Assembly (NCBI RefSeq): GCF_003570715.1 | Contig: NZ_QXXQ01000015.1 | Span: forward strand, 1-64,000 | DNA length: 64,000 bases | From: Gemmobacter lutimaris | GTDB lineage: Bacteria; Pseudomonadota; Alphaproteobacteria; Rhodobacterales; Rhodobacteraceae | Direction: 5' to 3' | Shown: in pieces, positions 1 through 64,000 of the stretch | Numbering within the stretch: position 1 is the first letter of the stretch | Layout: each line of letters opens with the position of its first letter | The notes under the pieces: generated by a model | Seen by the model: the letters and a program-made list of their open reading frames with translations, nothing else | Databases searched by the model: none | What the model was told of the DNA's origin: nothing | Position numbers and translations under genes: made by a program

Positions 1-302
1 GGTTCTGGCCGGATCGCCTTGACCCAGTCGGTGAAGCTCGGAATGAACCCCAGATCCTCGCGGACGTGCTGCTCGCCCACCCAGCGGGTCGGAATGATCC
101 TGCCGGTCGACAGCGTGATCGTCGGCCCGAAGACAGTCTCGGAAAGCCAGATTCCAGCCGCATGATGAAACATCGCGCGATGGCGGAAATCCGCAGAGTG
201 GGCTTTCGAGCTATCGTACCAGGCATGGATGGGCTGGTAATCGTCGACCGTGCCGCCCCATTTTTTTACCGAAGAGAGGGCGTGATGATATGGATGTGCC
301 AT
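1..302 (-). CDS. DUF6915-like protein, N-terminal part (runs off the window)
   Basis: The reading frame opens at an ATG at 302 (minus strand) and stays open to base 1, so only about the first 100 residues are present. The protein begins MAHPYHHALSSVKKWGG and later has the segment RWVGEQHVREDLG, which I recall as typical of the small plasmid/phage family DUF6915. Its function is unknown. A GAGG ribosome-binding sequence overlaps the stop region of the preceding gene (10 nt gap), so the two are probably co-transcribed. Family assignment is from memory; the open frame and start are visible. Confidence 0.7.
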   Translation of the reverse strand, partial: MAHPYHHALSSVKKWGGTVDDYQPIHAWYDSSKAHSADFRHRAMFHHAAGIWLSETVFGPTITLSTGRIIPTRWVGEQHVREDLGFIPSFTDWVKAIRPE

Positions 303-312
303 CGTCGCCCCC

Positions 313-804
313 TCAGAATTCGTGGGTGAAGAGTTCGGACGACGTGAACCGTTCGTTGAACTCGAGATGGATGCAGCGGGCACCGGCGTCGAAGCAGAAC
401 TCGCCATAAGCGCCGTCGTTGTTTTCCCAACCGCCGTGGGTGTCGCTGAGGAAATCATAGGCGAGCTGTTCGACGACATCTTCGAGCGAAAGCCGCCGCA
501 TCTCGACCTCGGGGCTGTCCCAGGTGATGGCGGCATAGAGAATTTCCACGGCAGGGAAAGCGACAGCTGTCTCCCCCGCCCATGCCGCGATGCTCTCAAT
601 CTGGCCGCTGTCACCCTCGCCATCGAAGGTGACAGTGACATGGGAAATGCCGGCGGCGGTCAGGGCATCTAACAGGCGATCCTTGTTGGCCGGACGCAGT
701 TCGGCCTCGCGGGCGGCTTGTTTGGCCTGCACCGCGAACACTGCGGCGAAGTCGATCGTGGACGGCGGCATCGGCGCCGGAAGCGTGGGTTCAACCTGGG
801 TCAT
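313..804 (-). CDS. DUF6878-like plasmid protein
   Basis: A 163-residue protein beginning MTQVEPTLPAPMPPSTIDF. It is acidic, with no signal peptide or membrane segment, and resembles the uncharacterised DUF6878 family found on alphaproteobacterial plasmids next to antirestriction and RadC genes. The start at 804 is preferred over the longer frame opening at 870 because a GGAG sequence lies 6-7 nt upstream of it and the longer version would read through the leader hairpin at 838-862. It is followed 10 nt later by the DUF6915-like gene. Function unknown. Confidence 0.75.
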   Translation of the reverse strand: MTQVEPTLPAPMPPSTIDFAAVFAVQAKQAAREAELRPANKDRLLDALTAAGISHVTVTFDGEGDSGQIESIAAWAGETAVAFPAVEILYAAITWDSPEVEMRRLSLEDVVEQLAYDFLSDTHGGWENNDGAYGEFCFDAGARCIHLEFNERFTSSELFTHEF

Positions 805-810
805 TGGGGT

Positions 811-862
811 CTCCGAAGAAGGGGAAAGGGTCGGAGCCGCCGGGCACTCTCTTGCCCCGGCG
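811..862 (-). promoter_or_regulatory. Structured 5' leader of the DUF6878-like gene (radC-motif-like)
   Basis: On the minus strand a 7-bp perfect stem CGCCGGG/CCCGGCG (plus coordinates 838-862) encloses a loop containing AAGAGAGTG. Downstream, CTCCGA (831-836) can pair with TCGGAG (811-816), which contains the Shine-Dalgarno GGAG of the gene starting at 804. The loop resembles those in the leaders at 1441, 3322 and 11801. Pairing is deduced by eye; a regulatory role is inferred. Confidence 0.5.
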
Positions 863-903
863 AAGCTCACAAAAGCCCCCTGCCCTCCTCTGCCTCTTTG
901 GGG

Positions 904-1422
904 TCATGCCGCGATCTGCAGGGCGCGCGTGGCAAAGGCGCGCCAGAGTGGATCGACGAGGCGAGCCTCCAAGAGATCGGCACGCTGCCGCAGGCGGGTT
1001 GCAAGATCGCTTTCCAGCCAGTCCGCCGCACGGCTTGCCTGCGCCCGAAGCTGGCTTGCTTCCATAACCACGACCCGGGCCTCAGTCGCGGTCATGACCG
1101 GAGCGCACCAAGCGACAGCGCCATTCGCTGCAGCACCGGCAAGGACAAGACGCTCGTCGCGGTCAAGGATCGCCAGCATGCGCGGTGCAGCATCAGGCTC
1201 CATTTCGTCCGCCATTTTGATCGCGCCCCGCATGGCTTCGGTCAGCGTGGCGAAATGGCCGATGATCCGAGGACGCGCCTCTCCCGACATCGCAGCCGCA
1301 AGGTAGCGGTCAGGTAGCGTCAGGGAAAAGGGCAGCGAGGGGTCAGAAGTGCTGTGCGCGATGACCGGCATGACGTCAGCCGGAAACGGGACCGAGAGAG
1401 CCAGAAAGGAAAGGTCGAACAT
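904..1422 (-). CDS. Hypothetical plasmid protein
   Basis: A 172-residue protein starting MFDLSFLALSVPFPADVMPV. No domain is recognised. The C-terminal half (from about residue 110) is helical and rich in Ala, Arg and Leu, suggesting a coiled or bundled structure; there is no membrane segment. The start at 1422 is chosen because GGAG sits 8 nt upstream; the longer frame from 1467 would include the leader hairpin. It lies between radC and the DUF6878-like gene, all on the minus strand, so it belongs to the plasmid accessory operon. Confidence 0.65.
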   Translation of the reverse strand: MFDLSFLALSVPFPADVMPVIAHSTSDPSLPFSLTLPDRYLAAAMSGEARPRIIGHFATLTEAMRGAIKMADEMEPDAAPRMLAILDRDERLVLAGAAANGAVAWCAPVMTATEARVVVMEASQLRAQASRAADWLESDLATRLRQRADLLEARLVDPLWRAFATRALQIAA

Positions 1423-1440
1423 GGGAAATATCTCCGACGG

Positions 1441-1463
1441 TGCGGGAAGCCTCTCTCCCCGCA
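1441..1463 (-). promoter_or_regulatory. Leader hairpin, radC-motif-like, of the 172-residue gene
   Basis: Minus-strand stem TGCGGG/CCCGCA closes a loop that reads GAGAGAGGCTT, closely matching the loops in the DUF932 and ParB-like leaders. The hairpin ends about 18 nt before the start codon at 1422, just before the GGAG sequence. Confidence 0.5.
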
Positions 1464-1535
1464 TCAAGCGTCAAAGACAAAACCACCGCCCTCTTCCTCG
1501 AAGGGGCGACGGAAGGCGTTGATCCGAAGGACGGG

Positions 1536-1976
1536 TCACATCTTGCCCAAACCCCGAAGAGAGAGTTCCTGGCCCCCACCCACGATGATGTGGTCATGCA
1601 AGGTCAGCCCGAGATACTTGCAGCCCTTCTGGATTTCCTTCGTCATGGTGATATCCGCCTCGGAAGGCGTCGGATCACCGGAGGGGTGGTTGTGGACCAC
1701 AATGAGGGCACTTGCGTTCAACATAAGCGCCCGCTTAATGATCTCGCGCGGATAGACCGGGACATGGTCCACGGTTCCGATCGAAAGCTGCTCGTCCGAG
1801 ATGACGCGATTGCGTCGGTCGAGGTAGAGGACATGGAAGCGCTCCACCTCGCCGCGTACGGCCACCGCACAGTAATCGCGAACAGCCTGCCAATTGCCGA
1901 GGACTGGGTTCTGGTTCAGATAGCGACCGAGGATTTCGCGGGCCTCGAGAATGACGGTTTCTTCTTGCGGGGTCAT
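1536..1976 (-). CDS. radC: Short RadC-family JAB/MPN protein
   Basis: A 146-residue protein with the JAMM metal motif HNHPSGDPTPSEAD at residues 95-108, the signature of the RadC (UPF0758) family. Chromosomal RadC is about 220 residues with an N-terminal helix-hairpin-helix part; this version lacks most of that part, as plasmid and phage copies often do. RadC was once thought a DNA repair protein, but its real role is unsettled. The start at 1976 is supported by GGAG about 8 nt upstream; a longer frame from 2042 would read through the hairpin at 2000-2039. It lies directly downstream of the DUF932 gene. Confidence 0.88.
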   Translation of the reverse strand: MTPQEETVILEAREILGRYLNQNPVLGNWQAVRDYCAVAVRGEVERFHVLYLDRRNRVISDEQLSIGTVDHVPVYPREIIKRALMLNASALIVVHNHPSGDPTPSEADITMTKEIQKGCKYLGLTLHDHIIVGGGQELSLRGLGKM

Positions 1977-1988
1977 CGGGGGTCTCCG

Positions 1989-2039
1989 AAAAAATGAAAC
2001 GCCGACGCACCTGCCCTGTCGAAGGGCGGATCGTCGGCG
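1989..2039 (-). promoter_or_regulatory. Terminator-like hairpin in the radC leader
   Basis: On the minus strand an 8-bp perfect outer stem (plus coordinates 2000-2007 with 2032-2039) contains an inner GCCCT/AGGGC stem (2013-2027) and is followed at once by TTTCATTTTTT (1989-1999). That is the form of an intrinsic terminator, yet it sits between the DUF932 gene and radC, just before the radC ribosome-binding site. It could limit readthrough into radC or act as an attenuator. Confidence 0.55.
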
Positions 2040-2099
2040 CAATTGGAGGAAAGTTGACCGCCCAACAGGCTTGGGCGGTCAAGCGGATGACGCGCGGCC

Positions 2100-3299
2100 T
2101 CAGCCGACCCGGTCGAGGAGCTTCTTCGCCCGCCCCTCCATGTCGAGGCGGGCATCTTGCTGGGTTTTGTCACGCGCAAGCCGCGTGATGCCCTGCACGA
2201 AATCGAAAATGCTTTCGGGCGGGCGACCCTCTTCCATCAGCACCTTTTCGATGATCTTACCGGATTCAGCCTTGGAGAAGCCGCGCTTCCGCAGGAAGTC
2301 ATCCCGGTCCTCGTCCGTCCGCGCCACGATCTGCTGCCGCGCGGCCTTGATGCCATTCACGAAGCCCTGCGGCGAGGAATTGGCGAACCGCGTCAGCGCC
2401 GGGGCCGCCTCATGGGCGAAGCGGGAGGCGGCGTATTTCGAGTGGCGGATGGTAATCTCCTGGAAATTCTCGACGCCCCAGAGGTTGCGGTTCTGGCAGA
2501 CGGCCCGCAGGTAGAAGCTGGCCATGCCGAGGGTCTTGGCCCCGACCTCAGAGTTCCAGCAATAGAAACCCCGGAAGTAGAGATCGGGGGAACCATCGGG
2601 CAACCGGCCCGCCTCGATCGGGTTGTGATCGTCGACCAAGAACAGGAAAACGTCCCGGTCCGAGGCATAGAGCGTGGTCGTGTCGCGGCTGATCTCGACA
2701 TCGGGGTTGTAGACCCCGGTCGACCAGTCGAGCACGCCCGGCACCTTCCAGCGCGTGTCGCCCGTGCCGTTGCCCGCGATGCGCTGCACCGCCCCGACCA
2801 GCTCATGGTCATGGATGCGGCCATAGTCGGGGCCGGTCACCGCGCGCAGTTCGGTGCGACCGTCTTCGGTCTCGAAGGTCTTCACCTGCTCGGCGCGGTG
2901 GTTGGTCAGCCCATACTGCAGGTTGATCCCTGCCAGCGGCGCGGGCAACTGTCGCAGATACGATGCCGGGGCCCCAACGATGCTGGCAAGCTGGCCAAAA
3001 GCCCAATGCGTGGGCGCGACCGGTTCATGCGCTTTCGGCAGCATCAAGTGCAACCGTTCGGGATTATCACGCGCGGCCTCGACGCGGATGTCGGCGGTCT
3101 GCACGACCCGGCTGCGGCTGCGCTCGGACCGGCCCTTTACCGACGCCCAGAGATCGTCGAGCGACAGATACCGCTCATCATCGGGCCGGTTGAACCATTC
3201 GGACGACACCCGCCCGTTCCGCTCACCCCGGCTCACATCCACCTTCCAGCCACCCGCCCGCGCCGGTGCGACCGGATCCAGAACTTCCACAACGCCCAT
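2100..3299 (-). CDS. DUF932 family protein (antirestriction/phage-plasmid type)
   Basis: A 399-residue protein matching the DUF932 family: the segments LTNHRAEQVKTFETEDGRTELRAVTGPDY (about residues 133-160), LVDDHNPIEAG and LYFRGFYCWNSEVGAKTLG in the middle, then a helical C-terminus. DUF932 proteins are carried by phages and conjugative plasmids, often beside RadC and antirestriction genes; their biochemical role is unproven. The ATG at 3299 follows GGGAG at 8-12 nt. It is the first gene of the minus-strand run DUF932-radC-172 aa-DUF6878-DUF6915. Confidence 0.82.
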   Translation of the reverse strand: MGVVEVLDPVAPARAGGWKVDVSRGERNGRVSSEWFNRPDDERYLSLDDLWASVKGRSERSRSRVVQTADIRVEAARDNPERLHLMLPKAHEPVAPTHWAFGQLASIVGAPASYLRQLPAPLAGINLQYGLTNHRAEQVKTFETEDGRTELRAVTGPDYGRIHDHELVGAVQRIAGNGTGDTRWKVPGVLDWSTGVYNPDVEISRDTTTLYASDRDVFLFLVDDHNPIEAGRLPDGSPDLYFRGFYCWNSEVGAKTLGMASFYLRAVCQNRNLWGVENFQEITIRHSKYAASRFAHEAAPALTRFANSSPQGFVNGIKAARQQIVARTDEDRDDFLRKRGFSKAESGKIIEKVLMEEGRPPESIFDFVQGITRLARDKTQQDARLDMEGRAKKLLDRVG

Positions 3300-3306
3300 C
3301 GGCTAT

Positions 3307-3340
3307 CTCCCGCGACAGGCGCCGGGAGCCACTCTCCCAG
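3307..3340 (-). promoter_or_regulatory. Leader of the DUF932 gene with mutually exclusive hairpins (radC-motif-like)
   Basis: On the minus strand GGGAG (3334-3338) can pair with CTCCC inside 3323-3328, with loop AGTGG. The same CTCCCG block can instead pair with CGGGAG (3307-3312), which contains the Shine-Dalgarno sequence. The two structures exclude each other, as in a translational switch. Upstream, GGTGACGG is shared with the ParB-like gene leader. Seen by eye; a switch function is inferred. Confidence 0.55.
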
Positions 3341-3489
3341 CCTTCAACCCGTCACCGTGAAACCAGCACTACTCTTACTCTAAGGGCACTTTTGTACGGG
3401 AAGCCTAGTTTATCGACGGGTGCGAACACATCAGGCGCTGACGCCAGGAGTGGACATTGAATGGCCTCCGCTTGCAGGCGCACGGCAGA

Positions 3490-5781
3490 TCAGCGCCGCG
3501 AGGCAAACAATAGTGTTCGCTCCGCGAAATCAGTCAGTTCAGCATCATTGATCGCAGCCGTCTGCCAAGCGGGGTTGGTATCGTGGTGAAAAAAGTTTGC
3601 ATACCCGAGCAAGACTCTCAGTTCCGCGATGTCGCCCGCCGACAATATCTCGTTGTTCGCGCCAACGCGCTGGTCGCACAATCCTAGGAACGGGCCTAGA
3701 AGCGTCCCCGGCGGAAAATACTCTGGATAAGCAACTCGCATGAAGGCTTCCAGGATTGGCCGAAGAGCCGCCGCAACCTGACGTTCTTTGTCGGGATCGG
3801 CCGCTTGCAAATAGCCTCTTACGAGTTCATGGCGTTTGTCATGTTCCGAAATACTATCGCTCCGAACGTCCCAAACGGTAATCTCTGAGCCGACTGCGGC
3901 TCGGTTGATGCGCAGCGCTGTCGAAACGTTCCGGTCAGATTGCTCCCACAGACTGCAGAGAAACGGCTTCGAATGGGACAGCACAATCACCTGCCTCACT
4001 CTTGCGGATAGCGTCATGATTTCCGCGCGCGTCCGGAGGGTGCGATGTTCGTCCAGACTGGTCATGGGATCATCGATGACAACGATCTTGTTTGCGAGGT
4101 CAGGGTCTTGGTCCAGCGAGGCAAAGAAGAAAGCCAATGCGAGCGTGTTTCTGTCCCCTGCGCTTAGGGTATTTCGAAAGGACGGGCCCTGATCTGCCGT
4201 GACGTTGACGTTTTGCTGATTGATGACCACGCAATAAGACGCGGATGATCCGGAGCGGTTGTTAACGGACTGGACTTCCCCCAAGCGAAATGCCGCAGCG
4301 AAGCGCCTTAGATATTCGTTGATTGCAGTCTCGTAGGCAGGGAAAATCTGTTCCCGATACTGATCGAGCGCAGCGCGGGCTTGGGTTCGGAGCGTTTCAG
4401 TTGCCGCCTTGGCGGTCTTTTCTGCGGTGTAGGTATCGCAGTGCGGAAAGACGGCAGGATCGAAGCGGGCCTTCTGCGCCTTCAGCTTCGCAAGGTCATC
4501 GGTCAGGGCGGCGAGATCATCGGCTTGCGCCTGTTCCTTCACGATATCAAGCCGCGCGTTGACGGCAACGAGGCGCTGCGACAGAGCGGCTACTTCGACA
4601 ATGCGCGCACGATAATCCATTACGGACCGACGAACTTCAGGCGATAGTTCCATGCGATCCAGAGGTGCAGCGGCCTTGGCGCGAAGCTGTTCGAGCACTG
4701 CTTCGCGGGCTGCGTTCCATTGACGACCAATGGCGGCAGTATCAACCTCGATTTCCGGCAGGTCGGCAAAGTCCTTCCAGAATTCGTGAGCCTGAACAGC
4801 AGTCCGAACGTCCCGCTCGAAAGCAGACGGAATGTCGCCTGCGTGCGTATTGCGTATCGCAAGGCCGGTCTGCCTGATGGTAAGTTTAAGGTCTTCGTAG
4901 GCTTGGCTGAAATAGGCACGGTAGTGACCAATCAGCTCGGAGCCATCGAGATCCTGAGCACAGAAGGGACAAATCTCGCCGTCATGTCCCTGGGAGACCG
5001 GTTCGATGCGCACCATGCCATCCGAGACCCAAGCTTCGCCGCCACGCCCAAGCTTAGCAATATGCGCGCGAACCCGGTCTGCAGCAGCGGCTTCGAGATC
5101 GGGCAAACTGCGATCCAACACGGCATCAATTCCTTCGAGGTCGAAATCTGGCAGACCAAAGTCCTGAAAGCCTGGTCGCTGGCGTATCGCCTCGGCGGAG
5201 TGTGCGGCAGCTAATCGGCGCTCAGCGTCCTGAATTTTCGCGTCGATGGTGGGGTCTCGCTCAAGACTGCAGTAGGTATCGACCTTGTACGGGCCCCGCG
5301 CGTTCGCAGGTATCGCGTCGGCCAACTCACGCAGTCGGGTATTGTGTTCTTCAATGCGTGTGACATGGCCTTGAAGCGCGACGCTCAGCGCGACTCCCTG
5401 TGCACCCAGAATAAGCTCGTGCAAGTTCTGGCGATGTGCCGTCTGGAGCTCAATGCCGGAGCAGACGTTCGCGGAGACAAAGGCATCATCGAAAATGGAA
5501 ACCTGCGGCAGCGGTTGCGTCCAAGCGCCGTTCTGAAACACGCATTGACCACCTGCGCGACCGATAACAATGTGGGGCGGATGCTGCGCACCAAGCCTAT
5601 GCCGGTCTGTCACCAAGCCGGGATCATTCGTCGCCAGAGAGCGAAGAATTGCGGCGATTGTCGTCTTGCCACGACCGTTTTCACCATAAATCAAGGAGAA
5701 CGGGGTCAAGGCTGTCTGCGGCGGGGGGCTGACACTATCAAACTGGCCAATATTTCTAATAAGTTGAATACGTTCAATCAT
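3490..5781 (-). CDS. AAA_13 family ATPase, RloC/PrrC-like candidate anticodon nuclease
   Basis: A 763-residue ABC-type ATPase. Walker A GENGRGKTT is at 33-41, a zinc-hook-like CPFC at 271-274 sits inside the predicted coiled-coil insert, the ABC signature LSAGD is at 539-543, Walker B IVVIDDP at 566-572 and the H-loop histidine at 603. This Rad50-like plan with a zinc hook is that of RloC, a relative of the phage-activated tRNA nuclease PrrC. The last 110 residues contain R674-x3-E678 and H732-H733, a possible match to the Arg-Glu-His nuclease triad of PrrC. It stands alone on the minus strand with no adjacent restriction genes. The ATPase is clear; nuclease activity is an inference. Confidence 0.8.
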   Translation of the reverse strand: MIERIQLIRNIGQFDSVSPPPQTALTPFSLIYGENGRGKTTIAAILRSLATNDPGLVTDRHRLGAQHPPHIVIGRAGGQCVFQNGAWTQPLPQVSIFDDAFVSANVCSGIELQTAHRQNLHELILGAQGVALSVALQGHVTRIEEHNTRLRELADAIPANARGPYKVDTYCSLERDPTIDAKIQDAERRLAAAHSAEAIRQRPGFQDFGLPDFDLEGIDAVLDRSLPDLEAAAADRVRAHIAKLGRGGEAWVSDGMVRIEPVSQGHDGEICPFCAQDLDGSELIGHYRAYFSQAYEDLKLTIRQTGLAIRNTHAGDIPSAFERDVRTAVQAHEFWKDFADLPEIEVDTAAIGRQWNAAREAVLEQLRAKAAAPLDRMELSPEVRRSVMDYRARIVEVAALSQRLVAVNARLDIVKEQAQADDLAALTDDLAKLKAQKARFDPAVFPHCDTYTAEKTAKAATETLRTQARAALDQYREQIFPAYETAINEYLRRFAAAFRLGEVQSVNNRSGSSASYCVVINQQNVNVTADQGPSFRNTLSAGDRNTLALAFFFASLDQDPDLANKIVVIDDPMTSLDEHRTLRTRAEIMTLSARVRQVIVLSHSKPFLCSLWEQSDRNVSTALRINRAAVGSEITVWDVRSDSISEHDKRHELVRGYLQAADPDKERQVAAALRPILEAFMRVAYPEYFPPGTLLGPFLGLCDQRVGANNEILSAGDIAELRVLLGYANFFHHDTNPAWQTAAINDAELTDFAERTLLFASRR

Positions 5782-5960
5782 TTTCCGCTTTCATAGCTAA
5801 GCTTCATGAAGTTCCGAAAGATGTGCGCGATATCTCGAAGTTGACGCGCGCGCCAACCGAGCGTTGTACGACCGCACTGTAAATCGCCCAGGCGACTTGG
5901 AGAAGATGTGCTTCGACGATAGCTTGTAGTACGAGCGTCCGATCAGATTTTTCAACTGAA

Positions 5961-5982
5961 CCCGGCGGGTTTCCCCGCCGGG
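5961..5982 (-). terminator. Terminator hairpin downstream of ssb
   Basis: A perfect 9-bp GC-rich stem CCCGGCGGG/CCCGCCGGG with a 4-nt loop lies 22 nt beyond the ssb stop. On the minus strand it is followed by TTCAGTT, so the T-run is weak. It may also stop transcripts from the other side because the stem is symmetrical. Confidence 0.6.
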
Positions 5983-6004
5983 CCCGAGGGGGAGACCCCA
6001 TTCC

Positions 6005-6409
6005 TCAGAACGGGATCTCGTCGTCGCGATCGACCAACTCGGGGTTTTCGTTCTCGGCCGACTTCGGGCGGCTCAGGAAGTCGACCTTCTCGGCGATGAT
6101 CTCGCAGCCGTAGCGGTCGGTGCCGGTTGCGTCGGTCCACTTCGTGTAGTGGATGCGCCCGTGGACGAGGACCTTCATGCCCTTTTCGCAGTGCTCTGCG
6201 ACCGTCTTGCCGAGACCGTTGAAGCAGGTGATGCGGTGCCATTCGGTGTCCATGACCCGGTAGCCGTTTTCGTCGCGGATCGCGCGACCTTCCGAAAGGC
6301 GGGGACGCGAGGTGGCCAGGGTGAAGTTGGTGATCTTGGTGCCGCTTTGGGTCGAGCGCACTTCGGGCTTCTGACCGATGTTGCCGGCGAGGATGACGAT
6401 GTTCTGCAT
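6005..6409 (-). CDS. ssb: Single-stranded DNA-binding protein
   Basis: A 134-residue protein with an OB fold typical of SSB: it starts MQNIVILAGNIGQKPEVR, has TEWHRITCF in the middle and ends with the acidic tip DRDDEIPF that recruits repair and replication partners. It is shorter than chromosomal SSB (about 160-180) because the linker before the acidic tail is short. The ATG at 6409 has AGGAG about 8 nt upstream; the longer frame from 6559 lacks support. A plasmid copy would protect single strands during replication or transfer. Confidence 0.93.
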   Translation of the reverse strand: MQNIVILAGNIGQKPEVRSTQSGTKITNFTLATSRPRLSEGRAIRDENGYRVMDTEWHRITCFNGLGKTVAEHCEKGMKVLVHGRIHYTKWTDATGTDRYGCEIIAEKVDFLSRPKSAENENPELVDRDDEIPF

Positions 6410-6832
6410 TTGGTAGCTCCTGTTTTTCCTGTCCCTGGGACCGTCCCTTCGACAAGACCCGGAAAAAGCCTGTCGGCTGAGGCGTGCACGGGAGACGGAA
6501 CGGCGACCGGAAACCTCCAGAGGGCCGGGGTGGAGCGGGCAGCCCCAAAGGGGCAACACGGCCCGGACTGACGCGGGGTTGCGCGCCAGAGGCCGAACAG
6601 GCTTAGGGGATTGTCAGTCGAAGGGATGGCGCCGGGGATAGGAGCGACGTGGGGCTCTTGCAGAACTCGGCCTTCCTAGCCAAGGCAACGGGGTTGAAGC
6701 TCTTGCGAAAGAATTGACCATGCGGCTCAAGCTAACCTCATCCCCCTGCCCTATCGCGGTGACCTCCGTGTGAGTTGCGATGTTGCGATCTGACGGCTAT
6801 CCCGTATGCATCATTCAGGACACGAGGGCCCA
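6410..6832. other. Intergenic region between ssb and the H-NS-like gene
   Basis: 423 bp between divergent genes. Its left end holds the ssb leader: CTTGTC and GACAGG (plus coordinates 6451-6456 and 6428-6433) can pair around a small GGGA/TCCC hairpin, just before a second CAGGAG that is the ribosome-binding site. A similar arrangement precedes the 54-residue gene at 8479-8643. I see no gene in the rest and no convincing promoter for the H-NS-like gene. Confidence 0.4.
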
Positions 6833-7150
6833 ATGGCTGATTTCAATCTCGAGGCGATGTCGCTCAAGGAACTGCGGCAAATGCAGAAGGACCTCGCCAA
6901 GGCGATTTCCACTTACGAGGACCGGCACAAGGCAGATGCCCGCGCCAAGCTGGAGGTCATCGCCAAAGAGATGGGCTACTCCCTTGCCGACCTGATCGGA
7001 GTCGAAGTGAAAACCACCCGTGCGCCAGCCGTGGCGAAATACCGACACCTGGAGAACGCCGCTCTCACCTGGTCGGGCCGTGGCCGGAAACCGCAGTGGT
7101 TCGCGGATCACATCAATTCGGGCAAAGAACCGAGCGACCTGTCGGTCTGA
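6833..7150 (+). CDS. H-NS family nucleoid protein (HvrA-like)
   Basis: A 105-residue protein with an N-terminal helical oligomerisation part (LKELRQMQKDLAKAISTYED, residues 10-29) and the C-terminal DNA-binding segment of alphaproteobacterial H-NS proteins, AKYRHLENAALTWSGRGRKP followed by QWF. Such proteins bind AT-rich DNA and silence foreign genes; plasmid copies are often stealth factors that limit the plasmid's effect on its host. The ATG at 6833 is preferred over 6806 because GAGG lies 8 nt upstream. It is the only plus-strand gene in the first 15 kb. Confidence 0.88.
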   Translation: MADFNLEAMSLKELRQMQKDLAKAISTYEDRHKADARAKLEVIAKEMGYSLADLIGVEVKTTRAPAVAKYRHLENAALTWSGRGRKPQWFADHINSGKEPSDLSV

Positions 7151-7173
7151 AATCACGGCCGGAAAATGCCGGG

Positions 7174-8277
7174 TCAGTCTTGGTTTGACGGCTCGGTCGC
7201 CGGAAACTCAAAACTGGTCGCATCAGACTTCGGACCCATCACGCGCGTCGGCAGATATGGCATCGGCACCTGACCTCGGTGATGTCCTTTGACCAGAACC
7301 ACTTTGCCGCTCCGATAGTGCCTCTCATGCTCGGCAACCCAGTGACGGATGGGTCCATTCCGCGCCTCAAGTGCTTGCCGCTCGAATTCAAGGCGAGCAG
7401 TCCTTTCCGCCATGTGCGCAGCAGCCTGCGGGCCGATCCGGATCGTCAGATGTGATCTCTGGGCGCCAAGGATCCACGACTTGCCGAACTTCCGTGCGGT
7501 CTTCGTGTCCTTGGGGGTGAAGGTTTCGGCTTCCGTGGGGATGATCCCGCCCAGGTCCGGTGAAACCAACATGGCAAAGAGCGCGTAAGGAATGAACAGG
7601 TCGTACCCCGTTTCAACCTGGTGCACCGTGCGTCGACCGTTGATCATTTCCATCGTATCTCCGCTCCTCACGCGGAAATCGACCACGGAACGGCTGAGTT
7701 CGACTTCGACGTCGTCGTAATTCAGCTCTCCCGTTGGCGTGCGCTTGACAAGCAGAGCGCAGATCGGGTCGACGACACGCGAATTTTCGCGGCGATGGAA
7801 CATCGTGATCCGCAGATGGCCATCGTTCCGGTCATCAAGGAGGTAGCCGCGCAAGCCAGTGCCCAATGGCTTGTCGTCATGCTTGGTCACCGGTGAAGCG
7901 CGTTCGAAGCGTGCAACGCCCAGCTCTCGATCGTCGAACTCTACCCAAACGACGTCAGCAGGTAGTTTCACCTCACCAAGAATAGCCATCGCCGGCAAAC
8001 CGGTTTCGGCGGCCTGTTTGGCAACAGCGTCATGAAGCGTATCGGCATAGGCTGCTGCCAAGTGATCAAGCAGATAAACCTTGGCCTGTTGCAAAGCCTC
8101 GAGCGCATACTCGCGAAATAGTTTCAAGTCTTCGGACGGCGTGAAGTGCCAGACCAAGTCGTCAGTGGGAGCCGATTTACCCGCCAGCGATGATCCATAT
8201 AATGAAATCAATGATTTATATAGCATGCGATGGGCCCTCAACCTGACACGCGACAGCTTCCGACGAAGCCCGTCCAT
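7174..8277 (-). CDS. Hypothetical plasmid protein, 367 residues
   Basis: Starts MDGLRRKLSRVRLRAHRMLYKSL with a basic N-terminus. No domain recognised. The middle holds VWVEFDDRELGVARFE and LRGYLLDDRNDGHLRI; the C-terminus has RHWVAEHERHYRSGKVVLVKG followed by HHRG, a pattern seen in uncharacterised phage and plasmid proteins. No signal peptide or membrane segment. The start is uncertain: an in-frame TTG at 8283 and the ATG at 8277 are both possible and neither has a strong ribosome-binding site. It is convergent with the H-NS-like gene. Confidence 0.65.
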   Translation of the reverse strand: MDGLRRKLSRVRLRAHRMLYKSLISLYGSSLAGKSAPTDDLVWHFTPSEDLKLFREYALEALQQAKVYLLDHLAAAYADTLHDAVAKQAAETGLPAMAILGEVKLPADVVWVEFDDRELGVARFERASPVTKHDDKPLGTGLRGYLLDDRNDGHLRITMFHRRENSRVVDPICALLVKRTPTGELNYDDVEVELSRSVVDFRVRSGDTMEMINGRRTVHQVETGYDLFIPYALFAMLVSPDLGGIIPTEAETFTPKDTKTARKFGKSWILGAQRSHLTIRIGPQAAAHMAERTARLEFERQALEARNGPIRHWVAEHERHYRSGKVVLVKGHHRGQVPMPYLPTRVMGPKSDATSFEFPATEPSNQD

Positions 8278-8290
8278 GATCAAGCGGCTT

Positions 8291-8482
8291 TCACGGCGCC
8301 CTCACTGACGGATAGTGCCGATAGAGACGCCGAGTGCCGAGGCGTGCTTCAATCGTGTCAGGATCGACATGCCGACCATCGTCGGCACATTCTGCCGCTC
8401 GCTTGGAACAGCGGACAGGCGACAGGCTCGGATCGGGGCCCTTGCCCCGACGCCGAGCCCTCGTTGAGACCGTGAGCATCAT
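8291..8482 (-). CDS. Possible small protein, translationally coupled
   Basis: A 63-residue frame starting MMLTVSTRARRRGKGPD. Its ATG overlaps the stop of the 54-residue gene by 4 nt (ATGA), the arrangement used for translational coupling, which is the main support. It is rich in Arg and has no recognised domain. It ends 13 nt before the 367-residue gene. It could be a chance frame. Confidence 0.35.
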   Translation of the reverse strand: MMLTVSTRARRRGKGPDPSLSPVRCSKRAAECADDGRHVDPDTIEARLGTRRLYRHYPSVRAP

Positions 8483-8643
8483 GCCCACGGGTCGACCTCA
8501 GCGATCACTTGAACCTCGTCGCCGTCGATTTCATCGGCGGGGACAGCGCCGAAGGTTCCATCCCCTGCCTGGAAGACGACGATCGAGACCATGAGCGTGG
8601 CGGCGAGGGAGGCTGCGAAGGCGTGTGCATCTTTGCGAGACAT
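8479..8643 (-). CDS. Small hydrophobic-core protein, 54 residues
   Basis: Starts MSRKDAHAFAASLAATLMVS and contains one hydrophobic stretch (about residues 8-26) that could be a membrane segment or uncleaved signal, then a short acidic tail ending EVDPWA. The ATG at 8643 has CAGGAG about 7-9 nt upstream. It is followed by the overlapping 63-residue frame. Function unknown; the ribosome-binding site and structured leader support it as a real gene. Confidence 0.55.
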   Translation of the reverse strand: MSRKDAHAFAASLAATLMVSIVVFQAGDGTFGAVPADEIDGDEVQVIAEVDPWA

Positions 8644-9032
8644 CTGTTTGGCTCCTGTCTGGGAGGCGGGGGACCATCCCCCGCGCGACAGGACCCCGAA
8701 GGCCCGAAGACTGGCTGACATCACCGGGTGCGTTCGGCTCGCCCGAATCCACCCGGCGGCACGGGCTCGCCCGTAGTCCGACCCCTTTGCGGGTTGATCT
8801 CGAAGACGGGATTCGGGGCAAGGAAGGGAATGGCGAGCGGGGGATGGTGCCCCAACGTCAGGAGCCGGTTGTCGCGCTGATGCTTGTAACGCCGCCAGCC
8901 TCCCGGCCGGGCTCTTGGTTGAAGACCTCCGTCTTGGGGGATGGATCCTTTGGTGCCCCGCGAGATCGCGGGACGGGGTTGTGGTCGGTGAGAGGCCCGC
9001 CTGTGGGCTGGCCCCTCACGCCTTAGCAGCGC
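8644..9032. other. Intergenic region with strong inverted repeats
   Basis: 389 bp with no convincing gene; a 133-codon plus-strand frame here looks like a chance product of high GC. At 8654-8692 an outer CCTGTC/GACAGG stem encloses a perfect 8-bp inner hairpin (8666-8684, GCGGGGGA/TCCCCCGC). On the minus strand the outer stem covers part of the CAGGAG ribosome-binding site of the 54-residue gene. Further hairpins appear around 8960-8975 and 8992-9020. Confidence 0.45.
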
Positions 9033-9506
9033 TCAGGCGGCCAGGTACGCGCCCTCTGCCCTATCGCCGTCCTCGGCACCGACGATTTCAAGTCGCGCGC
9101 TGCGGTATCCTTCCTTGGCGATCCAGAGCTCGGCCGCAGTGATAGATTCCGCCAGGTGCAGCAGCTCGGTGTTGCCGCCGAAGTCGAGGAGCACACGCAC
9201 CTGCCCGGGCTTCGGCTCCTCAGCGACCTCGAATACCAGCCGGCTGTCCGCCGAGTGGCTGCGCATGATGGTGACGAGGATGACCCCGTCCGAGGAGAAG
9301 TTCCCTTCATGCAGCGTGAAGGAGGCCGGAGCGGTCCAGGTCGGATAGACCCGGGGCGGTTCCTTTTTCACGAGACGACCGAGGCCGTTTGACCTTTCCC
9401 AAGCTGCCAACTTCTTGGTGAAGCGTGCCGGCGGCTTGGGACTGCCGTCGGTGTAGCGGATCAGCGCCCCGAGAGGGGCTGAGTCGATGATGTTCCTTGC
9501 AGACAT
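9033..9506 (-). CDS. Hypothetical plasmid protein, 157 residues
   Basis: Starts MSARNIIDSAPLGALIRYTDG. No known domain is recognised. The second half has alternating beta-strand-like stretches (DGVILVTIMRSH, RLVFEVAEEPKPGQVRVLLDF) and ends with GDRAEGAYLAA. No signal or membrane segment. GAGG lies just upstream of the ATG, and a perfect hairpin (9520-9539) precedes it. It lies downstream of the ParB-like gene on the same strand, about 100 bp away. Confidence 0.65.
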   Translation of the reverse strand: MSARNIIDSAPLGALIRYTDGSPKPPARFTKKLAAWERSNGLGRLVKKEPPRVYPTWTAPASFTLHEGNFSSDGVILVTIMRSHSADSRLVFEVAEEPKPGQVRVLLDFGGNTELLHLAESITAAELWIAKEGYRSARLEIVGAEDGDRAEGAYLAA

Positions 9507-9519
9507 GATTCCTCATCCC

Positions 9520-9539
9520 GAATGCGAGAGTTCGCATTC
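9520..9539 (-). promoter_or_regulatory. Perfect hairpin in the leader of the 157-residue gene
   Basis: Stem GAATGCGA/TCGCATTC, 8 bp with a 4-nt loop, ending 13 nt before the start codon at 9506. There is no T-run after it on the minus strand, so a role in translation or RNA stability, or a protein-binding palindrome, is more likely than termination. Confidence 0.45.
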
Positions 9540-9606
9540 ATCATATTGATATTGCTGTATTTTGTGAGAAATAGGGGCGAGTTTCCTCGCCCCCGGATGG
9601 CTCAGA

Positions 9607-11778
9607 TCATTCTGCCGCCATCATCGACGCGTCGCCGTTCGGCAGATCGGCCGTCAGGAAAGCCGGGAGATCGACATCTTCGGGCTCGCCCGCGTCCTCC
9701 CCCTGCCCTTCTACGATCGGCTCGCCGTCGCCTGCCGCCAGATCGGCCCGACGCAGGACCTCGGGCAACCAGCCGCTGCCCTTGAGGAGCCGCTCGGCTT
9801 CCGTGGCCATCTCGCCCTTCTTGAGGTGATCGAGAAGCTGCGCGGTCCCTTCACCCTTCGCCTCGCGCACGGCCTCGAGGATCCGGGCCTTGGGCACACG
9901 GTTGAGGTAGCCATCGACGGTCGGCTCCCAGCCCGCTTCGACCATGTCGAGATCGACGGCACGAGCCACCAGATCGGCATGCACCAATCGGCGGGTCAGG
10001 CCGCTGGCGGAGATGCCCGCACCATAGGGGTTCACTTTCTCATGGAGCGCGTTGATCCCGAAGCTGAGGCAATGCGCCAGCAGCGCCAGACGGCTGCCCT
10101 GATCCAGTACGGTCAGATAGTCCCAGAGCGCGGCATCATCGCCGAGGGGCAGATCGGCCTCCCAGGCGGCGTGACGCTCATCGACCAGCTTGGCCACCAC
10201 GCTGTCCTTCAGATCAGGTGCCTGCGCCGACATGTAGACGTGACGCACCGAGGCTTCGAGACAGCTGCCCGTGGCCGAGGAAGTGCGGAAGGTGTCCGTC
10301 ACCAACTTCAGGAGCAGGAGCGTCAACGCAACGTCCGGCGAACGCCCGATGGCTTCCCGCAGCGCGAGGGTCCGATGGGCGGTCAGTTCCATGACCAAGC
10401 GTTCGGGCAGCGGCTTCAGCGCACCGTCGTCGTCCTCGTCGGATAGGTCGGCGCCGATCGGCTGGCCCCCCGAGGTGATGACGGTGCCCCCGGCGGAGGT
10501 CGCCGAAGGTTTCCAGCTGGAAACACCGACATCACCCCCCTGCCCCATGGCATCCGCGCCATCGCCATCCTGGACCGCGGTCTCCTCGCGCGGCTCGTCC
10601 TCGGGCCGGACATAGCCGCGATAGACAGCCAAGCTGCCGTCCCGATCCAGCGACACGAAGACCCCCGCCCGCGCGACCTCGGCCTGGTCGTAGATCAAGG
10701 GCCGCTGTTCGAGTGCTTCCATTGCCATCTCGAGCTGCCCGAGCCGGGCATCGATCTCCTCAGGGTACTCGTCCTCGCCGGAGTATTCCTCCTCCAGCGC
10801 CCGATACTCTGCGAGGAGCGTCGCGTGGGCCGCGCTTTCCTCGTCGGTCATCGGCGCGGGATCACCGGCCAGACGTCGCAGACCGTGGCTGTAACCATAG
10901 GGCAGGTCGGTCGCCACCTCGATCCACTTCCAGCCCTCCGAAGTAAGTGCCTCGGCTTCCGCTTGGAGCTTCTCGGAGACCAAGCGGTCGAGCAGGGCAG
11001 GGTCCTCGAGCCAGCCACCGTCATCGCCCTGGAAAAGATCGCGCAGCACGACACCACCCGCCGCCTCATAGGCATCGACACCGACGAAGACCGCACGACG
11101 ATCCGACGCCCGGACCGAGGTTTCGGTCAGCATTCGGCGAATGGCGTAGGGCTCCTTGTTCCAGGAGTTCTTCACCGCGTCCCAGACCTGTTCCTGACGC
11201 GCGTGATCCGGCTTCACCGTGAAGGCCATCAGCTGTTCCAGCGTCATGCCGTCCTCGGCATAGACATCGAGCAGGGCAGGGGCCACGGTGGTGAGTTTCA
11301 GGCGCTGCTTCACGATCTGCGGCGTCACGAAGAAGGCCGCCGCGATCGCTTCCTCGCCCTGACCCTTTTCGCGCAGGGCCTGGAACGCACGGAACTGGTC
11401 CAGCGGATGCAAAGCCACACGCTGCATGTTCTCGGCCAGCGAGTCGTCCTCGGCCAAAATCTCGGAGGCGGCATCCCGCACGATGCAGGGGATCGGCGCG
11501 GTCTTGGCCAAACGCTTCTGCTTCACCAGGAGCGATAGCGCCTGGAAGCGGCGGCCGCCGGCCGGGATCTCGAACGTGCCGGTTTCGACCCCGTCGGCAT
11601 CAAGCACGGGCCGGACGTTCAAGCCCTGCAGCAGGCCGCGCCGCGCGACGTCCTCGGCCAGTTCCTCGACCGAGACGCCGGCCTTGATGCGCCGCACGTT
11701 GGACTGGCTCAACACGAGCTTGTCGAAGGGGATGTCCCGCGACGGGGACAGGGTGATGCTCTGGGCAAGTTTCGCCAT
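9607..11778 (-). CDS. Large ParB/RepB/Spo0J-family plasmid protein
   Basis: A 723-residue protein. The N-terminal third is a ParB-type domain: SNVRRIKAGVSVEELAEDV (26-44), AGGRRF (73-78), the conserved DDSLAENMQR (111-120) and a helix-turn-helix around 141-160. The remaining 500 residues are specific to this plasmid subfamily and have acidic low-complexity linkers (about 350-450). Normal ParB proteins are about 300 residues, and the true partition ParB here is RepB, so this is probably an accessory DNA-binding protein. The start at 11778 follows GGAG; the longer frame from 11835 would read through the leader hairpin. Confidence 0.85.
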   Translation of the reverse strand: MAKLAQSITLSPSRDIPFDKLVLSQSNVRRIKAGVSVEELAEDVARRGLLQGLNVRPVLDADGVETGTFEIPAGGRRFQALSLLVKQKRLAKTAPIPCIVRDAASEILAEDDSLAENMQRVALHPLDQFRAFQALREKGQGEEAIAAAFFVTPQIVKQRLKLTTVAPALLDVYAEDGMTLEQLMAFTVKPDHARQEQVWDAVKNSWNKEPYAIRRMLTETSVRASDRRAVFVGVDAYEAAGGVVLRDLFQGDDGGWLEDPALLDRLVSEKLQAEAEALTSEGWKWIEVATDLPYGYSHGLRRLAGDPAPMTDEESAAHATLLAEYRALEEEYSGEDEYPEEIDARLGQLEMAMEALEQRPLIYDQAEVARAGVFVSLDRDGSLAVYRGYVRPEDEPREETAVQDGDGADAMGQGGDVGVSSWKPSATSAGGTVITSGGQPIGADLSDEDDDGALKPLPERLVMELTAHRTLALREAIGRSPDVALTLLLLKLVTDTFRTSSATGSCLEASVRHVYMSAQAPDLKDSVVAKLVDERHAAWEADLPLGDDAALWDYLTVLDQGSRLALLAHCLSFGINALHEKVNPYGAGISASGLTRRLVHADLVARAVDLDMVEAGWEPTVDGYLNRVPKARILEAVREAKGEGTAQLLDHLKKGEMATEAERLLKGSGWLPEVLRRADLAAGDGEPIVEGQGEDAGEPEDVDLPAFLTADLPNGDASMMAAE

Positions 11779-11800
11779 CAGATCTTCTCCACGACGGTCG

Positions 11801-11819
11801 TCGGAAGCCACTCTCCCGA
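11801..11819 (-). promoter_or_regulatory. Leader hairpin, radC-motif-like, of the ParB-like gene
   Basis: On the minus strand TCGG/CCGA closes a loop GAGAGTGGCTT, the same core as the DUF932 leader, again preceded by GGTGACGG and TGAG. TTCC in the 3' arm could pair with the GGAG ribosome-binding site downstream. Confidence 0.5.
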
Positions 11820-11889
11820 TCTCACTCACCGTCACCCCTCACCCCCCCAACCTTTTCCTCTCTCCGGCTGCTGACCCAGCGACGCGCGA

Positions 11890-11905
11890 CTTTACAGCTG
11901 TTAAG
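11890..11905. promoter_or_regulatory. parS-like palindrome 1
   Basis: CTTTACAGCTGTTAAG, one base away from a perfect 16-bp palindrome. It fits the core of the repABC parS consensus (TT-N2-C-N-GC-N-G-N2-AA). It lies 43 bp downstream of repC. Confidence 0.6.
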
Positions 11906-11936
11906 TCGCGTCGAACTTGGTGATCGCTCCAAAAGA

Positions 11937-11952
11937 CTTAACAGCTGTTATG
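11937..11952. promoter_or_regulatory. parS-like palindrome 2, overlapping the repC stop
   Basis: CTTAACAGCTGTTATG, one base away from the same palindrome; the repC stop codon (11948-11950) lies inside it. The centres of the two sites are 47 bp apart. A weaker match, CTTAACAGCTGC, lies within repB at 13805-13816. Confidence 0.6.
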
Positions 11953-13171
11953 CAGCAGTTCGCCGGGACATCAGCGCCATGACCATCGGACCGCAAGAGA
12001 ACTCGCCCGCCGCCGCCTTCGATGTCAGGGCGCGGAGGTAGCCACCGGGCGATCGGATGTCGGCAAAGCGTTCCAGCATGGCGACGACGACGATCGATGC
12101 CTGCTCGGGCCCCATGAACCGTTGCGCTTCTTCCCAAGCGGATGCACTGATCCCCATGGCCGGCCGTACATGGCAAGCCGCGTCGAAAAGCTGATGCCAG
12201 TGGCGGATGTCGCCCTGGTAAAAGGTTTTGAGCGACGGGCAGCCCGCGATCACCAGATGGAGCGGGATCTTTGGCACGCGTCTTGTGTCCGCTTCTTCCA
12301 CGTCAGCAACAGGCGCATCCGTTTCAACATCTGGCGCGCCGGCCGCCGCCCCGCCTTTTTCTAAGGCAGGTTCAAGATCTATAGATTCTTCATTTGAATT
12401 ATGATGGTGACGCTCAAAACCGGCATCATTGGTGTTCAATTCTTCTGTTTCAGGACCATCAATGATGTTGCGTGCATGATCGAGAAGAGCTCCGAGATCT
12501 GCTCGGTATGCCGAGAGCTCTTCGAGCATGAGCTTGCGTCGCAGGGCGCGCGCTGTCAGGACAGCCTTGTCGCGTAGTTGGTCCCAGAGGCCAAGACCTG
12601 GCTGGATCTCTTCTCCAAACTCCGCCAGGGCAGCAAGATCGCGCCGCATGAGGCTCACGACCTCCCGCAGCCGGCGCACACGGTCCTCGGCCTCACGCAC
12701 GGCCTCTGCGGCCCGTGCCACCTCTTCGGACCGGCAGTAGAGCGGCGAGAGATCGAAGCCGAAGGCCACGCGTTTTTCGCCATGCTTGCGGACATACCTC
12801 TTCCCGTTCGGACTATCGCGTCGCATGAGCAAGCCAGCGTCCACCAGGCGGGCAATGTGCCTGCGCATCGTGGAGCAGGCCATGCCGTTCAGCCGCTCGC
12901 AGATTGCCTTGTTGGACGGAAAGACGACCATTTCTGCGTTCCCGCCAAGCGCATCATCCGGAAAGAAGCTCAGAAGCCCCTGCAGAACGGTCAGATCGCG
13001 CTCGGAAACGCCAAAGGCGGCCTGCGCCTTGGACAGCTCGCGAAGGAGCTCCCACTTGTTCACGGGCTTGCCCGGAACAGACGCCTCGGGTCGCTCGACC
13101 ACGCGCAGATGGGCGTGCGAGATTGGCCGCATAAACGGCGAAATTGGTGTGTACTCCATGATGTCATTCAC
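11948..13171 (-). CDS. repC: RepC plasmid replication initiator
   Basis: A 407-residue protein with the RepC plan: an N-terminal winged-helix DNA-binding region (WELLRELSKAQAAFGVSERD, then LQGLLSFFPDD and NKAICERLNGMACSTMRRHI, about residues 40-110), a coiled-coil middle and a C-terminal domain ending in GGYLRALTSKAAAGEFS. RepC starts replication, usually from an origin inside its own gene. It is the third gene of the minus-strand repABC operon, about 200 bp after repB, a gap that holds the countertranscribed RNA. Length is normal for the family. Confidence 0.93.
   Translation of the reverse strand: MNDIMEYTPISPFMRPISHAHLRVVERPEASVPGKPVNKWELLRELSKAQAAFGVSERDLTVLQGLLSFFPDDALGGNAEMVVFPSNKAICERLNGMACSTMRRHIARLVDAGLLMRRDSPNGKRYVRKHGEKRVAFGFDLSPLYCRSEEVARAAEAVREAEDRVRRLREVVSLMRRDLAALAEFGEEIQPGLGLWDQLRDKAVLTARALRRKLMLEELSAYRADLGALLDHARNIIDGPETEELNTNDAGFERHHHNSNEESIDLEPALEKGGAAAGAPDVETDAPVADVEEADTRRVPKIPLHLVIAGCPSLKTFYQGDIRHWHQLFDAACHVRPAMGISASAWEEAQRFMGPEQASIVVVAMLERFADIRSPGGYLRALTSKAAAGEFSCGPMVMALMSRRTAA
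12355..12480. other. AT-rich segment of repC, candidate replication origin
   Basis: About 125 bp within repC is clearly richer in A+T than its surroundings (for example TTCATTTGAATTATGATGG). It codes for the Asn/Glu-rich linker between the two halves of RepC. In studied repABC plasmids the origin lies in an AT-rich part of repC; placing it here is by analogy. Confidence 0.4.
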
Positions 13172-13209
13172 GAAGGCAAAATTTCCCTGGCCCGCGAATC
13201 GCTTTGCGC

Positions 13210-13238
13210 TTGCGGGAAAGGGGCCAGATCGCTACATT
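13210..13238 (+). promoter_or_regulatory. Promoter for the repB-repC antisense RNA
   Basis: TTGCGG (13210-13215), a 17-bp spacer, then TACATT (13233-13238), reading opposite to repABC. Spacing is ideal and both boxes are near consensus. The predicted start is near 13245. Confidence 0.55.
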
Positions 13239-13244
13239 CAGAGG

Positions 13245-13330
13245 TGCGAAAACTGAGTTTTGTAGCGGGCTGGTCCCGTGCGAAACCTAAGAAAGGTCTC
13301 GTGAAGCTTGCTTCTCGGGGCCTTTTTCTT
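13245..13330 (+). ncRNA. Countertranscribed RNA (ctRNA, incompatibility RNA) between repB and repC
   Basis: A short transcript of about 85 nt is predicted from the promoter at 13210-13238 to the terminator at 13292-13330, antisense to the repB-repC gap. All studied repABC operons carry such an RNA here; it pairs with the repC leader and lowers RepC expression, setting copy number and incompatibility. Position, orientation, promoter and terminator all fit. Confidence 0.75.
13292..13330 (+). terminator. Intrinsic terminator of the ctRNA
   Basis: AAAGG (13292-13296) pairs with CCTTT (13321-13325); the stem continues through TCTCG/CGGGG with G-T pairs, one T-T mismatch, then GAAGC/GCTTC. TTTTTCTTTT follows. 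The same stem-loop read on the repABC strand is probably the ctRNA target. Confidence 0.75.
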
Positions 13331-13371
13331 TTCTGCCTGTCTCGTGCCTCCTTGTTGGTTGTTGCTCTTCC

Positions 13372-14304
13372 TCAGTCTTCCTTGCGCTTCCAGCGCTCGT
13401 GAAGCTCAGCAATCAGCTGCGGGGCCATGCCCTCAAGCCAGCTGACAAAATCTCTGTCCTCGGCCTTCAGCTCGAGCTTGAACTGTCGGCCTCGGCGCCC
13501 TGTCGCGATGGTTGCAGCCCCGACACCCGGAATGGCCACACTGGGCGCCCCTCGGGGACCTGATGGACGGGTCGGCCGCTCTGCCTGCACCACTGCGGCG
13601 AGGACGGCAAGGAACGCGGCGTCTGACTTTTCGTCAGGTCCACCGGAGTGAGAGGACCTGGTCTCTGCCGCTACTGCAGCGAGGTTCTCGCGGTCCACAG
13701 ATGCATCGCCCAGTGACTTCTTGAGCTCCTCCCAACGAGGCCGGCCAATACCTGGCGCAGCACCGATCGCAAGTACGAGGCTCTCACCAACTGCGCGAAC
13801 GACACTTAACAGCTGCGACACACCGGCTTCTGTGAGCCCCAGAACCTCTGCCACACCCTTGTTGGTACGTTCCGCCTCTCCAAGATGATCACCATTGAGC
13901 AAGGCCGCCGCGACCAAGGCACGTTCTATGAAGCTCAGGTCACGTCGTTCTTGGTTCTCGAGCAGCTGATCCCGAAGCGCCTGATCCCCGTCCATGTCAG
14001 TTACGATCGCACGGACCTTGATCCCGAGATCCCGGCAAGCTTCAAGCCGACGCCGCCCGTAGATCAGGCTGTAGCGATCGCCTTCGAGAGGTCGCACGAG
14101 GATCGGCACCCGTTGGCCGCTTCTGGAGATCGATGCCTTCAGCCCAGCAATCTCGATTTGCAGACGGTCATCCAGCCTGCCCACGGTCTCGACATGGTCA
14201 GGCTCGATCTCGAACACGCCACCCCGCAGCCTGCGCCCCTCAAGAGCGTCGGGGGCATTGCGCAATGTCTGCAAGGGCAGTCCCAGTTTAGGCTTTCTTG
14301 CCAT
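13372..14304 (-). CDS. repB: RepB, ParB-family partition protein of repABC
   Basis: A 310-residue ParB-type protein: GRRRLEAC at 83-90, LLENQERRDLS at 114-124 and a helix-turn-helix at about 150-170 (NKGVAEVLGLTEAGVSQLLS), then a C-terminal dimerisation part. It binds parS and works with RepA in plasmid segregation. The start MARKPKLGL at 14304 overlaps the end of repA by 17 nt, as expected in a coupled operon; the longer frame from 14355 would extend further into repA. The nearest parS candidates are at 11890 and 11937. Confidence 0.92.
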   Translation of the reverse strand: MARKPKLGLPLQTLRNAPDALEGRRLRGGVFEIEPDHVETVGRLDDRLQIEIAGLKASISRSGQRVPILVRPLEGDRYSLIYGRRRLEACRDLGIKVRAIVTDMDGDQALRDQLLENQERRDLSFIERALVAAALLNGDHLGEAERTNKGVAEVLGLTEAGVSQLLSVVRAVGESLVLAIGAAPGIGRPRWEELKKSLGDASVDRENLAAVAAETRSSHSGGPDEKSDAAFLAVLAAVVQAERPTRPSGPRGAPSVAIPGVGAATIATGRRGRQFKLELKAEDRDFVSWLEGMAPQLIAELHERWKRKED

Positions 14305-15481
14305 TGCGTCCCCACGTGCTCTGGATGATCGCAGCGATCTCGTCGTTGACGGCATTCATGGACTCGATAGCGCGGTCGAAGGTCTGGCGCGTGAAGTCCT
14401 TCTTGTCCGCCTCATACAGGGTCTGCTTGGTCAGTCCGGCATCCGATATCGCCGTCGACTCGACCATGTGGTTGGTAAGCACCGAACGCCCGAAGAGCCC
14501 TCGGATGAAGGCGATCACCTCGGTCTGTGGGGCGTCGCCCACCTTGTAACGGGTCGGCAAGAACCGCAGCCAATCGAAACGCAGGTTGGCGCCCGCGTCA
14601 CGGATCACACCCAAAAGGTCGGCCGTCATCCGCAGGAACTGCGACATGGACATGAGGTCAAGCATCTGAGGGTGAACGGTGACCAGGACGCCCGAGGACG
14701 CGGAGAGAGCAGACATGGTCAGAAAGCCCAGTTGCGGAGGACAGTCGATCACGACGACATCATAGTCGCTTTCGACGCTGTCGAGGGCATCACGGACCCT
14801 CGCGAAGAAAGCGCGGGCGCCGCCACGCTGGATCGCGGCTGGGGTCTCATGCTCGAACTCCATAAGCTCGAGATTGCCCGGAATAAGGTCCAGGCCACGG
14901 ATGTAGGTCTTTCTGATGACCTCGGAAACCGGGACAGGGTCGTCATAACGGACCGCGTCGTACAGCGTCCCGCCTTCCATCAGGTCCAGTTCAGGCTGGA
15001 TCCCATGCAAGGCGGACAACGACGCCTGCGGATCCAGATCAATGGCCAGCACCCGATAACCCTTGAACGCAAGTCTCTGTGCAAGGTGTGCTGATGTGGT
15101 GGTCTTGCCCGAGCCACCCTTGAAATTCACAACGGAAATGACCTGTAGCTCGTCCCCTTTGCGCCGACCCGGCACGTAGGTTCCCGGCTTTTTGGCATTG
15201 GCCTCAAGGCTTTGCCTGATCTCCCAGACATCGTCGAGGGTGTAGCGGCGATGGCTACCGGCCGTCGTCTCGACGTCCGTGATCTTGCCTTCCCGATGAA
15301 GTTTGCGAAGGTAGGTGTGATCGACACCAATCAGCTCGGCCGCTTCACCACTCGTCAGGCTGCGCATCACCTTCTTCGCGTCGGGAGGGAAGTGGGCTGC
15401 ACGTTGTGCATGCAGGTTCGAAGCCAGGAGTTCGGCGTAGTGGCCAATGGCGACGTCTAGGTCTTTGTCTATCTCGGTCAT
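14288..15481 (-). CDS. repA: RepA, ParA-family partition ATPase of repABC
   Basis: A 397-residue protein: N-terminal winged-helix DNA-binding part (SGEAAELIGVDHTYLRKLHREGKI, about 44-67), deviant Walker A KGGSGKTT at 121-128, IDLDPQ at 147-152 and a later VVVIDCPPQLGF. RepA drives partition and represses the operon with RepB. It is first in the minus-strand repA-repB-repC operon and has the normal family length. The 209-bp region upstream, shared with the divergent antitoxin gene, should hold the repABC promoter and operator. Confidence 0.94.
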   Translation of the reverse strand: MTEIDKDLDVAIGHYAELLASNLHAQRAAHFPPDAKKVMRSLTSGEAAELIGVDHTYLRKLHREGKITDVETTAGSHRRYTLDDVWEIRQSLEANAKKPGTYVPGRRKGDELQVISVVNFKGGSGKTTTSAHLAQRLAFKGYRVLAIDLDPQASLSALHGIQPELDLMEGGTLYDAVRYDDPVPVSEVIRKTYIRGLDLIPGNLELMEFEHETPAAIQRGGARAFFARVRDALDSVESDYDVVVIDCPPQLGFLTMSALSASSGVLVTVHPQMLDLMSMSQFLRMTADLLGVIRDAGANLRFDWLRFLPTRYKVGDAPQTEVIAFIRGLFGRSVLTNHMVESTAISDAGLTKQTLYEADKKDFTRQTFDRAIESMNAVNDEIAAIIQSTWGRNGKKA

Positions 15482-15690
15482 GCCCTGCTCGATCCGTGGG
15501 CGCGATTTTTATGTGACCGCGCGTTATTTTTCGAGACTATTGCCCGACCGACCAGATTCGCGCAAGCCTTTTCCACATCTAGTGTCCGAGCGTACAGTAA
15601 GCACAAGCACAGTGGGCCTCGCTGGCCGAGCTTTCTCTGGCGATCATGGGTATGTAGCTTTCTCGGCGTTAGTGCTCGCAGGAGGTCAGG

Positions 15691-15918
15691 ATGAAAGTCG
15701 TGAGATGGGGCAACTCCCTGGCGGTGCGCCTGCCTGTAAAGCTGGTCAGAGAGCTCGGGCTGGTGGAAGGTGACCGGATCGACTTGATCCGTGAGCATGA
15801 TGTTCTGCGGGTTCATCGCTTGCCGCGCACCCACGAGGTGCTGGACAGTTTGCGAAAGTTCCGCTGTCGACTTCCCGCCAGCCAGCGCCTTGGCCGCGAT
15901 GATGCTCAACGCCGGTAA
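15691..15918 (+). CDS. AbrB/MazE-type (VapB-like) antitoxin without a toxin
   Basis: A 75-residue protein with the swapped-hairpin AbrB fold: MKVVRWGNSLAVRLPVKLVR followed by ELGLVEGDRIDLI. The C-terminal tail, ending RLPASQRLGRDDAQRR, is like that of VapB antitoxins and looks complete. GGAGG lies 6 nt upstream of the ATG. The PIN-domain toxin expected just downstream is missing; no remnant is visible before the DUF4143 ATPase gene. It is divergent from repA. It may be an antitoxin left after toxin loss or may now act alone as a regulator. Confidence 0.8.
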   Translation: MKVVRWGNSLAVRLPVKLVRELGLVEGDRIDLIREHDVLRVHRLPRTHEVLDSLRKFRCRLPASQRLGRDDAQRR

Positions 15919-16011
15919 GGGCCACTGTCTGAAAGGGGAGGGTGGGTTTGTCCTTGGCTAAGTGAGACGCGGCGCAGCGTCGTGACGGGTCTTCGACGCA
16001 CGTTGAGAACC

Positions 16012-17175
16012 CTACAGATTGCGCAACTGCTCCACGGCGGTGGCCAAAGGCATTGCTCTCAGCCCGTCACCTGCCGGCACCTCCCGTTCACCGGCATAAA
16101 CCAAGATCTTCCGGTCGGCCTTGATGTCATCGACCGACAGATGGAAACCACGCGACACCTTGGGTGTTGTCGTGCGCTTGATCTCAATCGCCCAGATCGC
16201 ATTCCCGGGAAGCCGCAGAACAAGGTCAAGCTCGGCCCCCGCTGCAGTCCGGTAGAAGAAGTGTTCGGTCCCTACTGGCGCGGCGGCGATCAGGGTTTCG
16301 ATGGAGAACCCTTCCCAGCTTCCACCGACCACCGGGTGCCCCAGCACGCTTTCCAGCGAACCGAGGCCAAGCAAGGCATGGACGAGGCCGCTATCCCTGA
16401 CAAAGACCTTTGGCGACTTGACGACGCGCTTGCCCGCATTCTCATGCCAAGGCTGCAGGCGCCGGACCAACATAAGATCGACGAGCAGATCAAGGTATCG
16501 CCCCACCGTCTGGCCTGAGACGCCCAGACCCTCTGCAAGCGAGCTCGCATTCAGCAGTCCACCCTGCGCATGCGCCAGCATCGTCCAGAAGCGGCGCAGC
16601 GTCGCAGCCGGGATGCGCGGCCCAAGGGCAGGGATATCGCGTTCGAGGTAGGTGCGCAGGAAATCCTCGCGCCAGGCCAGGCTGTTCTGGTCACTATCTG
16701 CTTGGAAGCTGTCAGGGAAACCGCCTCTCAGCCACAGGTCGTTCATTCTGTCCTCGCCGACTTCGTCCAGCAGGAGTGGCGGCATTTCGATATAACGAAC
16801 ACGCCCGGCAAGGGACTCGGCCGATTGGTGCAGAAGCACATTCGATGCAGACCCAAGCAGGAGGAACTGCCCCGTGCGGGCCCCCTTGCGGCGTCGCATG
16901 TCGATCTGTCCGCGGAGGGTCTTGAACAGGTCCGGCATCTGCTGGACTTCATCAAGGATGACGAGTTTGCCGACCTGTTCATCCAGATACAGATCTGGCT
17001 CTGTCAGGACCCGTCGATCTGCGTCGCGTTCCAGATCAAGGTACACGGATGGGCGTTGTCCAGCTATCTCGAGCGCGAGGGTGGTCTTGCCAACCTGCCG
17101 CGGCCCCAAGAGGACAACAGCCGCTTGAGCGTCGAGGGCGGATTGAACTGTCTGAGTAGCATGGCGATGATACAT
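16012..17175 (-). CDS. ATPase with DUF4143 domain
   Basis: About 387 residues. N-terminal AAA domain with Walker A GPRQVGKTT and Walker B-like KLVILDEVQ, then FLLLGSASN, followed by the C-terminal DUF4143 domain (GKRVVKSPKVFVRDSGLVHA; FFYRTAAGAELDLVL; AIEIKRT), which has a restriction-endonuclease-like fold in related proteins. The family is widespread on mobile DNA and its role is unproven. The start is uncertain between a TTG at 17184, with GGAG nearby, and the ATG at 17175. It lies just downstream of the serine recombinase gene on the same strand. Confidence 0.87.
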   Translation of the reverse strand: MYHRHATQTVQSALDAQAAVVLLGPRQVGKTTLALEIAGQRPSVYLDLERDADRRVLTEPDLYLDEQVGKLVILDEVQQMPDLFKTLRGQIDMRRRKGARTGQFLLLGSASNVLLHQSAESLAGRVRYIEMPPLLLDEVGEDRMNDLWLRGGFPDSFQADSDQNSLAWREDFLRTYLERDIPALGPRIPAATLRRFWTMLAHAQGGLLNASSLAEGLGVSGQTVGRYLDLLVDLMLVRRLQPWHENAGKRVVKSPKVFVRDSGLVHALLGLGSLESVLGHPVVGGSWEGFSIETLIAAAPVGTEHFFYRTAAGAELDLVLRLPGNAIWAIEIKRTTTPKVSRGFHLSVDDIKADRKILVYAGEREVPAGDGLRAMPLATAVEQLRNL

Positions 17176-17222
17176 ACCTTGCAATTACTCCACATCATGG
17201 AAGATTTGCAAGGTTATTGTGC

Positions 17223-18107
17223 TCAACCCAGCAAGCCAAGCCTCTCCGCCCGCTCCAGCAGCATCTTCACCGAGGAGGGTTGCCAGCGTGTCCGCCCACG
17301 GGGCGTGCGCTCGCGCATCGCTTCCAGCCGGGTGCAGATCGCCTGAAGCGTGATGTCGGGGTCCGCGCCCTTGATGGCGGCGACGATGGCGGGCAGGCGG
17401 TCGTCGGTTTCGCGGCGGCCGGCGCGGTCCAGTACCGTCGGCGGTAGGAAGCCGTCCCGGACATAGGCGTTGACCGCGCGCAAAAGGCGGCTTTGCGTCC
17501 AATGCCGCTCGCGGGGCAGGGGGCCGTTGACGATGCGCACGACGTCTTCCCAGGCCAAGTCCGGGCGCAGGCGACGGACATGGGGAACCCAGTCCTGCGC
17601 CGTCTCGTTCAGGCGTTCCATGTAGCCATCCTGCCGCGCCAGCCGCACCTTGCGCAGCGCCGCCGGATCTCGCGCGCGCAGGCCCGGATTGCCGCCAACC
17701 CGACCTTTGGTCCGTGCGCTGGCCAGCCCGGCCTTGGTGCGTTCGCGGATCAGGGCGCGCTCGAACTCGGCGGCTGCGCCCAGGACCTGGAGGGTGAACT
17801 TGCCCTGCGGTGAGGACGTGTCGATCGGATCGGTCAGCGAGCGGAAGAAAGCGCCCTTGGCCTCCAGCCGCTCGATCACCTCCAGTAGGTGCGACAGAGA
17901 CCGCGCCAGGCGGTCGATGCGCACGACGACAAGCGTGTCGCCTTTGCCTATCCGCTCCAGCACACGGGCCAGCACGGGTCGGGCACGATTTCCGCCCGAG
18001 GCTTGTTCTTCGTGAATCTCAACGCAGCCCGCCGATTTCAGGGCCTGCGACTGGGGCAGGGGGGTCTGATCCTCGGTCGAGACGCGCGCATAGCCTATCA
18101 ATGGCAT
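17223..18107 (-). CDS. Serine recombinase (resolvase/invertase family)
   Basis: A 294-residue protein. The catalytic domain starts MPLIGYARVSTEDQ, with the nucleophile Ser at about residue 10 and the conserved VVRIDRLARSLSHLL and GAAAEFERALIRERTKAGL segments. The C-terminal half, after GRVGGNP, is longer than in classical Tn3 resolvases (about 185 residues) and has extra helical DNA-binding parts (about residues 180-290). It may resolve plasmid multimers or move a nearby element. The 150-bp region before the gene may contain its recombination site, but I could not define one. Confidence 0.88.
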   Translation of the reverse strand: MPLIGYARVSTEDQTPLPQSQALKSAGCVEIHEEQASGGNRARPVLARVLERIGKGDTLVVVRIDRLARSLSHLLEVIERLEAKGAFFRSLTDPIDTSSPQGKFTLQVLGAAAEFERALIRERTKAGLASARTKGRVGGNPGLRARDPAALRKVRLARQDGYMERLNETAQDWVPHVRRLRPDLAWEDVVRIVNGPLPRERHWTQSRLLRAVNAYVRDGFLPPTVLDRAGRRETDDRLPAIVAAIKGADPDITLQAICTRLEAMRERTPRGRTRWQPSSVKMLLERAERLGLLG

Positions 18108-18212
18108 CAAAACAGGCCGTTTGCAGTTTCATATACCGTCAATAAACGACCGATTGGGCGTGAAGGTGTCGTGATATCTGGGCTAGCACCTCTCAATCGT
18201 CTTTCCCTCTGC

Positions 18213-18261
18213 TTGACATTGGACCTCATGCAAATGATATATCTAGCCAGATAGCTAGCTA
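18213..18261 (+). promoter_or_regulatory. Promoter and repeated operator of the Phd-VapC pair
   Basis: TTGACA (18213-18218), 17-bp spacer, GATATA (18236-18241). Just after it lie CTAGCCAGATAGCTAGCTAG-type repeats including the palindrome TAGCTAGCTA (18252-18261), a likely site for autoregulation by the antitoxin complex. Confidence 0.6.
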
Positions 18262-18271
18262 GGTGTGGATG

Positions 18272-18514
18272 ATGTGGACTGTTCAGGATGCAAAAAACAA
18301 GTTCAGCGCGGTTGTCGATGCCGCGCTGGCAGGGACGCCGCAAGAGGTCAGCCGTCGTGGCAAACCCGCGGTGGTCATCCTGTCTGCGGATGAATACCAC
18401 AGGCTGGTTGAGGGGGCTGTGAAAGCGCGCGAAAGCTTCGCGGAGCACCTTATGGCATTTCCCGGTGGGGAGTTTCCGCGCGCCGCGGCCGCACCGCGTG
18501 ACGTGAGTTTCTGA
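18272..18514 (+). CDS. Phd/YefM-family antitoxin
   Basis: An 80-residue antitoxin beginning MWTVQDAKNKFSAVVDAAL, with the family's RRGKPAVVILSADEYHRL segment. The N-terminal part binds DNA and the C-terminal part neutralises the toxin. The ATG at 18272 is used; an upstream ATG at 18263 is possible. Its stop overlaps the toxin start (TGATG), so the two are translationally coupled. Confidence 0.9.
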   Translation: MWTVQDAKNKFSAVVDAALAGTPQEVSRRGKPAVVILSADEYHRLVEGAVKARESFAEHLMAFPGGEFPRAAAAPRDVSF

Positions 18515-18915
18515 TGTACATCCTCGATACCAACGTTATCTCGGCTATACGCCGCCCAGACCGCGCACCCCAAGTGGCAGCCTGGTTGCGCGGAAAGGCT
18601 GAGCAGGACCTGTTCCTGAGCGTCATCACTCTGGGCGAAATCGAGCGAGGCATTCGTCAGCAGGAGGTCCGCGACCCTGCGTTTGCCAGCGATCTCCGTA
18701 TATGGCTCGATCGGACGGTCTTGCTGTTCTCGGACCGGCTGCTTGCCTTTGCGGCCGAGGACGCACGCATCTGGGGGCGGCTTTCGGCCGAGATTGGCCA
18801 CAGCGGCGCTGATCTCATGATCGCTGCAACAGCGTTGCGCCATGGCGCCATCATCGTGACGGGGAACGTCAGTGACTTTGCGCCGACCGGGGTTGCGGTC
18901 GAGAACCCCTTCTAG
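18514..18915 (+). CDS. vapC: PIN-domain toxin, VapC family
   Basis: A 133-residue PIN nuclease: MYILDTNVISAIRR gives the first catalytic Asp (residue 5), ITLGEIERG the conserved Glu, and HSGADLMIAATALRHG the C-terminal acidic residue. VapC toxins cut tRNA or rRNA when freed from their antitoxin, which stabilises plasmids by killing or arresting cured cells. Coupled to the Phd-type antitoxin by a 1-nt overlap. Intact by length and motifs. Confidence 0.92.
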   Translation: MYILDTNVISAIRRPDRAPQVAAWLRGKAEQDLFLSVITLGEIERGIRQQEVRDPAFASDLRIWLDRTVLLFSDRLLAFAAEDARIWGRLSAEIGHSGADLMIAATALRHGAIIVTGNVSDFAPTGVAVENPF

Positions 18916-18947
18916 GCGCGATGCCCCGCGATGGGGCAGGGGGGGCA

Positions 18948-20057
18948 TCAAAGCCCCGCCGCCTTTGTCAGGTTGACCCTGAACCTGTCGCGACGGCGCT
19001 GGTAGCGGCGGGTCATCTCAGCTGATGCATGGCCAAGCTGCTTCTGCACGTAGCGCTCGTCGACCTCGGCACTGCTCGCGAGACCCGAGCGCAGCGAATG
19101 GCCAGAGAAGAGGGCGACGCGCTCGGCCTCGGGCAGGTCGGGGCGCAAGCCTGCCTCGCGGACGCAGGACTTGATCAACCGGGCGACATGCTTGTCGGAC
19201 AGGCGTTCGGATTTGGCCTTGAGCCCGTTGCGGGAGACCGCGACGAAGAGGGGGCCGAAGTCGATGCGGGCATAGTGTAGCCACTGGCTTAAGGCATGGA
19301 CCGGGCAGGTCTGGTCGGATGAGCCGCGGGCGATTTCGACCTCGCGCCAGCCGGTCTTGCCGCGCAGCGTAACCAGAACGCCATCGTCCAGGATCTCGAC
19401 CCAGCCGCCACTGTCGGGCGTATCGTCCTTGCCATGGTCCAGGCTGACGATCTCGGACCGTCGCAAGCCGCCGGCGAAGCCCATCAACAGGATCGTCCGG
19501 TCGCGCAGGCCGCGCAGATCGTGGGGCAGGGTGGCCAGCATGTCGCGCAGGTCCTCCGGCAGGATCGCTTCCTTCTGGACCGGCGGCCGGGCGTGCTTGC
19601 GGCGGATGCCGGCCAGGACGCTCCCGATGTGGCGGTCCTTGCGGTCGAGGCGTTCCCCGCGCTGAGTGTAGCCCCAGGCAAGGCCCGAGAGCCGGCGTTC
19701 GATGGACGATACCGAAAGGGCAGGGACCCTTCCTCCCGGCGCTGCCAGATCGGCGATGTAGAGCCCGATCAACTGGGGCGACGAGGGGAGAGGGTCGGCG
19801 CCGCGCATCCGGCACCAGCGGGCGAAATGGGTCCAGTCCTTGGTGTAGGCTTTGAGAGTGTTCTGCGACGCAGCCTGACGCGCATAGTCTCGCGCGGTTT
19901 CCACCAGGCGGTCGAGCGTGCCCGAGCCAGCGACATGGGAGGGCAGGGCAATCGTGTCGCGCTCATGATCGGCGCCCTCGTCCTTTTCGTGGGGATCAGG
20001 ACGTTCCGGCGGCTCTGAAGTCGATTTCTCGTGCGTTTCCATCATATCCTTCAGCAT
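18948..20057 (-). CDS. Tyrosine recombinase (phage integrase family)
   Basis: A 369-residue integrase. N-terminal SAM-like core-binding domain (about 55-150: QNTLKAYTKDWTHFARWC) and catalytic domain with GGLRRSEI (catalytic Arg), HSLRSG (His-x-x-Arg), LGHAS and the nucleophile Tyr in TRRYQRR near residue 352. The start could be any of three close methionines. It is divergent from the DUF1403-ScpB pair, an arrangement I recall from other alphaproteobacterial plasmids, so a shared role in plasmid dimer resolution or segregation is possible. Confidence 0.9.
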   Translation of the reverse strand: MLKDMMETHEKSTSEPPERPDPHEKDEGADHERDTIALPSHVAGSGTLDRLVETARDYARQAASQNTLKAYTKDWTHFARWCRMRGADPLPSSPQLIGLYIADLAAPGGRVPALSVSSIERRLSGLAWGYTQRGERLDRKDRHIGSVLAGIRRKHARPPVQKEAILPEDLRDMLATLPHDLRGLRDRTILLMGFAGGLRRSEIVSLDHGKDDTPDSGGWVEILDDGVLVTLRGKTGWREVEIARGSSDQTCPVHALSQWLHYARIDFGPLFVAVSRNGLKAKSERLSDKHVARLIKSCVREAGLRPDLPEAERVALFSGHSLRSGLASSAEVDERYVQKQLGHASAEMTRRYQRRRDRFRVNLTKAAGL

Positions 20058-20171
20058 ATCATCTTTACGTCCGATAATGCAATCTTATTGGACATAGTAG
20101 CGCTGACAAAGCTACGGCGCTATTGGTGCATTTACCTGGTAGAAAGCGCCGTCACAATGTAGGCTACCAGC

Positions 20172-21059
20172 ATGGGAAAACCGCGCACCGAGCCTTTGGA
20201 AACCTTGCCGATGTTGCCCCCGCTGCCGGGCTGGATCGTCTCTGCGCCGTCCGAGACGCCGGAGGCTGCGGCCTTCCGGTCCGGGGCCGCGCTGGCGCAT
20301 CTGGGTCAGGCAATTGCGTCGGGGGATGTGCCTCTCGCCCTGTGGCGCGACCGTCTGGCCCTGGGGGCGGCCGGGAACTGCGCTGCGATGGCGGGGCGAA
20401 GGGAAGGGCAGGGCGCCTTGCGCGATGCGCTGCACCTGACGGGGCCGGGCGACGACCCCGGCCCGGCGGGGCGGATCGCACGGCAGTGGTCACGCGCGGC
20501 GGCGCGGCCGGTGTCGGTCGCGCATCTGGCCGCAACGCTGGAGGGGACGGCGGCAGAGCGGATCGCATTGTGCCTTGATGCCACGGGGCCCACTCCGGTG
20601 GACCGCGCGGCGCAGGTGCTGGAGGCGGTATTGACCGATCATCCGCGGGCCGAGACTGCGGCCCTGATCCTGGGCGATGCGGTGCTGGCAAGGGCGATGG
20701 GGGGAACTCATGTGCTGCCGCTGCTGGCGCTGACGATGAAGCCGCGCGAGTTGCGGCTGCGGGGTGATGACCTGCGGCTGGCCTGTCACCGCGCCGTCGT
20801 CTCAGCCATCGGGCAGGCGCTGCCGTTGGCCGGGGACCTAGCACGGGCGGCGGCCCGTCTCCAGGCGGCGGCCCCGAAGTTGCGGGCCAAGGCGGCGGGA
20901 CGGGCGGTCGATCTGTTCCTGTCGCGCGATGCGCTGGTGCCGGGGGCATTGGCCTTCATGTCGGATCGGGCCGCGCGACGGCTCTGCGACCGGCTGGTCA
21001 GTCTGGGCGTTGCCCGCGAACTGACCGGGCGGGACACGTTCCGACTGTACGGGCTATGA
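20172..21059 (+). CDS. DUF1403 family protein
   Basis: A 295-residue, Ala/Leu/Arg-rich, mostly helical protein that I recognise as DUF1403, a family of unknown function typical of alphaproteobacterial plasmids. Landmarks: RSGAALAHLGQAIASGDVP (about 36-54), HLTGPGDDPGPAGRI (about 88-102) and LLALTMKPRELRLRGDDLRL (about 185-204). No signal peptide. It overlaps the ScpB gene by 4 nt (ATGA), so the two are translated together, suggesting that DUF1403 works with a condensin-like function. Confidence 0.85.
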   Translation: MGKPRTEPLETLPMLPPLPGWIVSAPSETPEAAAFRSGAALAHLGQAIASGDVPLALWRDRLALGAAGNCAAMAGRREGQGALRDALHLTGPGDDPGPAGRIARQWSRAAARPVSVAHLAATLEGTAAERIALCLDATGPTPVDRAAQVLEAVLTDHPRAETAALILGDAVLARAMGGTHVLPLLALTMKPRELRLRGDDLRLACHRAVVSAIGQALPLAGDLARAAARLQAAAPKLRAKAAGRAVDLFLSRDALVPGALAFMSDRAARRLCDRLVSLGVARELTGRDTFRLYGL

Positions 21060-21667
21060 AGATGGGGCAGCGCGACGCAGAGCTTGACCGAGAGCTGGCC
21101 GATCTGCCTTCCGAGCTGCGCTGGCGCGAATGGATGCGGCGGATCGAGGCAGTGTTGTTTGCGAGCGCAACGCCGGTCGCGCGCGAGGATCTTGCGCGGG
21201 TTGTGGGGCAGGGGGCCTCAATTGATCTGTTGATCGAGGATCTGGCAGTGGATCTGGAAGGCCGACCCTATGAGGTGGCACAGGTGGGCAAGGCGTGGAT
21301 GCTGCGCACGCGCGCGGCCTATGCCCCAGCGATCCGCGCCGCGGCGGATGTGGACAGCCAGGCGCTGAACCTGTCGGAATACGATCTGGCCGTGCTGGCG
21401 GCGATTGCGTATCACCAGCCGGTCAGCCGCGACGGGTTGAAGGACATCTTCGGAAAAGAGATCAGCCGTGACCTGATCGGCCGGTTGGCCGAGCGCGACC
21501 TGATCGGCACCGGCCCTCGCGAACCCCGCCGTGGCGCGCCTTATACCTTCGTCACCACCGAGGCGTTCTTGGCTGCCTTCGGGATGGAGTCCTTGCGGGA
21601 CCTACCAGACCCCGAGCAATTGGACGATGCAGGTCTGGCAGGCCCATCAGGGGCCACGGAAGTTTAG
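21056..21667 (+). CDS. scpB: ScpB-like condensin subunit (SMC-Scp complex)
   Basis: A 203-residue protein with two winged-helix domains typical of ScpB: RRIEAVLFASATPVAREDLA near residues 28-47 and LNLSEYDLAVLAAIAYHQPV followed by SRDGLKDIFGKE in the second domain, then RLAERDLIGTGPR. Chromosomal ScpB helps SMC compact and segregate DNA, and is normally next to scpA. Here there is no scpA or smc nearby, and it is coupled to DUF1403, so it may adapt the host condensin to the plasmid or act alone. Confidence 0.87.
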   Translation: MKMGQRDAELDRELADLPSELRWREWMRRIEAVLFASATPVAREDLARVVGQGASIDLLIEDLAVDLEGRPYEVAQVGKAWMLRTRAAYAPAIRAAADVDSQALNLSEYDLAVLAAIAYHQPVSRDGLKDIFGKEISRDLIGRLAERDLIGTGPREPRRGAPYTFVTTEAFLAAFGMESLRDLPDPEQLDDAGLAGPSGATEV

Positions 21668-22306
21668 GCGACCGGCCGGGCCACAACAGGAAACGGCGCC
21701 TTTGGTGAAGCTGGATTGCTGCCCGCAGCAAGGCGGCCAGATCAGGCTCTCTGGAGGAGGAGGCCGGCCCCGGCCAGGCAGTTTCGCCAAGCCGATCTCT
21801 GAGCATCCTGACCAACCCCTTGTGGTTTTCGGAGGCGCGGGCAAGCCCGAGCAAGAAGGTCATCGGGCCGCGTTCTGTGGGATCTCTTACCTCGATCTGC
21901 CGCTCTGACAGCCGCCGGAAGAAATCGTAGCGAACCCGATGGGCGTTGTTGCTGAAGTCATGCGGTTTGAGGATTCAGTTGGGGAACCCAGTAGGTTAGA
22001 CGGCTGGGATGAGTGCTGTGACCCCCGATAACTCGTCCATCTAATGCTAGAGTCCGGCCCATGGAGAGGACTGGACATCGAGCTGTCCAAATGGACGCCC
22101 ACTTCGCCGTCTCGTTCCAAGCCCAAACCTCCAACGCCCATGCACGCGGAGAATGACGCGTTCAAATAACCAGCGGCAGGAGGGGGACAGCGTCGCGCTT
22201 ACCCTGGACGAACTTGCCGGATCGAACCACCCGTCAGACAATCTCGCGCAGCGCGAGGGCGCAATGCGTCGTGCCCGTGCCTTCGGTCGCCCGACAGGCT
22301 AGGCGC
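21668..22306. other. Decayed intergenic region
   Basis: 639 bp with no intact gene. On the minus strand a frame from about 21955 down to 21600 reads SNNAHRVRYDFFRRLSERQI, then TERGPMTFLLGLARASENHK; it opens without a plausible start and looks like a gene remnant of unknown family. A 49-codon plus-strand frame at 22153-22302 (MTRSNNQRQEGDSVALTLDE at its start) also looks protein-like but has no clear ribosome-binding site. I see no clear terminator for scpB or for the ProV gene. Confidence 0.35.
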
Positions 22307-23350
22307 TCAATCTTTGTTCACCCGACGCGGAACCAAGGCCCTCAACACGGTTGTCATTTGCAGCGAGCCGACGATCTTACCGTCTTTGGTGACATTGAAG
22401 ATGTGATCGGCGCTTCCCTTCGCCTTTTCAATAGCGTCTTCAAGTGTCGAGTTGACGTCGATGTGGTCGTCGCTTCCGCCCGTGACGACAGGTTCCATGA
22501 CTGAACGCACGCGGAGGACACGGGCCCGGTTGATGTCGCGCACGAAATTTTCGATATACTCGTCCGTAGGGTTGAGGATGATCTCTTGCGGCTCGCCCTG
22601 TTGTATGATTCGGCCATCTTTGAGGACGACGAGATGATCGGCAAGTCGCAGCGCCTCGTCGAGGTCGTGCGTGATGAAGACGATTGTCTTGTGCAATTCG
22701 CGCTGCAATTCCAGCAAGAGCGCCTGCATGTCGGTGCGGATAATCGGGTCGAGGGCCGAGAAGGCCTCGTCCATCAGCATGATCTCTGCCTCGGAGCAAA
22801 GAGCACGGGCAATGCCGACGCGTTGCTGCATGCCGCCTGACAGCTGGTTTGGGTAGTTGGCCTCGAAACCTCCCAGCCCCACCCGATTGAGCCAGTCCTG
22901 CGCGCGTCCACGGACGGCAGTAGCGGACTCACCGCGAACAAGCGGCGCCATCATGACATTATCTATCACAGTGCGGTGGGGCAGCAGTGCAAATTTCTGA
23001 AAGACCATCGACATCCGCGATTGCCGGAGTGTGCGAAGATCATCCTGCTCCAATTTTGTGACGTCCACACCGTCGAGAAGGATTTCGCCGGACGTCGGAT
23101 CGATGAGCCGGTTGAGGTGGCGGATCAATGTCGACTTGCCAGATCCGGACAGGCCCATAATCACGGTGATCTCGCCGGCGTAGATGTCGATGTTGATGTC
23201 TTCCAGACCGAGCACATGCTTGTGCTTCTCCAGAAGCTCCTGCTTGCTCATCCCGCCCTTTACGTTGAGCAGCATTCGCTTCGGATCGCCCCCGAAGATC
23301 TTGTACAGATTGCGGACCGAGACTTTTGGATGCTTCATCTGCCTGTTCAT
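22307..23350 (-). CDS. proV: Glycine betaine/proline-type ABC transporter ATPase
   Basis: A 347-residue ProV/OpuAA-type ATPase. Walker A GLSGSGKST, Q-loop MVFQKFALLPHRT, signature LSGGMQQRVGIARAL, Walker B IMLMDEAFSALDP and H-loop THDLDEA, then a C-terminal CBS-type domain (SVMEPVVTGGSDDHIDVNST) as in osmoregulated betaine importers. The start MNRQMKHPKVSVRNLYKIFG at 23350 has AGGA about 6 nt upstream; a start at 23380 would overlap the proW gene more. Last gene of the RpiR-Rieske-ALDH-CMD-proXWV minus-strand operon. Confidence 0.93.
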   Translation of the reverse strand: MNRQMKHPKVSVRNLYKIFGGDPKRMLLNVKGGMSKQELLEKHKHVLGLEDINIDIYAGEITVIMGLSGSGKSTLIRHLNRLIDPTSGEILLDGVDVTKLEQDDLRTLRQSRMSMVFQKFALLPHRTVIDNVMMAPLVRGESATAVRGRAQDWLNRVGLGGFEANYPNQLSGGMQQRVGIARALCSEAEIMLMDEAFSALDPIIRTDMQALLLELQRELHKTIVFITHDLDEALRLADHLVVLKDGRIIQQGEPQEIILNPTDEYIENFVRDINRARVLRVRSVMEPVVTGGSDDHIDVNSTLEDAIEKAKGSADHIFNVTKDGKIVGSLQMTTVLRALVPRRVNKD

Positions 23351-23363
23351 GTCGTCCTGTCTG

Positions 23364-24398
23364 TCAATGTCGTGTCGCATGGTCGACCCGCACGAGCGCT
23401 GCCTTGGTGACCCGGTCCAGCAGGATGGCGAGGATGACGATCCCCAGCCCGGCTATGATCCCAACACCCAGTTCGAGTTTTGCAATTCCGCGCAGTACCA
23501 AGGCACCAAGGCCCGGAGCGGACACGAGCGAGGCAATGACCACCATCGACAGTGACATCATGATCGTCTGATTCACGCCTGCCATGATGTTGGGAAGCGC
23601 CAGCGGTAGTTGGACCCCGAAGAGTTTCTGGTTTCTGGACATGCCGAAGGCGTCCGCCGCCTCAAGTACGTCCTTGTCGACCAGCCGGATCCCGAGGTCC
23701 GTCAACCTGATAACGGGAACGACTGCGTAAATGATGATCGCAATACCGTAAAGCTTGGACTCGGTTACGCTGAACAAGAAGATCAACGGGATCAGGTAAA
23801 CGAAGGTCGGCAGCGTCTGCATCATGTCGAGAAGCGGCAAAACGCCTGCCCGCAGCCGATCACTGCGCGACATGGCGACCCCGATCGGAATGCCGATCAT
23901 GATGCTGATCGTCGCACAGACGAGAATGATCGCCAGCGTCTGCATCGCGTAGGTGTAATGGTCGATGAAAGCGAGAGCGAGGAAAGACAGGGCAGCCAGA
24001 ACCGTGACCTTCTTCGATCTCGTCACAAGTTGAGTGATAATGAGAAAGGCTGGGATCATGATCCACCAGGGCAACGACATGATACCGGCCAAGGCACCGT
24101 CGATGGCCCAACTCAATGGTTGCGTGATCGGGTCGAGTACGACTTTCAGAGGATTCTTGATAAGAAGGAAAATGTCTTCAAGGCCAGCTGTCATGTCACG
24201 CGTTCTGGGGACAGCTCCACATGCCTCATGAAGGGCATCGAGGGATGGAAAGGGCAGATCCCAAAGGCTTGTTTCCTGGTTCCCATTTGAGGACTTCGCC
24301 AGTAGCTCCGCCATGGACATGGTCCCGCTTGCGTTCGCGCCAGAATCGCACCAACCCTCAAGGCCCAGCGTTTCGAAGATTGCAGAGTATGTCGTCAC
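23364..24398 (-). CDS. proW: Glycine betaine/proline-type ABC transporter permease
   Basis: A 344-residue membrane protein. The first 75 residues form a hydrophilic extension, as in ProW; then come six or more hydrophobic segments (about 105-130, 135-155, 160-190, 200-230 and others) and the coupling loop EAADAFGMSRNQKLFGVQLP followed by LALPNI, which contacts the ATPase. It imports betaines with ProV and ProX. It lies about 85 nt after proX, with an intercistronic hairpin between them, and overlaps the most upstream proV start option. Confidence 0.93.
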   Translation of the reverse strand: MTTYSAIFETLGLEGWCDSGANASGTMSMAELLAKSSNGNQETSLWDLPFPSLDALHEACGAVPRTRDMTAGLEDIFLLIKNPLKVVLDPITQPLSWAIDGALAGIMSLPWWIMIPAFLIITQLVTRSKKVTVLAALSFLALAFIDHYTYAMQTLAIILVCATISIMIGIPIGVAMSRSDRLRAGVLPLLDMMQTLPTFVYLIPLIFLFSVTESKLYGIAIIIYAVVPVIRLTDLGIRLVDKDVLEAADAFGMSRNQKLFGVQLPLALPNIMAGVNQTIMMSLSMVVIASLVSAPGLGALVLRGIAKLELGVGIIAGLGIVILAILLDRVTKAALVRVDHATRH

Positions 24399-24450
24399 GA
24401 ACGTCCCCCCATCGCAAGTGACCGGCCGCCTTGTGTCGCGGCAGGATGGA

Positions 24451-24473
24451 TGCGGGGGTGTTTGGCCCCCGCA
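24451..24473 (-). promoter_or_regulatory. Hairpin between proX and proW
   Basis: Perfect 8-bp stem TGCGGGGG/CCCCCGCA with a 7-nt loop, 9 nt beyond the proX stop and without a T-run. In binding-protein operons such hairpins protect the upstream message, so the binding protein is made in excess; that role is inferred. Confidence 0.5.
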
Positions 24474-24482
24474 CGTTTCAGG

Positions 24483-25454
24483 CTATTGCAGAAGAGCAGC
24501 CAGCTTCTCCTGGGCTGCATCGTTCAGCCATTTGCCCCAGACATCCTTGTAGGTGGTCAGGAAATGCACGGCGGCTTCTTCGGCGGATGCCTTGTTGTCC
24601 TCCTGCCAGGCTAGCACTTCATTCATCTGCGCATTGGTGAAAGCTACTTTCGACATCAGGTCGGCCACCTCGGGTTCACGTTCGGCGAAATCGGTCGTCA
24701 CGCCGGTCACAACACGAGCGCTGGGATAGGCTGATTTGCCCGGGTTGGCGCAGTCGGCGGCAGAGTTGCACGCATGGACGTCGGCGACATACGACCCCAT
24801 GTCGACCATCACCATCTCGTACTTCCCAAGCACCGAGGTCGGCGCAAAATAATAGCCAAACCAAGGTTCCTTGCTCTCGTAGGCCGATGCGATCGAGGCG
24901 GCGAGGGTCTCGCTCGAGCCGTGGTTGAATACTTCCAGCCCATGGCCGGCGAAATCCCAAGCCTTGACAAGGTTGTCGTTGACAACGCGGCAGGCCCAGC
25001 CGTCGGGGCAGTTGTTGAACCTGCCGCCCACCAGTTCCGGATGCGCAAGCACTCCGTCCATCGTGGTCAGTTCAGGATGCTCGTCAGCCAAGTATTTGGG
25101 AATCCAGAATGCTTCAACTCCGCCGTCCGACAGCACGTCTGCGACCGTCTTGACCTTGCCGGCTCTCTCGAGGTCGGTGTAGCTGGGCGCGGTATTGACC
25201 CACAGTTCGGTTACAATGTCGGGTTTGCCAGTTTCTGCGATCGATGTAACTGACGGCAGCGTGGAGGACGGAACAACCGTCACACGACACTCGTAGCCTT
25301 GTTCCATGAGAAACTTTGACACCGAGGTCACGACGGCCGCCGATCCCCAATTCATTTCAGTGATCGAGACTTCACCGCACTCAGCTCGGGCCATGCCCGC
25401 GGAAAGTGCCAGTGCTGCGCCGATGGTCAAAGCGCTTAGTTTTGTAGTCTTCAT
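24483..25454 (-). CDS. proX: Betaine-binding periplasmic protein (OpuAC/ProX type)
   Basis: A 323-residue substrate-binding protein with a signal peptide (MKTTKLSALTIGAALALSAG, cleavage expected after ARA near residue 24). The mature part has ITEMNWGSAAVVTSVSKFLM, TELWVNTAPSY and AWDFAGHGLEVFNHGSSETL, in keeping with the OpuAC family that binds quaternary amines through aromatic residues. It delivers ligand to ProWV. A good Shine-Dalgarno (AAGGAG) lies upstream. The neighbours suggest a catabolic rather than osmotic role. Confidence 0.92.
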   Translation of the reverse strand: MKTTKLSALTIGAALALSAGMARAECGEVSITEMNWGSAAVVTSVSKFLMEQGYECRVTVVPSSTLPSVTSIAETGKPDIVTELWVNTAPSYTDLERAGKVKTVADVLSDGGVEAFWIPKYLADEHPELTTMDGVLAHPELVGGRFNNCPDGWACRVVNDNLVKAWDFAGHGLEVFNHGSSETLAASIASAYESKEPWFGYYFAPTSVLGKYEMVMVDMGSYVADVHACNSAADCANPGKSAYPSARVVTGVTTDFAEREPEVADLMSKVAFTNAQMNEVLAWQEDNKASAEEAAVHFLTTYKDVWGKWLNDAAQEKLAALLQ

Positions 25455-25530
25455 TCAGATTTCTCCTTGTTGGAAGGTAGCTGAGATCGCCGGATTGGCC
25501 CGGTTCTGATCGTGGATTGGTTGCCGCTTG

Positions 25531-25917
25531 CTACGTCTTGGCGGCATCGAGCACGCTGCGCGCGACGCGGAAACACTCCAACGCCTGGGGGACACCGCAA
25601 TAGATTCCGATCACGTGGATGATCGCTCGTATTTCGTCCTTGGTGACGCCGTTGTTGATTGCACCGCGGCAGTGCACCTCCCATTCGTGCATCTTTCCGA
25701 GGGCGCCGATCATGGCGAGGTTCATCATGGAACGGGTCTTGGCGGGGATCACATCATCGCCCCAGCCGAAACCCCAGCACCAAGCGGTCATCGCCTCCTG
25801 GAAGGGGCGGGTGAAGTCATCGGCGGAAGCAAGGTTCCGCTCTACGTAATCGGCGCCGAGGGTGGCCTTGCGCTGCGCAAGGCCCTTTTCAAACAGGTCT
25901 TGGTCGAACGCACTCAT
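25531..25917 (-). CDS. Carboxymuconolactone decarboxylase family protein
   Basis: A 128-residue protein starting MSAFDQDLFEKGLAQRKATL. It has the family's conserved helices: RSMMNLAMIGALGKMHEWEV and GVTKDEIRAIIHVIGIYCGV. The AhpD-like CxxC pair is not present; instead there is HEWEVHCRGA, as in decarboxylase-type members. Its ATG overlaps the stop of the aldehyde dehydrogenase gene (ATGA), so the two are co-translated. The role in this operon is not known; it could act on a ring-opened or lactone intermediate. Confidence 0.85.
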   Translation of the reverse strand: MSAFDQDLFEKGLAQRKATLGADYVERNLASADDFTRPFQEAMTAWCWGFGWGDDVIPAKTRSMMNLAMIGALGKMHEWEVHCRGAINNGVTKDEIRAIIHVIGIYCGVPQALECFRVARSVLDAAKT

Positions 25918-27371
25918 GCGGTACCTCTCAGTCTGATTGCGATGTTCTTGGTCTGCACGTAGTTCCACAGCGCCTCGCGACCTTTCTCGCGGCCGTAGCC
26001 GGATTTGCCATAGCCACCGAAGGGAGTTTCCACACCGCCGGCATACCATTCGTTGATAAAGATCTGCCCGGCACGGATCTTGCGGGCGGCTGCGGTGGCC
26101 CTGTCTAGATCGCGGGTGAAAACGCCTCCGACCAGCCCGTAGTCAGTGGCGTTCGCAATGCGGATCGCCTCGTCGTCCGACCCGAACTTCACGACAGAAA
26201 GGACCGGTCCGAAGACCTCGTCCCTCGCGATCGCCATTTCGGGCGTCACAGTCAGGACAGTCGGCTCAAGGAAGGCACCGGGGCGATTCAACTTGTGGCC
26301 ACCGGTGACGACGCGGGCGCCCTCCGCCTCGGCGGCTCGGATCATGGCCTCGGCACGGTCGCGCTGGCTTTCGGATACCATCGCTCCCATGGTCAGACCG
26401 AACTCTGGCTGGTCGATGCCGGGGCCGACCTCCAGGGAGCTGGCCAGGCTTGCGATGCGGTCGACGAGTTCGTCGTGGATACGCTCCGAAGCAATGACAC
26501 GGCTCATGGCCGAACAGACTTGACCAGCGTTGAAGAAGATACCCCAGCGCACGTCCGACATGAAAGCGTCGAGATCGGCGTCGTCGTGGACGATGGCAGC
26601 GGACTTGCCGCCAAGCTCCAACACGCAAGGCACGACGTTCCGTGCCGCCGCAGAGGCAATGGCAATGCCGGTTGGGACCGAACCTGTGAAAACAATCTGG
26701 TTGACGCCTGGATGCGCCGACAGCGCGGCACCAGCGTCTCGGCCAAGGCCGCAGATCACGTTGACCGCACCCTTCGGCAGCCCTGCTGCCACTGCCGCAC
26801 GGGCGATGAAGGCATTGGTGAGCGGCGTCAGTTCTGGCGTCTTGATTACGCAGGCATTGCCGGTCGCGAGCGCTGCCGAAAGAGACCGGGCTGTCATCTC
26901 GATCGGGTAATTCCACGGAATAATCTGAGCCGAGACGCCGTAGGGTTCGTGCGTCGTGAAGTCGAGATAGCCCGCTCCAAGTGGAATTGAACGGCCCTCG
27001 ACGGTTTCTGCCTGGTTTCCGTAATACTCGAAGTAGCGCGCTGCGCCCTGGACCTCAATCCGCGATTCCCAAAGCGGCTTGCCTTGTTCCAAGGTCAGAA
27101 GCCGCGCGATCTCTTCGATATTGTCGAGAAGATAGCGGCCCATGGCCTGCACCATGCGTCCCCGTTCCACTGGGCGAAGATCGGACAGCGCGCCGTCATC
27201 GTGGCAAGCGCGCGCGGCCTGGACCGCGCGGTCTACGTCAGCAGCGTCAGCCAAAGCCTGTTCGGCCAGCGCTTCGCCAGTACCGGGATCGGTCACGACA
27301 ATCCGACCGGCGCAGCCGTCGACCCAAGCGCCGTCTATGTAATTCTGCCAGTAGGGCGCAATGTCATCCAT
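25914..27371 (-). CDS. NAD(P)-dependent aldehyde dehydrogenase (betaine aldehyde dehydrogenase-like)
   Basis: A 485-residue ALDH. Conserved parts: IIPWNYPIEMTARSLSAALA, VFTGSVPTG (cofactor site), VLELGGKSAAIV (catalytic Glu), FFNAGQVCSAMSR (catalytic Cys) and the C-terminal ETPFGGYGKSGYGREKG. It oxidises an aldehyde to an acid with NAD(P); in a demethylation pathway the substrate could be a semialdehyde. The ATG at 27371 overlaps the end of the Rieske gene by 8 nt. An upstream in-frame start at 27383 is less likely. Confidence 0.92.
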   Translation of the reverse strand: MDDIAPYWQNYIDGAWVDGCAGRIVVTDPGTGEALAEQALADAADVDRAVQAARACHDDGALSDLRPVERGRMVQAMGRYLLDNIEEIARLLTLEQGKPLWESRIEVQGAARYFEYYGNQAETVEGRSIPLGAGYLDFTTHEPYGVSAQIIPWNYPIEMTARSLSAALATGNACVIKTPELTPLTNAFIARAAVAAGLPKGAVNVICGLGRDAGAALSAHPGVNQIVFTGSVPTGIAIASAAARNVVPCVLELGGKSAAIVHDDADLDAFMSDVRWGIFFNAGQVCSAMSRVIASERIHDELVDRIASLASSLEVGPGIDQPEFGLTMGAMVSESQRDRAEAMIRAAEAEGARVVTGGHKLNRPGAFLEPTVLTVTPEMAIARDEVFGPVLSVVKFGSDDEAIRIANATDYGLVGGVFTRDLDRATAAARKIRAGQIFINEWYAGGVETPFGGYGKSGYGREKGREALWNYVQTKNIAIRLRGTA

Positions 27372-28464
27372 CGACCGCCTCACGCATCCATTGCTGCAGG
27401 GTCCGGATCGAATGCTCGGAGTTCAGCCCGCAGGCCGGGTCAAGCACCAGGGGCCCCGGCCGATAGCCACGGCTTTTCAGCCCTCGCGCCACGCTTTCGA
27501 CAAGCCTGATATCCTCTTCCACTGTTGTCTCGCGGTCCTGGACCGCAAGCCGCCGGATCACCTCGCTGTCCTCGCCGCCCGGTGTGTACCAGCCGCGCCA
27601 GACCGTGCAGTTGTCGACCCCGTGGGCGCGCCAGTGATAGGTGTTCAGAACGTTGCCCGGATAGACCTGGAACGAGAACATCGGCCAAAGGAAAAACGAG
27701 CGGTATTCTCCTCCGTGCGGTACCGAAGTGTCGATGGGATAGGTCATTTTCGAAAGATCCTGGCACTCGGTGGTGTGTCGCAGGACATAACCCTTTTTCA
27801 TCGGCTGGATGTCGTATGTCTCGGGTCGGATGACGCCGGTGGCAAACGTGGGGTGGTTGATTGAGCAATGGTAGCACTCGGAGTAGTTCTCGACCGAGAC
27901 CTTCCAATTGCACTTCTCAGGGATCTCGACCCATTCGATCGGTGCAAGGGTGTCGATATGAGGCACATAATCGGCCAGTTCCTCACGAACGCCGGGATAC
28001 CATTCGTCCATGGGAGCGGCGTTGTCGTCGAGGTTCACAAAAATGAACCCATGGAAGACCTCTGTCCTGACGGAAGTCAGGCAGATCTTGCTGCGATCGA
28101 AGCCCGGGACCGCCTTGATGTTCGGCCCGGCACGGAGTTCTCCGGAAAGCTCGTAAGTCCAGGCATGGTAAGGGCAAACAACGACGCGGGTCGAGCCGGA
28201 GCCCTCAACCATCTGATGCGCGCGATGCTGGCAAACGTTGTAGAAGGTACGTAGTTCTCCCTCGCGACCACGGATACAGAAGAGGCTCTCGCCTGCGATT
28301 TCGAAGGTGAAGTAGTCGCCGGTATTCCTGACTTGGCTTGCATGCCCGGCAAACTGCCAGGTGCGGGCAAGTAGTCCCTTCATTTCCTGATCGAAAATCG
28401 TGGGGTCTGTATAGTAACGTGCTTCCAGCGAGTGGATGGGGGCCGGGGGCTCGTGAACGCTCAT
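27364..28464 (-). CDS. Rieske non-heme iron oxygenase, betaine demethylase-like
   Basis: A 366-residue oxygenase alpha subunit. The Rieske [2Fe-2S] site is C78-x-H80 and C97-x2-H100 (YNVCQHRAHQM and VVVCPYHAW). The mononuclear iron site lies in VENYSECYHCSINHPTF, with His199 and His204 as ligands and Glu196 nearby. The family includes glycine betaine (GbcA) and stachydrine (Stc2) demethylases, which remove one N-methyl group as formaldehyde using electrons from a ferredoxin/reductase. Such partners are encoded at 40289 and 40690. It overlaps the RpiR gene by 4 nt. Confidence 0.9.
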   Translation of the reverse strand: MSVHEPPAPIHSLEARYYTDPTIFDQEMKGLLARTWQFAGHASQVRNTGDYFTFEIAGESLFCIRGREGELRTFYNVCQHRAHQMVEGSGSTRVVVCPYHAWTYELSGELRAGPNIKAVPGFDRSKICLTSVRTEVFHGFIFVNLDDNAAPMDEWYPGVREELADYVPHIDTLAPIEWVEIPEKCNWKVSVENYSECYHCSINHPTFATGVIRPETYDIQPMKKGYVLRHTTECQDLSKMTYPIDTSVPHGGEYRSFFLWPMFSFQVYPGNVLNTYHWRAHGVDNCTVWRGWYTPGGEDSEVIRRLAVQDRETTVEEDIRLVESVARGLKSRGYRPGPLVLDPACGLNSEHSIRTLQQWMREAVDG

Positions 28465-29372
28465 TCGTGCTTATCCTTTTCTCCGACATAGATGCCGAGC
28501 GCGTGGCGCTGGCTGTGGTAGCTTTCGATCGACGACACGACATCCTCGCCGGCTTCGGCGATGATGAACGCGATCAAGACTTCAAAGAATGCCGTCAGCG
28601 CCACAGTCGAGATGAAGAATTGTGGCGTGTCGGTCGGCACGACGAACCTGTGCTGCGCGTCGGGCATGATCGGGCTCGCAAGGCTGTCGGAAATGGCGAT
28701 GACCCGAACGCGCTGAGCGCGCGCAACGGCGACTGCTTCGACAATTTCGCGCCGGTAGGGCCGGAAAGTCATGGCAATCAGAACGTCGTTTTCGTTAGCG
28801 CGCGCGAGCCCATCCACGGGCTGCGTTCCGCCTTGGGGAAGGGCCCGCACGCCGTCGATAGCCATGCCGGCCAGGTAGGCAAAGTTCTGCGCGATCGCAT
28901 TGTTCACGCCCACACCGAGTGCAAAGCAGCGCCGTGCAGATACGATTTCGCGTGCTGCTGCCTGAATTGTGCGGTGGTCCGTCGAGGCGAAAAGGCCTTC
29001 TATGTTGTCGATGGCCGATTCGGCGCTTGCGGCGAAGAGGGCGCCCATCTCGTCACGTTGCGCGACCGACTGAAGCCAGCGCGCCCGGTCGGGATATGTC
29101 TCGCGGCCTTGGCGGATCTCGTTTCGAAATACCTCTCGGAACGATTCGTAGCTTTCGATTCCGATGGCTCGGGACAATCGTACCAATGTATTTGGCTTTA
29201 CATCCGCCTTTGCGGCAAGCTGCCGGATGGAACACACGCCAATCTCATTGGGGTTTTCCAGTAGAAAGCCCGCCAACTTCGCCAGTTCCGGTGTGAATTC
29301 AGCTCGAAGGGCCTGAATCCGTTCAAGGATTTCGAGGGACGTGGCTGGATGTGGTTCATTTGTTTGTTTCAT
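28461..29372 (-). CDS. RpiR/MurR-family transcription regulator with SIS domain
   Basis: About 303 residues. N-terminal helix-turn-helix of the RpiR type (EIGVCSIRQLAAKADVKPNT then LVRLSRAIG, about 43-75) and a C-terminal SIS sugar-isomerase-like domain (RCFALGVGVNNAIAQNFAYL; ENDVLIAMTFRPYRREIVEA; RVIAISDS) that would bind an effector. It opens the minus-strand operon and lies next to an inverted repeat at 29386-29423 between the two divergent operons, so it probably controls both. The start is uncertain (ATG 29372 or GTG 29384); neither has a clear ribosome-binding site. Confidence 0.9.
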   Translation of the reverse strand: MKQTNEPHPATSLEILERIQALRAEFTPELAKLAGFLLENPNEIGVCSIRQLAAKADVKPNTLVRLSRAIGIESYESFREVFRNEIRQGRETYPDRARWLQSVAQRDEMGALFAASAESAIDNIEGLFASTDHRTIQAAAREIVSARRCFALGVGVNNAIAQNFAYLAGMAIDGVRALPQGGTQPVDGLARANENDVLIAMTFRPYRREIVEAVAVARAQRVRVIAISDSLASPIMPDAQHRFVVPTDTPQFFISTVALTAFFEVLIAFIIAEAGEDVVSSIESYHSQRHALGIYVGEKDKHE

Positions 29373-29385
29373 GATTGACGACACT

Positions 29386-29423
29386 ACAAATGTTCGCTAG
29401 CCCTGTCCACAGAAAACATTTGT
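29386..29423. promoter_or_regulatory. Inverted repeat operator between the divergent betaine operons
   Basis: ACAAATGTT (29386-29394) and AACATTTGT (29415-29423) are perfect 9-bp inverted arms with centres 29 bp apart. They lie between the RpiR start and the ribosome-binding site of the FAD/GcvT gene, a position suited to control of both directions. The likely binder is the adjacent RpiR protein. Confidence 0.65.
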
Positions 29424-29440
29424 TCGAAAGGAAGCGATCA

Positions 29441-31888
29441 ATGGTTCCCTCCTCTGCCCGCGTGGTGATCATCGGAGGCGGCATCATGGGCTGCGGTCTC
29501 GCCTATCACCTTGCACATGAAGGCTGGACGGACGTCGTCCTGCTCGAAAAGGCCGAGCTGACCTCTGGTTCCACATGGCATGCCGCCGGGCAGATCACGC
29601 ATTCCACGTCCAGCTATGGTCTTGGCAAGTGCGTAGGCTACAATATCGATCTGTACTCGAAGGTGCTCGAGGCAGAGACCGGGCAGTCGGTCACCTGGCA
29701 TGGCTGCGGCTCACTCCGGCTGGCTTATACCGACGACGAGCTTGACTGGCTCCACCAGACCATTTCAGTTGGCAAAGGCCTCGGTTTCCCGATGGAGCTT
29801 GTCGGGCCAGAGCGGATCCGCGAACTGCATCCCTTCTACAACCTCGATGGCGTCAAGGCGGCATTGCACACGCCCGACGACGGCCATGTCGACCCGGCCG
29901 GCGCGGCTTTTGCGCTCGCAAAGGGCGCGCGGCAGTTGGGCGTGAAGGTGATCCGACACTGCCGGGCCACGAACGTGACGTTTACGCCGAACGGCGAATG
30001 GCTCGTCGAAACCGAGCAGGGTTCGATTACTTGCGAGCATGTCGTCAACGCCGGCGGCACCTACGCAAGACAGGTGGCGTTGTGGTCGGGCTACGACCTT
30101 CCGACGACCTCGATGACGCACCACTACTTCATCACCGACACGGTCCCGGAGTTCCAGAACCTCGACAAGGAACTTCCCGTCGTTCGCGATGATCGGCTGG
30201 TCTCTGGCTATGTCCGGATGGAGCAGAAGAAAGGCCTGATCGGCATTTATGAGAAGGCCAATCCGAACACTGTCTGGGAAGATCACTGCCCTTGGGAAGC
30301 GGAGAACGAACTCTTCGAGCCGGACTATGATCGCATCATGCCCTGGCTCGAAAACGCGATGGGCCGAATGCCGATCCTCGCCGAACTTGGAATCACCCGC
30401 GAAGTGCATGGCGCGATCAGCCATCCGCCCGATGGCAACCCGCTGATCGGTCCGGCACCGGGGCTGAAGAACTACTGGTGCTGCTGCGGTACGCAAATCG
30501 GCATTGGTTGGGGCCCTGGTCTGACGCGGGAACTGGCGCGCTGGATAATTTCGGGCAAGCCCGAGATCAACATGCGTGAATTCGATCCGCGCAGGTTCGG
30601 CCCCTATGCGGATAAAACCTACCAGATCACCAAGGCCAAAGAGGATTACCTTCTGCGGCACGAGATTCCGTTCCCGCACTTCAACCGTCTTGAAGGCCGG
30701 CCGGTCAAGCCGTCCGCGCTTTATGAGGATTGCAAAGCTGAAGGCGCGGTGTTCGAGGAAGTTTACGGCCATGAGCGTCCGCGCTGGTTCGCGCCAGAGG
30801 GGACCAAGGCAGAGGATATCTATGGCTTCCGGCGTACCAAACTGCACGACATCGTCGGCGCCGAAGTGCGCGCAGTTCGCCAAAGTGCCGGCATTATGGA
30901 TATTTCCGCCTTTACCAAGGTCGAGGTCTCAGGGCCGGACGCGCGCGCCTTCCTTGATCGATTGGTCGGCAACAAGCTGCCCGCGCCGGGGCGTATCGCT
31001 CTGACCCACATCTTGAACGAGGCGGGCCGGATCGAGCTGGAAACCACGATCGTCTGTCTTGCCCAAGACCGCTTCTATCTGGTCTGCGCAGCCTTCTTCG
31101 AACAGCGTCTGGTCGACAATCTGAGCTTCGCGCTGCAGGGCGAGAAGGTGACGATAACCAACCGCTCTTCTGACTGGGGTGCGGTTGCTCTGAACGGGCC
31201 GCTGTCTCGCGACATCCTCACGGCTTGCACCAGTTCCGACCTTTCCAACGCCGGATTCAAATGGATGACCGCGCAGGAAATCGAGGTGGGCGGCCACAGG
31301 CTTTGGGCTTTCCGGATGTCCTATGCGGGTGAGCTTGGCTGGGAATTCCACGGCCCTCGCGATGCGATCCTCGGGGCTTTCCGAGCCATCAAGGCGGCAG
31401 GCAAGCAATATGGGCTGAAAAACTACGGGTCTTTTGCCATGAACGCGATGCGCATGGAAAAGGCTTTCAAGGGTGCTGGGGAACTCACGAATGAAGTTAC
31501 GCTGCCGGAAGCGGATGTCATGCGCTTTGTCAAACTGGACAAGGACTTCCGTGGCAAGGCGGTCACGGAAGCAGCCGCAGCCAAGCCGCTGCGCTTCGTC
31601 TGTGTCTACCTGGAAGTGACCGATGACGGCAAGTCCGACGGCAACGGCGGCGAGGCTGTTCTTGCAAATGGCACACAGATCGGAACCGTGAGTTCCATCG
31701 CCTTTGGTCATGGCGTAGGCAAACTTCTGGCCTTTGCCTACGTGAAACCCGAACATGCTGTGCCGGGCGCGACATTGGAAGTCGTGATCATGGGCGTGCC
31801 GCGGTCAGCCAAGGTACTGGGAGAGCCGGCATACGATCCTGAAAGCCTCAAGCCGCGGACTGACACCCGCGCTGAGGCGATGGCATGA
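29441..31888 (+). CDS. Dimethylglycine/sarcosine dehydrogenase-type FAD enzyme with GcvT domain
   Basis: An 815-residue two-domain enzyme. The N-terminal FAD-dependent amine dehydrogenase has GGGIMGCG (12-19) and STWHAAGQ, whose His47 matches the residue that holds FAD covalently in dimethylglycine dehydrogenase. The C-terminal half (from about 430) is a GcvT/aminomethyltransferase domain (TKVEVSGPDARAFLDRL; RMSYAGELGWEFHGP) that passes the released one-carbon unit to tetrahydrofolate. Electrons normally go to ETF, encoded downstream. AGGAAG precedes the ATG at 29441, which I prefer over 29375 because the latter lies in the operator. First gene of the plus operon. Confidence 0.92.
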   Translation: MVPSSARVVIIGGGIMGCGLAYHLAHEGWTDVVLLEKAELTSGSTWHAAGQITHSTSSYGLGKCVGYNIDLYSKVLEAETGQSVTWHGCGSLRLAYTDDELDWLHQTISVGKGLGFPMELVGPERIRELHPFYNLDGVKAALHTPDDGHVDPAGAAFALAKGARQLGVKVIRHCRATNVTFTPNGEWLVETEQGSITCEHVVNAGGTYARQVALWSGYDLPTTSMTHHYFITDTVPEFQNLDKELPVVRDDRLVSGYVRMEQKKGLIGIYEKANPNTVWEDHCPWEAENELFEPDYDRIMPWLENAMGRMPILAELGITREVHGAISHPPDGNPLIGPAPGLKNYWCCCGTQIGIGWGPGLTRELARWIISGKPEINMREFDPRRFGPYADKTYQITKAKEDYLLRHEIPFPHFNRLEGRPVKPSALYEDCKAEGAVFEEVYGHERPRWFAPEGTKAEDIYGFRRTKLHDIVGAEVRAVRQSAGIMDISAFTKVEVSGPDARAFLDRLVGNKLPAPGRIALTHILNEAGRIELETTIVCLAQDRFYLVCAAFFEQRLVDNLSFALQGEKVTITNRSSDWGAVALNGPLSRDILTACTSSDLSNAGFKWMTAQEIEVGGHRLWAFRMSYAGELGWEFHGPRDAILGAFRAIKAAGKQYGLKNYGSFAMNAMRMEKAFKGAGELTNEVTLPEADVMRFVKLDKDFRGKAVTEAAAAKPLRFVCVYLEVTDDGKSDGNGGEAVLANGTQIGTVSSIAFGHGVGKLLAFAYVKPEHAVPGATLEVVIMGVPRSAKVLGEPAYDPESLKPRTDTRAEAMA

Positions 31889-32982
31889 GCGCTTTGATGA
31901 AAGCCATGGTCCTAGTGGGCCATGGTGACTTTGATAAGCTCGTTTGGCGCGAGGACTGGCCGAAGCCGGTCCCCGCTGCCGGCGAAGTCCTGATCAAGGT
32001 CGGAGCCTGCGGCCTCAACAACACCGATATCAATACGCGCACCGCCTGGTACGCGACGGAAGTGACGGCGGGAGTATCCCAGGCATCGGGAATTTCGGGA
32101 TTTGATGTCCAGGATACTTCGGAAGGCACCTGGGGAGGCCTTCCGCTGACATTCCCGCGGATTCAGGGGGCCGATACAGTCGGATGCATCGAGGCGGTGG
32201 GAGACGGCGTTGATCCCACACGCATCGGCGAGCGGGTGATCGTCGATCCATGGCTTCTTGGGACCGGCGACTGGATGGACCCGGTGAACGCACCCTATTA
32301 CGGTTCGGAATGTGACGGCGGCTTTGCTGAGTATACGACGATCCGTGCCAGCAACGCCCACCGGATCGACAGCCAACTGACCGACGCCGAGCTTGCTACC
32401 TTTCCTTGCGCTCTAACGACGGCGGAAACACTTGTGCTGAGGGCAGAGCCGAAGCCCGGCGAAACCGTCGTGGTCACCGGTGCGTCCGGAGGCGTCGGCA
32501 GCACCGCAATTCAACTTTGTCGGCTGCGTGGCGTGCGCGTCATCGGGATTGCTTCGGCCGCCAAGCACAGCCTTCTGCTGAAGGCTGGATGCGATGCCGT
32601 CATCGACCGTTCTGAACCTGACCTGGAGGCAGCTATCCGCAAGACTGCGGGCGGGCCGGTGGACATCGTCCTGGATGTCGTCGGCGGTGCGATGTTCATG
32701 CCGGTCATCAATGCGCTGCGTCAAGGGGGGCGCTATGCCTCCTGTGGAGCCATCTCGGGCCCAACGGTGAATTTTGACCTGCGTCGGCTCATTTATCGTG
32801 ACTTGAAGCTCTCCGGCGCGACGATCACACCGCCTGGCACCATGGCGCGCTTGGTCCGACTGATTGAGCGCGGCCTACTCAAACCGCAACTCGCGGCGAG
32901 CTTCCCGCTGAAGGAACTCCACGCAGCGCAGCGCGCTTTCCTGGCCAAGGACCATGTCGGCAACATCGTGGTGACGCCATGA
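31885..32982 (+). CDS. Medium-chain dehydrogenase/reductase, quinone oxidoreductase-like
   Basis: A 365-residue MDR protein with a GroES-like N-terminal domain and Rossmann domain (VVVTGASGGVGSTAIQLCRL, about 195-214). The catalytic-zinc and structural-zinc cysteines of alcohol dehydrogenases are not conserved as a set, so it is nearer to the zinc-free quinone reductase/AcuI side of the family. An insert at about 50-80 (WYATEVTAGVSQASG) is unusual. It overlaps the upstream and downstream genes by 4 nt each. A role in reducing an enoyl-type product is possible but unproven. Confidence 0.85.
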   Translation: MSALMKAMVLVGHGDFDKLVWREDWPKPVPAAGEVLIKVGACGLNNTDINTRTAWYATEVTAGVSQASGISGFDVQDTSEGTWGGLPLTFPRIQGADTVGCIEAVGDGVDPTRIGERVIVDPWLLGTGDWMDPVNAPYYGSECDGGFAEYTTIRASNAHRIDSQLTDAELATFPCALTTAETLVLRAEPKPGETVVVTGASGGVGSTAIQLCRLRGVRVIGIASAAKHSLLLKAGCDAVIDRSEPDLEAAIRKTAGGPVDIVLDVVGGAMFMPVINALRQGGRYASCGAISGPTVNFDLRRLIYRDLKLSGATITPPGTMARLVRLIERGLLKPQLAASFPLKELHAAQRAFLAKDHVGNIVVTP

Positions 32983-33602
32983 TTTCCGCAGCGGCCACTC
33001 AGGAACGGGACAACGGCTTGCGGCAGATGTGGGGCGTACTGCGCGCCTATGTCGAGGCTCATGCGGAGCCTTTCCACAGCTTCACAGGCGCACTGCCTTA
33101 CGACCTCAGTCTGCTTGCGACCGACACGAAAACGCTTCCGACGGGCGCGATGCTGGCGGAGATGTCAACCTTTGCCAGACCCGAGACGCGACCCTTGGTC
33201 GAGGCTGTCATCGCGGTGGCCAACTTGCTGGAGTGGCAACAGGGATATGACGAAGTACAGGTCGGATCCGACTATCTGGCACGATCCGGTTGGTGCCACC
33301 TTGCCGGGCCCGATGGCCCGATCCTGATGACGGGTGCCCGGCTTTTTCTGGGCTATTGGGGCGGCGGCCTCGATTATCCTTTCCACTGGCACGCGGCCGA
33401 AGAGTTGTACCTGACGCTCGCCGGTAGCGCCATTTTCCGCGCCGAGGGGCGCGCCGACGTTCGCGTAGGTCCGGGCGACAGTGTGCACCACGCTTCCTGG
33501 CAACCTCACGCCACCCAATTTGGGTCGAAAGGATTCCTCGCGCTCATCGCTTGGCGTGGGGCTGATCTGTCGATGAAACTGGAAATGGAGACGCGCAAGT
33601 GA
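32979..33602 (+). CDS. DddQ-like cupin (DMSP lyase family)
   Basis: A 207-residue cupin with YPFHWHAAEELYLTLAG (residues 133-149): His136, His138, Glu142 and Tyr144 form the H-x-H-x3-E-x-Y pattern of the DMSP lyase DddQ, and a further His follows in GPGDSVHHASWQPH (164-177). DddQ cleaves dimethylsulfoniopropionate into dimethyl sulfide and acrylate. Many genomes place DddQ-like genes beside enolase-superfamily racemases, as here, so the native substrate may instead be a quaternary amine derivative. Coupled to both neighbours by 4-nt overlaps. Confidence 0.82.
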   Translation: MISAAATQERDNGLRQMWGVLRAYVEAHAEPFHSFTGALPYDLSLLATDTKTLPTGAMLAEMSTFARPETRPLVEAVIAVANLLEWQQGYDEVQVGSDYLARSGWCHLAGPDGPILMTGARLFLGYWGGGLDYPFHWHAAEELYLTLAGSAIFRAEGRADVRVGPGDSVHHASWQPHATQFGSKGFLALIAWRGADLSMKLEMETRK

Positions 33603-34705
33603 AGATTACCCGCATACGTGTCTACAAGACGGACCTCCCCTACGTCGGAGGAACCTATTCCTGGGGCGCGGGAAACGCCATAAAGGTAGCCAAGGCGTCT
33701 GTCGTCGTCATCGACACGGACGCCGGGTTGTCCGGATGCGGGGAATTCACGCCCTGCGGCGAGAACTACATGGTTGCCCATTCCGAAGGGGTGGAGGCTG
33801 CGGCACGGCTTCTCGCACCGGCGCTGCTGGGCGAAGATCCCCGGCAGGTGGCGCGGATCGAGCGGATCATGGACCACGTCATTCAGGGTCACGGATATGC
33901 CAAGGCGCCAATTGATGCCGCGTGTTGGGACATTCTGGGCCAGTCCACCGGACAGCCTGTCTGGATGCTCCTCGGTGGAAGGCTGACGGAGGCCGCTCCA
34001 ATGTATCGGGTCGCCCCGCAAAAATCGACGGACGAGACCATTGCCGAGATGGAGCGATATCGCCAGCAGGGCTACAGGCAGTTCCAGATCAAGGTCGGGG
34101 CCGACTGGGTGACGGACATCGACAGAATCCGCGCCACCTTGCCCCTGCTGAAGCCGGGCGAGAAGGCGATGGCCGATGCCAATCAGGGCTGGCGGGTGGA
34201 CAATGCGATCCGCGTCGCACGCGCCACGCGAGATCTCGACTTCATTCTGGAACAGCCGTGCCGGACCTACGAGGAGTGCCAGCAGGTCCGACGTGTCGCC
34301 GAGCAGCCCATGAAGCTCGATGAATGCGTGACAGGTATGGCGGCGGCACAACGCATTGTTGCCGACCACGGGGCGGACATATGCTGCCTGAAGATCTCCA
34401 ACCTCGGCGGGCTCTCGAAGGCACGTCGGGTACGTGATTTCCTGATCGACAACCGCATTCCGGTGGTCAGCGAGGACACCTGGGGCGGAGAGATCACATC
34501 TGCGGTTGTGGCTCACTTCGCCGCTTCGACACCTGAGGAATACCTTCAGAACACAACCGACCTCATGAACTACAACACCCGGTCGACAGGTATCGGAGGT
34601 CCGACTGCACAAGAAGGGAAACTCTTAGCCAGCGACACACCCGGGCTGGGCGTGCGCCCGGATTTCGAGAGCATCGGTTCCGCAGTTTCGGAGTATGTGC
34701 TGTGA
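33599..34705 (+). CDS. Enolase-superfamily enzyme 1 (mandelate racemase/muconate lactonizing type)
   Basis: A 368-residue enzyme starting at GTG (MKITRIRVYKTDLP). Catalytic bases are Lys165 (FQIKVGADW) and Lys265 (LKISNLGG); metal ligands are Asp193, Glu219 (LEQPC) and Asp241/Glu242 (MKLDEC). Two opposed lysines are typical of racemases and epimerases of this superfamily, such as hydroxyproline betaine 2-epimerase HpbD. It is the first of three tandem paralogues, each overlapping the next by 4 nt. Closest to an amino-acid-betaine epimerase by context; substrate unproven. Confidence 0.88.
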   Translation: MKITRIRVYKTDLPYVGGTYSWGAGNAIKVAKASVVVIDTDAGLSGCGEFTPCGENYMVAHSEGVEAAARLLAPALLGEDPRQVARIERIMDHVIQGHGYAKAPIDAACWDILGQSTGQPVWMLLGGRLTEAAPMYRVAPQKSTDETIAEMERYRQQGYRQFQIKVGADWVTDIDRIRATLPLLKPGEKAMADANQGWRVDNAIRVARATRDLDFILEQPCRTYEECQQVRRVAEQPMKLDECVTGMAAAQRIVADHGADICCLKISNLGGLSKARRVRDFLIDNRIPVVSEDTWGGEITSAVVAHFAASTPEEYLQNTTDLMNYNTRSTGIGGPTAQEGKLLASDTPGLGVRPDFESIGSAVSEYVL

Positions 34706-35817
34706 AGATAACCCGCATCACGGTCTGGGCAGTCGATCTACCCTTGACGAAGCCCTACTGGCTTTCAGGCGGCCGGTTAAAATTCGAACGGCTCGACTCG
34801 ACTTTCGTTCGCCTCGATACGGATGAGGGGATCTGCGGTTGGGGCGAGGGCTGCCCCTGGGGGACGACCTATCTGCCCGCGCACGGTCCAGGCATCCGTG
34901 CCGGCATTGCGATGCTTGCCCCGGCAATTCTTGGACGTGATCCACGCTCCCTCCGTTCGCTCAATGAGGTGATGGATGTCCAACTTCCGGGCCACCTCTA
35001 CGTCAAATCGGCGATCGACATGGCGGCTTGGGATATTCTTGGCAAGGTCGCGAACATGCCGCTCTGGCAGCTTTTCGGGGCCCATACTGCGGAGCCGGTA
35101 GCGGTCAACTCGTCGATTTCCACCGGGACGCCAGATGAGATGATCGCCCTCATCGGCGAGGCATCGGCCAAAGGCTACCGCACGCATTCCGCCAAGCTCG
35201 GTGGCCACGACATTCGCGCCGATATTGCCCGGATCGAGGCGATCACGGCCGCGCTCCCGTCGGACGAGAAAGTCACCTACGACATCAACCGCGCATGGAC
35301 ACCCGGCGTTGCGGTGCAAGTTCTGAACTCGGTCGCGGCACGGGATTGGATCGAGCAGCCCTGCGAGACACTCGACCAATGCGCGCATGTGGCGGGTCGC
35401 GTCGCCAACCCCATCATGCTCGACGAATGCCTCCATACCTTCCAGGATCACCTTGACGCCTGGCGGCTTGGGGCGTGCGAGGGCGTCAAGGTCAAGCCGA
35501 ACCGCGTTGGAGGGCTGACAAAGGCTCTGCAAATACGCGATTTTGGGGTCTCTGTCGGCTGGCAGATGCACATCGAGGATCTTGGCGGTTCAGCCTTGGC
35601 CGACACCGCGGCGATACACCTCGCCGCAGCCACGCCCCAGGCAAACCGGCTCGCAAGTTGGCTCTGCCACTATCACCTTTCGGTCGATCCGGTGCCTGAT
35701 CAGGGTGCGCGCAATGAAGGTGGCTTTGCCACCCCGCCCTCTGTGCCGGGTCTCGGCGTAACACCTGATCCTGGGCGACTGGGCGATCCTGTCGCGGTCT
35801 ATGAGGTTTCAAGATGA
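34702..35817 (+). CDS. Enolase-superfamily enzyme 2
   Basis: A 371-residue paralogue starting at GTG (MKITRITVWAVDLPL). It keeps Lys165 (SAKLGGHD), Asp194, Glu218 (IEQPC), Asp241/Glu242 (MLDEC) and Lys265 (KVKPNRVGG), so it should be active. Its substrate-contact N-terminal loops (KPYWLSGG at 17-24; PWGTTYLP at 52-59) differ from those of its two neighbours, which points to a different substrate or stereoisomer. Overlaps both neighbours by 4 nt. Confidence 0.87.
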   Translation: MKITRITVWAVDLPLTKPYWLSGGRLKFERLDSTFVRLDTDEGICGWGEGCPWGTTYLPAHGPGIRAGIAMLAPAILGRDPRSLRSLNEVMDVQLPGHLYVKSAIDMAAWDILGKVANMPLWQLFGAHTAEPVAVNSSISTGTPDEMIALIGEASAKGYRTHSAKLGGHDIRADIARIEAITAALPSDEKVTYDINRAWTPGVAVQVLNSVAARDWIEQPCETLDQCAHVAGRVANPIMLDECLHTFQDHLDAWRLGACEGVKVKPNRVGGLTKALQIRDFGVSVGWQMHIEDLGGSALADTAAIHLAAATPQANRLASWLCHYHLSVDPVPDQGARNEGGFATPPSVPGLGVTPDPGRLGDPVAVYEVSR

Positions 35818-36917
35818 AGATCACACGCCTAACACTTTGGGAAATCCCGCTGACGAGCCATGTTGCCTATCACATGGCTGGCGGCAAAACGTGCGATACG
35901 GTCACCTCGGTCGTTCTTCGCGTCGATACAGATGAAGAAATCTCCGGCTGGGGCGAGGTCTGCCCGATCCCGCATTATCTGCCGGCCTACCCGGAAGGCG
36001 TCCGTCCCGCACTGGAATACTTGGCACCAGTGGTGATCGGATCTGATCCGGTTGGGCCAGAGGCACTGATGAGCCGCGCCGATGCGTGGCTCCAGGGTCA
36101 TCCCTATGCCAAGTCGGCTCTGGATCTGGCGCTTTGGGATATTACGGGCAAGGTTGCCGGATTGCCGCTTTATGCGCTGCTCGGCGGGCGGCAGGTCAAG
36201 GACATGCCCCTATATCATTCCATCACTTGCATCGCGCCAGAAGAGATGGCGCGAATTGCAATGGAAGCTAAGGCCGAGGGGATCACTCAGTTCCAGGTCA
36301 AACTCGGTGCCGACGGCGACTGGCAGGCCGACGTTGCACGGTTGAGGATGGTGCGTGAGGTGGTGGGCGAAGGGCCGCTGGTTTACGGCGACTGGAATTG
36401 CGGCGCGACGCGGCTCGATGCCACGCGGGTTGGTAAGGCGGTGGCCGATCTGGACATCATGCTGGAACAGCCCTGCGCAACGCTAGAGGAATGCGCGGCG
36501 GTCCGCGCGGCGACCGGCCTGCCTATGAAGATCGACGAGAACGGGCACGACACCACCTCGCTGCTCAAGGCATACGAGCTTGGCTGCATGGATGCCGTCG
36601 CGCTGAAGCTGTCCAAGTTCGGCGGGCTTTCCCCGATGCGGCGGGCGCGCGATCTGTGCCTTCACCTTGGCGCGAAGATGTGCGTCGAGGACACTTGGGG
36701 ATCGGACGTGACAACATCCGCATTGCTGCATCTGGCAGCTGCAACGCCCGAACGGATGCTTCTGAACACCTGCGATCTCTCGAACTACGTGGGACCACGA
36801 CTTGATGCTGCGGCACCAAGCCGCCGCGACGGTCGCATTGCCCCGCCTGTAGGCCCCGGCCTGGGCGTCGTGCCCGACCCTGACACACTCGGCCAGTCTG
36901 CGGCCGTTATCGACTAG
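35814..36917 (+). CDS. Enolase-superfamily enzyme 3
   Basis: A 367-residue paralogue starting MKITRLTLWEIPLTSHVAYH. Catalytic and metal residues are present: Lys163 (FQVKLGADGDW), Asp193, Glu219 (LEQPC), Asp241/Glu242 (KIDEN) and Lys265 (LKLSKFGG). GDWNCGAT at 192-199 resembles the metal-ligand strand of proline-derivative racemases in this superfamily. It ends 9 nt before the aminotransferase gene. Function as for enzyme 1, with an unknown substrate. Confidence 0.87.
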   Translation: MKITRLTLWEIPLTSHVAYHMAGGKTCDTVTSVVLRVDTDEEISGWGEVCPIPHYLPAYPEGVRPALEYLAPVVIGSDPVGPEALMSRADAWLQGHPYAKSALDLALWDITGKVAGLPLYALLGGRQVKDMPLYHSITCIAPEEMARIAMEAKAEGITQFQVKLGADGDWQADVARLRMVREVVGEGPLVYGDWNCGATRLDATRVGKAVADLDIMLEQPCATLEECAAVRAATGLPMKIDENGHDTTSLLKAYELGCMDAVALKLSKFGGLSPMRRARDLCLHLGAKMCVEDTWGSDVTTSALLHLAAATPERMLLNTCDLSNYVGPRLDAAAPSRRDGRIAPPVGPGLGVVPDPDTLGQSAAVID

Positions 36918-36926
36918 GAGAGCAAG

Positions 36927-38201
36927 ATGCCCGACAAGACTCTGATGCAAACCTGGGCCGCGCGCGCGCGTGCTGTCCTGCCTGCTGGTGGCTTTGGCAA
37001 TTTCGACCCGTCGATTTTCATCCGCGAGGGCAAGGGATCACGGATCTGGGATGAGGATGGTAGGGAGTATGTCGATTACCTGATCGGCTCCGGACCAATG
37101 CTTCTCGGTCACGGCCATCCCGAAGTACTGGAGGCGGTGGCCGAGCAGCTTCCCAAGGGCATGACGTTCTTCGCCAACAACGCAGCCGGCGTAGAACTGG
37201 CCGAGGAGATTTGCCGTGCAGTTTCTTGCGCAGAGCAGGTTCGGTTCCTGTCTTCGGGCGGAGAAGCGGACATGTATGCCATGCGCCTGGCCCGCGCCTT
37301 TACCGGCCGTGACAAGATCCTGAAGTTCGAGGGCGGCTATCACGGCATGTCCGCCGAAGCGCAGATGAGCCTTGCGCCGACACAGCTGGTGAACTTCCCG
37401 CAGGCGGTTCCCGACAGCGCCGGCATTCCCGAGGCGGTCCGGGGCGAGATGCTGATCGCGCCGTTCAATGACCTCGACTACCTCGAAAGCCTTCTGGCCG
37501 AATACGGTGATCGGGTTGCCGGCATCATCGTCGAGCCCCTGCAGCGGATCATCCCGCCGGCACCCGGTTTCCTTGAAGGCGTACGGGCGCTTTGCGACCG
37601 CTACGGCATCGTCCTGATCTTTGACGAGGTTGTGACCGGCTTCCGCTTTGCCTATGGCGGGGCGCAGGAAGCCTATGGGGTCACGCCAGATCTCTGCACG
37701 CTCGGCAAGATCATTGGCGGTGGCTTCCCGCTGGCTGCTGTGGCGGGCCGGAAGCCGATCATGGATCACTTCGACAAGGCCATCGTCGGGCCGGAGAAAT
37801 GGCTTATGATGCTTGGCACGCTCTCGGGTAATCCGGTTGCGGCAGTGGCCGGCCTCAAGACGATGGAGATCCTGCGTCGCACCGGAGCGTTCGACACGCT
37901 CCGCAGTCACGGCGAGCGGCTCCAGTCGATGTTCCGCCGGCATCTCGACGCTGCGGGCGTTCCGCATCGGATTGTCGGCCATCCTACCCTTTTCGATGTG
38001 GTCTTTGTTGACCGTGAAGTGCGGACCTATCGTGATGTGCTGGCTGCCGACCAGAAGAAGAACGGTCGGTTCAACGCGGTTCTGCGTGAGAACGGAGTAT
38101 TCAAGTCGCCGGGCAAGGTCTATCCGAGCCTCGCACTGACCGAGGCCGATTTCGAACTGACAGAGCTGGCCGTTCAAAGGGCCGCCGCCGCGATCGCCTG
38201 A
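36927..38201 (+). CDS. Class III aminotransferase (glutamate-1-semialdehyde aminomutase-like)
   Basis: A 424-residue PLP enzyme of the class III group: GSGPMLLGHGHPEVLEAV near 50-70, SSGGEADMYAMRLARAF, KFEGGYHG, LIFDEVVTGFR (PLP-ring Asp) and LCTLGKIIGGGFPLAAVAG with the Schiff-base Lys. It is nearest to glutamate-1-semialdehyde aminomutase-like proteins found in catabolic operons rather than haem synthesis, since it sits among betaine genes. It may move an amino group on an amino acid semialdehyde intermediate. GGAGAG precedes its ATG. Confidence 0.87.
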   Translation: MPDKTLMQTWAARARAVLPAGGFGNFDPSIFIREGKGSRIWDEDGREYVDYLIGSGPMLLGHGHPEVLEAVAEQLPKGMTFFANNAAGVELAEEICRAVSCAEQVRFLSSGGEADMYAMRLARAFTGRDKILKFEGGYHGMSAEAQMSLAPTQLVNFPQAVPDSAGIPEAVRGEMLIAPFNDLDYLESLLAEYGDRVAGIIVEPLQRIIPPAPGFLEGVRALCDRYGIVLIFDEVVTGFRFAYGGAQEAYGVTPDLCTLGKIIGGGFPLAAVAGRKPIMDHFDKAIVGPEKWLMMLGTLSGNPVAAVAGLKTMEILRRTGAFDTLRSHGERLQSMFRRHLDAAGVPHRIVGHPTLFDVVFVDREVRTYRDVLAADQKKNGRFNAVLRENGVFKSPGKVYPSLALTEADFELTELAVQRAAAAIA

Positions 38202-38261
38202 CGGGCGAGGTGACCCGGCGCGCCAGAAAGTGACACCAGGAAGAGACAAGGAATACCAACC

Positions 38262-39023
38262 ATGAAGGTTCTCGTGCCCGTAAAGCGGGTGATCGACTAC
38301 AACGTGAAGGTCCGCGTGAAGGCGGATGGATCGGGTGTCGATCTTGCGAATGTGAAGATGTCGATGAACCCCTTTGACGAGATCGCGGTGGAAGAGGCGA
38401 TCCGGCTGAAGGAGAAGGGGGTTGCGACCGAGGTTGTGGTGGTGTCGATCGGCGTGAAGCAGGCGCAGGAGACGCTGCGGACGGCGCTGGCGATGGGAGC
38501 GGACCGGGCGATCCTGATCGAGGCGGCGGCGGACGTGCACACCGACATCGAACCGCTGGCGGTGGCCAAGCTTCTGGCCGGCGTGGTCAGGGACGAGGCC
38601 CCCGGCCTGGTGCTGGCCGGCAAGCAGGCGATCGACAACGACATGAACGCCACCGGCCAGATGCTGGCGGCACTTCTGGGCTGGTCGCAGGCGACCTTCG
38701 CCAGCGAACTGGCGGTCGAGGGCGACAAGGCGACCGTGACGCGCGAGGTTGACGGCGGCCTGCAGACGATTTCGGTCAAGCTGCCGGCGGTGGTCTCGGT
38801 CGATCTGCGTCTGAACGAGCCGCGCTATGCCTCGCTGCCGAACATCATGAAGGCCAAGGCCAAGCCCTTGGCGACCAAGACGCCGGCCGACTACGGCGTC
38901 GACGTCGCGCCCCGCCTGACGGTGGTCAAGACGACGGAACCCGCGGGCCGCAAGGCCGGGGTCAAGGTCGGCTCGGTGGACGAGCTGATCGCGAAACTGA
39001 AAGACGAAGCGGGGGTGATCTGA
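38262..39023 (+). CDS. etfB: Electron transfer flavoprotein beta subunit
   Basis: A 253-residue ETF beta subunit: [20 protein letters not shown] at the start, [19 protein letters not shown], and the AMP-binding/recognition-loop region [20 protein letters not shown]. It accepts electrons from FAD dehydrogenases such as the enzyme encoded at 29441 and passes them to ETF-ubiquinone oxidoreductase. The gene is GC-richer, with near-uniform C/G third positions compared with neighbours, like a housekeeping chromosomal copy. It overlaps etfA by 1 nt. Confidence 0.95.
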
Positions 39024-39934
39024 TGGCTGTCCTTCTTCTTGCGGATGTGAACGGTGGCCAGCTTGCCACCGATTCGGTTGCCAAGGCGTTGACGGCGGTG
39101 GCGGCCCTGGGCGAGGTGCACCTGCTGGTGGCCGGTCCGGCCTCGGCCGCGGCCGAGGCGGCGGGGCTTGCCGGGGCGGCCAAGGTGCTGCACGCCGAGG
39201 ACGCGGGCCATGGCCTGGCCGAAGGGCTGGCCGACCTGGTGGTCAGCCTGGCCGGCGGCTACAGCCACATTGCGGCGGCGGCGACGCCCTATGCCAAGAA
39301 CGTGCTGCCGCGGGTTGCGGCGCTTCTGGACGTGATGGTGCTGTCGGACGTGACCGCGGTGGTCGATGCCGACACCTTCGAACGGCCGATCTATGCCGGC
39401 AACGCGTTCCAGACGGTGAAATCCTCGGACAAGGTGAAGGTCTTCACCGTGCGCACCGCGGCCTTCGCGGCCGCCGGCACGGGCGGCTCGGCGGCGGTTT
39501 CGCCGGTCGCGGCAAAGCCGTCGGACCTGTCGGCCTGGGTCGAGGACAAGGTGGCGACCTCGGACCGTCCGGAACTGACCTCGGCGGGGATCGTCGTGTC
39601 GGGCGGGCGCGGCGTGGGCAGCCAGGCCGACTTCGCGCTGATCGAGAAGCTGGCCGACAAGCTGGGCGCGGCCGTGGGCGCATCGCGCGCGGCGGTCGAC
39701 TCGGGCTACGCCCCGAACGACTGGCAGGTGGGCCAGACCGGCAAGGTCGTGGCGCCGCAGCTGTACGTCGCGGTCGGCATCTCGGGCGCGATCCAGCACC
39801 TGGCGGGGATGAAGGACAGCAAGGTCATCGTCGCCATCAACAAGGACGAAGAGGCCCCGATCTTCCAGGTCGCCGACTATGGCCTCGTCGCTGACCTCTT
39901 CACCGCCGTGCCGGAACTGATCGAAAAGCTCTGA
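39023..39934 (+). CDS. etfA: Electron transfer flavoprotein alpha subunit
   Basis: A 303-residue ETF alpha subunit with the FAD-binding C-terminal domain: [59 protein letters not shown] and [20 protein letters not shown]. With EtfB it carries electrons from the FAD dehydrogenase. Length is normal and it looks intact. Base composition, like etfB, is richer in GC than the flanking catabolic genes; a truncated permease follows 15 nt later, so the right edge of an inserted block may lie here. Confidence 0.95.
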
Positions 39935-39949
39935 GCGGGTGGGCTGTCG

Positions 39950-40264
39950 ATGAACATTAAGGAGGCGGCGCAGGACCTTGGCGCCAATCGGCTGGAGACG
40001 TTCTTTCTGATCACGCTCCGGCAGATCAAGCCTGGGGTGATCGCAGGCGGGCTATTCGCCTTCATCATGTCATGGATCAACGTTGAGGTCAGCATCTTCA
40101 ATTCGACTGTGGAACTGGTGCCGATCCCGGTGAAACTGTTCAATTACATCCAGTACGATGTCGATCCGCTCTTCGCGGCACTTTCGGCTGTGACCATTTA
40201 CGTCGCTTTTGGTGTCGTGTTCGTAATTGATGCGCTTATTGGAATCGACAAAGCGACAAACTGA
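39950..40264 (+). pseudogene. C-terminal remnant of an ABC transporter permease (PotC/spermidine-putrescine type)
   Basis: A 104-residue frame that starts in the middle of a permease: the EAA-loop segment KEAAQDLGANRLETFFLITL is at residues 4-23, normally near residue 150 of a permease of about 260 residues. It is followed by the last membrane segments (PGVIAGGLFAFIMSWINVEV and LSAVTIYVAFGVVFVIDALI). About 60% of the N-terminal part is missing, so it cannot form a working permease. It lies just after etfA, at what seems to be a rearrangement joint. Confidence 0.8.
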
Positions 40265-40267
40265 TAA

Positions 40268-40612
<345 letters not shown>

Positions 40613-40689
40613 TGGCTGCCAGGCCGGCTTTGGAACTGACTGTGCGGCTTTGATGACTCAATTGAACTCATGACGGGAAGGTATTGGGA

Positions 40690-41913
40690 ATGTCTGGCAT
40701 TGTCGTGATCGGCGCAGGGCAGGCGGGTGCCTCGCTCGTGGCCAGGCTCCGGGGCGTCGGATATGGGGGCCAACTGACCCTGATCGGAGCGGAACCGGTT
40801 CCACCCTATCAGAGACCTCCATTGTCCAAGGCGTACCTGAAGGGCGATATGGACCCCGAGCGCCTTTTTGTGAGGCCGAAGAACTTCTACGCCGATAACG
40901 GCATTGATCTTCGACTTGGCCAGTGGGTGAGCGACATCGACCCCGCTGCCAAGACCCTAAAGGTTGGCGGAGACGTGCTCGCCTATAGCCAGCTGGCTCT
41001 TACAACCGGTTCCATTCCACGACGCCTGCCGGCACGGATCGGGGGAAGCCTAGGCGGTGTGTACGTCATGCGCGGCTTGGCCGACATTGATGCAATGGCA
41101 CCGGAATTCGTGGAAGGCCGGAGGCTTTTGATCGTGGGAGGCGGCTACGTCGGGCTCGAAGCCGCCGCAGTCGCCACCAGCCTTGGCCTTGAGGTTACGC
41201 TCATTGAGGCCGCGCCGCGTATTCTTCAGAGGGTGGCGTCTGCGGCAACGGCCGACTACTTCCGCAAACTCCACACAGACCATGGGGTGCGAGTACTCGA
41301 GAGCACCAAACTGGATCATCTTCTTGGTGATGACAGAGTGCGAGCAGCCGTATTGGCGGACGGAAGGGAGATCGCCGCCGATTTCGTGCTGGTCGGGGTT
41401 GGTGTGGAGCCAGCGACCGCCCTTGCAGAAACGGCCGGTCTCAAAGTTGAGAACGGCATCTGGACAGACGCCCTGGGCCGAACCTCGGATCCCTCAATAT
41501 GGGCCGCAGGCGATTGCGCCTCGTTTCCGCACAGCAGCGGGCGCATGCGGCTTGAGAGCGTTGGACACGCAATCGATCATGCCGAATGCGTCGCCCAGAA
41601 CATGGTTGGCACCGGCATGACCTATGTCGCGAAACCCTGGTTCTGGTCTGACCAGTACGATACCAAGCTCCAGATCGCCGGGCTGAATTCTGGATACGAC
41701 CAGGTGGTTGAACGGCTCGGCCAAGGTGGCTCTGCCTCAGTTTGGTACTTCGGGGGAAAACGGCTATTGGCCGTCGACGCCATGAACGACCCGCGGGCCT
41801 ACATGGTCGGCAAGCGGATAATCGAGGCGGGCCAAACTGTTCAGCCCAATCTGGTGCGGGACCCAACCACGGATTTGAGAACGCTGGCTCCGTCAGCCAT
41901 TGGCAGTTCATAG
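40690..41913 (+). CDS. NAD(P)H-dependent ferredoxin reductase (FAD, oxygenase-coupled type)
   Basis: A 407-residue flavoprotein: FAD site IVVIGAGQAGASLVARL at the N-terminus, PPYQRPPLSKAYLKG, NAD site LLIVGGGYVGLEAAAVA around 145-161, and DPSIWAAGDCASFPH near 270. This is the rubredoxin/putidaredoxin-reductase-like group that reduces ferredoxins for oxygenases. It is last in the plus operon, and a strong terminator follows, so ferredoxin plus reductase form an electron chain for the Rieske enzyme. An upstream TTG at 40684 is an alternative start. Confidence 0.92.
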   Translation: MSGIVVIGAGQAGASLVARLRGVGYGGQLTLIGAEPVPPYQRPPLSKAYLKGDMDPERLFVRPKNFYADNGIDLRLGQWVSDIDPAAKTLKVGGDVLAYSQLALTTGSIPRRLPARIGGSLGGVYVMRGLADIDAMAPEFVEGRRLLIVGGGYVGLEAAAVATSLGLEVTLIEAAPRILQRVASAATADYFRKLHTDHGVRVLESTKLDHLLGDDRVRAAVLADGREIAADFVLVGVGVEPATALAETAGLKVENGIWTDALGRTSDPSIWAAGDCASFPHSSGRMRLESVGHAIDHAECVAQNMVGTGMTYVAKPWFWSDQYDTKLQIAGLNSGYDQVVERLGQGGSASVWYFGGKRLLAVDAMNDPRAYMVGKRIIEAGQTVQPNLVRDPTTDLRTLAPSAIGSS

Positions 41914-41962
41914 CATCCACTGTGACTTGATCTCCCTGCAGACCGGTAACGATCTGCAAACT

Positions 41963-41990
41963 GCGGCACCTTTGGGTGCCGCTTCTTTTT
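41963..41990 (+). terminator. Intrinsic terminator after the ferredoxin reductase
   Basis: Perfect 8-bp stem GCGGCACC/GGTGCCGC with loop TTTG, followed by TTCTTTTT. It closes the 12.5-kb plus-strand betaine operon. Confidence 0.9.
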
Positions 41991-42241
41991 GAGCGGGGTG
42001 ATCAATCCTGTTCATCGATTCCGGTCGTAAACGCATGCACGCTCGTGCGGCTTGGATCATTGCCAGCCACTCGAGCATTCACAAGCCTTGAGTGATGCTT
42101 TGACGGCCTATCCATGCGCAGCCGTTGGAGATACAAGGGCTGACCCGGCGCATCAGCCGGGTCTGTTCTATTTCGCGGCAGAGTCTGCGCTCCCAAATCG
42201 GCATCGACCAGCAGCCGAGCGGAGATCAACCGGATGTGAGC
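41991..42241. other. Intergenic region between convergent operons
   Basis: About 250 bp (328 bp from the end of the reductase gene) without a convincing gene. It holds a second terminator-like hairpin, GACCCGGC/GCCGGGTC (42042 offset: 42142-42163), followed on the plus strand by TGTTCTATTT. Several short broken frames on both strands look like remnants, but I cannot name them. Confidence 0.4.
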
Positions 42242-42601
42242 CTAAAGACGCCTAGGATTACGGGCGACGACGATCATCTCGACGCGCATACCTGCACGCG
42301 CCAGAGCAACGCCACCTGTCGCCCGGGCCGGAGGGTTGCCCAGATCGACCCAGGCGTCCCAGACGGCGTTCATCCCAGCGAAATCCGCCATGTCGGCCAG
42401 CCAGACCTGGACCGACGCGATGTCGGCCTTGCTGCCGCCCAGTTCTGCCATCACGGCATCGACATTCGCCAGAACCTGCCGGGTCTGGGTCGTGATGTCC
42501 GCCGTCAGATCGTCGGGCACCTGCCCGGCCAGAAAGACGATGTCGCCGACCGTGACGGCCTCGCTCATGCGGGGGCCGGGATTGAGGCGGGTCAATGTCA
42601 T
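42242..42601 (-). CDS. RidA family protein (enamine/imine deaminase)
   Basis: A 119-residue RidA/YjgF-type protein starting MTLTRLNPGPRMSEAVTVGD: GDIVFLAGQVPDD, TRQVLANVDAVMAELGGSKA and WVDLGNPPARA, where the conserved Arg for substrate binding follows the Pro pair. RidA hydrolyses reactive enamine/imine intermediates from PLP or FAD amine chemistry. It ends the minus-strand operon, 16 nt after the DUF3726 gene. GGAAG precedes the ATG. A second RidA gene lies in the opine-like operon at 56912. Confidence 0.88.
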   Translation of the reverse strand: MTLTRLNPGPRMSEAVTVGDIVFLAGQVPDDLTADITTQTRQVLANVDAVMAELGGSKADIASVQVWLADMADFAGMNAVWDAWVDLGNPPARATGGVALARAGMRVEMIVVARNPRRL

Positions 42602-42617
42602 AATTCTTCCTTCGGTT

Positions 42618-43334
42618 TCAGTCATTGTCGCTGACCATCGCGCCAGCGCCCCGGCGCGAGGTTTCGGATGCCGGAACTGTCGTGCGCATTGACAGCGCGT
42701 TGAGTCCGGCTAGCGTCTCTGCCGAGAGAGGGCACATGTCGGGGGCAGGGGGCGCGATCTTGTGTTCCGCCCGGCACGTCACCAGCACAACCTGTGCTTC
42801 CTGCAGCTTGGAAAGCGCGGTCAGCTGTGCCGGATCCACCTCACCGTCGGCCGAAATATAGGCCTTTTCGCCGTTCCAACCGATTTCGATCGCCGCATTG
42901 ATCGCCTTGGCGATTCGCGCCAGATGTGGAACGGCAAGCACCGGATGACGCAACGCCCCGACCATGACAGGCGCGGCAGAAACGCCTTCCGGCAGGCCCG
43001 CGTGGTCGTCAAGCGACGCGCCGGCCGTGATCGGGCAAAGCGCGCGCCCGTCCTGCGCCGCCCAGATCCGGCCAGAGATGGTCAGGGCACCACCTCCCGC
43101 AGGCCGCGCCGCAAGATGGGCCAGCAGGGCCGCCGGACCATCAATACTGCGGGCAGCCAACCAGCCGGCCGCGAAGCCGGCTTCCTCGGCCAGCCCCCAT
43201 GGCATGCCGGCACCGCGTGCGGCCTTCAAGCACAGGGTTTCCACTTCGTTGCGCGACAATCGGGTCAGCAGCGCGGGATGTTCGGGAAAGGTCGTCGCCG
43301 AGGCTGTCGGATCATGGGCTTCCGTCAAGGACAT
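42618..43334 (-). CDS. DUF3726 family protein
   Basis: A 238-residue protein starting MSLTEAHDPTASATTFPEHP. SRNEVETLCLKAARGAGMPW then GLAEEAGFAAGWLA (about 28-62) is the core of DUF3726, a family of unknown function. Its ATG overlaps the stop of the 557-residue gene (TGATG) and GGGAGGAG precedes it. The later part (GWNGEKAYISADGEVDPAQL) is soluble with no signal. It always seems to accompany catabolic genes in my memory of proteobacterial genomes; an enzyme role is possible. Confidence 0.8.
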   Translation of the reverse strand: MSLTEAHDPTASATTFPEHPALLTRLSRNEVETLCLKAARGAGMPWGLAEEAGFAAGWLAARSIDGPAALLAHLAARPAGGGALTISGRIWAAQDGRALCPITAGASLDDHAGLPEGVSAAPVMVGALRHPVLAVPHLARIAKAINAAIEIGWNGEKAYISADGEVDPAQLTALSKLQEAQVVLVTCRAEHKIAPPAPDMCPLSAETLAGLNALSMRTTVPASETSRRGAGAMVSDND

Positions 43335-45007
43335 CACCGACTCCTCCCGGCCATTTCATCGGGATAGGGCATGTCCTGGAACATGCTGATACGGACCCAT
43401 TTGTCGGACCGCGGATCAAAGCGGCTGGCGCCGAAGAAGGCCAGCTTGCAGCGCATCAGGTCGATGGGCAGCATGTCCTTGCCGATCAGGTTGTCACGCA
43501 CTTCGGCGAAGGGGTGGCCTTCGGCAATCTGCACCCGCCGAGCAGCATAGCGCTGGCCGGGGTGGCGCATCAGGAAGGCGGCGACGGTCGTGTCACCGTC
43601 TTCACCTTGAAGTGCGATGTGCAGCTCCTGCACCAGCCGGGCGATGCAGAGCGGTTGTTCCAATTCGGCACCGTCTTCGCTGTGACGTTCGCCCAACCGC
43701 GGTTCGAGCTTTTCCTCAGACACATACCAGAAGCGGGCATCGTTCGCGGAATCACGGAAGTCGATATCCAGCGCCCAGCGGAAATGCTCGCGGATCAGCC
43801 GACGCAGGGTCTCGACGGTCATTGCACCATCGATGCGCGCTGCAATGGCCTCGTCAGCGGACATGGTCGGGCCGAGATCGTCGATGAGCTTTCCATGCGG
43901 TTCCAGCATCAGGGACAGAAGAGCCTCTTGCCCCTCCAGCGTCAGCGTCACCTCGCCCCAGCGCCAAAGATCGTCCCACGGATAAGGTGAAGTTCGGGGC
44001 CAGTTCGTAAGCTTGCTTGCTATCAGGTCCAGATCGGCATCGAGATCCTTCAGCTTTGCAACCTGGATGGGGTGCTCGGACTGCCACAGTCCGGCGTTGC
44101 GACGGGCCTCGGCCAGCGCAGCATTCAGGGACTGAATGGTGTCGCCATCGGCTGTCGGCAGGGCGCGGACGCGGGCTAGCGCTTCTTCCCGTGCGCGCAT
44201 CCAGTTGTTCATGAGAACCGGATGGCGCACAAGGAACGGTGCCATGCCGAGGCCGGTGGAATTACCAACGCCAAGGCTGCGGCGGGTGGCAGGATCCAGC
44301 CGCGCCGCGCGCTCGCCGCCCCTCGATGCCGCCAGATGTTCAACAAGGTCGGTGGTGAACTGGCGGGTAAGCCAGACGCTGAGCATCTCGGCCTGGAAAG
44401 GGGCCGCCATTTCCGGCCGGTCGGCGATGATCGAACGGTCGGCGGCGCCGAACTTGCCCGCGCCATAGACGGCGGTGGTGCGCATCAGATAGCCGACGGT
44501 GGCGACCTCGGCCGGGTCGGGCTGTTCGCCCTGCGCCAGCCGGTCAACCACATGTGCAAACAGCCGGACGGAGCGGTTGGCGCGGCTGAGCGACAGCTCG
44601 TGCGGGGTGATCCGGCCCGCCTCCTGCAGGGGGACATTGGCTTCGAGCCGCGCAATATCCTCGCGCGTGGGGTTACCATCGAACAGGGCAAAGGTCGCGT
44701 CCCAGGCGGTGGCAATCACTCTGTCGGACCGCATCTCGTCAGGCAGGTCATGGGCAAAGGCCACCAGGCTGTAGGTGCGGACGGGGCCGATGGCGCGATA
44801 GACCGCGCGGCCGACACCCTTCGCATTGATGTCCCACAGCGGGCGGTCAAAGCGCCAGCCTTCGCTTTCCATTCGGCGCAGCAACTGGCGCAGGAACGAA
44901 AGCCGCGTCGGATGGGCGGCCCCCATGCGAGCAAGCGTCATCACTTGATCTGGCGAACGGCGGAACCGGGCCAGATCGCCGGTCGGTTGGGGCAACATGC
45001 GGTTCAT
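43334..45007 (-). CDS. Uncharacterised conserved protein, 557 residues
   Basis: Starts MNRMLPQPTGDLARFRRSPD. No known domain recognised. It is mostly helical and rich in Arg, with AHPTRLSFLRQLLRRMESEG (about 30-49), TPHELSLSRANRSVRLFAHV (about 133-152), GNSTGLGMAPFLVRHPVLMN (about 248-267) and a C-terminal MLPIDLMRCKLAFFGASRFD. No signal or membrane segment. GGAGAAGAAG precedes the ATG. It is coupled to DUF3726 and lies after the BCCT transporter, so it may be an unrecognised catabolic enzyme for the imported betaine. Confidence 0.8.
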   Translation of the reverse strand: MNRMLPQPTGDLARFRRSPDQVMTLARMGAAHPTRLSFLRQLLRRMESEGWRFDRPLWDINAKGVGRAVYRAIGPVRTYSLVAFAHDLPDEMRSDRVIATAWDATFALFDGNPTREDIARLEANVPLQEAGRITPHELSLSRANRSVRLFAHVVDRLAQGEQPDPAEVATVGYLMRTTAVYGAGKFGAADRSIIADRPEMAAPFQAEMLSVWLTRQFTTDLVEHLAASRGGERAARLDPATRRSLGVGNSTGLGMAPFLVRHPVLMNNWMRAREEALARVRALPTADGDTIQSLNAALAEARRNAGLWQSEHPIQVAKLKDLDADLDLIASKLTNWPRTSPYPWDDLWRWGEVTLTLEGQEALLSLMLEPHGKLIDDLGPTMSADEAIAARIDGAMTVETLRRLIREHFRWALDIDFRDSANDARFWYVSEEKLEPRLGERHSEDGAELEQPLCIARLVQELHIALQGEDGDTTVAAFLMRHPGQRYAARRVQIAEGHPFAEVRDNLIGKDMLPIDLMRCKLAFFGASRFDPRSDKWVRISMFQDMPYPDEMAGRSR

Positions 45008-45028
45008 CTTCTTCTCCGGTTCCGTATG

Positions 45029-45052
45029 GCCCGGGGGCTGGCGCCCCCGGGC
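45029..45052 (-). promoter_or_regulatory. Hairpin between the BCCT gene and the 557-residue gene
   Basis: Perfect 10-bp stem GCCCGGGGGC/GCCCCCGGGC with a 4-nt loop and no T-run. It may protect the BCCT message or lower readthrough. Confidence 0.5.
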
Positions 45053-45058
45053 GAAGAC

Positions 45059-46606
45059 TCAGGCCTTGCGGCCCAGCATCAGGGTGATTCGCAGCGCGTC
45101 CCATAGCGATGGCAGCAGGATGATCGATACCGGAACTGCCGTCACGACGATGAAGCTTTGCAGCTTGCCAATGCCGCCCGACCCGGTCGAGATCAGGATT
45201 AGCGCCATCACCCCCATGGCAATCCCCCAGAAGGCGCGCAGCGCAACTGAGGGTTCGCCCTCGGACATCGCCGCCGAGATCACATAGCTCATCGAATCGC
45301 TGGTGGTGGCCACAAAGATCATGGTCAGGATCAGAAACAGGATCGACAGGATGAACCCGGCCGGCATGGCGCTGGTGATTGCCAGCAGCGCGGCGGGCAG
45401 GTTGAAGCCCTCGAACGGTCCGGCAATGACCCCGGGCGAGGCCATTTCGAAGGCGATGCCCGACCCGCCGATAATGGTGAACCAGAAATTGGTGATCATC
45501 GGTGCCGCAATTGACAGCATGAGGACGATCTGGCGGATCGACCGGCCACGGCTGACCCGGGCGATGAAGATCGCCATCAGCGGACCATAGCCCATGAACC
45601 AGCCCCAGAAGAACACGGTCCACCAGCCCAGCCAGCCGGGTTCGCCGAACATCCCCGCCTCGCCGCGATACATCGACATCTGGAAGAAGTTCTCAAGATA
45701 GACGCCCATGCCGCCGAAGAAGCTGGTCAGCATGGCCGTGGTCGGCCCGAATACCAGAAGGAAGACCAGAAGGCCGAGCGCCAGGATCACGTTCAGCGTG
45801 GACAGCATCTGGATACCCTTGGCCAGGCCCGAAATGGCCGACAGCGTATAGACCGCGACCAGCGCCATGATCACCACGGCCTGCGTGGCGAAGGTATCGG
45901 GAATGCCGGTCAGGGCATTGATGCCATAAGACATCTGCAGACCAAGGAAACCGATCGGCCCGACCGTGCCCGCAACCACGGCGACGATGCAGGTGGCGTC
46001 CGCAATCAGGCCGATGGGACCGTTGATCGCCCGGTCGCCGAACACGGGATAGAGCAGCGTGCGCGGCGCCAGCGGCAGGCCTTTGTCATAGTGGTAATGC
46101 ATCAGCATGACGCCCGAAAGCGAACCGAGGATCGCCCAGGCCAAAAAGCCCCAATGCAGAAAGCTTTGCGCCATTGCAATATTGGCGCGGGCCTGAAGAT
46201 CGGTCGGCGCCTCGCCGAACAGCGGCGGGGTGGACAGGAAATGCGCGATCGGCTCCCCTGCGGCCCAGAACACGCCGCCACCGGCCAGCAGCGTGCACAT
46301 GATCATCGACGCCCAGTTGAAGGTCTTGAACTCGGGCATCGACAGCCCGCCAAGGCGCGCGCGACCGCCAGGCAGCGCGCAAAGGACAAGGCTGATCAAG
46401 AATGTGGCCAGCATCAGGATCTGCCAGTAAAGGCCGAAGTACTTGGCCGAAACGGCAAAACCCCAGTCAACCGCCGCCGAAAGCCCGTCAAGGTCCACCA
46501 GCGCGTATAGGCAAAACAGCAGGATAAACCCACCCGACAGCGCGAACAGCGGTCTGTTGATCCGCTGCAGGGCGCTGCGTCCTCCCTCCATCGAAATATC
46601 TGCCAT
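45059..46606 (-). CDS. BCCT family betaine/carnitine/choline transporter
   Basis: A 515-residue membrane protein with about 12 hydrophobic segments and BCCT signatures: GGGVFWAAGEPIAHFLSTPP near 100-120 and WTVFFWGWFMGYGPLMAIFI then ARVSRGRSIRQ near 345-375. BCCT carriers import trimethylammonium compounds with Na+ or H+ or by exchange. The start at 46606 has AGGGAGGA 6 nt upstream; the longer frame to 46705 is not supported. It sits in an operon with aldehyde dehydrogenase and M19 genes, in keeping with catabolism of a betaine. Confidence 0.92.
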   Translation of the reverse strand: MADISMEGGRSALQRINRPLFALSGGFILLFCLYALVDLDGLSAAVDWGFAVSAKYFGLYWQILMLATFLISLVLCALPGGRARLGGLSMPEFKTFNWASMIMCTLLAGGGVFWAAGEPIAHFLSTPPLFGEAPTDLQARANIAMAQSFLHWGFLAWAILGSLSGVMLMHYHYDKGLPLAPRTLLYPVFGDRAINGPIGLIADATCIVAVVAGTVGPIGFLGLQMSYGINALTGIPDTFATQAVVIMALVAVYTLSAISGLAKGIQMLSTLNVILALGLLVFLLVFGPTTAMLTSFFGGMGVYLENFFQMSMYRGEAGMFGEPGWLGWWTVFFWGWFMGYGPLMAIFIARVSRGRSIRQIVLMLSIAAPMITNFWFTIIGGSGIAFEMASPGVIAGPFEGFNLPAALLAITSAMPAGFILSILFLILTMIFVATTSDSMSYVISAAMSEGEPSVALRAFWGIAMGVMALILISTGSGGIGKLQSFIVVTAVPVSIILLPSLWDALRITLMLGRKA

Positions 46607-46643
46607 GTCGTTCCTCCCTGAACGTTGTGTCATGGGGCCGCCG

Positions 46644-47657
46644 TCAACCGACAGCGCGCCTCGATAGTGTTTGTGGCATCTCAGCGGGGCCGAAACTGAT
46701 CTCAAAAAAGCGATGCCAATTGCCGCCCATCACGCCGTCGATAGCAGCGAGATCCAGCCCTGCCGCCTTGAGCCCCGCGCGGAGGCTGCCGAAATCGCGG
46801 TTGTCGTGGAACCATGCGGGCATCGGCGGAAACCCCGGCGCATCGGCACTGCCTTCGCCGTAATCCACCGTCTTGGTCCAACGCCCGGTTCGCATCCATT
46901 CGACGATGCTGTCGGGCTGGTCTTGGCACAGATCGGTACCGATCCCAACCTGACGGGGACCGACCAGATCCAGCGCGCGGGCCACCATGTCGCACCAGTC
47001 CTGAAGCGTGCAGGCGCTGCCGCCCTTGAGGTGATGCGGATACACCGACAGACCCAGAAACCCGCCGGATTGGCCAAGCGCGCGCAGCAGCGTATCCGAC
47101 TTGTTGCGCAGCGCCGGGTGCCAGCTGTGCAGATTGGCGTGGCTGATGGTGATCGGCCGCGTCGAATGCTCAATCGCCTCGCGCGTGGAACGTTCGGCCG
47201 AATGGCTCATGTCCACGACCATGCCGACGCGGTTCATCTCGGAAACCACGGCGCGGCCCATGCGGGTCAACCCGCTGTCGGTGTCTTCGTAGCAGCCCGA
47301 GGCCAGCAGCGACTGATTGTTGTAGGTCAGTTGCATGAACCTCAGGCCTAGCGTGTGCAGCACCTCGACCAGGCCGATGTCGTCCTCGATGCAGGACGGA
47401 TTCTGCGAGCCGAAGAAGATCGCGGTGCGCCCGGTGTCGCGGGCGCGGCTCACATCGGCGGCTGTCCGCCCCTGAAAGATCAGGTCGGGGAACAGCTCGA
47501 ACCATCGGTTCCAGCGTTCGATCACCTGCACCGTCTCGCGGAAGGTCTCGTGATAGGTGATGGTGACATGCACCGCATCCACGCCACCGGCGCGCATCTG
47601 GCGAAAGATCTTTTCCGACCAGTTGGCGTATTGCAGGCCGTCGATCAGCGGCGTCAT
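46644..47657 (-). CDS. Membrane dipeptidase (M19) family protein
   Basis: A 337-residue M19-type metalloprotein: GVDAVHVTITYHETF near 24-38, LGLRFMQLTYNNQSLLASGC, VGMVVDMSHSAERSTREAIE with the metal-binding His, PITISHANLHSWHPALRNKS and QVGIGTDLCQDQPD with the conserved Asp. Classical members cut dipeptides, but in Pseudomonas one is encoded with dimethylglycine catabolism genes, so a role in betaine pathways is plausible. Its ATG overlaps the stop of the aldehyde dehydrogenase gene. Confidence 0.87.
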   Translation of the reverse strand: MTPLIDGLQYANWSEKIFRQMRAGGVDAVHVTITYHETFRETVQVIERWNRWFELFPDLIFQGRTAADVSRARDTGRTAIFFGSQNPSCIEDDIGLVEVLHTLGLRFMQLTYNNQSLLASGCYEDTDSGLTRMGRAVVSEMNRVGMVVDMSHSAERSTREAIEHSTRPITISHANLHSWHPALRNKSDTLLRALGQSGGFLGLSVYPHHLKGGSACTLQDWCDMVARALDLVGPRQVGIGTDLCQDQPDSIVEWMRTGRWTKTVDYGEGSADAPGFPPMPAWFHDNRDFGSLRAGLKAAGLDLAAIDGVMGGNWHRFFEISFGPAEMPQTLSRRAVG

Positions 47658-49105
47658 TCCGGCGCCCCCGCGGCGACATAGGCGGTCTTCACGCTGGTGT
47701 AGAACTCGGCTGCGTAGCGTCCCTGTTCGCGCGAACCAAAGCTGGACGCGCCGCGTCCGCCAAAGGGCACATGGTAATCGGTGCCGGCGGTCGGCAGGTT
47801 CACCATGACGCAGCCCGCCCGCATGTTGGCGCGGAAATGACTGGCGCGAGAGAGGCTGCGGGTCATGATCCCGGCGGTGAGGCCGAACTGGCTGTCATTG
47901 GCGATGGACAGCGCCTCGGCATAGTTGTCGGCCTTGATCAGGCAGGTAATCGGGGCGAACATTTCCTCGCGGTTGACGGTCATGTCATTGCGGGTTCCGG
48001 CCAGCACGGCAGGGGCCATGTAATAGCCCTGGGTCTCGCGTTCCACACGGTCGCCGCCGCACAGCAGCTCGGCGCCCTCGGCGCGGCCCTTTTCGACATA
48101 GGCGAGGTTCTGGGCAAGCTGGCTTTCGCTGACCACCGGGCCAATCTGGGTGCCGTCTTGCAGCGCGTGGCCGACCTTGAACGCCTTGGCCGCCGCGACC
48201 AGCCGCTCCGCGAACTGGTCATGGATCGCGGAATGCACGATCAGCCGGCTGGCTGCGGTGCATTTCTGCCCCGTCCCGCCAAAGGCCGCATTGGCGGCAT
48301 GAGTGACGGCCAGATCCAGATCACAATCGTCCATGATGAGCATGGGGTTCTTGGACCCCATCTCCATCTGCACCTTGGTCATGTTGGCCACGGCTGCGGC
48401 CGCGATGCCGCGCCCGACACCCACCGAGCCGGTAAAGCTGATCGCATCCACCTTGGGGCTTTCGACCAGCCGCTGCCCGACCTCGCGGCCCGAACCCAGC
48501 ACCAGGTTGAACAAGCCCGGCGGAATATCCTGCCGCGCGATGATTTCGGCCAGCGCGACCGCACTGGCGGGGGTCAGGTTGGCGGGCTTCCAGACCACGG
48601 CATTGCCAAAGGCCAGCGCGGGCGCGATCTTCCATGCTGGCGTCGCCACCGGGAAATTCCACGGGCTGACGATCGCTACCACGCCCACCGGCTCGCGCCG
48701 CACGTCGATCTCGATGCCGGGGCGCACGCTTTCGGCCAGATCGCCCTGATTGCGCAGACATTCCGCCGCGTAATAGGTAAAGAACTGGCCGGCGCGATAG
48801 GTCTCGCCCTTGCCCTCGGCCAAGGGCTTGCCTTCCTCGCGCGCGATGATGCGGCCGATTTCCCCGGCGCGGGCCATCAGCTCGGTGCCGATGGCCATCA
48901 GCACGTCATGGCGTTTCTGGATGCCGGCCGCCCACCAGACCGGCTGGGCCGCCCGCGCCGCGTCCAGCGCCTGATCCAGCTGCTCGGCGCTGGCCTGGTC
49001 ATAATGGCCGATCAGGTCCGACAGGTCGGACGGGTTGCGGTTCTCGATCGTCGAGATGCCGGACTGCCAGCGGCCCGCGATATAAAGATGCTGATTCTGG
49101 GTCAT
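47654..49105 (-). CDS. NAD(P)-dependent aldehyde dehydrogenase 2
   Basis: A 483-residue ALDH: SPWNFPVATPAWKIAPALAF, FTGSVGVGRGIAAAAVANM, MEMGSKNPMLIMDDCDLDLA (catalytic Glu region) and AFGGTGQKCTAASRLIVH (catalytic Cys), ending in the YTSVKTAYV segment of KGSADH-like members. Related proteins oxidise alpha-ketoglutaric semialdehyde. First gene of the minus-strand BCCT operon, divergent from a LysR gene, so likely its target. Confidence 0.92.
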   Translation of the reverse strand: MTQNQHLYIAGRWQSGISTIENRNPSDLSDLIGHYDQASAEQLDQALDAARAAQPVWWAAGIQKRHDVLMAIGTELMARAGEIGRIIAREEGKPLAEGKGETYRAGQFFTYYAAECLRNQGDLAESVRPGIEIDVRREPVGVVAIVSPWNFPVATPAWKIAPALAFGNAVVWKPANLTPASAVALAEIIARQDIPPGLFNLVLGSGREVGQRLVESPKVDAISFTGSVGVGRGIAAAAVANMTKVQMEMGSKNPMLIMDDCDLDLAVTHAANAAFGGTGQKCTAASRLIVHSAIHDQFAERLVAAAKAFKVGHALQDGTQIGPVVSESQLAQNLAYVEKGRAEGAELLCGGDRVERETQGYYMAPAVLAGTRNDMTVNREEMFAPITCLIKADNYAEALSIANDSQFGLTAGIMTRSLSRASHFRANMRAGCVMVNLPTAGTDYHVPFGGRGASSFGSREQGRYAAEFYTSVKTAYVAAGAPE

Positions 49106-49149
49106 GGCGCCTCACTTTCCTTTGCATCCGGTTTAGGGCGCGCCTATCA

Positions 49150-49175
49150 ATTCAGGCAATCTTGAAGTTCTGAAT
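49150..49175. promoter_or_regulatory. Candidate LysR operator before the BCCT operon
   Basis: ATTCAG-N14-CTGAAT, perfect 6-bp inverted arms, in the 90-bp gap between the divergent aldehyde dehydrogenase and LysR genes. Size and place fit a LysR binding site. Confidence 0.5.
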
Positions 49176-49195
49176 GAAATTGCAGGAGAACTGAA

Positions 49196-50068
49196 ATGAA
49201 ACTCGAGATGCTGCGCGTCTTCCAGACCACCGCCGCGCAGGGGTCGCTGGCCCGTGCGGCCGAGGCCCTGGGCAGAACGCCCTCGGCCGTCTCGATGATG
49301 CTCTTGCAACTGGAACAGGAGGTCGGCGGCGCGCTTTTCGAGGCGGGCCGCAAGAGCCGCCTGACACCGCTCGGCCTTCTGGTGCTGGAGGAAAGCCGCC
49401 GCGCCAACGAGGCGTTCGAGCGCAGCGTCGGCGCGATCCGCCGCTATGCCACCGCGACCGGCGGGCTGGTGCGGATCGCGGCGGTGCCGTCCGCGACCAT
49501 CGGTCTGTTGCCCCCGGTGATCCTGCGGTTTCGCCGCGAACGCCCGGATGTGCGGTTGGAAATCAACGATGTGGATAGCGCCTCGGTCCGCCGCCGGATC
49601 GAGAATGACGAGGCGGATATCGGCATCGTTTCGGCGGCACCGGAAAACGCCGGCGAAGGAACGCTGATCGAACGCACGCCGCTGGGCATCGTCTGCCGGG
49701 TGGGTGGCCCCATCGACCGCGCGGCAAGCGAGGGCCGCAGGGATTGGGCACTGATGGAACTGGAGCCGATGATCGTCAACCCGCTCTGCGGGATGGTGAA
49801 GAACCCTGCCGTCGAAGGGCTGGTGCTGCGCTCAGGCCTTGAATCGCGCAATACCACGGCCCTTCTGGCTTTCGTTCATGCCGGGCTGGGCGCCACGATC
49901 CTGCCCGAAAGCGCGATGCGTGCAACGGGCGGCGCGCTCTCCTTCTTGCAGCCCGACGACCCTGGCGCCTTTCGGCACCTGTTGAAGATCCGCCAGACCA
50001 CGCGGCCCGCACCCCCGGTGGTCGAGACGTTCTGGCAAAGCCTTCACGCCCTGTCGCCGGGGGATTGA
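49196..50068 (+). CDS. LysR-family transcription regulator (BCCT operon)
   Basis: A 290-residue LysR protein. N-terminal helix-turn-helix: VFQTTAAQGSLARAAEALGR then TPSAVSMMLLQLEQEVGGAL (about 6-45), then an effector-binding domain (RIAAVPSATIGLLPPVILRF from about 98). GGAG lies 8 nt before the ATG. Divergent from the aldehyde dehydrogenase of the BCCT operon; its 3' end overlaps the opposing LysR gene by 25 bp. Confidence 0.92.
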   Translation: MKLEMLRVFQTTAAQGSLARAAEALGRTPSAVSMMLLQLEQEVGGALFEAGRKSRLTPLGLLVLEESRRANEAFERSVGAIRRYATATGGLVRIAAVPSATIGLLPPVILRFRRERPDVRLEINDVDSASVRRRIENDEADIGIVSAAPENAGEGTLIERTPLGIVCRVGGPIDRAASEGRRDWALMELEPMIVNPLCGMVKNPAVEGLVLRSGLESRNTTALLAFVHAGLGATILPESAMRATGGALSFLQPDDPGAFRHLLKIRQTTRPAPPVVETFWQSLHALSPGD

Positions 50069-50973
50069 GCCTCTGTCGCGGCAAGCCCGGCAAACCGCTG
50101 GCGGACCCGCTGCACCAGATCGCTGACCAGCCGCGAAGCGGGGCGCAGGGCCGGGGTGAGGATGTCATAGGTGAAGGGCTGAACCGGGCGGATCGGACGG
50201 GCCACGACCATGCCGAGATGCGCGCAATGCAGCGCCGTCACCGGCTCGACGATCGAAACGCCCGCGCCTCCGGCGACCATGGCGCAGATGGCGAAGGACA
50301 GTTGCGCCTCGGCGACCACGCGGGGCTTGATGCCATGATCGGCAAAGAAGCGGTCGGTGTCGGACCTTGTGCTGATCTCGCTGCCAAGGGCGATGAAGGG
50401 CCGTTGGTGGAAATCCTGTGGTTCCAGCACCGCCTTGTCACAGAGCGCATGGCCGGGCGGCAGCACCGCCAGCATGGGCATTGTTCCCAGCGGTTCGCGC
50501 CGGATCGCCGGCAGATCGAAGTCCAGCGCGCTGAAACCCACGTCGAATTGCTGCGAACTGAGGTGCTGCACCACGGCATGCGAACTGCGCACCCGAAGCG
50601 AGACGGCGATGCCGGGCCGCTCAGCGGTGAAGTCGGCTATGGCGCCAGGCAGGAACTGCAATCCAAGGGCCGGCATCGCCGCGATCTTCAGGCTGCCGCT
50701 GCGGTATTGCCGGATGTCATCGGCCACGCGGGAGATTTCCTGAAGCCCGACGAAGGACCGCCGCACCTCCTCATATAGCGCGTCGGCCTCGGGCGTGGGC
50801 GTCAGGCTGCGGCCGATGCGGGCGAACAGCGCAAAGCCGAGTTCGGCCTCAAGATCGGCCAGCAGGCGGCTGACCGAGGGTTGGGTCAGGAACAGCAGAT
50901 CGGCGGCGGCCGTGACCGAGCCGCTTTCGATGATGGCGCGGAAGGCCTCGATCTGCCGATGGGAAAGCCGCAT
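50044..50973 (-). CDS. LysR-family transcription regulator (opine-like operon)
   Basis: A 309-residue LysR protein starting MRLSHRQIEAFRAIIESGSV; the helix-turn-helix TAAADLLFLTQPSVSRLLAD follows, and the effector domain begins near LKIAAMPALGLQFLPGAIAD. It is divergent from the oxidase operon at 51070, in the same relation as OccR and NocR to opine catabolism operons in Agrobacterium, which are also LysR proteins. The longer frame to 51045 is not supported. Its end overlaps the opposing LysR gene. Confidence 0.9.
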   Translation of the reverse strand: MRLSHRQIEAFRAIIESGSVTAAADLLFLTQPSVSRLLADLEAELGFALFARIGRSLTPTPEADALYEEVRRSFVGLQEISRVADDIRQYRSGSLKIAAMPALGLQFLPGAIADFTAERPGIAVSLRVRSSHAVVQHLSSQQFDVGFSALDFDLPAIRREPLGTMPMLAVLPPGHALCDKAVLEPQDFHQRPFIALGSEISTRSDTDRFFADHGIKPRVVAEAQLSFAICAMVAGGAGVSIVEPVTALHCAHLGMVVARPIRPVQPFTYDILTPALRPASRLVSDLVQRVRQRFAGLAATEAQSPGDRA

Positions 50974-50981
50974 GTCAGACT

Positions 50982-50998
50982 CATAGCATTGGCGTATG
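50982..50998. promoter_or_regulatory. Candidate LysR site before the opine-like operon
   Basis: CATA-N9-TATG, within the 96-bp gap between the divergent LysR and FAD oxidase genes. It has the T-N11-A-type symmetry of LysR sites. Short arms make this weak. Confidence 0.35.
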
Positions 50999-51069
50999 GA
51001 TAGCGCGATTCTTCGGATTTTACATATTCGCCCCTGATCTGTCATCCCTGCAGCAAGGGGAGATCGGCC

Positions 51070-52176
51070 ATGTCAGCGCAAGCAGGCACAGCAATCATTG
51101 GCGGGGGCATCGTAGGGCTGTGCGTGGCCCTCGGGCTTGCGGCGCGCGGGCATGAGGTGCTGGTGCTGGACGGGCGCGACGGCGACATGCGCGCTTCGCA
51201 GGGGAATTTCGGGCTGGTCTGGTTGCAGGGCAAGGGCGCAGGCTATGCGCCCTATGCGCGCTGGTCTTTTCAGGCGGTGCAGGCCTGGCCCGACTTTGCG
51301 AAACGCCTGTCAGGGCTGGTCGACGTCGATCTGGCGCTGTGTCAGCAGGGCGGCTACGAGTTCTTCACCGACGCTGCGGAATATGAGGCTTTCGGCCACG
51401 ACCTGCACCGGCAGGCCAACGCGCTGGACGACCGCTTATCTTTTGAACTCCTGAACCACGCCGATCTTGCGGCGCGCCTGCCCGGCATCGGTCAGCGCGT
51501 GGTCGGGGCGAGTTTCTGCCCGCTTGATGGCCATGTGAACCCGCTGCGCCTGCATTTCGCCTTGCGGCAGGCCTGCCTTGCCAGCGGGGTCCGCATCACT
51601 GGCGGCGCCAGCGTCGTATCCGTGCGCCCGGCGGGCGCTGGTTTCGCCCTTTTGGACGAGACCGGCCGTCAGACCCGCGCCAGCCGCGTGGTTCTGTGCG
51701 CGGGCCTGGGGGCGGCGCATCTTGGCCCGCAGCTGGAGTTCCGGGCGCCGATCCGGGCGCAGCGGGGCGAGCTGATGATCACCGAGCGGGTGGCCGACCG
51801 CCTGCCCTTCCTCTCCAGCACGATCCGGCAGGTCGATGAGGGCGGTTTGCAGATCGGCGGCACCAAGGCCGAGACCGACTGCGACACCGAGACGACCACC
51901 ACGATGGTGGGACTAGCGCAGCACGCCGTCGCGGTCTGGCCCCGGCTGGCCGATCTGCGCGTGCTGCGCTCCTGGGCGGCGCTGCGCGTCATGACGCCGG
52001 ACGGCTATCCGATCTACCAGCGTTCCGCCGATCATCCGGGCGCCTTCCTTGTCACCTGTCACAGCGGGGTCACGCTGGCGCCCCTGCACGCAACACGGCT
52101 GGCCGAATGGATCGACGGCGATCCCGCCGCCCCGGATCTGGAGGCTTTCGATGAACGCCGCTTCGCGCTTTCGTGA
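51070..52176 (+). CDS. FAD-dependent amino acid/opine oxidase, catalytic subunit (OoxB/HcnC/DadA type)
   Basis: A 368-residue flavoprotein of the glycine oxidase/DAO group: FAD site AIIGGGIVGLCVALGLAARG (8-27), SQGNFGLVWLQGKGAGYAP near 39-57, the late PDGYPIYQRSADHPGAFLV, and VTCHSGVTLAPLHATRLAEW near the C-terminus. With the two following small and large subunits it matches heterotrimeric oxidases such as opine oxidase, hydrogen cyanide synthase and D-hydroxyproline dehydrogenase. It overlaps the next gene by 26 nt. Confidence 0.9.
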   Translation: MSAQAGTAIIGGGIVGLCVALGLAARGHEVLVLDGRDGDMRASQGNFGLVWLQGKGAGYAPYARWSFQAVQAWPDFAKRLSGLVDVDLALCQQGGYEFFTDAAEYEAFGHDLHRQANALDDRLSFELLNHADLAARLPGIGQRVVGASFCPLDGHVNPLRLHFALRQACLASGVRITGGASVVSVRPAGAGFALLDETGRQTRASRVVLCAGLGAAHLGPQLEFRAPIRAQRGELMITERVADRLPFLSSTIRQVDEGGLQIGGTKAETDCDTETTTTMVGLAQHAVAVWPRLADLRVLRSWAALRVMTPDGYPIYQRSADHPGAFLVTCHSGVTLAPLHATRLAEWIDGDPAAPDLEAFDERRFALS

Positions 52177-52468
52177 CGCCCCCGGCGCCGCCCCGCGCAG
52201 CCTGCGCCTGATGCTGGACGGGGTGCCCGTGCTGGCCCGGCCGGGCGAAAGCGTCGCCGCGGCGCTGCTGGCGCACAGCGGGGGCGCCACGCGCCAGACG
52301 CCTGTCACCGGCGCGGGGCGCGCGCCCTATTGCATGATGGGGGTGTGTTTCGACTGCCTTGTCACCATCGACGGGCACCCGAATGTGCAGGCCTGCATGG
52401 TGAGCGCGCGCGAGGGCATGGTGATCCAGCGCCAGATCGGCGCGCGCCGGCTGGGGGACCAGCCATGA
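52151..52468 (+). CDS. [2Fe-2S] small subunit of the oxidase (HcnA type)
   Basis: A 105-residue protein starting MNAASRFRDAPGAAPRSLRL, with a Fer2_4-type fold: PVLARPGESVAAALLAHSGG, then PYCMMGVCFDCLVTIDG, containing three cluster cysteines, and NVQACMVSARE with the fourth. The ATG at 52151 lies within the end of the upstream gene. It couples to the next gene by a 4-nt overlap. It carries electrons between the two FAD subunits. Confidence 0.88.
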   Translation: MNAASRFRDAPGAAPRSLRLMLDGVPVLARPGESVAAALLAHSGGATRQTPVTGAGRAPYCMMGVCFDCLVTIDGHPNVQACMVSAREGMVIQRQIGARRLGDQP

Positions 52469-53840
52469 GCGCCGATCTGGTCATCATCGGCGCCGGTCCA
52501 GCCGGGATGGCGGCGGCCCGGGTGGCGGCGGAGGGCGGGTTGTCGGTCACGCTTCTGGACGAACAGGAGCGGGCGGGCGGGCAGATCTACCGCAATGTCG
52601 GCGCAGTAGCGGGGCGCGGCTGGCTGGGGGCCGATTACGCGCGCGGTGGCGCTCTGGTGCAGGGCCTCGATCATCCCGGCATCACGCATCAGCCCCGCGC
52701 AACCGTCTGGCGCATCGACGCAAGGCGCGGCGTGATCTGGTCGCGCGACGGGCAAAGTCATGTCAGCCCGGCCGCGCATGTCCTGATCGCCACCGGCGCG
52801 CAGGAGCGGCCCGTGCCTTTTCCGGGCTGGACCCTGCCGGGGCTGATGCCCGCAGGTGCGGCGCAAATCCTGATGAAACAGTCGGGTATGGTGCCGGATG
52901 AGGCCATCCTCTCCGGGGCGGGGCCGCTGCTCTATCTGGTCGCGGCGCAGATGATCGCGGCAGGTGCGCCGCCGGTCGCGCTGGTCGAGACGCCGACGGC
53001 GATCACCCATGCCCTGCCGAAACTGCCGCGCGCGCTGTTCGGCCTGCCGACCCTGATCAAGGGCCTTGGTCTGATCGCCCGCATCCGCGCGGCCGGCATC
53101 CCGTGGTATCGGGGCGCCGCCGACTTCCGGGCAGAGACGACGGAGGACGGCCGGATCCGCTTTGACTTCACCACCGGAAAGCAGAGCCACAGCCTGACGT
53201 GCGGCCTGTTGCTGACCCATCTGGGCGTGATCCCGCAAAGCCACCTGACCCGCTCGATGGGTCTGGCGCATGAATATGACGCGGAGCAAGGCGCCTGGCG
53301 GCCGACGCTGGACCCCTGGGGGCAGTCGTCCGAGCCCCATGTGTTCGTTGCAGGCGACGGCGGCGGGATCGGCGGCGCCGAGGCTGCGCGTGCAAAGGGC
53401 GCGCTGGCCGCGCTGGCGATCCTGCACCAGGCCGGAAAGCTGGATGCAGCCGGGCGCGACCGGCGGGCCGCTCCGCTCCGCCGCGCTTTGTCGCGCGCGC
53501 TTTCCCTGCGGCCGTTCCTCGATGCAGCTTATTCCGTGCCCTCCGCCTTCCTGGCCCCGCCGGACGAGACCATCGTCTGCCGCTGCGAGGAGGTTACCGC
53601 CGGTTCCATCCGCAAGGCCGCCTGCACCGGCGCCGAGGGCCTGCGCCTGATGCGCACCAGCCTGCGCACCGGAATGGGCCCCTGTCAGGGCCGGATGTGC
53701 GAGACCACCGTCATCGGGCTGATCGCCGAAGCGACCGACCGCCCCGCGTCCACCCTCGGGCCGGGCCGCATCCGCACCCCCGTCAAGCCCGTCACCCTGG
53801 CCGAGATTGCAGCCCTCGGTCCCCAGCCAGAGGAAACCAC

Positions 53841-53844
<4 letters not shown>
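52465..53844 (+). CDS. FAD/NAD-type large subunit of the oxidase (OoxA/NoxA/HcnB type)
   Basis: A 459-residue flavoprotein: [20 protein letters not shown] near the start, [33 protein letters not shown] around 110-130, and a C-terminal [2Fe-2S] BFD-like domain [20 protein letters not shown] with MGPCQGRMC near 395-415. This is the plan of the opine oxidase A subunit and HcnB. It completes the three-part oxidase encoded from 51070 and overlaps the ABC ATPase gene by 4 nt. Confidence 0.9.
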
Positions 53845-54605
<761 letters not shown>

Positions 54606-54626
54606 TCACCCAGAGGAGGAACCACC

Positions 54627-55409
54627 ATGATCAGAAAGACCCTCATCGCCGCAGCCACCCTTGCGACCCTTGCCACCGGCGCTTTTGCGCAGGACAAGCT
54701 GCGCATCGGCGTCGAAGGCGCCTATCCGCCCTTCTCGTTCAAGCAGGCGGACGGCAGCCTTGCGGGCTTTGACATCGACATCGCCATGGCGCTGTGCGCC
54801 GAGATGAAGCGCGACTGCGAGCTGGTCGAACAGGACTGGGACGGGATGATCCCGGCGCTGAAGGCGAAGAAGTTCGACGCCATCGTCGCCTCGATGTCGA
54901 TCACCGAGGAACGCAAGCGCCAGATCGACTTTTCGGCGAAGTATTACAAGACCCCGGCGCGGGTGGTGGCGAAGAAGGACTCCGGCCTTGAAGGCACGGC
55001 GACAGGGCTGGCTGGCAAGCGTCTGGGCGTGCAGCGCGGCTCGACCCACCAGTGCTATGCCGAAAAGATGTTCCCCGAGGCGGAAATCGTCCTTTACGGC
55101 ACGCAGGAAGAAGTGTTCAGCGACCTTGCCCTTGGCCGGATCGACGCGCAACTGTCGGATTCGCTGATCTCGCAGGAAAGCTTCCTGTCCAAACCCGAGG
55201 GCGCGGATTTTGCCTTCCTTGCCGGCGATCATACCGATGTCGATTGCTATGGCGAAGGCGTGGGCATTGCCGTGCGCCAGGGTGAGGAAGAACTGCGCGA
55301 CGCCTTCAGCGCGGCGATCACCGCGATCCGCGACAACGGCACCTACAAGACCGTCAACGACAAGTATTTCCCCTTCGACATCTACGGCGGCCGTCCCGAC
55401 GGGATGTAA
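54627..55409 (+). CDS. Periplasmic amino acid/opine-binding protein (OccT/NocT/ArgT type)
   Basis: A 260-residue binding protein with signal peptide MIRKTLIAAATLATLATGAF, cleavage after AFA near residue 22. The mature part has RIGVEGAYPPFSFKQADGSL, MPALKAKKFDAIVASMSIT-like sequence (IPALKAKKFDAIVASMSITE) and LGVQRGSTHQCYAEKMFPEA, family 3 features. Relatives bind Arg, ornithine, octopine or nopaline. AGAGGAGG precedes its ATG. A strong hairpin follows. Confidence 0.92.
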   Translation: MIRKTLIAAATLATLATGAFAQDKLRIGVEGAYPPFSFKQADGSLAGFDIDIAMALCAEMKRDCELVEQDWDGMIPALKAKKFDAIVASMSITEERKRQIDFSAKYYKTPARVVAKKDSGLEGTATGLAGKRLGVQRGSTHQCYAEKMFPEAEIVLYGTQEEVFSDLALGRIDAQLSDSLISQESFLSKPEGADFAFLAGDHTDVDCYGEGVGIAVRQGEEELRDAFSAAITAIRDNGTYKTVNDKYFPFDIYGGRPDGM

Positions 55410-55416
55410 CCGGACC

Positions 55417-55441
55417 CCGGGGGCGCATCCCGCGCCCCCGG
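55417..55441 (+). promoter_or_regulatory. Hairpin after the binding-protein gene
   Basis: Perfect 10-bp stem CCGGGGGCGC/GCGCCCCCGG with a 5-nt loop, followed by CCTTTGC, no real T-run. Same place as the proX-proW hairpin, suggesting differential expression of the binding protein. Confidence 0.5.
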
Positions 55442-55460
55442 CCTTTGCGTGAGGTCAGGC

Positions 55461-56150
55461 ATGGATCTTCTTATCGAATACCGATCACAGCTTTGGGCCG
55501 GGCTGGTGACAACGGTTCAGATTGCGCTGGCCTCGCTGTTCTTTTCGGTGGCTCTGGGGCTGATCGGCGCCTGGGCGAAACTATCGGCCAACCGCACCGC
55601 AAGGGCGCTGGCCGGCGCCTATACGACGCTGGTGCGCGGCGTGCCGGACCTTGTGCTGATCATGCTGGTCTTCTTCGGCGGGCAGGTCACGCTGAACGCC
55701 ATCGGCGCTGCCACCGGCCTCTGGGATTATCTCGAGGTCAGCCAGTTCGCCGCCGGCGCCCTGACCATCGGCGTGATCTTCGGCGCCTACTTCACCGAAA
55801 CCTTCCGCGGTGCGATCCTTGCCATCCCGCGAGGCCAGATCGAAGCCGGAATCAGCATCGGCATGTCGCGCCCGCTTCTGTTCCGCCGCATCGTCTGGCC
55901 GCAGATGGTGCGCTATGCCCTGCCCGGTTTCGGCAACAACTGGCTGGTGCAGCTGAAGACGACGGCGCTGGTCTCGGTCATCGGCTTGCAGGATCTGGTC
56001 TACAACGCCTTTGCGGCGGGCCGGTCGACTGACGCGCTGTTCACCTTCATGGCGGCGGCCTTCGTGATCTATCTTGGCCTGACGGCGCTGTCGGACCTGG
56101 GCCTGCGTGCACTGGAACGGCGCTACAGCCGCGGCGTGCAAAGGGCCTGA
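55461..56150 (+). CDS. Polar amino acid ABC permease 1 (OccQ/NocQ type)
   Basis: A 229-residue permease starting MDLLIEYRSQLWAGLVTTVQ, with about five membrane segments and the EAA coupling loop EAGISIGMSRPLLFRRIVWP followed by QMVRYALPGFGNNW. GAGG precedes its ATG, chosen over an upstream frame start at 55449. Pairs with the next permease to form the membrane part of the importer. Confidence 0.92.
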   Translation: MDLLIEYRSQLWAGLVTTVQIALASLFFSVALGLIGAWAKLSANRTARALAGAYTTLVRGVPDLVLIMLVFFGGQVTLNAIGAATGLWDYLEVSQFAAGALTIGVIFGAYFTETFRGAILAIPRGQIEAGISIGMSRPLLFRRIVWPQMVRYALPGFGNNWLVQLKTTALVSVIGLQDLVYNAFAAGRSTDALFTFMAAAFVIYLGLTALSDLGLRALERRYSRGVQRA

Positions 56151-56153
56151 GCG

Positions 56154-56915
56154 ATGGAAACCTTTCTGAACTGGTTCCCGCTGGACCTGCCGCTGATCGC
56201 CCAGAATTTCGACCGTTTCCTGGTCGGCGTGCGGGTGACGCTGGGCCTGACCTTCCTGTCGCTGGCGCTTGGCGCCGCGCTTGCCGTGCCGCTGGCCATT
56301 GCCCGTGCGTCGCGCCACCGGGTGCTGAACCCGCTGGTCTGGACCTATACCTATGTCTTTCGCGGCACGCCGCTGTTGGTGCAGACCTATCTGCTTTATT
56401 ACGGCGCGGGCCAATTTGCCTTCATCCGCGACTCGTGGCTGTGGGATCCCGTACTGTCGCAGGCCTGGTGGTGCGCGCTGATTGCCTTCACTCTGAACAC
56501 CGCCGCCTATTCGACCGAGCTGTTGCGCGGCGCCATCGTCGATACGCCCGCAGGCGAGGTCGAGGCGGCGATCGCCACCGGCCATTCCTACTGCGGACGC
56601 TTGCGCCGCATCATCCTGCCGTCGGCCTTTCGCCGCGCCATTCCTGCCTACTCCAATGAGGTGATCTTCATGCTGCACGGCTCGGTCGTGGCCAGTACCA
56701 TCACACTGCAGGACATACTTGGCGTCGGCCGCTGGCTGAACGGGCGCTACTACCTGGCCTATGAGGGGCTGATCACCGCGGCCGTCCTCTACTTCATCAT
56801 CGTCTTTGCCATCACCCGGGTCTTCCGTTGGCTGGAGCGGCGCTATCTGCGCCATCTGGAACGCCGCCGCGAACCCGCCGCCGCCGCCGTCGCACCACCC
56901 ATGGGGATCAAATGA
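56154..56915 (+). CDS. Polar amino acid ABC permease 2 (OccM/NocM type)
   Basis: A 253-residue permease: [40 protein letters not shown] and the EAA loop [20 protein letters not shown] then [14 protein letters not shown]. Its C-terminus is a basic extension with a run of Ala ([14 protein letters not shown]). It overlaps the RidA gene by 4 nt. Confidence 0.92.
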
Positions 56916-57256
56916 TCGAGCGTTTCCACACCACCGCCCGGATGAGCCGCATCGTCCGCCACAACGGCACAATCTGGCTGTGCGGACAGGTCGGCGCAGG
57001 CGCCACCGTGGCCGAGCAGACCCGCGACTGCCTGTCCCGCGTCGATGCCTTGCTGACCGAAGCCGGATCCTCGCGCCGCGACATCCTGCAAGCGACGATC
57101 TGGCTTGCCCATATGGCCGACTATGACGCGATGAATGCGGTGTGGGACGAGTGGATGCCCGAAGGCTGCGCCCCTGCACGGGCCTGCGGCGAGGCGCGGC
57201 TGGCCGGATCGGACCTGCTGGTCGAGGTGATCGTGACGGCGGCGGTGTCGGCATGA
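56912..57256 (+). CDS. RidA family protein 2
   Basis: A 114-residue RidA protein starting [72 protein letters not shown] and [11 protein letters not shown], with the conserved Arg. It would hydrolyse the imine made by the oxidase, giving keto acid and ammonia or amine. Coupled to both neighbours by 4-nt overlaps. Confidence 0.88.
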
Positions 57257-58179
57257 GCGGCGGCACCTGCATCCTGATCGGCGCGCCGCTTGATTGCGGC
57301 AAGCGCCGCCGCGGCTGTTCGATGGGGCCAGAAGCCTATCGCGTCGCGGGCCTTGCCGAGACGCTGGCCGATCTTGGCTGGCGGGTCGAGGACCGGGGCG
57401 ACGTGCCCGGCCCCAAGGCGCCGCCGCCCGCGCCCGCCGGGCAGGTCCATGCCCGGTCCGAAAACATCGAATGGACGAGGCTTCTGTCGAATGCTGCCCG
57501 TGACGCGATGGCCACCGGCTTTCCGATCTTCCTCGGCGGCGATCATGCGCTGTCGCTGGGCACCGTGGCGGGCGTGGCCGATCACGCCGCGGCGAAAGGC
57601 CGACCGCTGTTCGTCCTGTGGCTGGATGCCCATCCCGACATCCACAGCCCGGCCACCTCGGCCTCGGGCAACCTGCACGGCACGCCCATCGGCTATGTCA
57701 CCGGGCAGCCCGGCTTTGACGGGTTTCCGCCGATGGCGAATCCGGTGCCGCCGCGAAACATCTGCTTCATCGGCCTGCGCTCGGTCGACGGGCCGGAACG
57801 CGCGGCGATTCAGTCGGCGGGCATGCGTGCCATCGACATGCGCCAGATCGACGAACGCGGCATCGCCGCCCCGCTGGCCGAGTTCATCGCCGCAGTGAGG
57901 GCCGCGAACGGCATGCTGCACCTGTCGCTGGATGTCGATTTCCTCGACCCCGCCATCGCGCCCGCCGTCGGCACCACCGTGCCGGGCGGCGCCACCTTCC
58001 GCGAGGCGCATCTGGCGATGGAGATGCTGCACGACAGCGGGCTTGTCACCTCGCTGGACCTTGTGGAACTGAACCCGTTTCTCGACGATCGCGGGCGAAC
58101 CGCCGCTCTGATGGTCGATCTGACCGCCTCGCTGTTCGGCCGCTGCGTCTTTGACCGGCCCACCCGCAGCCATTCCTGA
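57253..58179 (+). CDS. Arginase family protein
   Basis: A 308-residue ureohydrolase with the full manganese site: GGDHALS (His98), WLDAHPDIH (Asp125, His127, Asp129) and SLDVDFLDP (Asp227, Asp229). [16 protein letters not shown] near the end contains the conserved Glu. It should convert arginine to ornithine and urea. It lies between RidA and ornithine cyclodeaminase, so it is the second step of an opine/arginine to proline route, as arcA is in Ti plasmid noc regions. Confidence 0.92.
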
Positions 58180-58188
58180 AGGACCGCC

Positions 58189-59244
58189 ATGACCGCCCCC
58201 AAACCCTCGGACCTTGCCTTCATTCGCTTTGTCAGCGTGGAAAACATGATGCGGCTGGTCAACAGCATCGGCGTCGAGACCGCGCTGCGCGACCTTGCCC
58301 GCTATATCGAGGACGACTTCCGCCGCTGGACCCTGTTCGACAAGACGCCGCGCGTGGCCAGCCATTCGGCCGAAGGTGTGATCGAGCTGATGCCGACATC
58401 GGATGGGGTCAGCTACGGTTTCAAATATGTGAACGGCCACCCGAAGAACACGAAATCGGGCTTGCAGACGGTCACCGCCTTCGGCCTTCTGGCGCGTGTC
58501 GACACCGGCTATCCTGAACTCTTGACCGAAATGACGCTGTTGACGGCGCTGCGCACCGCCGCGACAAGCGCCATGGTCGCGCGCCATCTGGCGCCCAAAG
58601 GCGCCACGACCATGGCGATGATCGGCAATGGCGCGCAATCCGAGTTTCAGGCCCTTGCGATGCGCGCAATCTGCGGGATCAGCGAGCTGCGGCTCTACGA
58701 CATCGACCCCGCCGCGACGGCCAAACTGATGCGGAACTTGTCTGATCGGGGCATCGGGTTGACCGCCTGCAAGACCGCGCAAGAGGCCATCGAAGGGGCG
58801 CAGATCGTCACCACCTGTACCGCAGACAAGCAGTATGCCACGATCCTGACCGACAACATGGTGGGGGCCGGTGTTCACATCAACGCCATAGGCGGCGACT
58901 GCCCCGGCAAGACAGAGTTGCACGGCGACATCTTGCGCCGGTCCGATGTCTTCGTGGAATACACCCCGCAAACCCGGATCGAGGGCGAGATCCAGCAGAT
59001 GCCCGAGGACTTCCCCGTCACCGAGATGTGGCAAGTCATCGCCGGCACCGCGCCCGGCCGCACTTCGGACCGCCAGATCACGCTGTTCGACGGGGTGGGC
59101 TTTGCCATCGAGGATTTCTCGGCGCTCTGCTATATCCGCGACCGGCTGGAAGGGACCGACCTGTTCCAGCGGCTTGACATCATCGCGGACCCCGACGATC
59201 CGCGCGATCTGTTCGGAATGCTCTCGCGGGCGGTCCAGGGCTAG
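58189..59244 (+). CDS. ocd: Ornithine cyclodeaminase
   Basis: A 351-residue OCD/mu-crystallin protein: [40 protein letters not shown] with the conserved Lys, [31 protein letters not shown] (NAD site) and [20 protein letters not shown] with the catalytic Asp. It turns ornithine into proline and ammonia. The length and these features are like the OCD of Agrobacterium Ti plasmids. Last gene of the operon; an insertion sequence begins 65 bp downstream. Confidence 0.93.
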
Positions 59245-59308
59245 ACGCGGCCGGCGCCCGGCCTGATACGACCCGATTGCCGCCCCGGCCGATCATCCCG
59301 CATTTCCG

Positions 59309-60996
59309 GGCTCTGCCTCAATCTGTGTGGCGGAGGGGCAGCATTCTTGCCCTCAACAGTTCTGGCCCGGCTCGGCCGTACATGGCGCGTTTGAGGGTCT
59401 TCAGACGATTAATCTGACCTTCTGCTTGGCCGTTGCTCCAGGGCATCTCGATAGCGTTTTTTACCGCATCGAAATCCCGGTTCAATGTGCGTGCGAAGCG
59501 CACGATGGGCGCCAGGTCGGTTTCGATCGCGTCGTCGATCCATGCAGGGAGCGGGTCTGCCTCGCGGCCACGCAGGATACCGTTGAACCGCATGACGAGG
59601 CAGCGCATCGTTGCGAAGGCGGGAGAGCCAGCCTTGAGCGCGTCGACTTTCCGCGCCTGATCCGGGGTGAGTTTTCCGCGGGGTTTGATACACAGCGCTG
59701 CCGCGATGACCGGGGAGATCGCGTGCCCCGTTTCCGGGTCCCGGACCGGTTCCAGGATCTGGTGCTCCAAGGCAGGGCCCTTCGCTTGCTTTTCGGCTCT
59801 GCGCCACCCCGCCAGCAGCCGCTGCAAATGCGTCGGGCTCCCCTCGTAGCCACGCTCTCGGATCAGACGGAACAGGGCGCTTCCAGTTCGAATTCCGCCC
59901 TTCCAGCTTTGGCTCAGGAACTCTTCAAAGTACCACGGCGAAGTCGGCTTCAAAGCTGCCCGCCTGCGGTCCGGCGGCGTCTCGAACTGCAGCCATTTCG
60001 CGATGCTGCGACGAGGGAACCCTGTTCGCCGCCCAATCTCGCTGCAGGTAAGCCCCTGATTTCGAAGCGCATGGATGGTGGTGAAAATCTCTTCCCGAGA
60101 CGTCCTGTGCGCAAGGCGGGACTTCAGAAGGCTTCCCTCTGCGGTGATATTGTCGGCGTCGGACAGCAGCGCCCTGCCGGTCGCACGGCCGTGAAGGTTC
60201 ATCTGCTCCTCGATAGCCTGCCGCAGGTTCTGCACGATATGAAACCGGTCGGCGACCTGTTCCGCTTGCGGCGCGCCTTGCCGGGCAGCCTGGGCGTAGA
60301 GACCGCAGCGATCTCTGCTGATCACTTCCACCTCGGGATGTCGTTTCAGCCAGTCGGTGCAGGTGACCACATCACGATCTTCGAGAACATCGATGACCGC
60401 GCGACGCTCCAGATCGACAATGATCGTGCCGTAGGTCTGCGACTTCCGCCAGCTCCAGTCGTCGATCCCGATGACGGTCGGCGGCTCGGCAGTGTCTTGA
60501 GCACGGTTCTTCAGCTGCCTAAGCACCGTGTCATCACTGACCCCAAGGCCCAAGCGGTGCAAGAGCCGCTCGGCAGGCCGCCCGCCGGTCGCGTGCCCAA
60601 GATGGCTGACAATTTCCCCGACACGCGAAGTGCGCCGCGCAAAAGGACGCGCAATCGAGCCGATCTGGTCCGAGAAAGTCCGGCGCGGGCAGGCGGGTGC
60701 CAAACATCGCCAACGGCAAACCCAGAGGGTTACCGTAACCCCGTCACCATGGGCGGGATAATCCTGCAGCCGCCTACGCCGCCAGCCGTGACGACGTCGC
60801 GATTGCAATCCACAGTCTGGGCAGATGCCGTTTGGTGTCAGACTGCCGGATACAGTCCACCCGCCGGAATCGCGCCGCTCAACGCTTTGAACGGAAACAT
60901 CGCTCCCGGGCGACCAGTGCTTCCTTGAAATCATCACTATCCCTCCTGAATCTTCCCGTTCTCAGGATAGTGCGCCACACAGATTGAGGCAGAGCC
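59309..60996. mobile_element. ISL3-family insertion sequence, copy A
   Basis: 1,688 bp bounded by perfect 24-bp inverted repeats beginning GGCTCTGCCTCAATCTG at 59309-59332 and ending at 60973-60996. It holds one transposase gene on the minus strand. Flanking 8-mers (CATTTCCG left; TATTTAAT right) do not match, so no target duplication is visible. Confidence 0.93.
59318..60937 (-). CDS. ISL3-family transposase, copy A
   Basis: A 539-residue transposase. N-terminal zinc-ribbon cysteines C39-x2-C42 and C74/C78/C83 (GICPDCGLQS; VCRWRCLAPACP), helix-turn-helix near 110-135, and the DDE domain: VIGIDDWSWRKSQTYGTIIV (first Asp), EVISRDRCGLYAQAARQGA (second Asp), and WSNGQAEGQINRLKTLKRAM (Glu) near the C-terminus. 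Intact. Confidence 0.94.
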   Translation of the reverse strand: MMISRKHWSPGSDVSVQSVERRDSGGWTVSGSLTPNGICPDCGLQSRRRHGWRRRRLQDYPAHGDGVTVTLWVCRWRCLAPACPRRTFSDQIGSIARPFARRTSRVGEIVSHLGHATGGRPAERLLHRLGLGVSDDTVLRQLKNRAQDTAEPPTVIGIDDWSWRKSQTYGTIIVDLERRAVIDVLEDRDVVTCTDWLKRHPEVEVISRDRCGLYAQAARQGAPQAEQVADRFHIVQNLRQAIEEQMNLHGRATGRALLSDADNITAEGSLLKSRLAHRTSREEIFTTIHALRNQGLTCSEIGRRTGFPRRSIAKWLQFETPPDRRRAALKPTSPWYFEEFLSQSWKGGIRTGSALFRLIRERGYEGSPTHLQRLLAGWRRAEKQAKGPALEHQILEPVRDPETGHAISPVIAAALCIKPRGKLTPDQARKVDALKAGSPAFATMRCLVMRFNGILRGREADPLPAWIDDAIETDLAPIVRFARTLNRDFDAVKNAIEMPWSNGQAEGQINRLKTLKRAMYGRAGPELLRARMLPLRHTD

Positions 60997-61053
60997 TATT
61001 TAATGGCAAAGCACACCCATTGATTTTGTTGAACTCGCCATCTCGCCTTTAAA

Positions 61054-62741
61054 GGCTCTGCCTCAATCTGTGTGGCGGAGGGGCAGCATTCTTGCCCTCA
61101 ACAGTTCTGGCCCGGCTCGGCCGTACATGGCGCGTTTGAGGGTCTTCAGACGATTAATCTGACCTTCTGCTTGGCCGTTGCTCCAGGGCATCTCGATAGC
61201 GTTTTTTACCGCATCGAAATCCCGGTTCAATGTGCGTGCGAAGCGCACGATGGGCGCCAGGTCGGTTTCGATCGCGTCGTCGATCCATGCAGGGAGCGGG
61301 TCTGCCTCGCGGCCACGCAGGATACCGTTGAACCGCATGACGAGGCAGCGCATCGTTGCGAAGGCGGGAGAGCCAGCCTTGAGCGCGTCGACTTTCCGCG
61401 CCTGATCCGGGGTGAGTTTTCCGCGGGGTTTGATACACAGCGCTGCCGCGATGACCGGGGAGATCGCGTGCCCCGTTTCCGGGTCCCGGACCGGTTCCAG
61501 GATCTGGTGCTCCAAGGCAGGGCCCTTCGCTTGCTTTTCGGCTCTGCGCCACCCCGCCAGCAGCCGCTGCAAATGCGTCGGGCTCCCCTCGTAGCCACGC
61601 TCTCGGATCAGACGGAACAGGGCGCTTCCAGTTCGAATTCCGCCCTTCCAGCTTTGGCTCAGGAACTCTTCAAAGTACCACGGCGAAGTCGGCTTCAAAG
61701 CTGCCCGCCTGCGGTCCGGCGGCGTCTCGAACTGCAGCCATTTCGCGATGCTGCGACGAGGGAACCCTGTTCGCCGCCCAATCTCGCTGCAGGTAAGCCC
61801 CTGATTTCGAAGCGCATGGATGGTGGTGAAAATCTCTTCCCGAGACGTCCTGTGCGCAAGGCGGGACTTCAGAAGGCTTCCCTCTGCGGTGATATTGTCG
61901 GCGTCGGACAGCAGCGCCCTGCCGGTCGCACGGCCGTGAAGGTTCATCTGCTCCTCGATAGCCTGCCGCAGGTTCTGCACGATATGAAACCGGTCGGCGA
62001 CCTGTTCCGCTTGCGGCGCGCCTTGCCGGGCAGCCTGGGCGTAGAGACCGCAGCGATCTCTGCTGATCACTTCCACCTCGGGATGTCGTTTCAGCCAGTC
62101 GGTGCAGGTGACCACATCACGATCTTCGAGAACATCGATGACCGCGCGACGCTCCAGATCGACAATGATCGTGCCGTAGGTCTGCGACTTCCGCCAGCTC
62201 CAGTCGTCGATCCCGATGACGGTCGGCGGCTCGGCAGTGTCTTGAGCACGGTTCTTCAGCTGCCTAAGCACCGTGTCATCACTGACCCCAAGGCCCAAGC
62301 GGTGCAAGAGCCGCTCGGCAGGCCGCCCGCCGGTCGCGTGCCCAAGATGGCTGACAATTTCCCCGACACGCGAAGTGCGCCGCGCAAAAGGACGCGCAAT
62401 CGAGCCGATCTGGTCCGAGAAAGTCCGGCGCGGGCAGGCGGGTGCCAAACATCGCCAACGGCAAACCCAGAGGGTTACCGTAACCCCGTCACCATGGGCG
62501 GGATAATCCTGCAGCCGCCTACGCCGCCAGCCGTGACGACGTCGCGATTGCAATCCACAGTCTGGGCAGATGCCGTTTGGTGTCAGACTGCCGGATACAG
62601 TCCACCCGCCGGAATCGCGCCGCTCAACGCTTTGAACGGAAACATCGCTCCCGGGCGACCAGTGCTTCCTTGAAATCATCACTATCCCTCCTGAATCTTC
62701 CCGTTCTCAGGATAGTGCGCCACACAGATTGAGGCAGAGCC
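61054..62741. mobile_element. ISL3-family insertion sequence, copy B
   Basis: A second 1,688-bp copy in the same orientation, with the same 24-bp inverted repeats, separated from copy A by 57 bp (60997-61053). The two copies appear identical in sequence as far as I compared them. Flanks CCTTTAAA and GATTTAAG differ. It truncates an AraC-family gene on its right. Confidence 0.93.
61063..62682 (-). CDS. ISL3-family transposase, copy B
   Basis: A 539-residue transposase identical in predicted sequence to copy A, with the same zinc ribbon, helix-turn-helix and DDE residues. Intact, so the pair should be able to transpose singly or, in principle, as a unit with the 57-bp spacer. Confidence 0.94.
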   Translation of the reverse strand: MMISRKHWSPGSDVSVQSVERRDSGGWTVSGSLTPNGICPDCGLQSRRRHGWRRRRLQDYPAHGDGVTVTLWVCRWRCLAPACPRRTFSDQIGSIARPFARRTSRVGEIVSHLGHATGGRPAERLLHRLGLGVSDDTVLRQLKNRAQDTAEPPTVIGIDDWSWRKSQTYGTIIVDLERRAVIDVLEDRDVVTCTDWLKRHPEVEVISRDRCGLYAQAARQGAPQAEQVADRFHIVQNLRQAIEEQMNLHGRATGRALLSDADNITAEGSLLKSRLAHRTSREEIFTTIHALRNQGLTCSEIGRRTGFPRRSIAKWLQFETPPDRRRAALKPTSPWYFEEFLSQSWKGGIRTGSALFRLIRERGYEGSPTHLQRLLAGWRRAEKQAKGPALEHQILEPVRDPETGHAISPVIAAALCIKPRGKLTPDQARKVDALKAGSPAFATMRCLVMRFNGILRGREADPLPAWIDDAIETDLAPIVRFARTLNRDFDAVKNAIEMPWSNGQAEGQINRLKTLKRAMYGRAGPELLRARMLPLRHTD

Positions 62742-63221
62742 GATTTAAGGGCAACGCGACACCTGGCCATCATGATGATCGACGAGGCGATGGCGGCCGA
62801 ACGTCCGCAACCCGGCCTGCCGCTGGAACTGTCAACCGCTGATCCGCTGGTACGAAAGGCGCTGCTGACCATTCAGCAACGGCTGGAAACACCGCTGACT
62901 GTGGCAGCCCTTGCCGACCATCTGAAAACCAGCCGCCGCAAGCTGGAACGCCATTTTTTGGAAGCACTGAGCATGACGCCATCGCAGGCGAGCATGGCTA
63001 TCCGCATTGCGCACGCCGAACTTCTGCTGTCACGCAGCGCGCGCACGGTGACGCAGGATTGCGGGTTTGTCGATGTCTCGCATCTGATCCGGGTATTCAG
63101 GACTATACATGCCACAACTCCGGAAGTCTGGCGCAGGGCGCAAATCCGGACTTCCTCGCTTCCTGGTTCTGCGAATGTAACCAGTGACACTGTCGACGGA
63201 GCGGAAGGCAAACGTCAATAG
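62742..63221 (+). pseudogene. AraC-family regulator, C-terminal fragment cut by IS copy B
   Basis: The reading frame runs straight out of the IS end (62742) and encodes two AraC-type helix-turn-helix motifs: PLTVAALADHLKTSRRKLER and TQDCGFVDVSHLIRVFRTIH. The spacing of the DNA-binding part is like that of GlxA/GbdR-type regulators, whose 190-residue N-terminal DJ-1-like sensor part is absent here. A start at 62772 exists, but the product would have no effector domain. The missing part is not on the other side of the IS pair. Confidence 0.8.
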
Positions 63222-63925
63222 CGCGTTGTCATGCGATAGCCGCGCCGGTGGCTGAGGGTGACAAGCGTAATCGCAGCGTTTTGCCACCATGTCGCGCGTT
63301 CGACGCAGAACACCGGCTCGCCAAGTTTGTGGTCAAGGTGCGTAACGGTGATTGCATCAGCGGCAGACGCCAAAAAGCTGATCTCCACCTCGGAAAACGG
63401 GACCGTCGCAACTAGCCACTCATTCGGGCCGATCGCGGCAAAGTCCTGCTGTAACGCTTGCGGCAGCGCCGCGCCGTTAATCCAGCGGTCCTCAAGCTGA
63501 AAGGCTTCGCCATTGGCAGAGTGCAAGCATACCAGATGAACCACTTCACTGCCGACCGAGAGGTTCATCCGTGCGCGCAGCCATTCCGGGGCTGCAAGGA
63601 TTTCGCGACTGACCAACGCATACCGGTAAGACGCGCCGGTCTTTTCGACTTCCGCGCGCACAATGGGCATCTCAAAGCGCGCTTGCCGGATCGGTGCCAT
63701 GCGAACCCGTGTTCCGGCTTTACGCTTTCGGTCCAGAAAACCAAGCTCTGACACTTCGCGCAGGGCGCGGTTCATCGTCGTGCGCGAACACCTAAATTCC
63801 TCGGCCAATTCCACTTCGCCGGGCAGCAGGGTTCCGGGGCCCCAGGGGCCTTCGGTGATGCGCTGCAGGATTTCTGCCATGACCTCCCTGAAGGTGGTCT
63901 TCTCAAAGATCGGTGTTGTCGCCAT
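63215..63925 (-). CDS. GntR/HutC-family regulator with UTRA domain
   Basis: A 236-residue regulator. N-terminal winged helix: GPGTLLPGEVELAEEFRCSR then TTMNRALREVSELGFLDRKR (about 29-68), and a C-terminal UTRA ligand-binding domain (AFQLEDRWINGAALPQALQQ and FLASAADAITVTHLDHKLGE). It resembles HutC, the histidine utilisation repressor, but no hut gene is in the window. Its end overlaps the AraC fragment by 7 nt. The start region (63926-64000) holds TTATGTGTACGCTTAAG-like sequence that could be an operator. Confidence 0.88.
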   Translation of the reverse strand: MATTPIFEKTTFREVMAEILQRITEGPWGPGTLLPGEVELAEEFRCSRTTMNRALREVSELGFLDRKRKAGTRVRMAPIRQARFEMPIVRAEVEKTGASYRYALVSREILAAPEWLRARMNLSVGSEVVHLVCLHSANGEAFQLEDRWINGAALPQALQQDFAAIGPNEWLVATVPFSEVEISFLASAADAITVTHLDHKLGEPVFCVERATWWQNAAITLVTLSHRRGYRMTTRY

Positions 63926-64000
63926 TCAGGTCTGCCTCTTGGCCCCGTGTGAAACCCTTGATAAGGTTATGTGTACGCTTAAGGCAAGGATTGGTCCCAT

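Follow-up and report, generated by a model that had tools for sequence, protein, structure and literature searches.

We examined a locus within 64,000 nucleotides of a Gemmobacter lutimaris contig (the window). Positions 50044-59244 hold a LysR gene and, divergent from it, ten co-oriented genes, all open and adjacent. The initial annotation had listed these operon parts, and Pfam and NCBIfam searches bore out both the list and the positions:

50044..50973, minus strand: LysR-type regulator, OccR-like (Pfam HTH_1, LysR_substrate; predicted start at 50973)
50982..50998, no strand: candidate LysR operator CATA-N9-TATG (T-N11-A box), between the divergent genes
51070..52176, plus strand: beta subunit, putative catalytic, of a flavin opine dehydrogenase-like complex (NoxB/OoxB/OdhB type 1; Pfam DAO)
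about 52211..52468, plus strand: gamma [2Fe-2S] subunit (Pfam Fer2_4; start predicted from the P. aminovorans annotation)
52465..53844, plus strand: alpha subunit, FAD, BFD-like cysteine motif, NoxA/OoxA type (Pfam Pyr_redox_2, SO_alpha_A3, Fer2_BFD)
53841..54605, plus strand: ABC importer ATPase, HisP/OccP type (Pfam ABC_tran)
54627..55409, plus strand: periplasmic binding protein (family-3), LAO/arginine group (TIGR01096, pocket residues, tree)
55461..56150, plus strand: ABC permease, HisQ/OccQ type (Pfam BPD_transp_1; predicted start)
56154..56915, plus strand: ABC permease, HisM/OccM type (Pfam BPD_transp_1)
56912..57256, plus strand: RidA-family imine deaminase (Pfam Ribonuc_L-PSP)
57253..58179, plus strand: arginase, RocF (TIGR01229, solved relatives, motifs)
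58189..59244, plus strand: ornithine cyclodeaminase, OCD (NF005762, solved OCD 1u7h)

The window also carries a repABC replicon (RepC, RepB and RepA at 11951-15481), on which the operon lies and whose type is also used by Ti plasmids, and the earlier placing of the operon outside Agrobacterium-type plasmids is therefore only half right. Segment 51000-59300, with the ten plus-strand genes, matched Paracoccus aminovorans plasmid IV at 82.8% identity over 98% and P. jeotgali pCBA4604-01 at 79.8% over 97%. Because of this conservation, the arrangement is not due to chance. The order LysR/B-C-A-ATPase-PBP-Q-M-RidA-ARG-OCD was found in the window and in at least 11 other loci, named from the best 80 of at least 597 matched stretches with six candidates scored per genome. 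These are a MAG labelled uncultured Rhodobacter, whose beta protein is identical to that of the window (L024), two genomes of the window's genus (L156, L157), four Paracoccus loci (L009, L010, L025, L063), Leisingera caerulea, where OCD matched as two pieces (L011), Phaeovulum vinaykumarii (L027, with which L159 is counted), a Rhodobacteraceae MAG (L034) and another genome of the family (L163). Of the LysR gene, P. aminovorans L009 retains just 201 nt, next to an IS21 element.

The beta, gamma and alpha genes are adjacent, as in the type-1 flavin opine dehydrogenases (Nox/Oox/Odh). The beta subunit is 42-44% identical to OoxB and 40% to NoxB, and the alpha subunit is 42.5% identical to both OoxA and NoxA. 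Published motifs of the type-1 enzymes are GXGXXG in alpha and beta, R-X-W in beta and C-X4-C-X2-C-X11-12-C in gamma (PMC4575208), and all were found in the three subunits, with GGGIVG and RSW in beta and C-X4-C-X2-C-X12-C in gamma. The stretch from C-X-C to C-X4-C in alpha is longer than the spacing in PMC4575208, and about equal to that in the three Ti enzymes tested. We built a beta tree from 59 of 166 distinct sequences, hand-chosen to cover lineages, with genome G119 (L104/L160) left out and identical sequences represented by the first name. Its type-1 group (56 rows, including the window beta, NoxB and OoxB) was split from three type-2 rows at 100/100. By its motifs and its place in the tree the complex thus fits the type-1 flavin opine dehydrogenases, and its putative activity is of that kind.

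Other oxidases fitted the beta subunit less well. As a plain proline, D-amino acid, glycine or sarcosine oxidase it scored far under the NCBIfam cut-offs, reaching 61.7 bits against the D-amino acid dehydrogenase model NF001933 (cut-off 383). Sixteen solved sequences matched it at E <= 0.001, and D-arginine dehydrogenase was not among them. In a fold search with the AF2 model (pLDDT 90.1), D-arginine dehydrogenase came at ranks 36 and 41 (TM 0.79 and 0.77), and the archaeal L-proline dehydrogenase 1y56_B, at 33.9 bits by sequence, ranked 10. The oxidase is nearer to OoxB and NoxB than to the proline, D-arginine or glycine enzymes compared. Type-1 membership nevertheless leaves the substrate unfixed, because sister clusters have TRAP importers and no arginase.

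The ABC importer ATPase is 63-66% identical to OccP and 61% to NocP, the HisQ/OccQ-type permease 43-47% to OccQ/NocQ and the HisM/OccM-type permease 39-43% to NocM/OccM. The binding protein passes TIGR01096 (267.3 bits, cut-off 256.35) and scores 204 bits with LAO, 149 with NocT and 120 with OccJ. It belongs to the LAO/arginine group. In OccJ the octopine signature on the pyruvate side is Asn111, Ala164 and Asn202, the last standing where LAO has the Asp that holds the free amino group (PMC5740067). At these three positions all 16 operon copies examined have Ala, His and Asp. The nopaline signature is Gly97, Met117, His170 and Ser207 (PMC4192606); only the His of these four residues occurs in the binding protein. 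The amino-clasping aspartate of LAO/arginine binding proteins (Asp161) is kept. The importer resembles LAO/HisJ arginine importers in its TIGR01096 binding-protein subfamily, HisQMP-type permeases and ATPase, but the guanidine-side Asp, Phe and Leu of those proteins are Glu, Trp and Gln here, and Gln122 is His. Several opine-like pocket residues also occur in E. coli ArtI and in this genome's other binding proteins, so the pocket fails as proof of opine binding. The pocket table, binding-protein tree and corresponding AU tests covered 29 of 33 sequences, four very distant rows having been dropped. For the binding protein, AlphaFold gave a poor model (pLDDT 71.9, pTM 0.55), which was set aside.

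The arginase scored 296.6 bits with TIGR01229 (cut-off 227.6), has arginases as its best solved relatives and contains the GGDH, DAHPD and SLDVD motifs. The OCD scored 583.8 bits with NF005762 (cut-off 350) and 404 bits with the solved OCD 1u7h, the next family reaching 148. With both enzymes above curated cut-offs, free L-arginine is a likely intermediate of the predicted pathway. Contig 63 of the same genome bears a further rocF-ocd pair, 62% and 75% identical to the operon copies, and a 1155-residue open frame of the genome contains a Pro_dh domain; the arginase and OCD copies of the operon therefore look dedicated.

The LysR protein is 40% identical to OccR and 25% to the noc-region LysR. 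CATA-N9-TATG, a motif chosen after the alignment had been viewed, has its sole match in the 64 kb window between the divergent genes (0.09 expected). By eye, CATA-N10-ATG is present in 11/11 upstream regions and the exact CATA-N9-TATG in 6/11, the window and L024 being identical.

Each of the ten structural genes, and the divergent LysR as well, has a counterpart in the occ operon of Agrobacterium vitis pAvF25c, where RidA-rocF-ocd stand in the same order. The overall order differs: in pAvF25c and the octopine Ti plasmid it is occQMPT-ooxB-C-ooxA-RidA-rocF-ocd plus LysR, whereas here the oxidase genes lie 5' of the importer, and the binding protein here is LAO-like and lacks the octopine signature. 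The occ operons of pAvF25c and pTiAg57 have an annotated RidA, as does, with a broken end, that of the octopine Ti plasmid; the RidA here is 39-42% identical to these occ proteins. The noc region of pTiC58 shares the flavin complex, ABC importer, arginase and OCD, but in the 30 kb examined RidA was neither annotated nor matched by tblastn. That region also has NAD-type opine dehydrogenase genes; a search of the present genome for this family (PF02317) found none, a weak negative in which no control matched. Outside Agrobacterium, the chromosomal flavin opine dehydrogenase genes of Pseudomonas putida and Bradyrhizobium japonicum are alike by description in their beta-gamma-alpha composition and FAD/FMN/2Fe-2S motifs (PMC4575208). 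The likeness to occ and noc proposed initially thus stands in the gene set, which equals that of the A. vitis octopine operon, in the oxidase motifs and tree, in an arginase and OCD that look genuine, and in the LysR identity to OccR. The view of RidA as an added step falls, because the A. vitis octopine operon includes it.

We compared identities between this operon and A. vitis occ with those between occ and noc. They were 44% against 39% for beta, 40% against 24% for LysR and 62% in both cases for arginase. Values were lower here for OCD (67% against 73%) and for both permeases (43% each, against 48% and 50%), with the largest shortfall in the binding protein (38% against 47%). On these sequences many genes have diverged from A. 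vitis occ about as far as occ and noc have from each other; this holds less for OCD and the permeases, and least for the binding protein. A phylogeny against the occ and noc genes, suggested by the initial annotation, was run for beta, binding protein, arginase and OCD. AU tests rejected one clade with OoxB for beta (p = 4.5e-4) and with the Ti set for the binding protein (p = 0.0023), arginase (p = 8.8e-7) and OCD (p = 4.8e-4), values that are somewhat flattering because the groups, defined by gene context, were fixed after the first trees had been viewed. Four far rows were dropped from a second arginase tree. On these four tests recent transfer of a Ti occ or noc operon was rejected, and the operon was apparently built from gene lineages other than those of Ti plasmids.

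Since the parts list is that of the crown-gall opine operons, an arginine-derived opine is a probable food. We consider it moderately probable that the operon serves catabolism of such an opine, or of a close N2-substituted arginine, working like occ and noc and apparently put together independently in Rhodobacterales. The compound would enter by way of the binding protein and ABC importer, and the alpha-beta-gamma complex, judged by its homologues, would oxidise its secondary amine, with the respiratory chain the probable electron acceptor. The imine would collapse to L-arginine and a keto acid, aided by RidA. Arginase and OCD, whose families are clear, would convert L-arginine to urea and ornithine and then ornithine to proline with release of ammonia; the proline would go on to the genome's own proline dehydrogenase. 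LysR probably responds to the compound, once imported, by way of the CATA-N9-TATG site.

Several observations count against the opine reading. Its signatures are absent from the binding protein, with Asp at the OccJ-202 position in 16/16 copies, and in five operon-clade loci (L028, L031, L032, L160, L162) no arginase or OCD was seen 3' of the permeases, L028 having less than 1 kb visible after RidA. One Rahnella isolate, whose ooxB/ooxA homologues are followed by transporter genes as here, was unable to use opines (PMC10745273). The initial annotation had staked its opine reading on the affinities of oxidase and binding protein, and these divide: the binding protein is nearest plain LAO/His/arginine binders, and the oxidase is closer to OoxB and NoxB than to the other enzymes compared. 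The free L-arginine implied by arginase and OCD counts in favour of an opine, as neither a plain D-amino acid oxidase nor a plain proline oxidase would account for it.

The LAO-type binding protein with its amino-group aspartate would also suit D-arginine, or L-/D-basic amino acids. These would be imported and oxidised by the flavin complex to iminoarginine, which RidA would convert to 2-ketoarginine, while arginase and OCD took L-arginine in parallel. 2-Ketoarginine is not known to be an arginase substrate. Rid proteins are reported to accelerate D-arginine dehydrogenase in vitro (PMC5619798), but that enzyme resembles the beta subunit only distantly in fold and the D-amino acid dehydrogenase score is far too low; we regard this use as unlikely. 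A similarly low probability attaches to another N-substituted arginine, such as N2-carboxymethyl- or N2-methyl-arginine from damaged protein. A small substituent would suit a pocket that keeps Ser91 and Asp202, and folds similar to the beta model include those of sarcosine, dimethylglycine and iminodiacetate oxidases, though these are the common fold family; the gene set, however, is that of the A. vitis opine operon, and the compound itself is hypothetical.

We find it quite improbable that the operon simply takes arginine to proline, with the flavin complex then oxidising the proline that OCD makes. The LAO-type importer and the distant relationship of the flavin family to 1y56_B agree with it, but the beta subunit falls into the type-1 group together with NoxB and OoxB, and the genome already has a Pro_dh domain and a second rocF-ocd pair. 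Furthermore, L-proline was inactive with the octopine-specific OpnDH2 of B. japonicum, a type-2 enzyme (Watanabe et al., PMC4575208).

If an opine is the substrate, the logic of importer, flavin cleavage, arginase and OCD arose more than once from different lineages, and octopine from animals or plants would be an ordinary nutrient of aquatic bacteria, with Ti operons as one case of a wider habit. More tentatively, and with some doubt, Rhodobacterales may have put together a plasmid arginine-opine operon independently of Agrobacterium, by combining arginine genes of local origin with a repurposed arginine binding protein, for octopine from aquatic invertebrates or decaying plants. Opine feeding would then have arisen at least twice and not be tied to crown gall. 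If the substrate is not an opine, calling such clusters opine operons from gene content alone is unsafe. Titles and abstract openings of literature on octopine or opine catabolism with Paracoccus, Rhodobacteraceae or marine bacteria mentioned no such Rhodobacterales operon. The Stagnihabitans description lists occPTOM uptake genes (PMC13209277).

The interval 50044-59244 carries a LysR gene and ten further genes, each with a clear match in family profile searches. All parts named in the initial annotation (LysR regulator, three-part oxidase, four-gene ABC importer, RidA, arginase and ornithine cyclodeaminase, OCD) were thus present. On the plus strand, each gene either overlaps the next or is separated from it by about 55 bases at most. 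The features were as follows.

11951-15481: RepC, RepB and RepA genes
22307-49105, adjoining the operon: ABC ATPase, aldehyde dehydrogenases, DAO-GcvT fusion, mandelate-racemase-family enzyme, class-III aminotransferase, Pyr_redox_2/Reductase_C ferredoxin-type reductase, BCCT transporter and M19 dipeptidase, looking like a betaine-type catabolic cluster
50044-59244, minus strand: LysR gene; plus strand: dehydrogenase beta, gamma and alpha subunits, ATPase, family-3 binding protein, two permeases, RidA, arginase and OCD
50982-50998: CATA-N9-TATG palindrome (T-N11-A) between the divergent LysR and beta genes
59309-60996 and 61054-62741: two tandem ISL3-family insertion sequences, 57 bp apart

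The ten-gene operon is a real unit. Compared with its plus-strand genes, Paracoccus aminovorans plasmid IV shows 82.8% identity over 98% and P. jeotgali 79.8% over 97%. Among the matches listed, partly the best 80 of at least 597 matching stretches, tblastn gene-order scans found the full order in 11 loci besides the window: two same-genus genomes (L156, L157), four Paracoccus loci (L009 of P. aminovorans, with a remnant LysR; L010, L025, L063), Leisingera caerulea (L011, OCD in two pieces), Phaeovulum vinaykumarii (L027, merged with L159), a MAG labelled uncultured Rhodobacter (L024), a Rhodobacteraceae MAG (L034) and a family genome (L163). Five further loci assigned to the operon clade (the beta group of the window) gave no tblastn match to arginase or OCD downstream of the permeases (L028, with less than 1 kb visible for this check, L031, L032, L160, L162). 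RidA was present in L028 and L162; no gene of the set was seen by tblastn beyond the second permease in L031, L032 and L160, part of the last being N. Contig ends interrupt the operon in L026, L030 and L033. In L029 the oxidase comes without a window-type importer, and rocF-ocd genes follow some 5 kb further along; L161 has an oxidase without the importer and a stop in beta. In a family sample, apparently one genome per genus, 33 of 295 genomes had a beta homologue (E <= 1e-60) and four, own genome counted, an operon-clade beta (at least 57% identity), as did 3 of 11 same-genus genomes, own counted.

The window is the initial 64 kb of a 92,286-base contig (contig 7) in a 4.66 Mb genome. The Rep genes, and the near matches that its first 20 kb has among plasmids of Neotabrizicola, Fuscovulum, Gemmobacter and Tabrizicola, indicate that the operon resides on a repABC plasmid of a bacterium probably belonging to the Rhodobacteraceae.

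The octopine (occ) operon of A. vitis pAvF25c comprises LysR, Q-type permease, occM, occP, occT, ooxB, a 2Fe-2S gene, ooxA, RidA, rocF and ocd: all eleven have counterparts in the window, but in A. vitis the importer precedes the oxidase. RidA had been considered an added step, but it is annotated in the occ operons of pAvF25c, pTiAg57 and the octopine Ti plasmid.

Percentage identities among the window, A. vitis occ and nopaline (noc) operons
Gene: window-occ, window-noc, occ-noc
beta: 44, 40, 39
alpha: 42.5, 42.5, 45
binding protein: 38, 36.5, 47
arginase: 61.5, 59, 62
OCD: 67, 67, 73
LysR: 40, 25, 24

Many window genes have diverged from occ roughly as far as their noc counterparts have; divergence is greater for the binding protein, permeases and OCD. 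In the octopine Ti plasmid record NC_002377, a short hypothetical ORF between RidA and ocd (L018, 16546-16941) reads as the missing RidA end, then an arginase start; therefore both genes are broken in that record, unlike in A. vitis (L012), where each is annotated whole. R. rhizogenes pTi C16/80 (L134) has a type-2 opine dehydrogenase-like gene, in gamma-alpha-beta order, adjoining an OccJ-like importer, an arginase fragment and an octopine/nopaline dehydrogenase family gene.

The suggested likeness to the Ti operons held for gene content. Phylogeny, run for beta, the binding protein, arginase and OCD, gave no single clade with the Ti genes. In the 59-row beta tree, 56 type-1 (Nox/Oox-like) rows split from three type-2 rows at 100/100, and the window beta fell in a 17-row operon clade (100/100). 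OoxB and NoxB lay within type 1 but away from this clade; joining it with either was rejected (AU p 4.5e-4 and 0.005, respectively). A single Ti-plus-operon clade was also rejected for arginase (AU p 8.8e-7) and OCD (AU p 4.8e-4); the groups in all AU tests were fixed after the first trees were seen. The arginase and OCD trees were modest (18 and 20 rows) and included rocF-ocd pairs of P. seriniphilus, Thioclava and Azospirillum and an S. fredii OCD. Rejection is the outcome that separate recruitment of arginase and OCD would give.

On balance, the parts fit catabolism of an N2-substituted arginine, which we consider somewhat probable; from the gene families found we infer substrate, electron acceptor and flux. 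The compound would be taken up by the importer and cleaved by the flavin-dependent enzyme, RidA assisting the hydrolysis of the imine, to yield L-arginine together with a keto acid; L-arginine would pass through ornithine and proline to proline dehydrogenase. The beta motifs (GGGIVG, R-S-W), gamma C-X4-C-X2-C-X12-C and alpha C-X-C/C-X4-C cysteines are those that PMC4575208 describes for flavin opine dehydrogenases. Arginase and OCD exceed curated cut-offs, and their best solved matches are arginases and a solved OCD. Contig 63 of the genome carries another rocF-ocd pair (62% and 75% identical to the operon copies), and the genome also encodes a Pro_dh domain inside a 1155-residue open frame.

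Alternatively, though less probably, the operon may serve D-arginine or plain arginine use. An oxidase and binding protein closest to D-hydroxyproline or plain arginine systems, with no opine use, had been named initially as speaking against an opine; the binding protein is indeed nearest to plain arginine-type binders, but the oxidase, set against proline, D-arginine and glycine enzymes, was nearer to OoxB/NoxB and is in the type-1 opine-dehydrogenase group. The binding protein exceeds the cut-off of the lysine/arginine/ornithine (LAO) subfamily model, and its bit scores are 204 against LAO, 149 against NocT and 120 against OccJ. Its tree placed it with LAO/HisJ/ArtJ and the genome's other binding proteins, the Ti proteins standing apart (94/93); a clade with the Ti proteins was rejected (AU p 0.0023) and one with LAO/HisJ was not (AU p 0.28). 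Pocket residues were mapped on OccJ numbering, with roles after PMC5740067 and PMC4192606. The arginine side (Glu30, Tyr33, Trp71, Ser91, Arg96, Gln159) is the same as in OccJ. The other side has Ala111, His164 and Asp202 in 16/16 operon copies, against an octopine signature of Asn, Ala and Asn (PMC5740067). According to the same source, the corresponding aspartate in LAO grips the free amino group, OccJ carrying Asp at 202 still bound octopine with nanomolar affinity, and LAO without Gln122 acquired weak octopine binding; the window protein has His at that position. Since these places hold Glu, Ala, Gln, His and Asp in E. coli ArtI as well, the pocket does not decide for or against opine binding. 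Furthermore, PMC10745273 reports a Rahnella isolate that used no opine although it has homologues of the oxidase and a transporter downstream, so gene content alone is no proof of opine use. In an AlphaFold model of beta (pLDDT 90.1), the nearest structure was glycine oxidase, then archaeal proline dehydrogenase, sarcosine oxidase and iminodiacetate oxidase; these neighbours reflect the general fold and no particular specificity.

Opine operons had already been described beyond Agrobacterium. One was reportedly studied in Pseudomonas kilonensis. Others are described in Pseudomonas and Bradyrhizobium (PMC4575208), and Sinorhizobium, Ensifer, Ochrobactrum and Shinella have OccJ relatives (PMC5740067). 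New here are an assembly apparently independent of the Ti operons, and the LAO-type importer and Rhodobacterales plasmid setting; the literature searched yielded no paper that, judged by title and start of abstract, describes a window-type operon.

The 50982-50998 palindrome is a candidate operator. The motif has no second match in the 64-kb window; the chance expectation is 0.09, computed after the motif was seen. CATA-N10-ATG is conserved in 11/11 upstream regions in an alignment judged by eye.

In 11 of the 16 rows beside the operon clade of the 59-row tree, a TRAP importer lies directly upstream. TRAP importers with type-1 opine-dehydrogenase-like B-C-A genes occur in L014, L015, L016, L036, L044, L045, L048, L082, L090 and other loci, of Rhodobacterales and other bacteria (Ciceribacter, Vibrio crassostreae, Psychromonas, Neptuniibacter); RidA frequently accompanies them, with no arginase in view. 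Purely by inference, their substrates may be acidic opines (alanopine, strombine). A further LAO-like importer lies on the window's contig (80876-81646; L144, L155), about 17 kb past the window end. BCCT-M19-ALDH-LysR genes also adjoin the operon in L024, L156 and L157, and P. jeotgali has an M19 gene (69%) near it. The two ISL3 copies agree exactly in their 24-bp inverted ends and in their translated transposases, and the first lies about 65 bp past the OCD stop.
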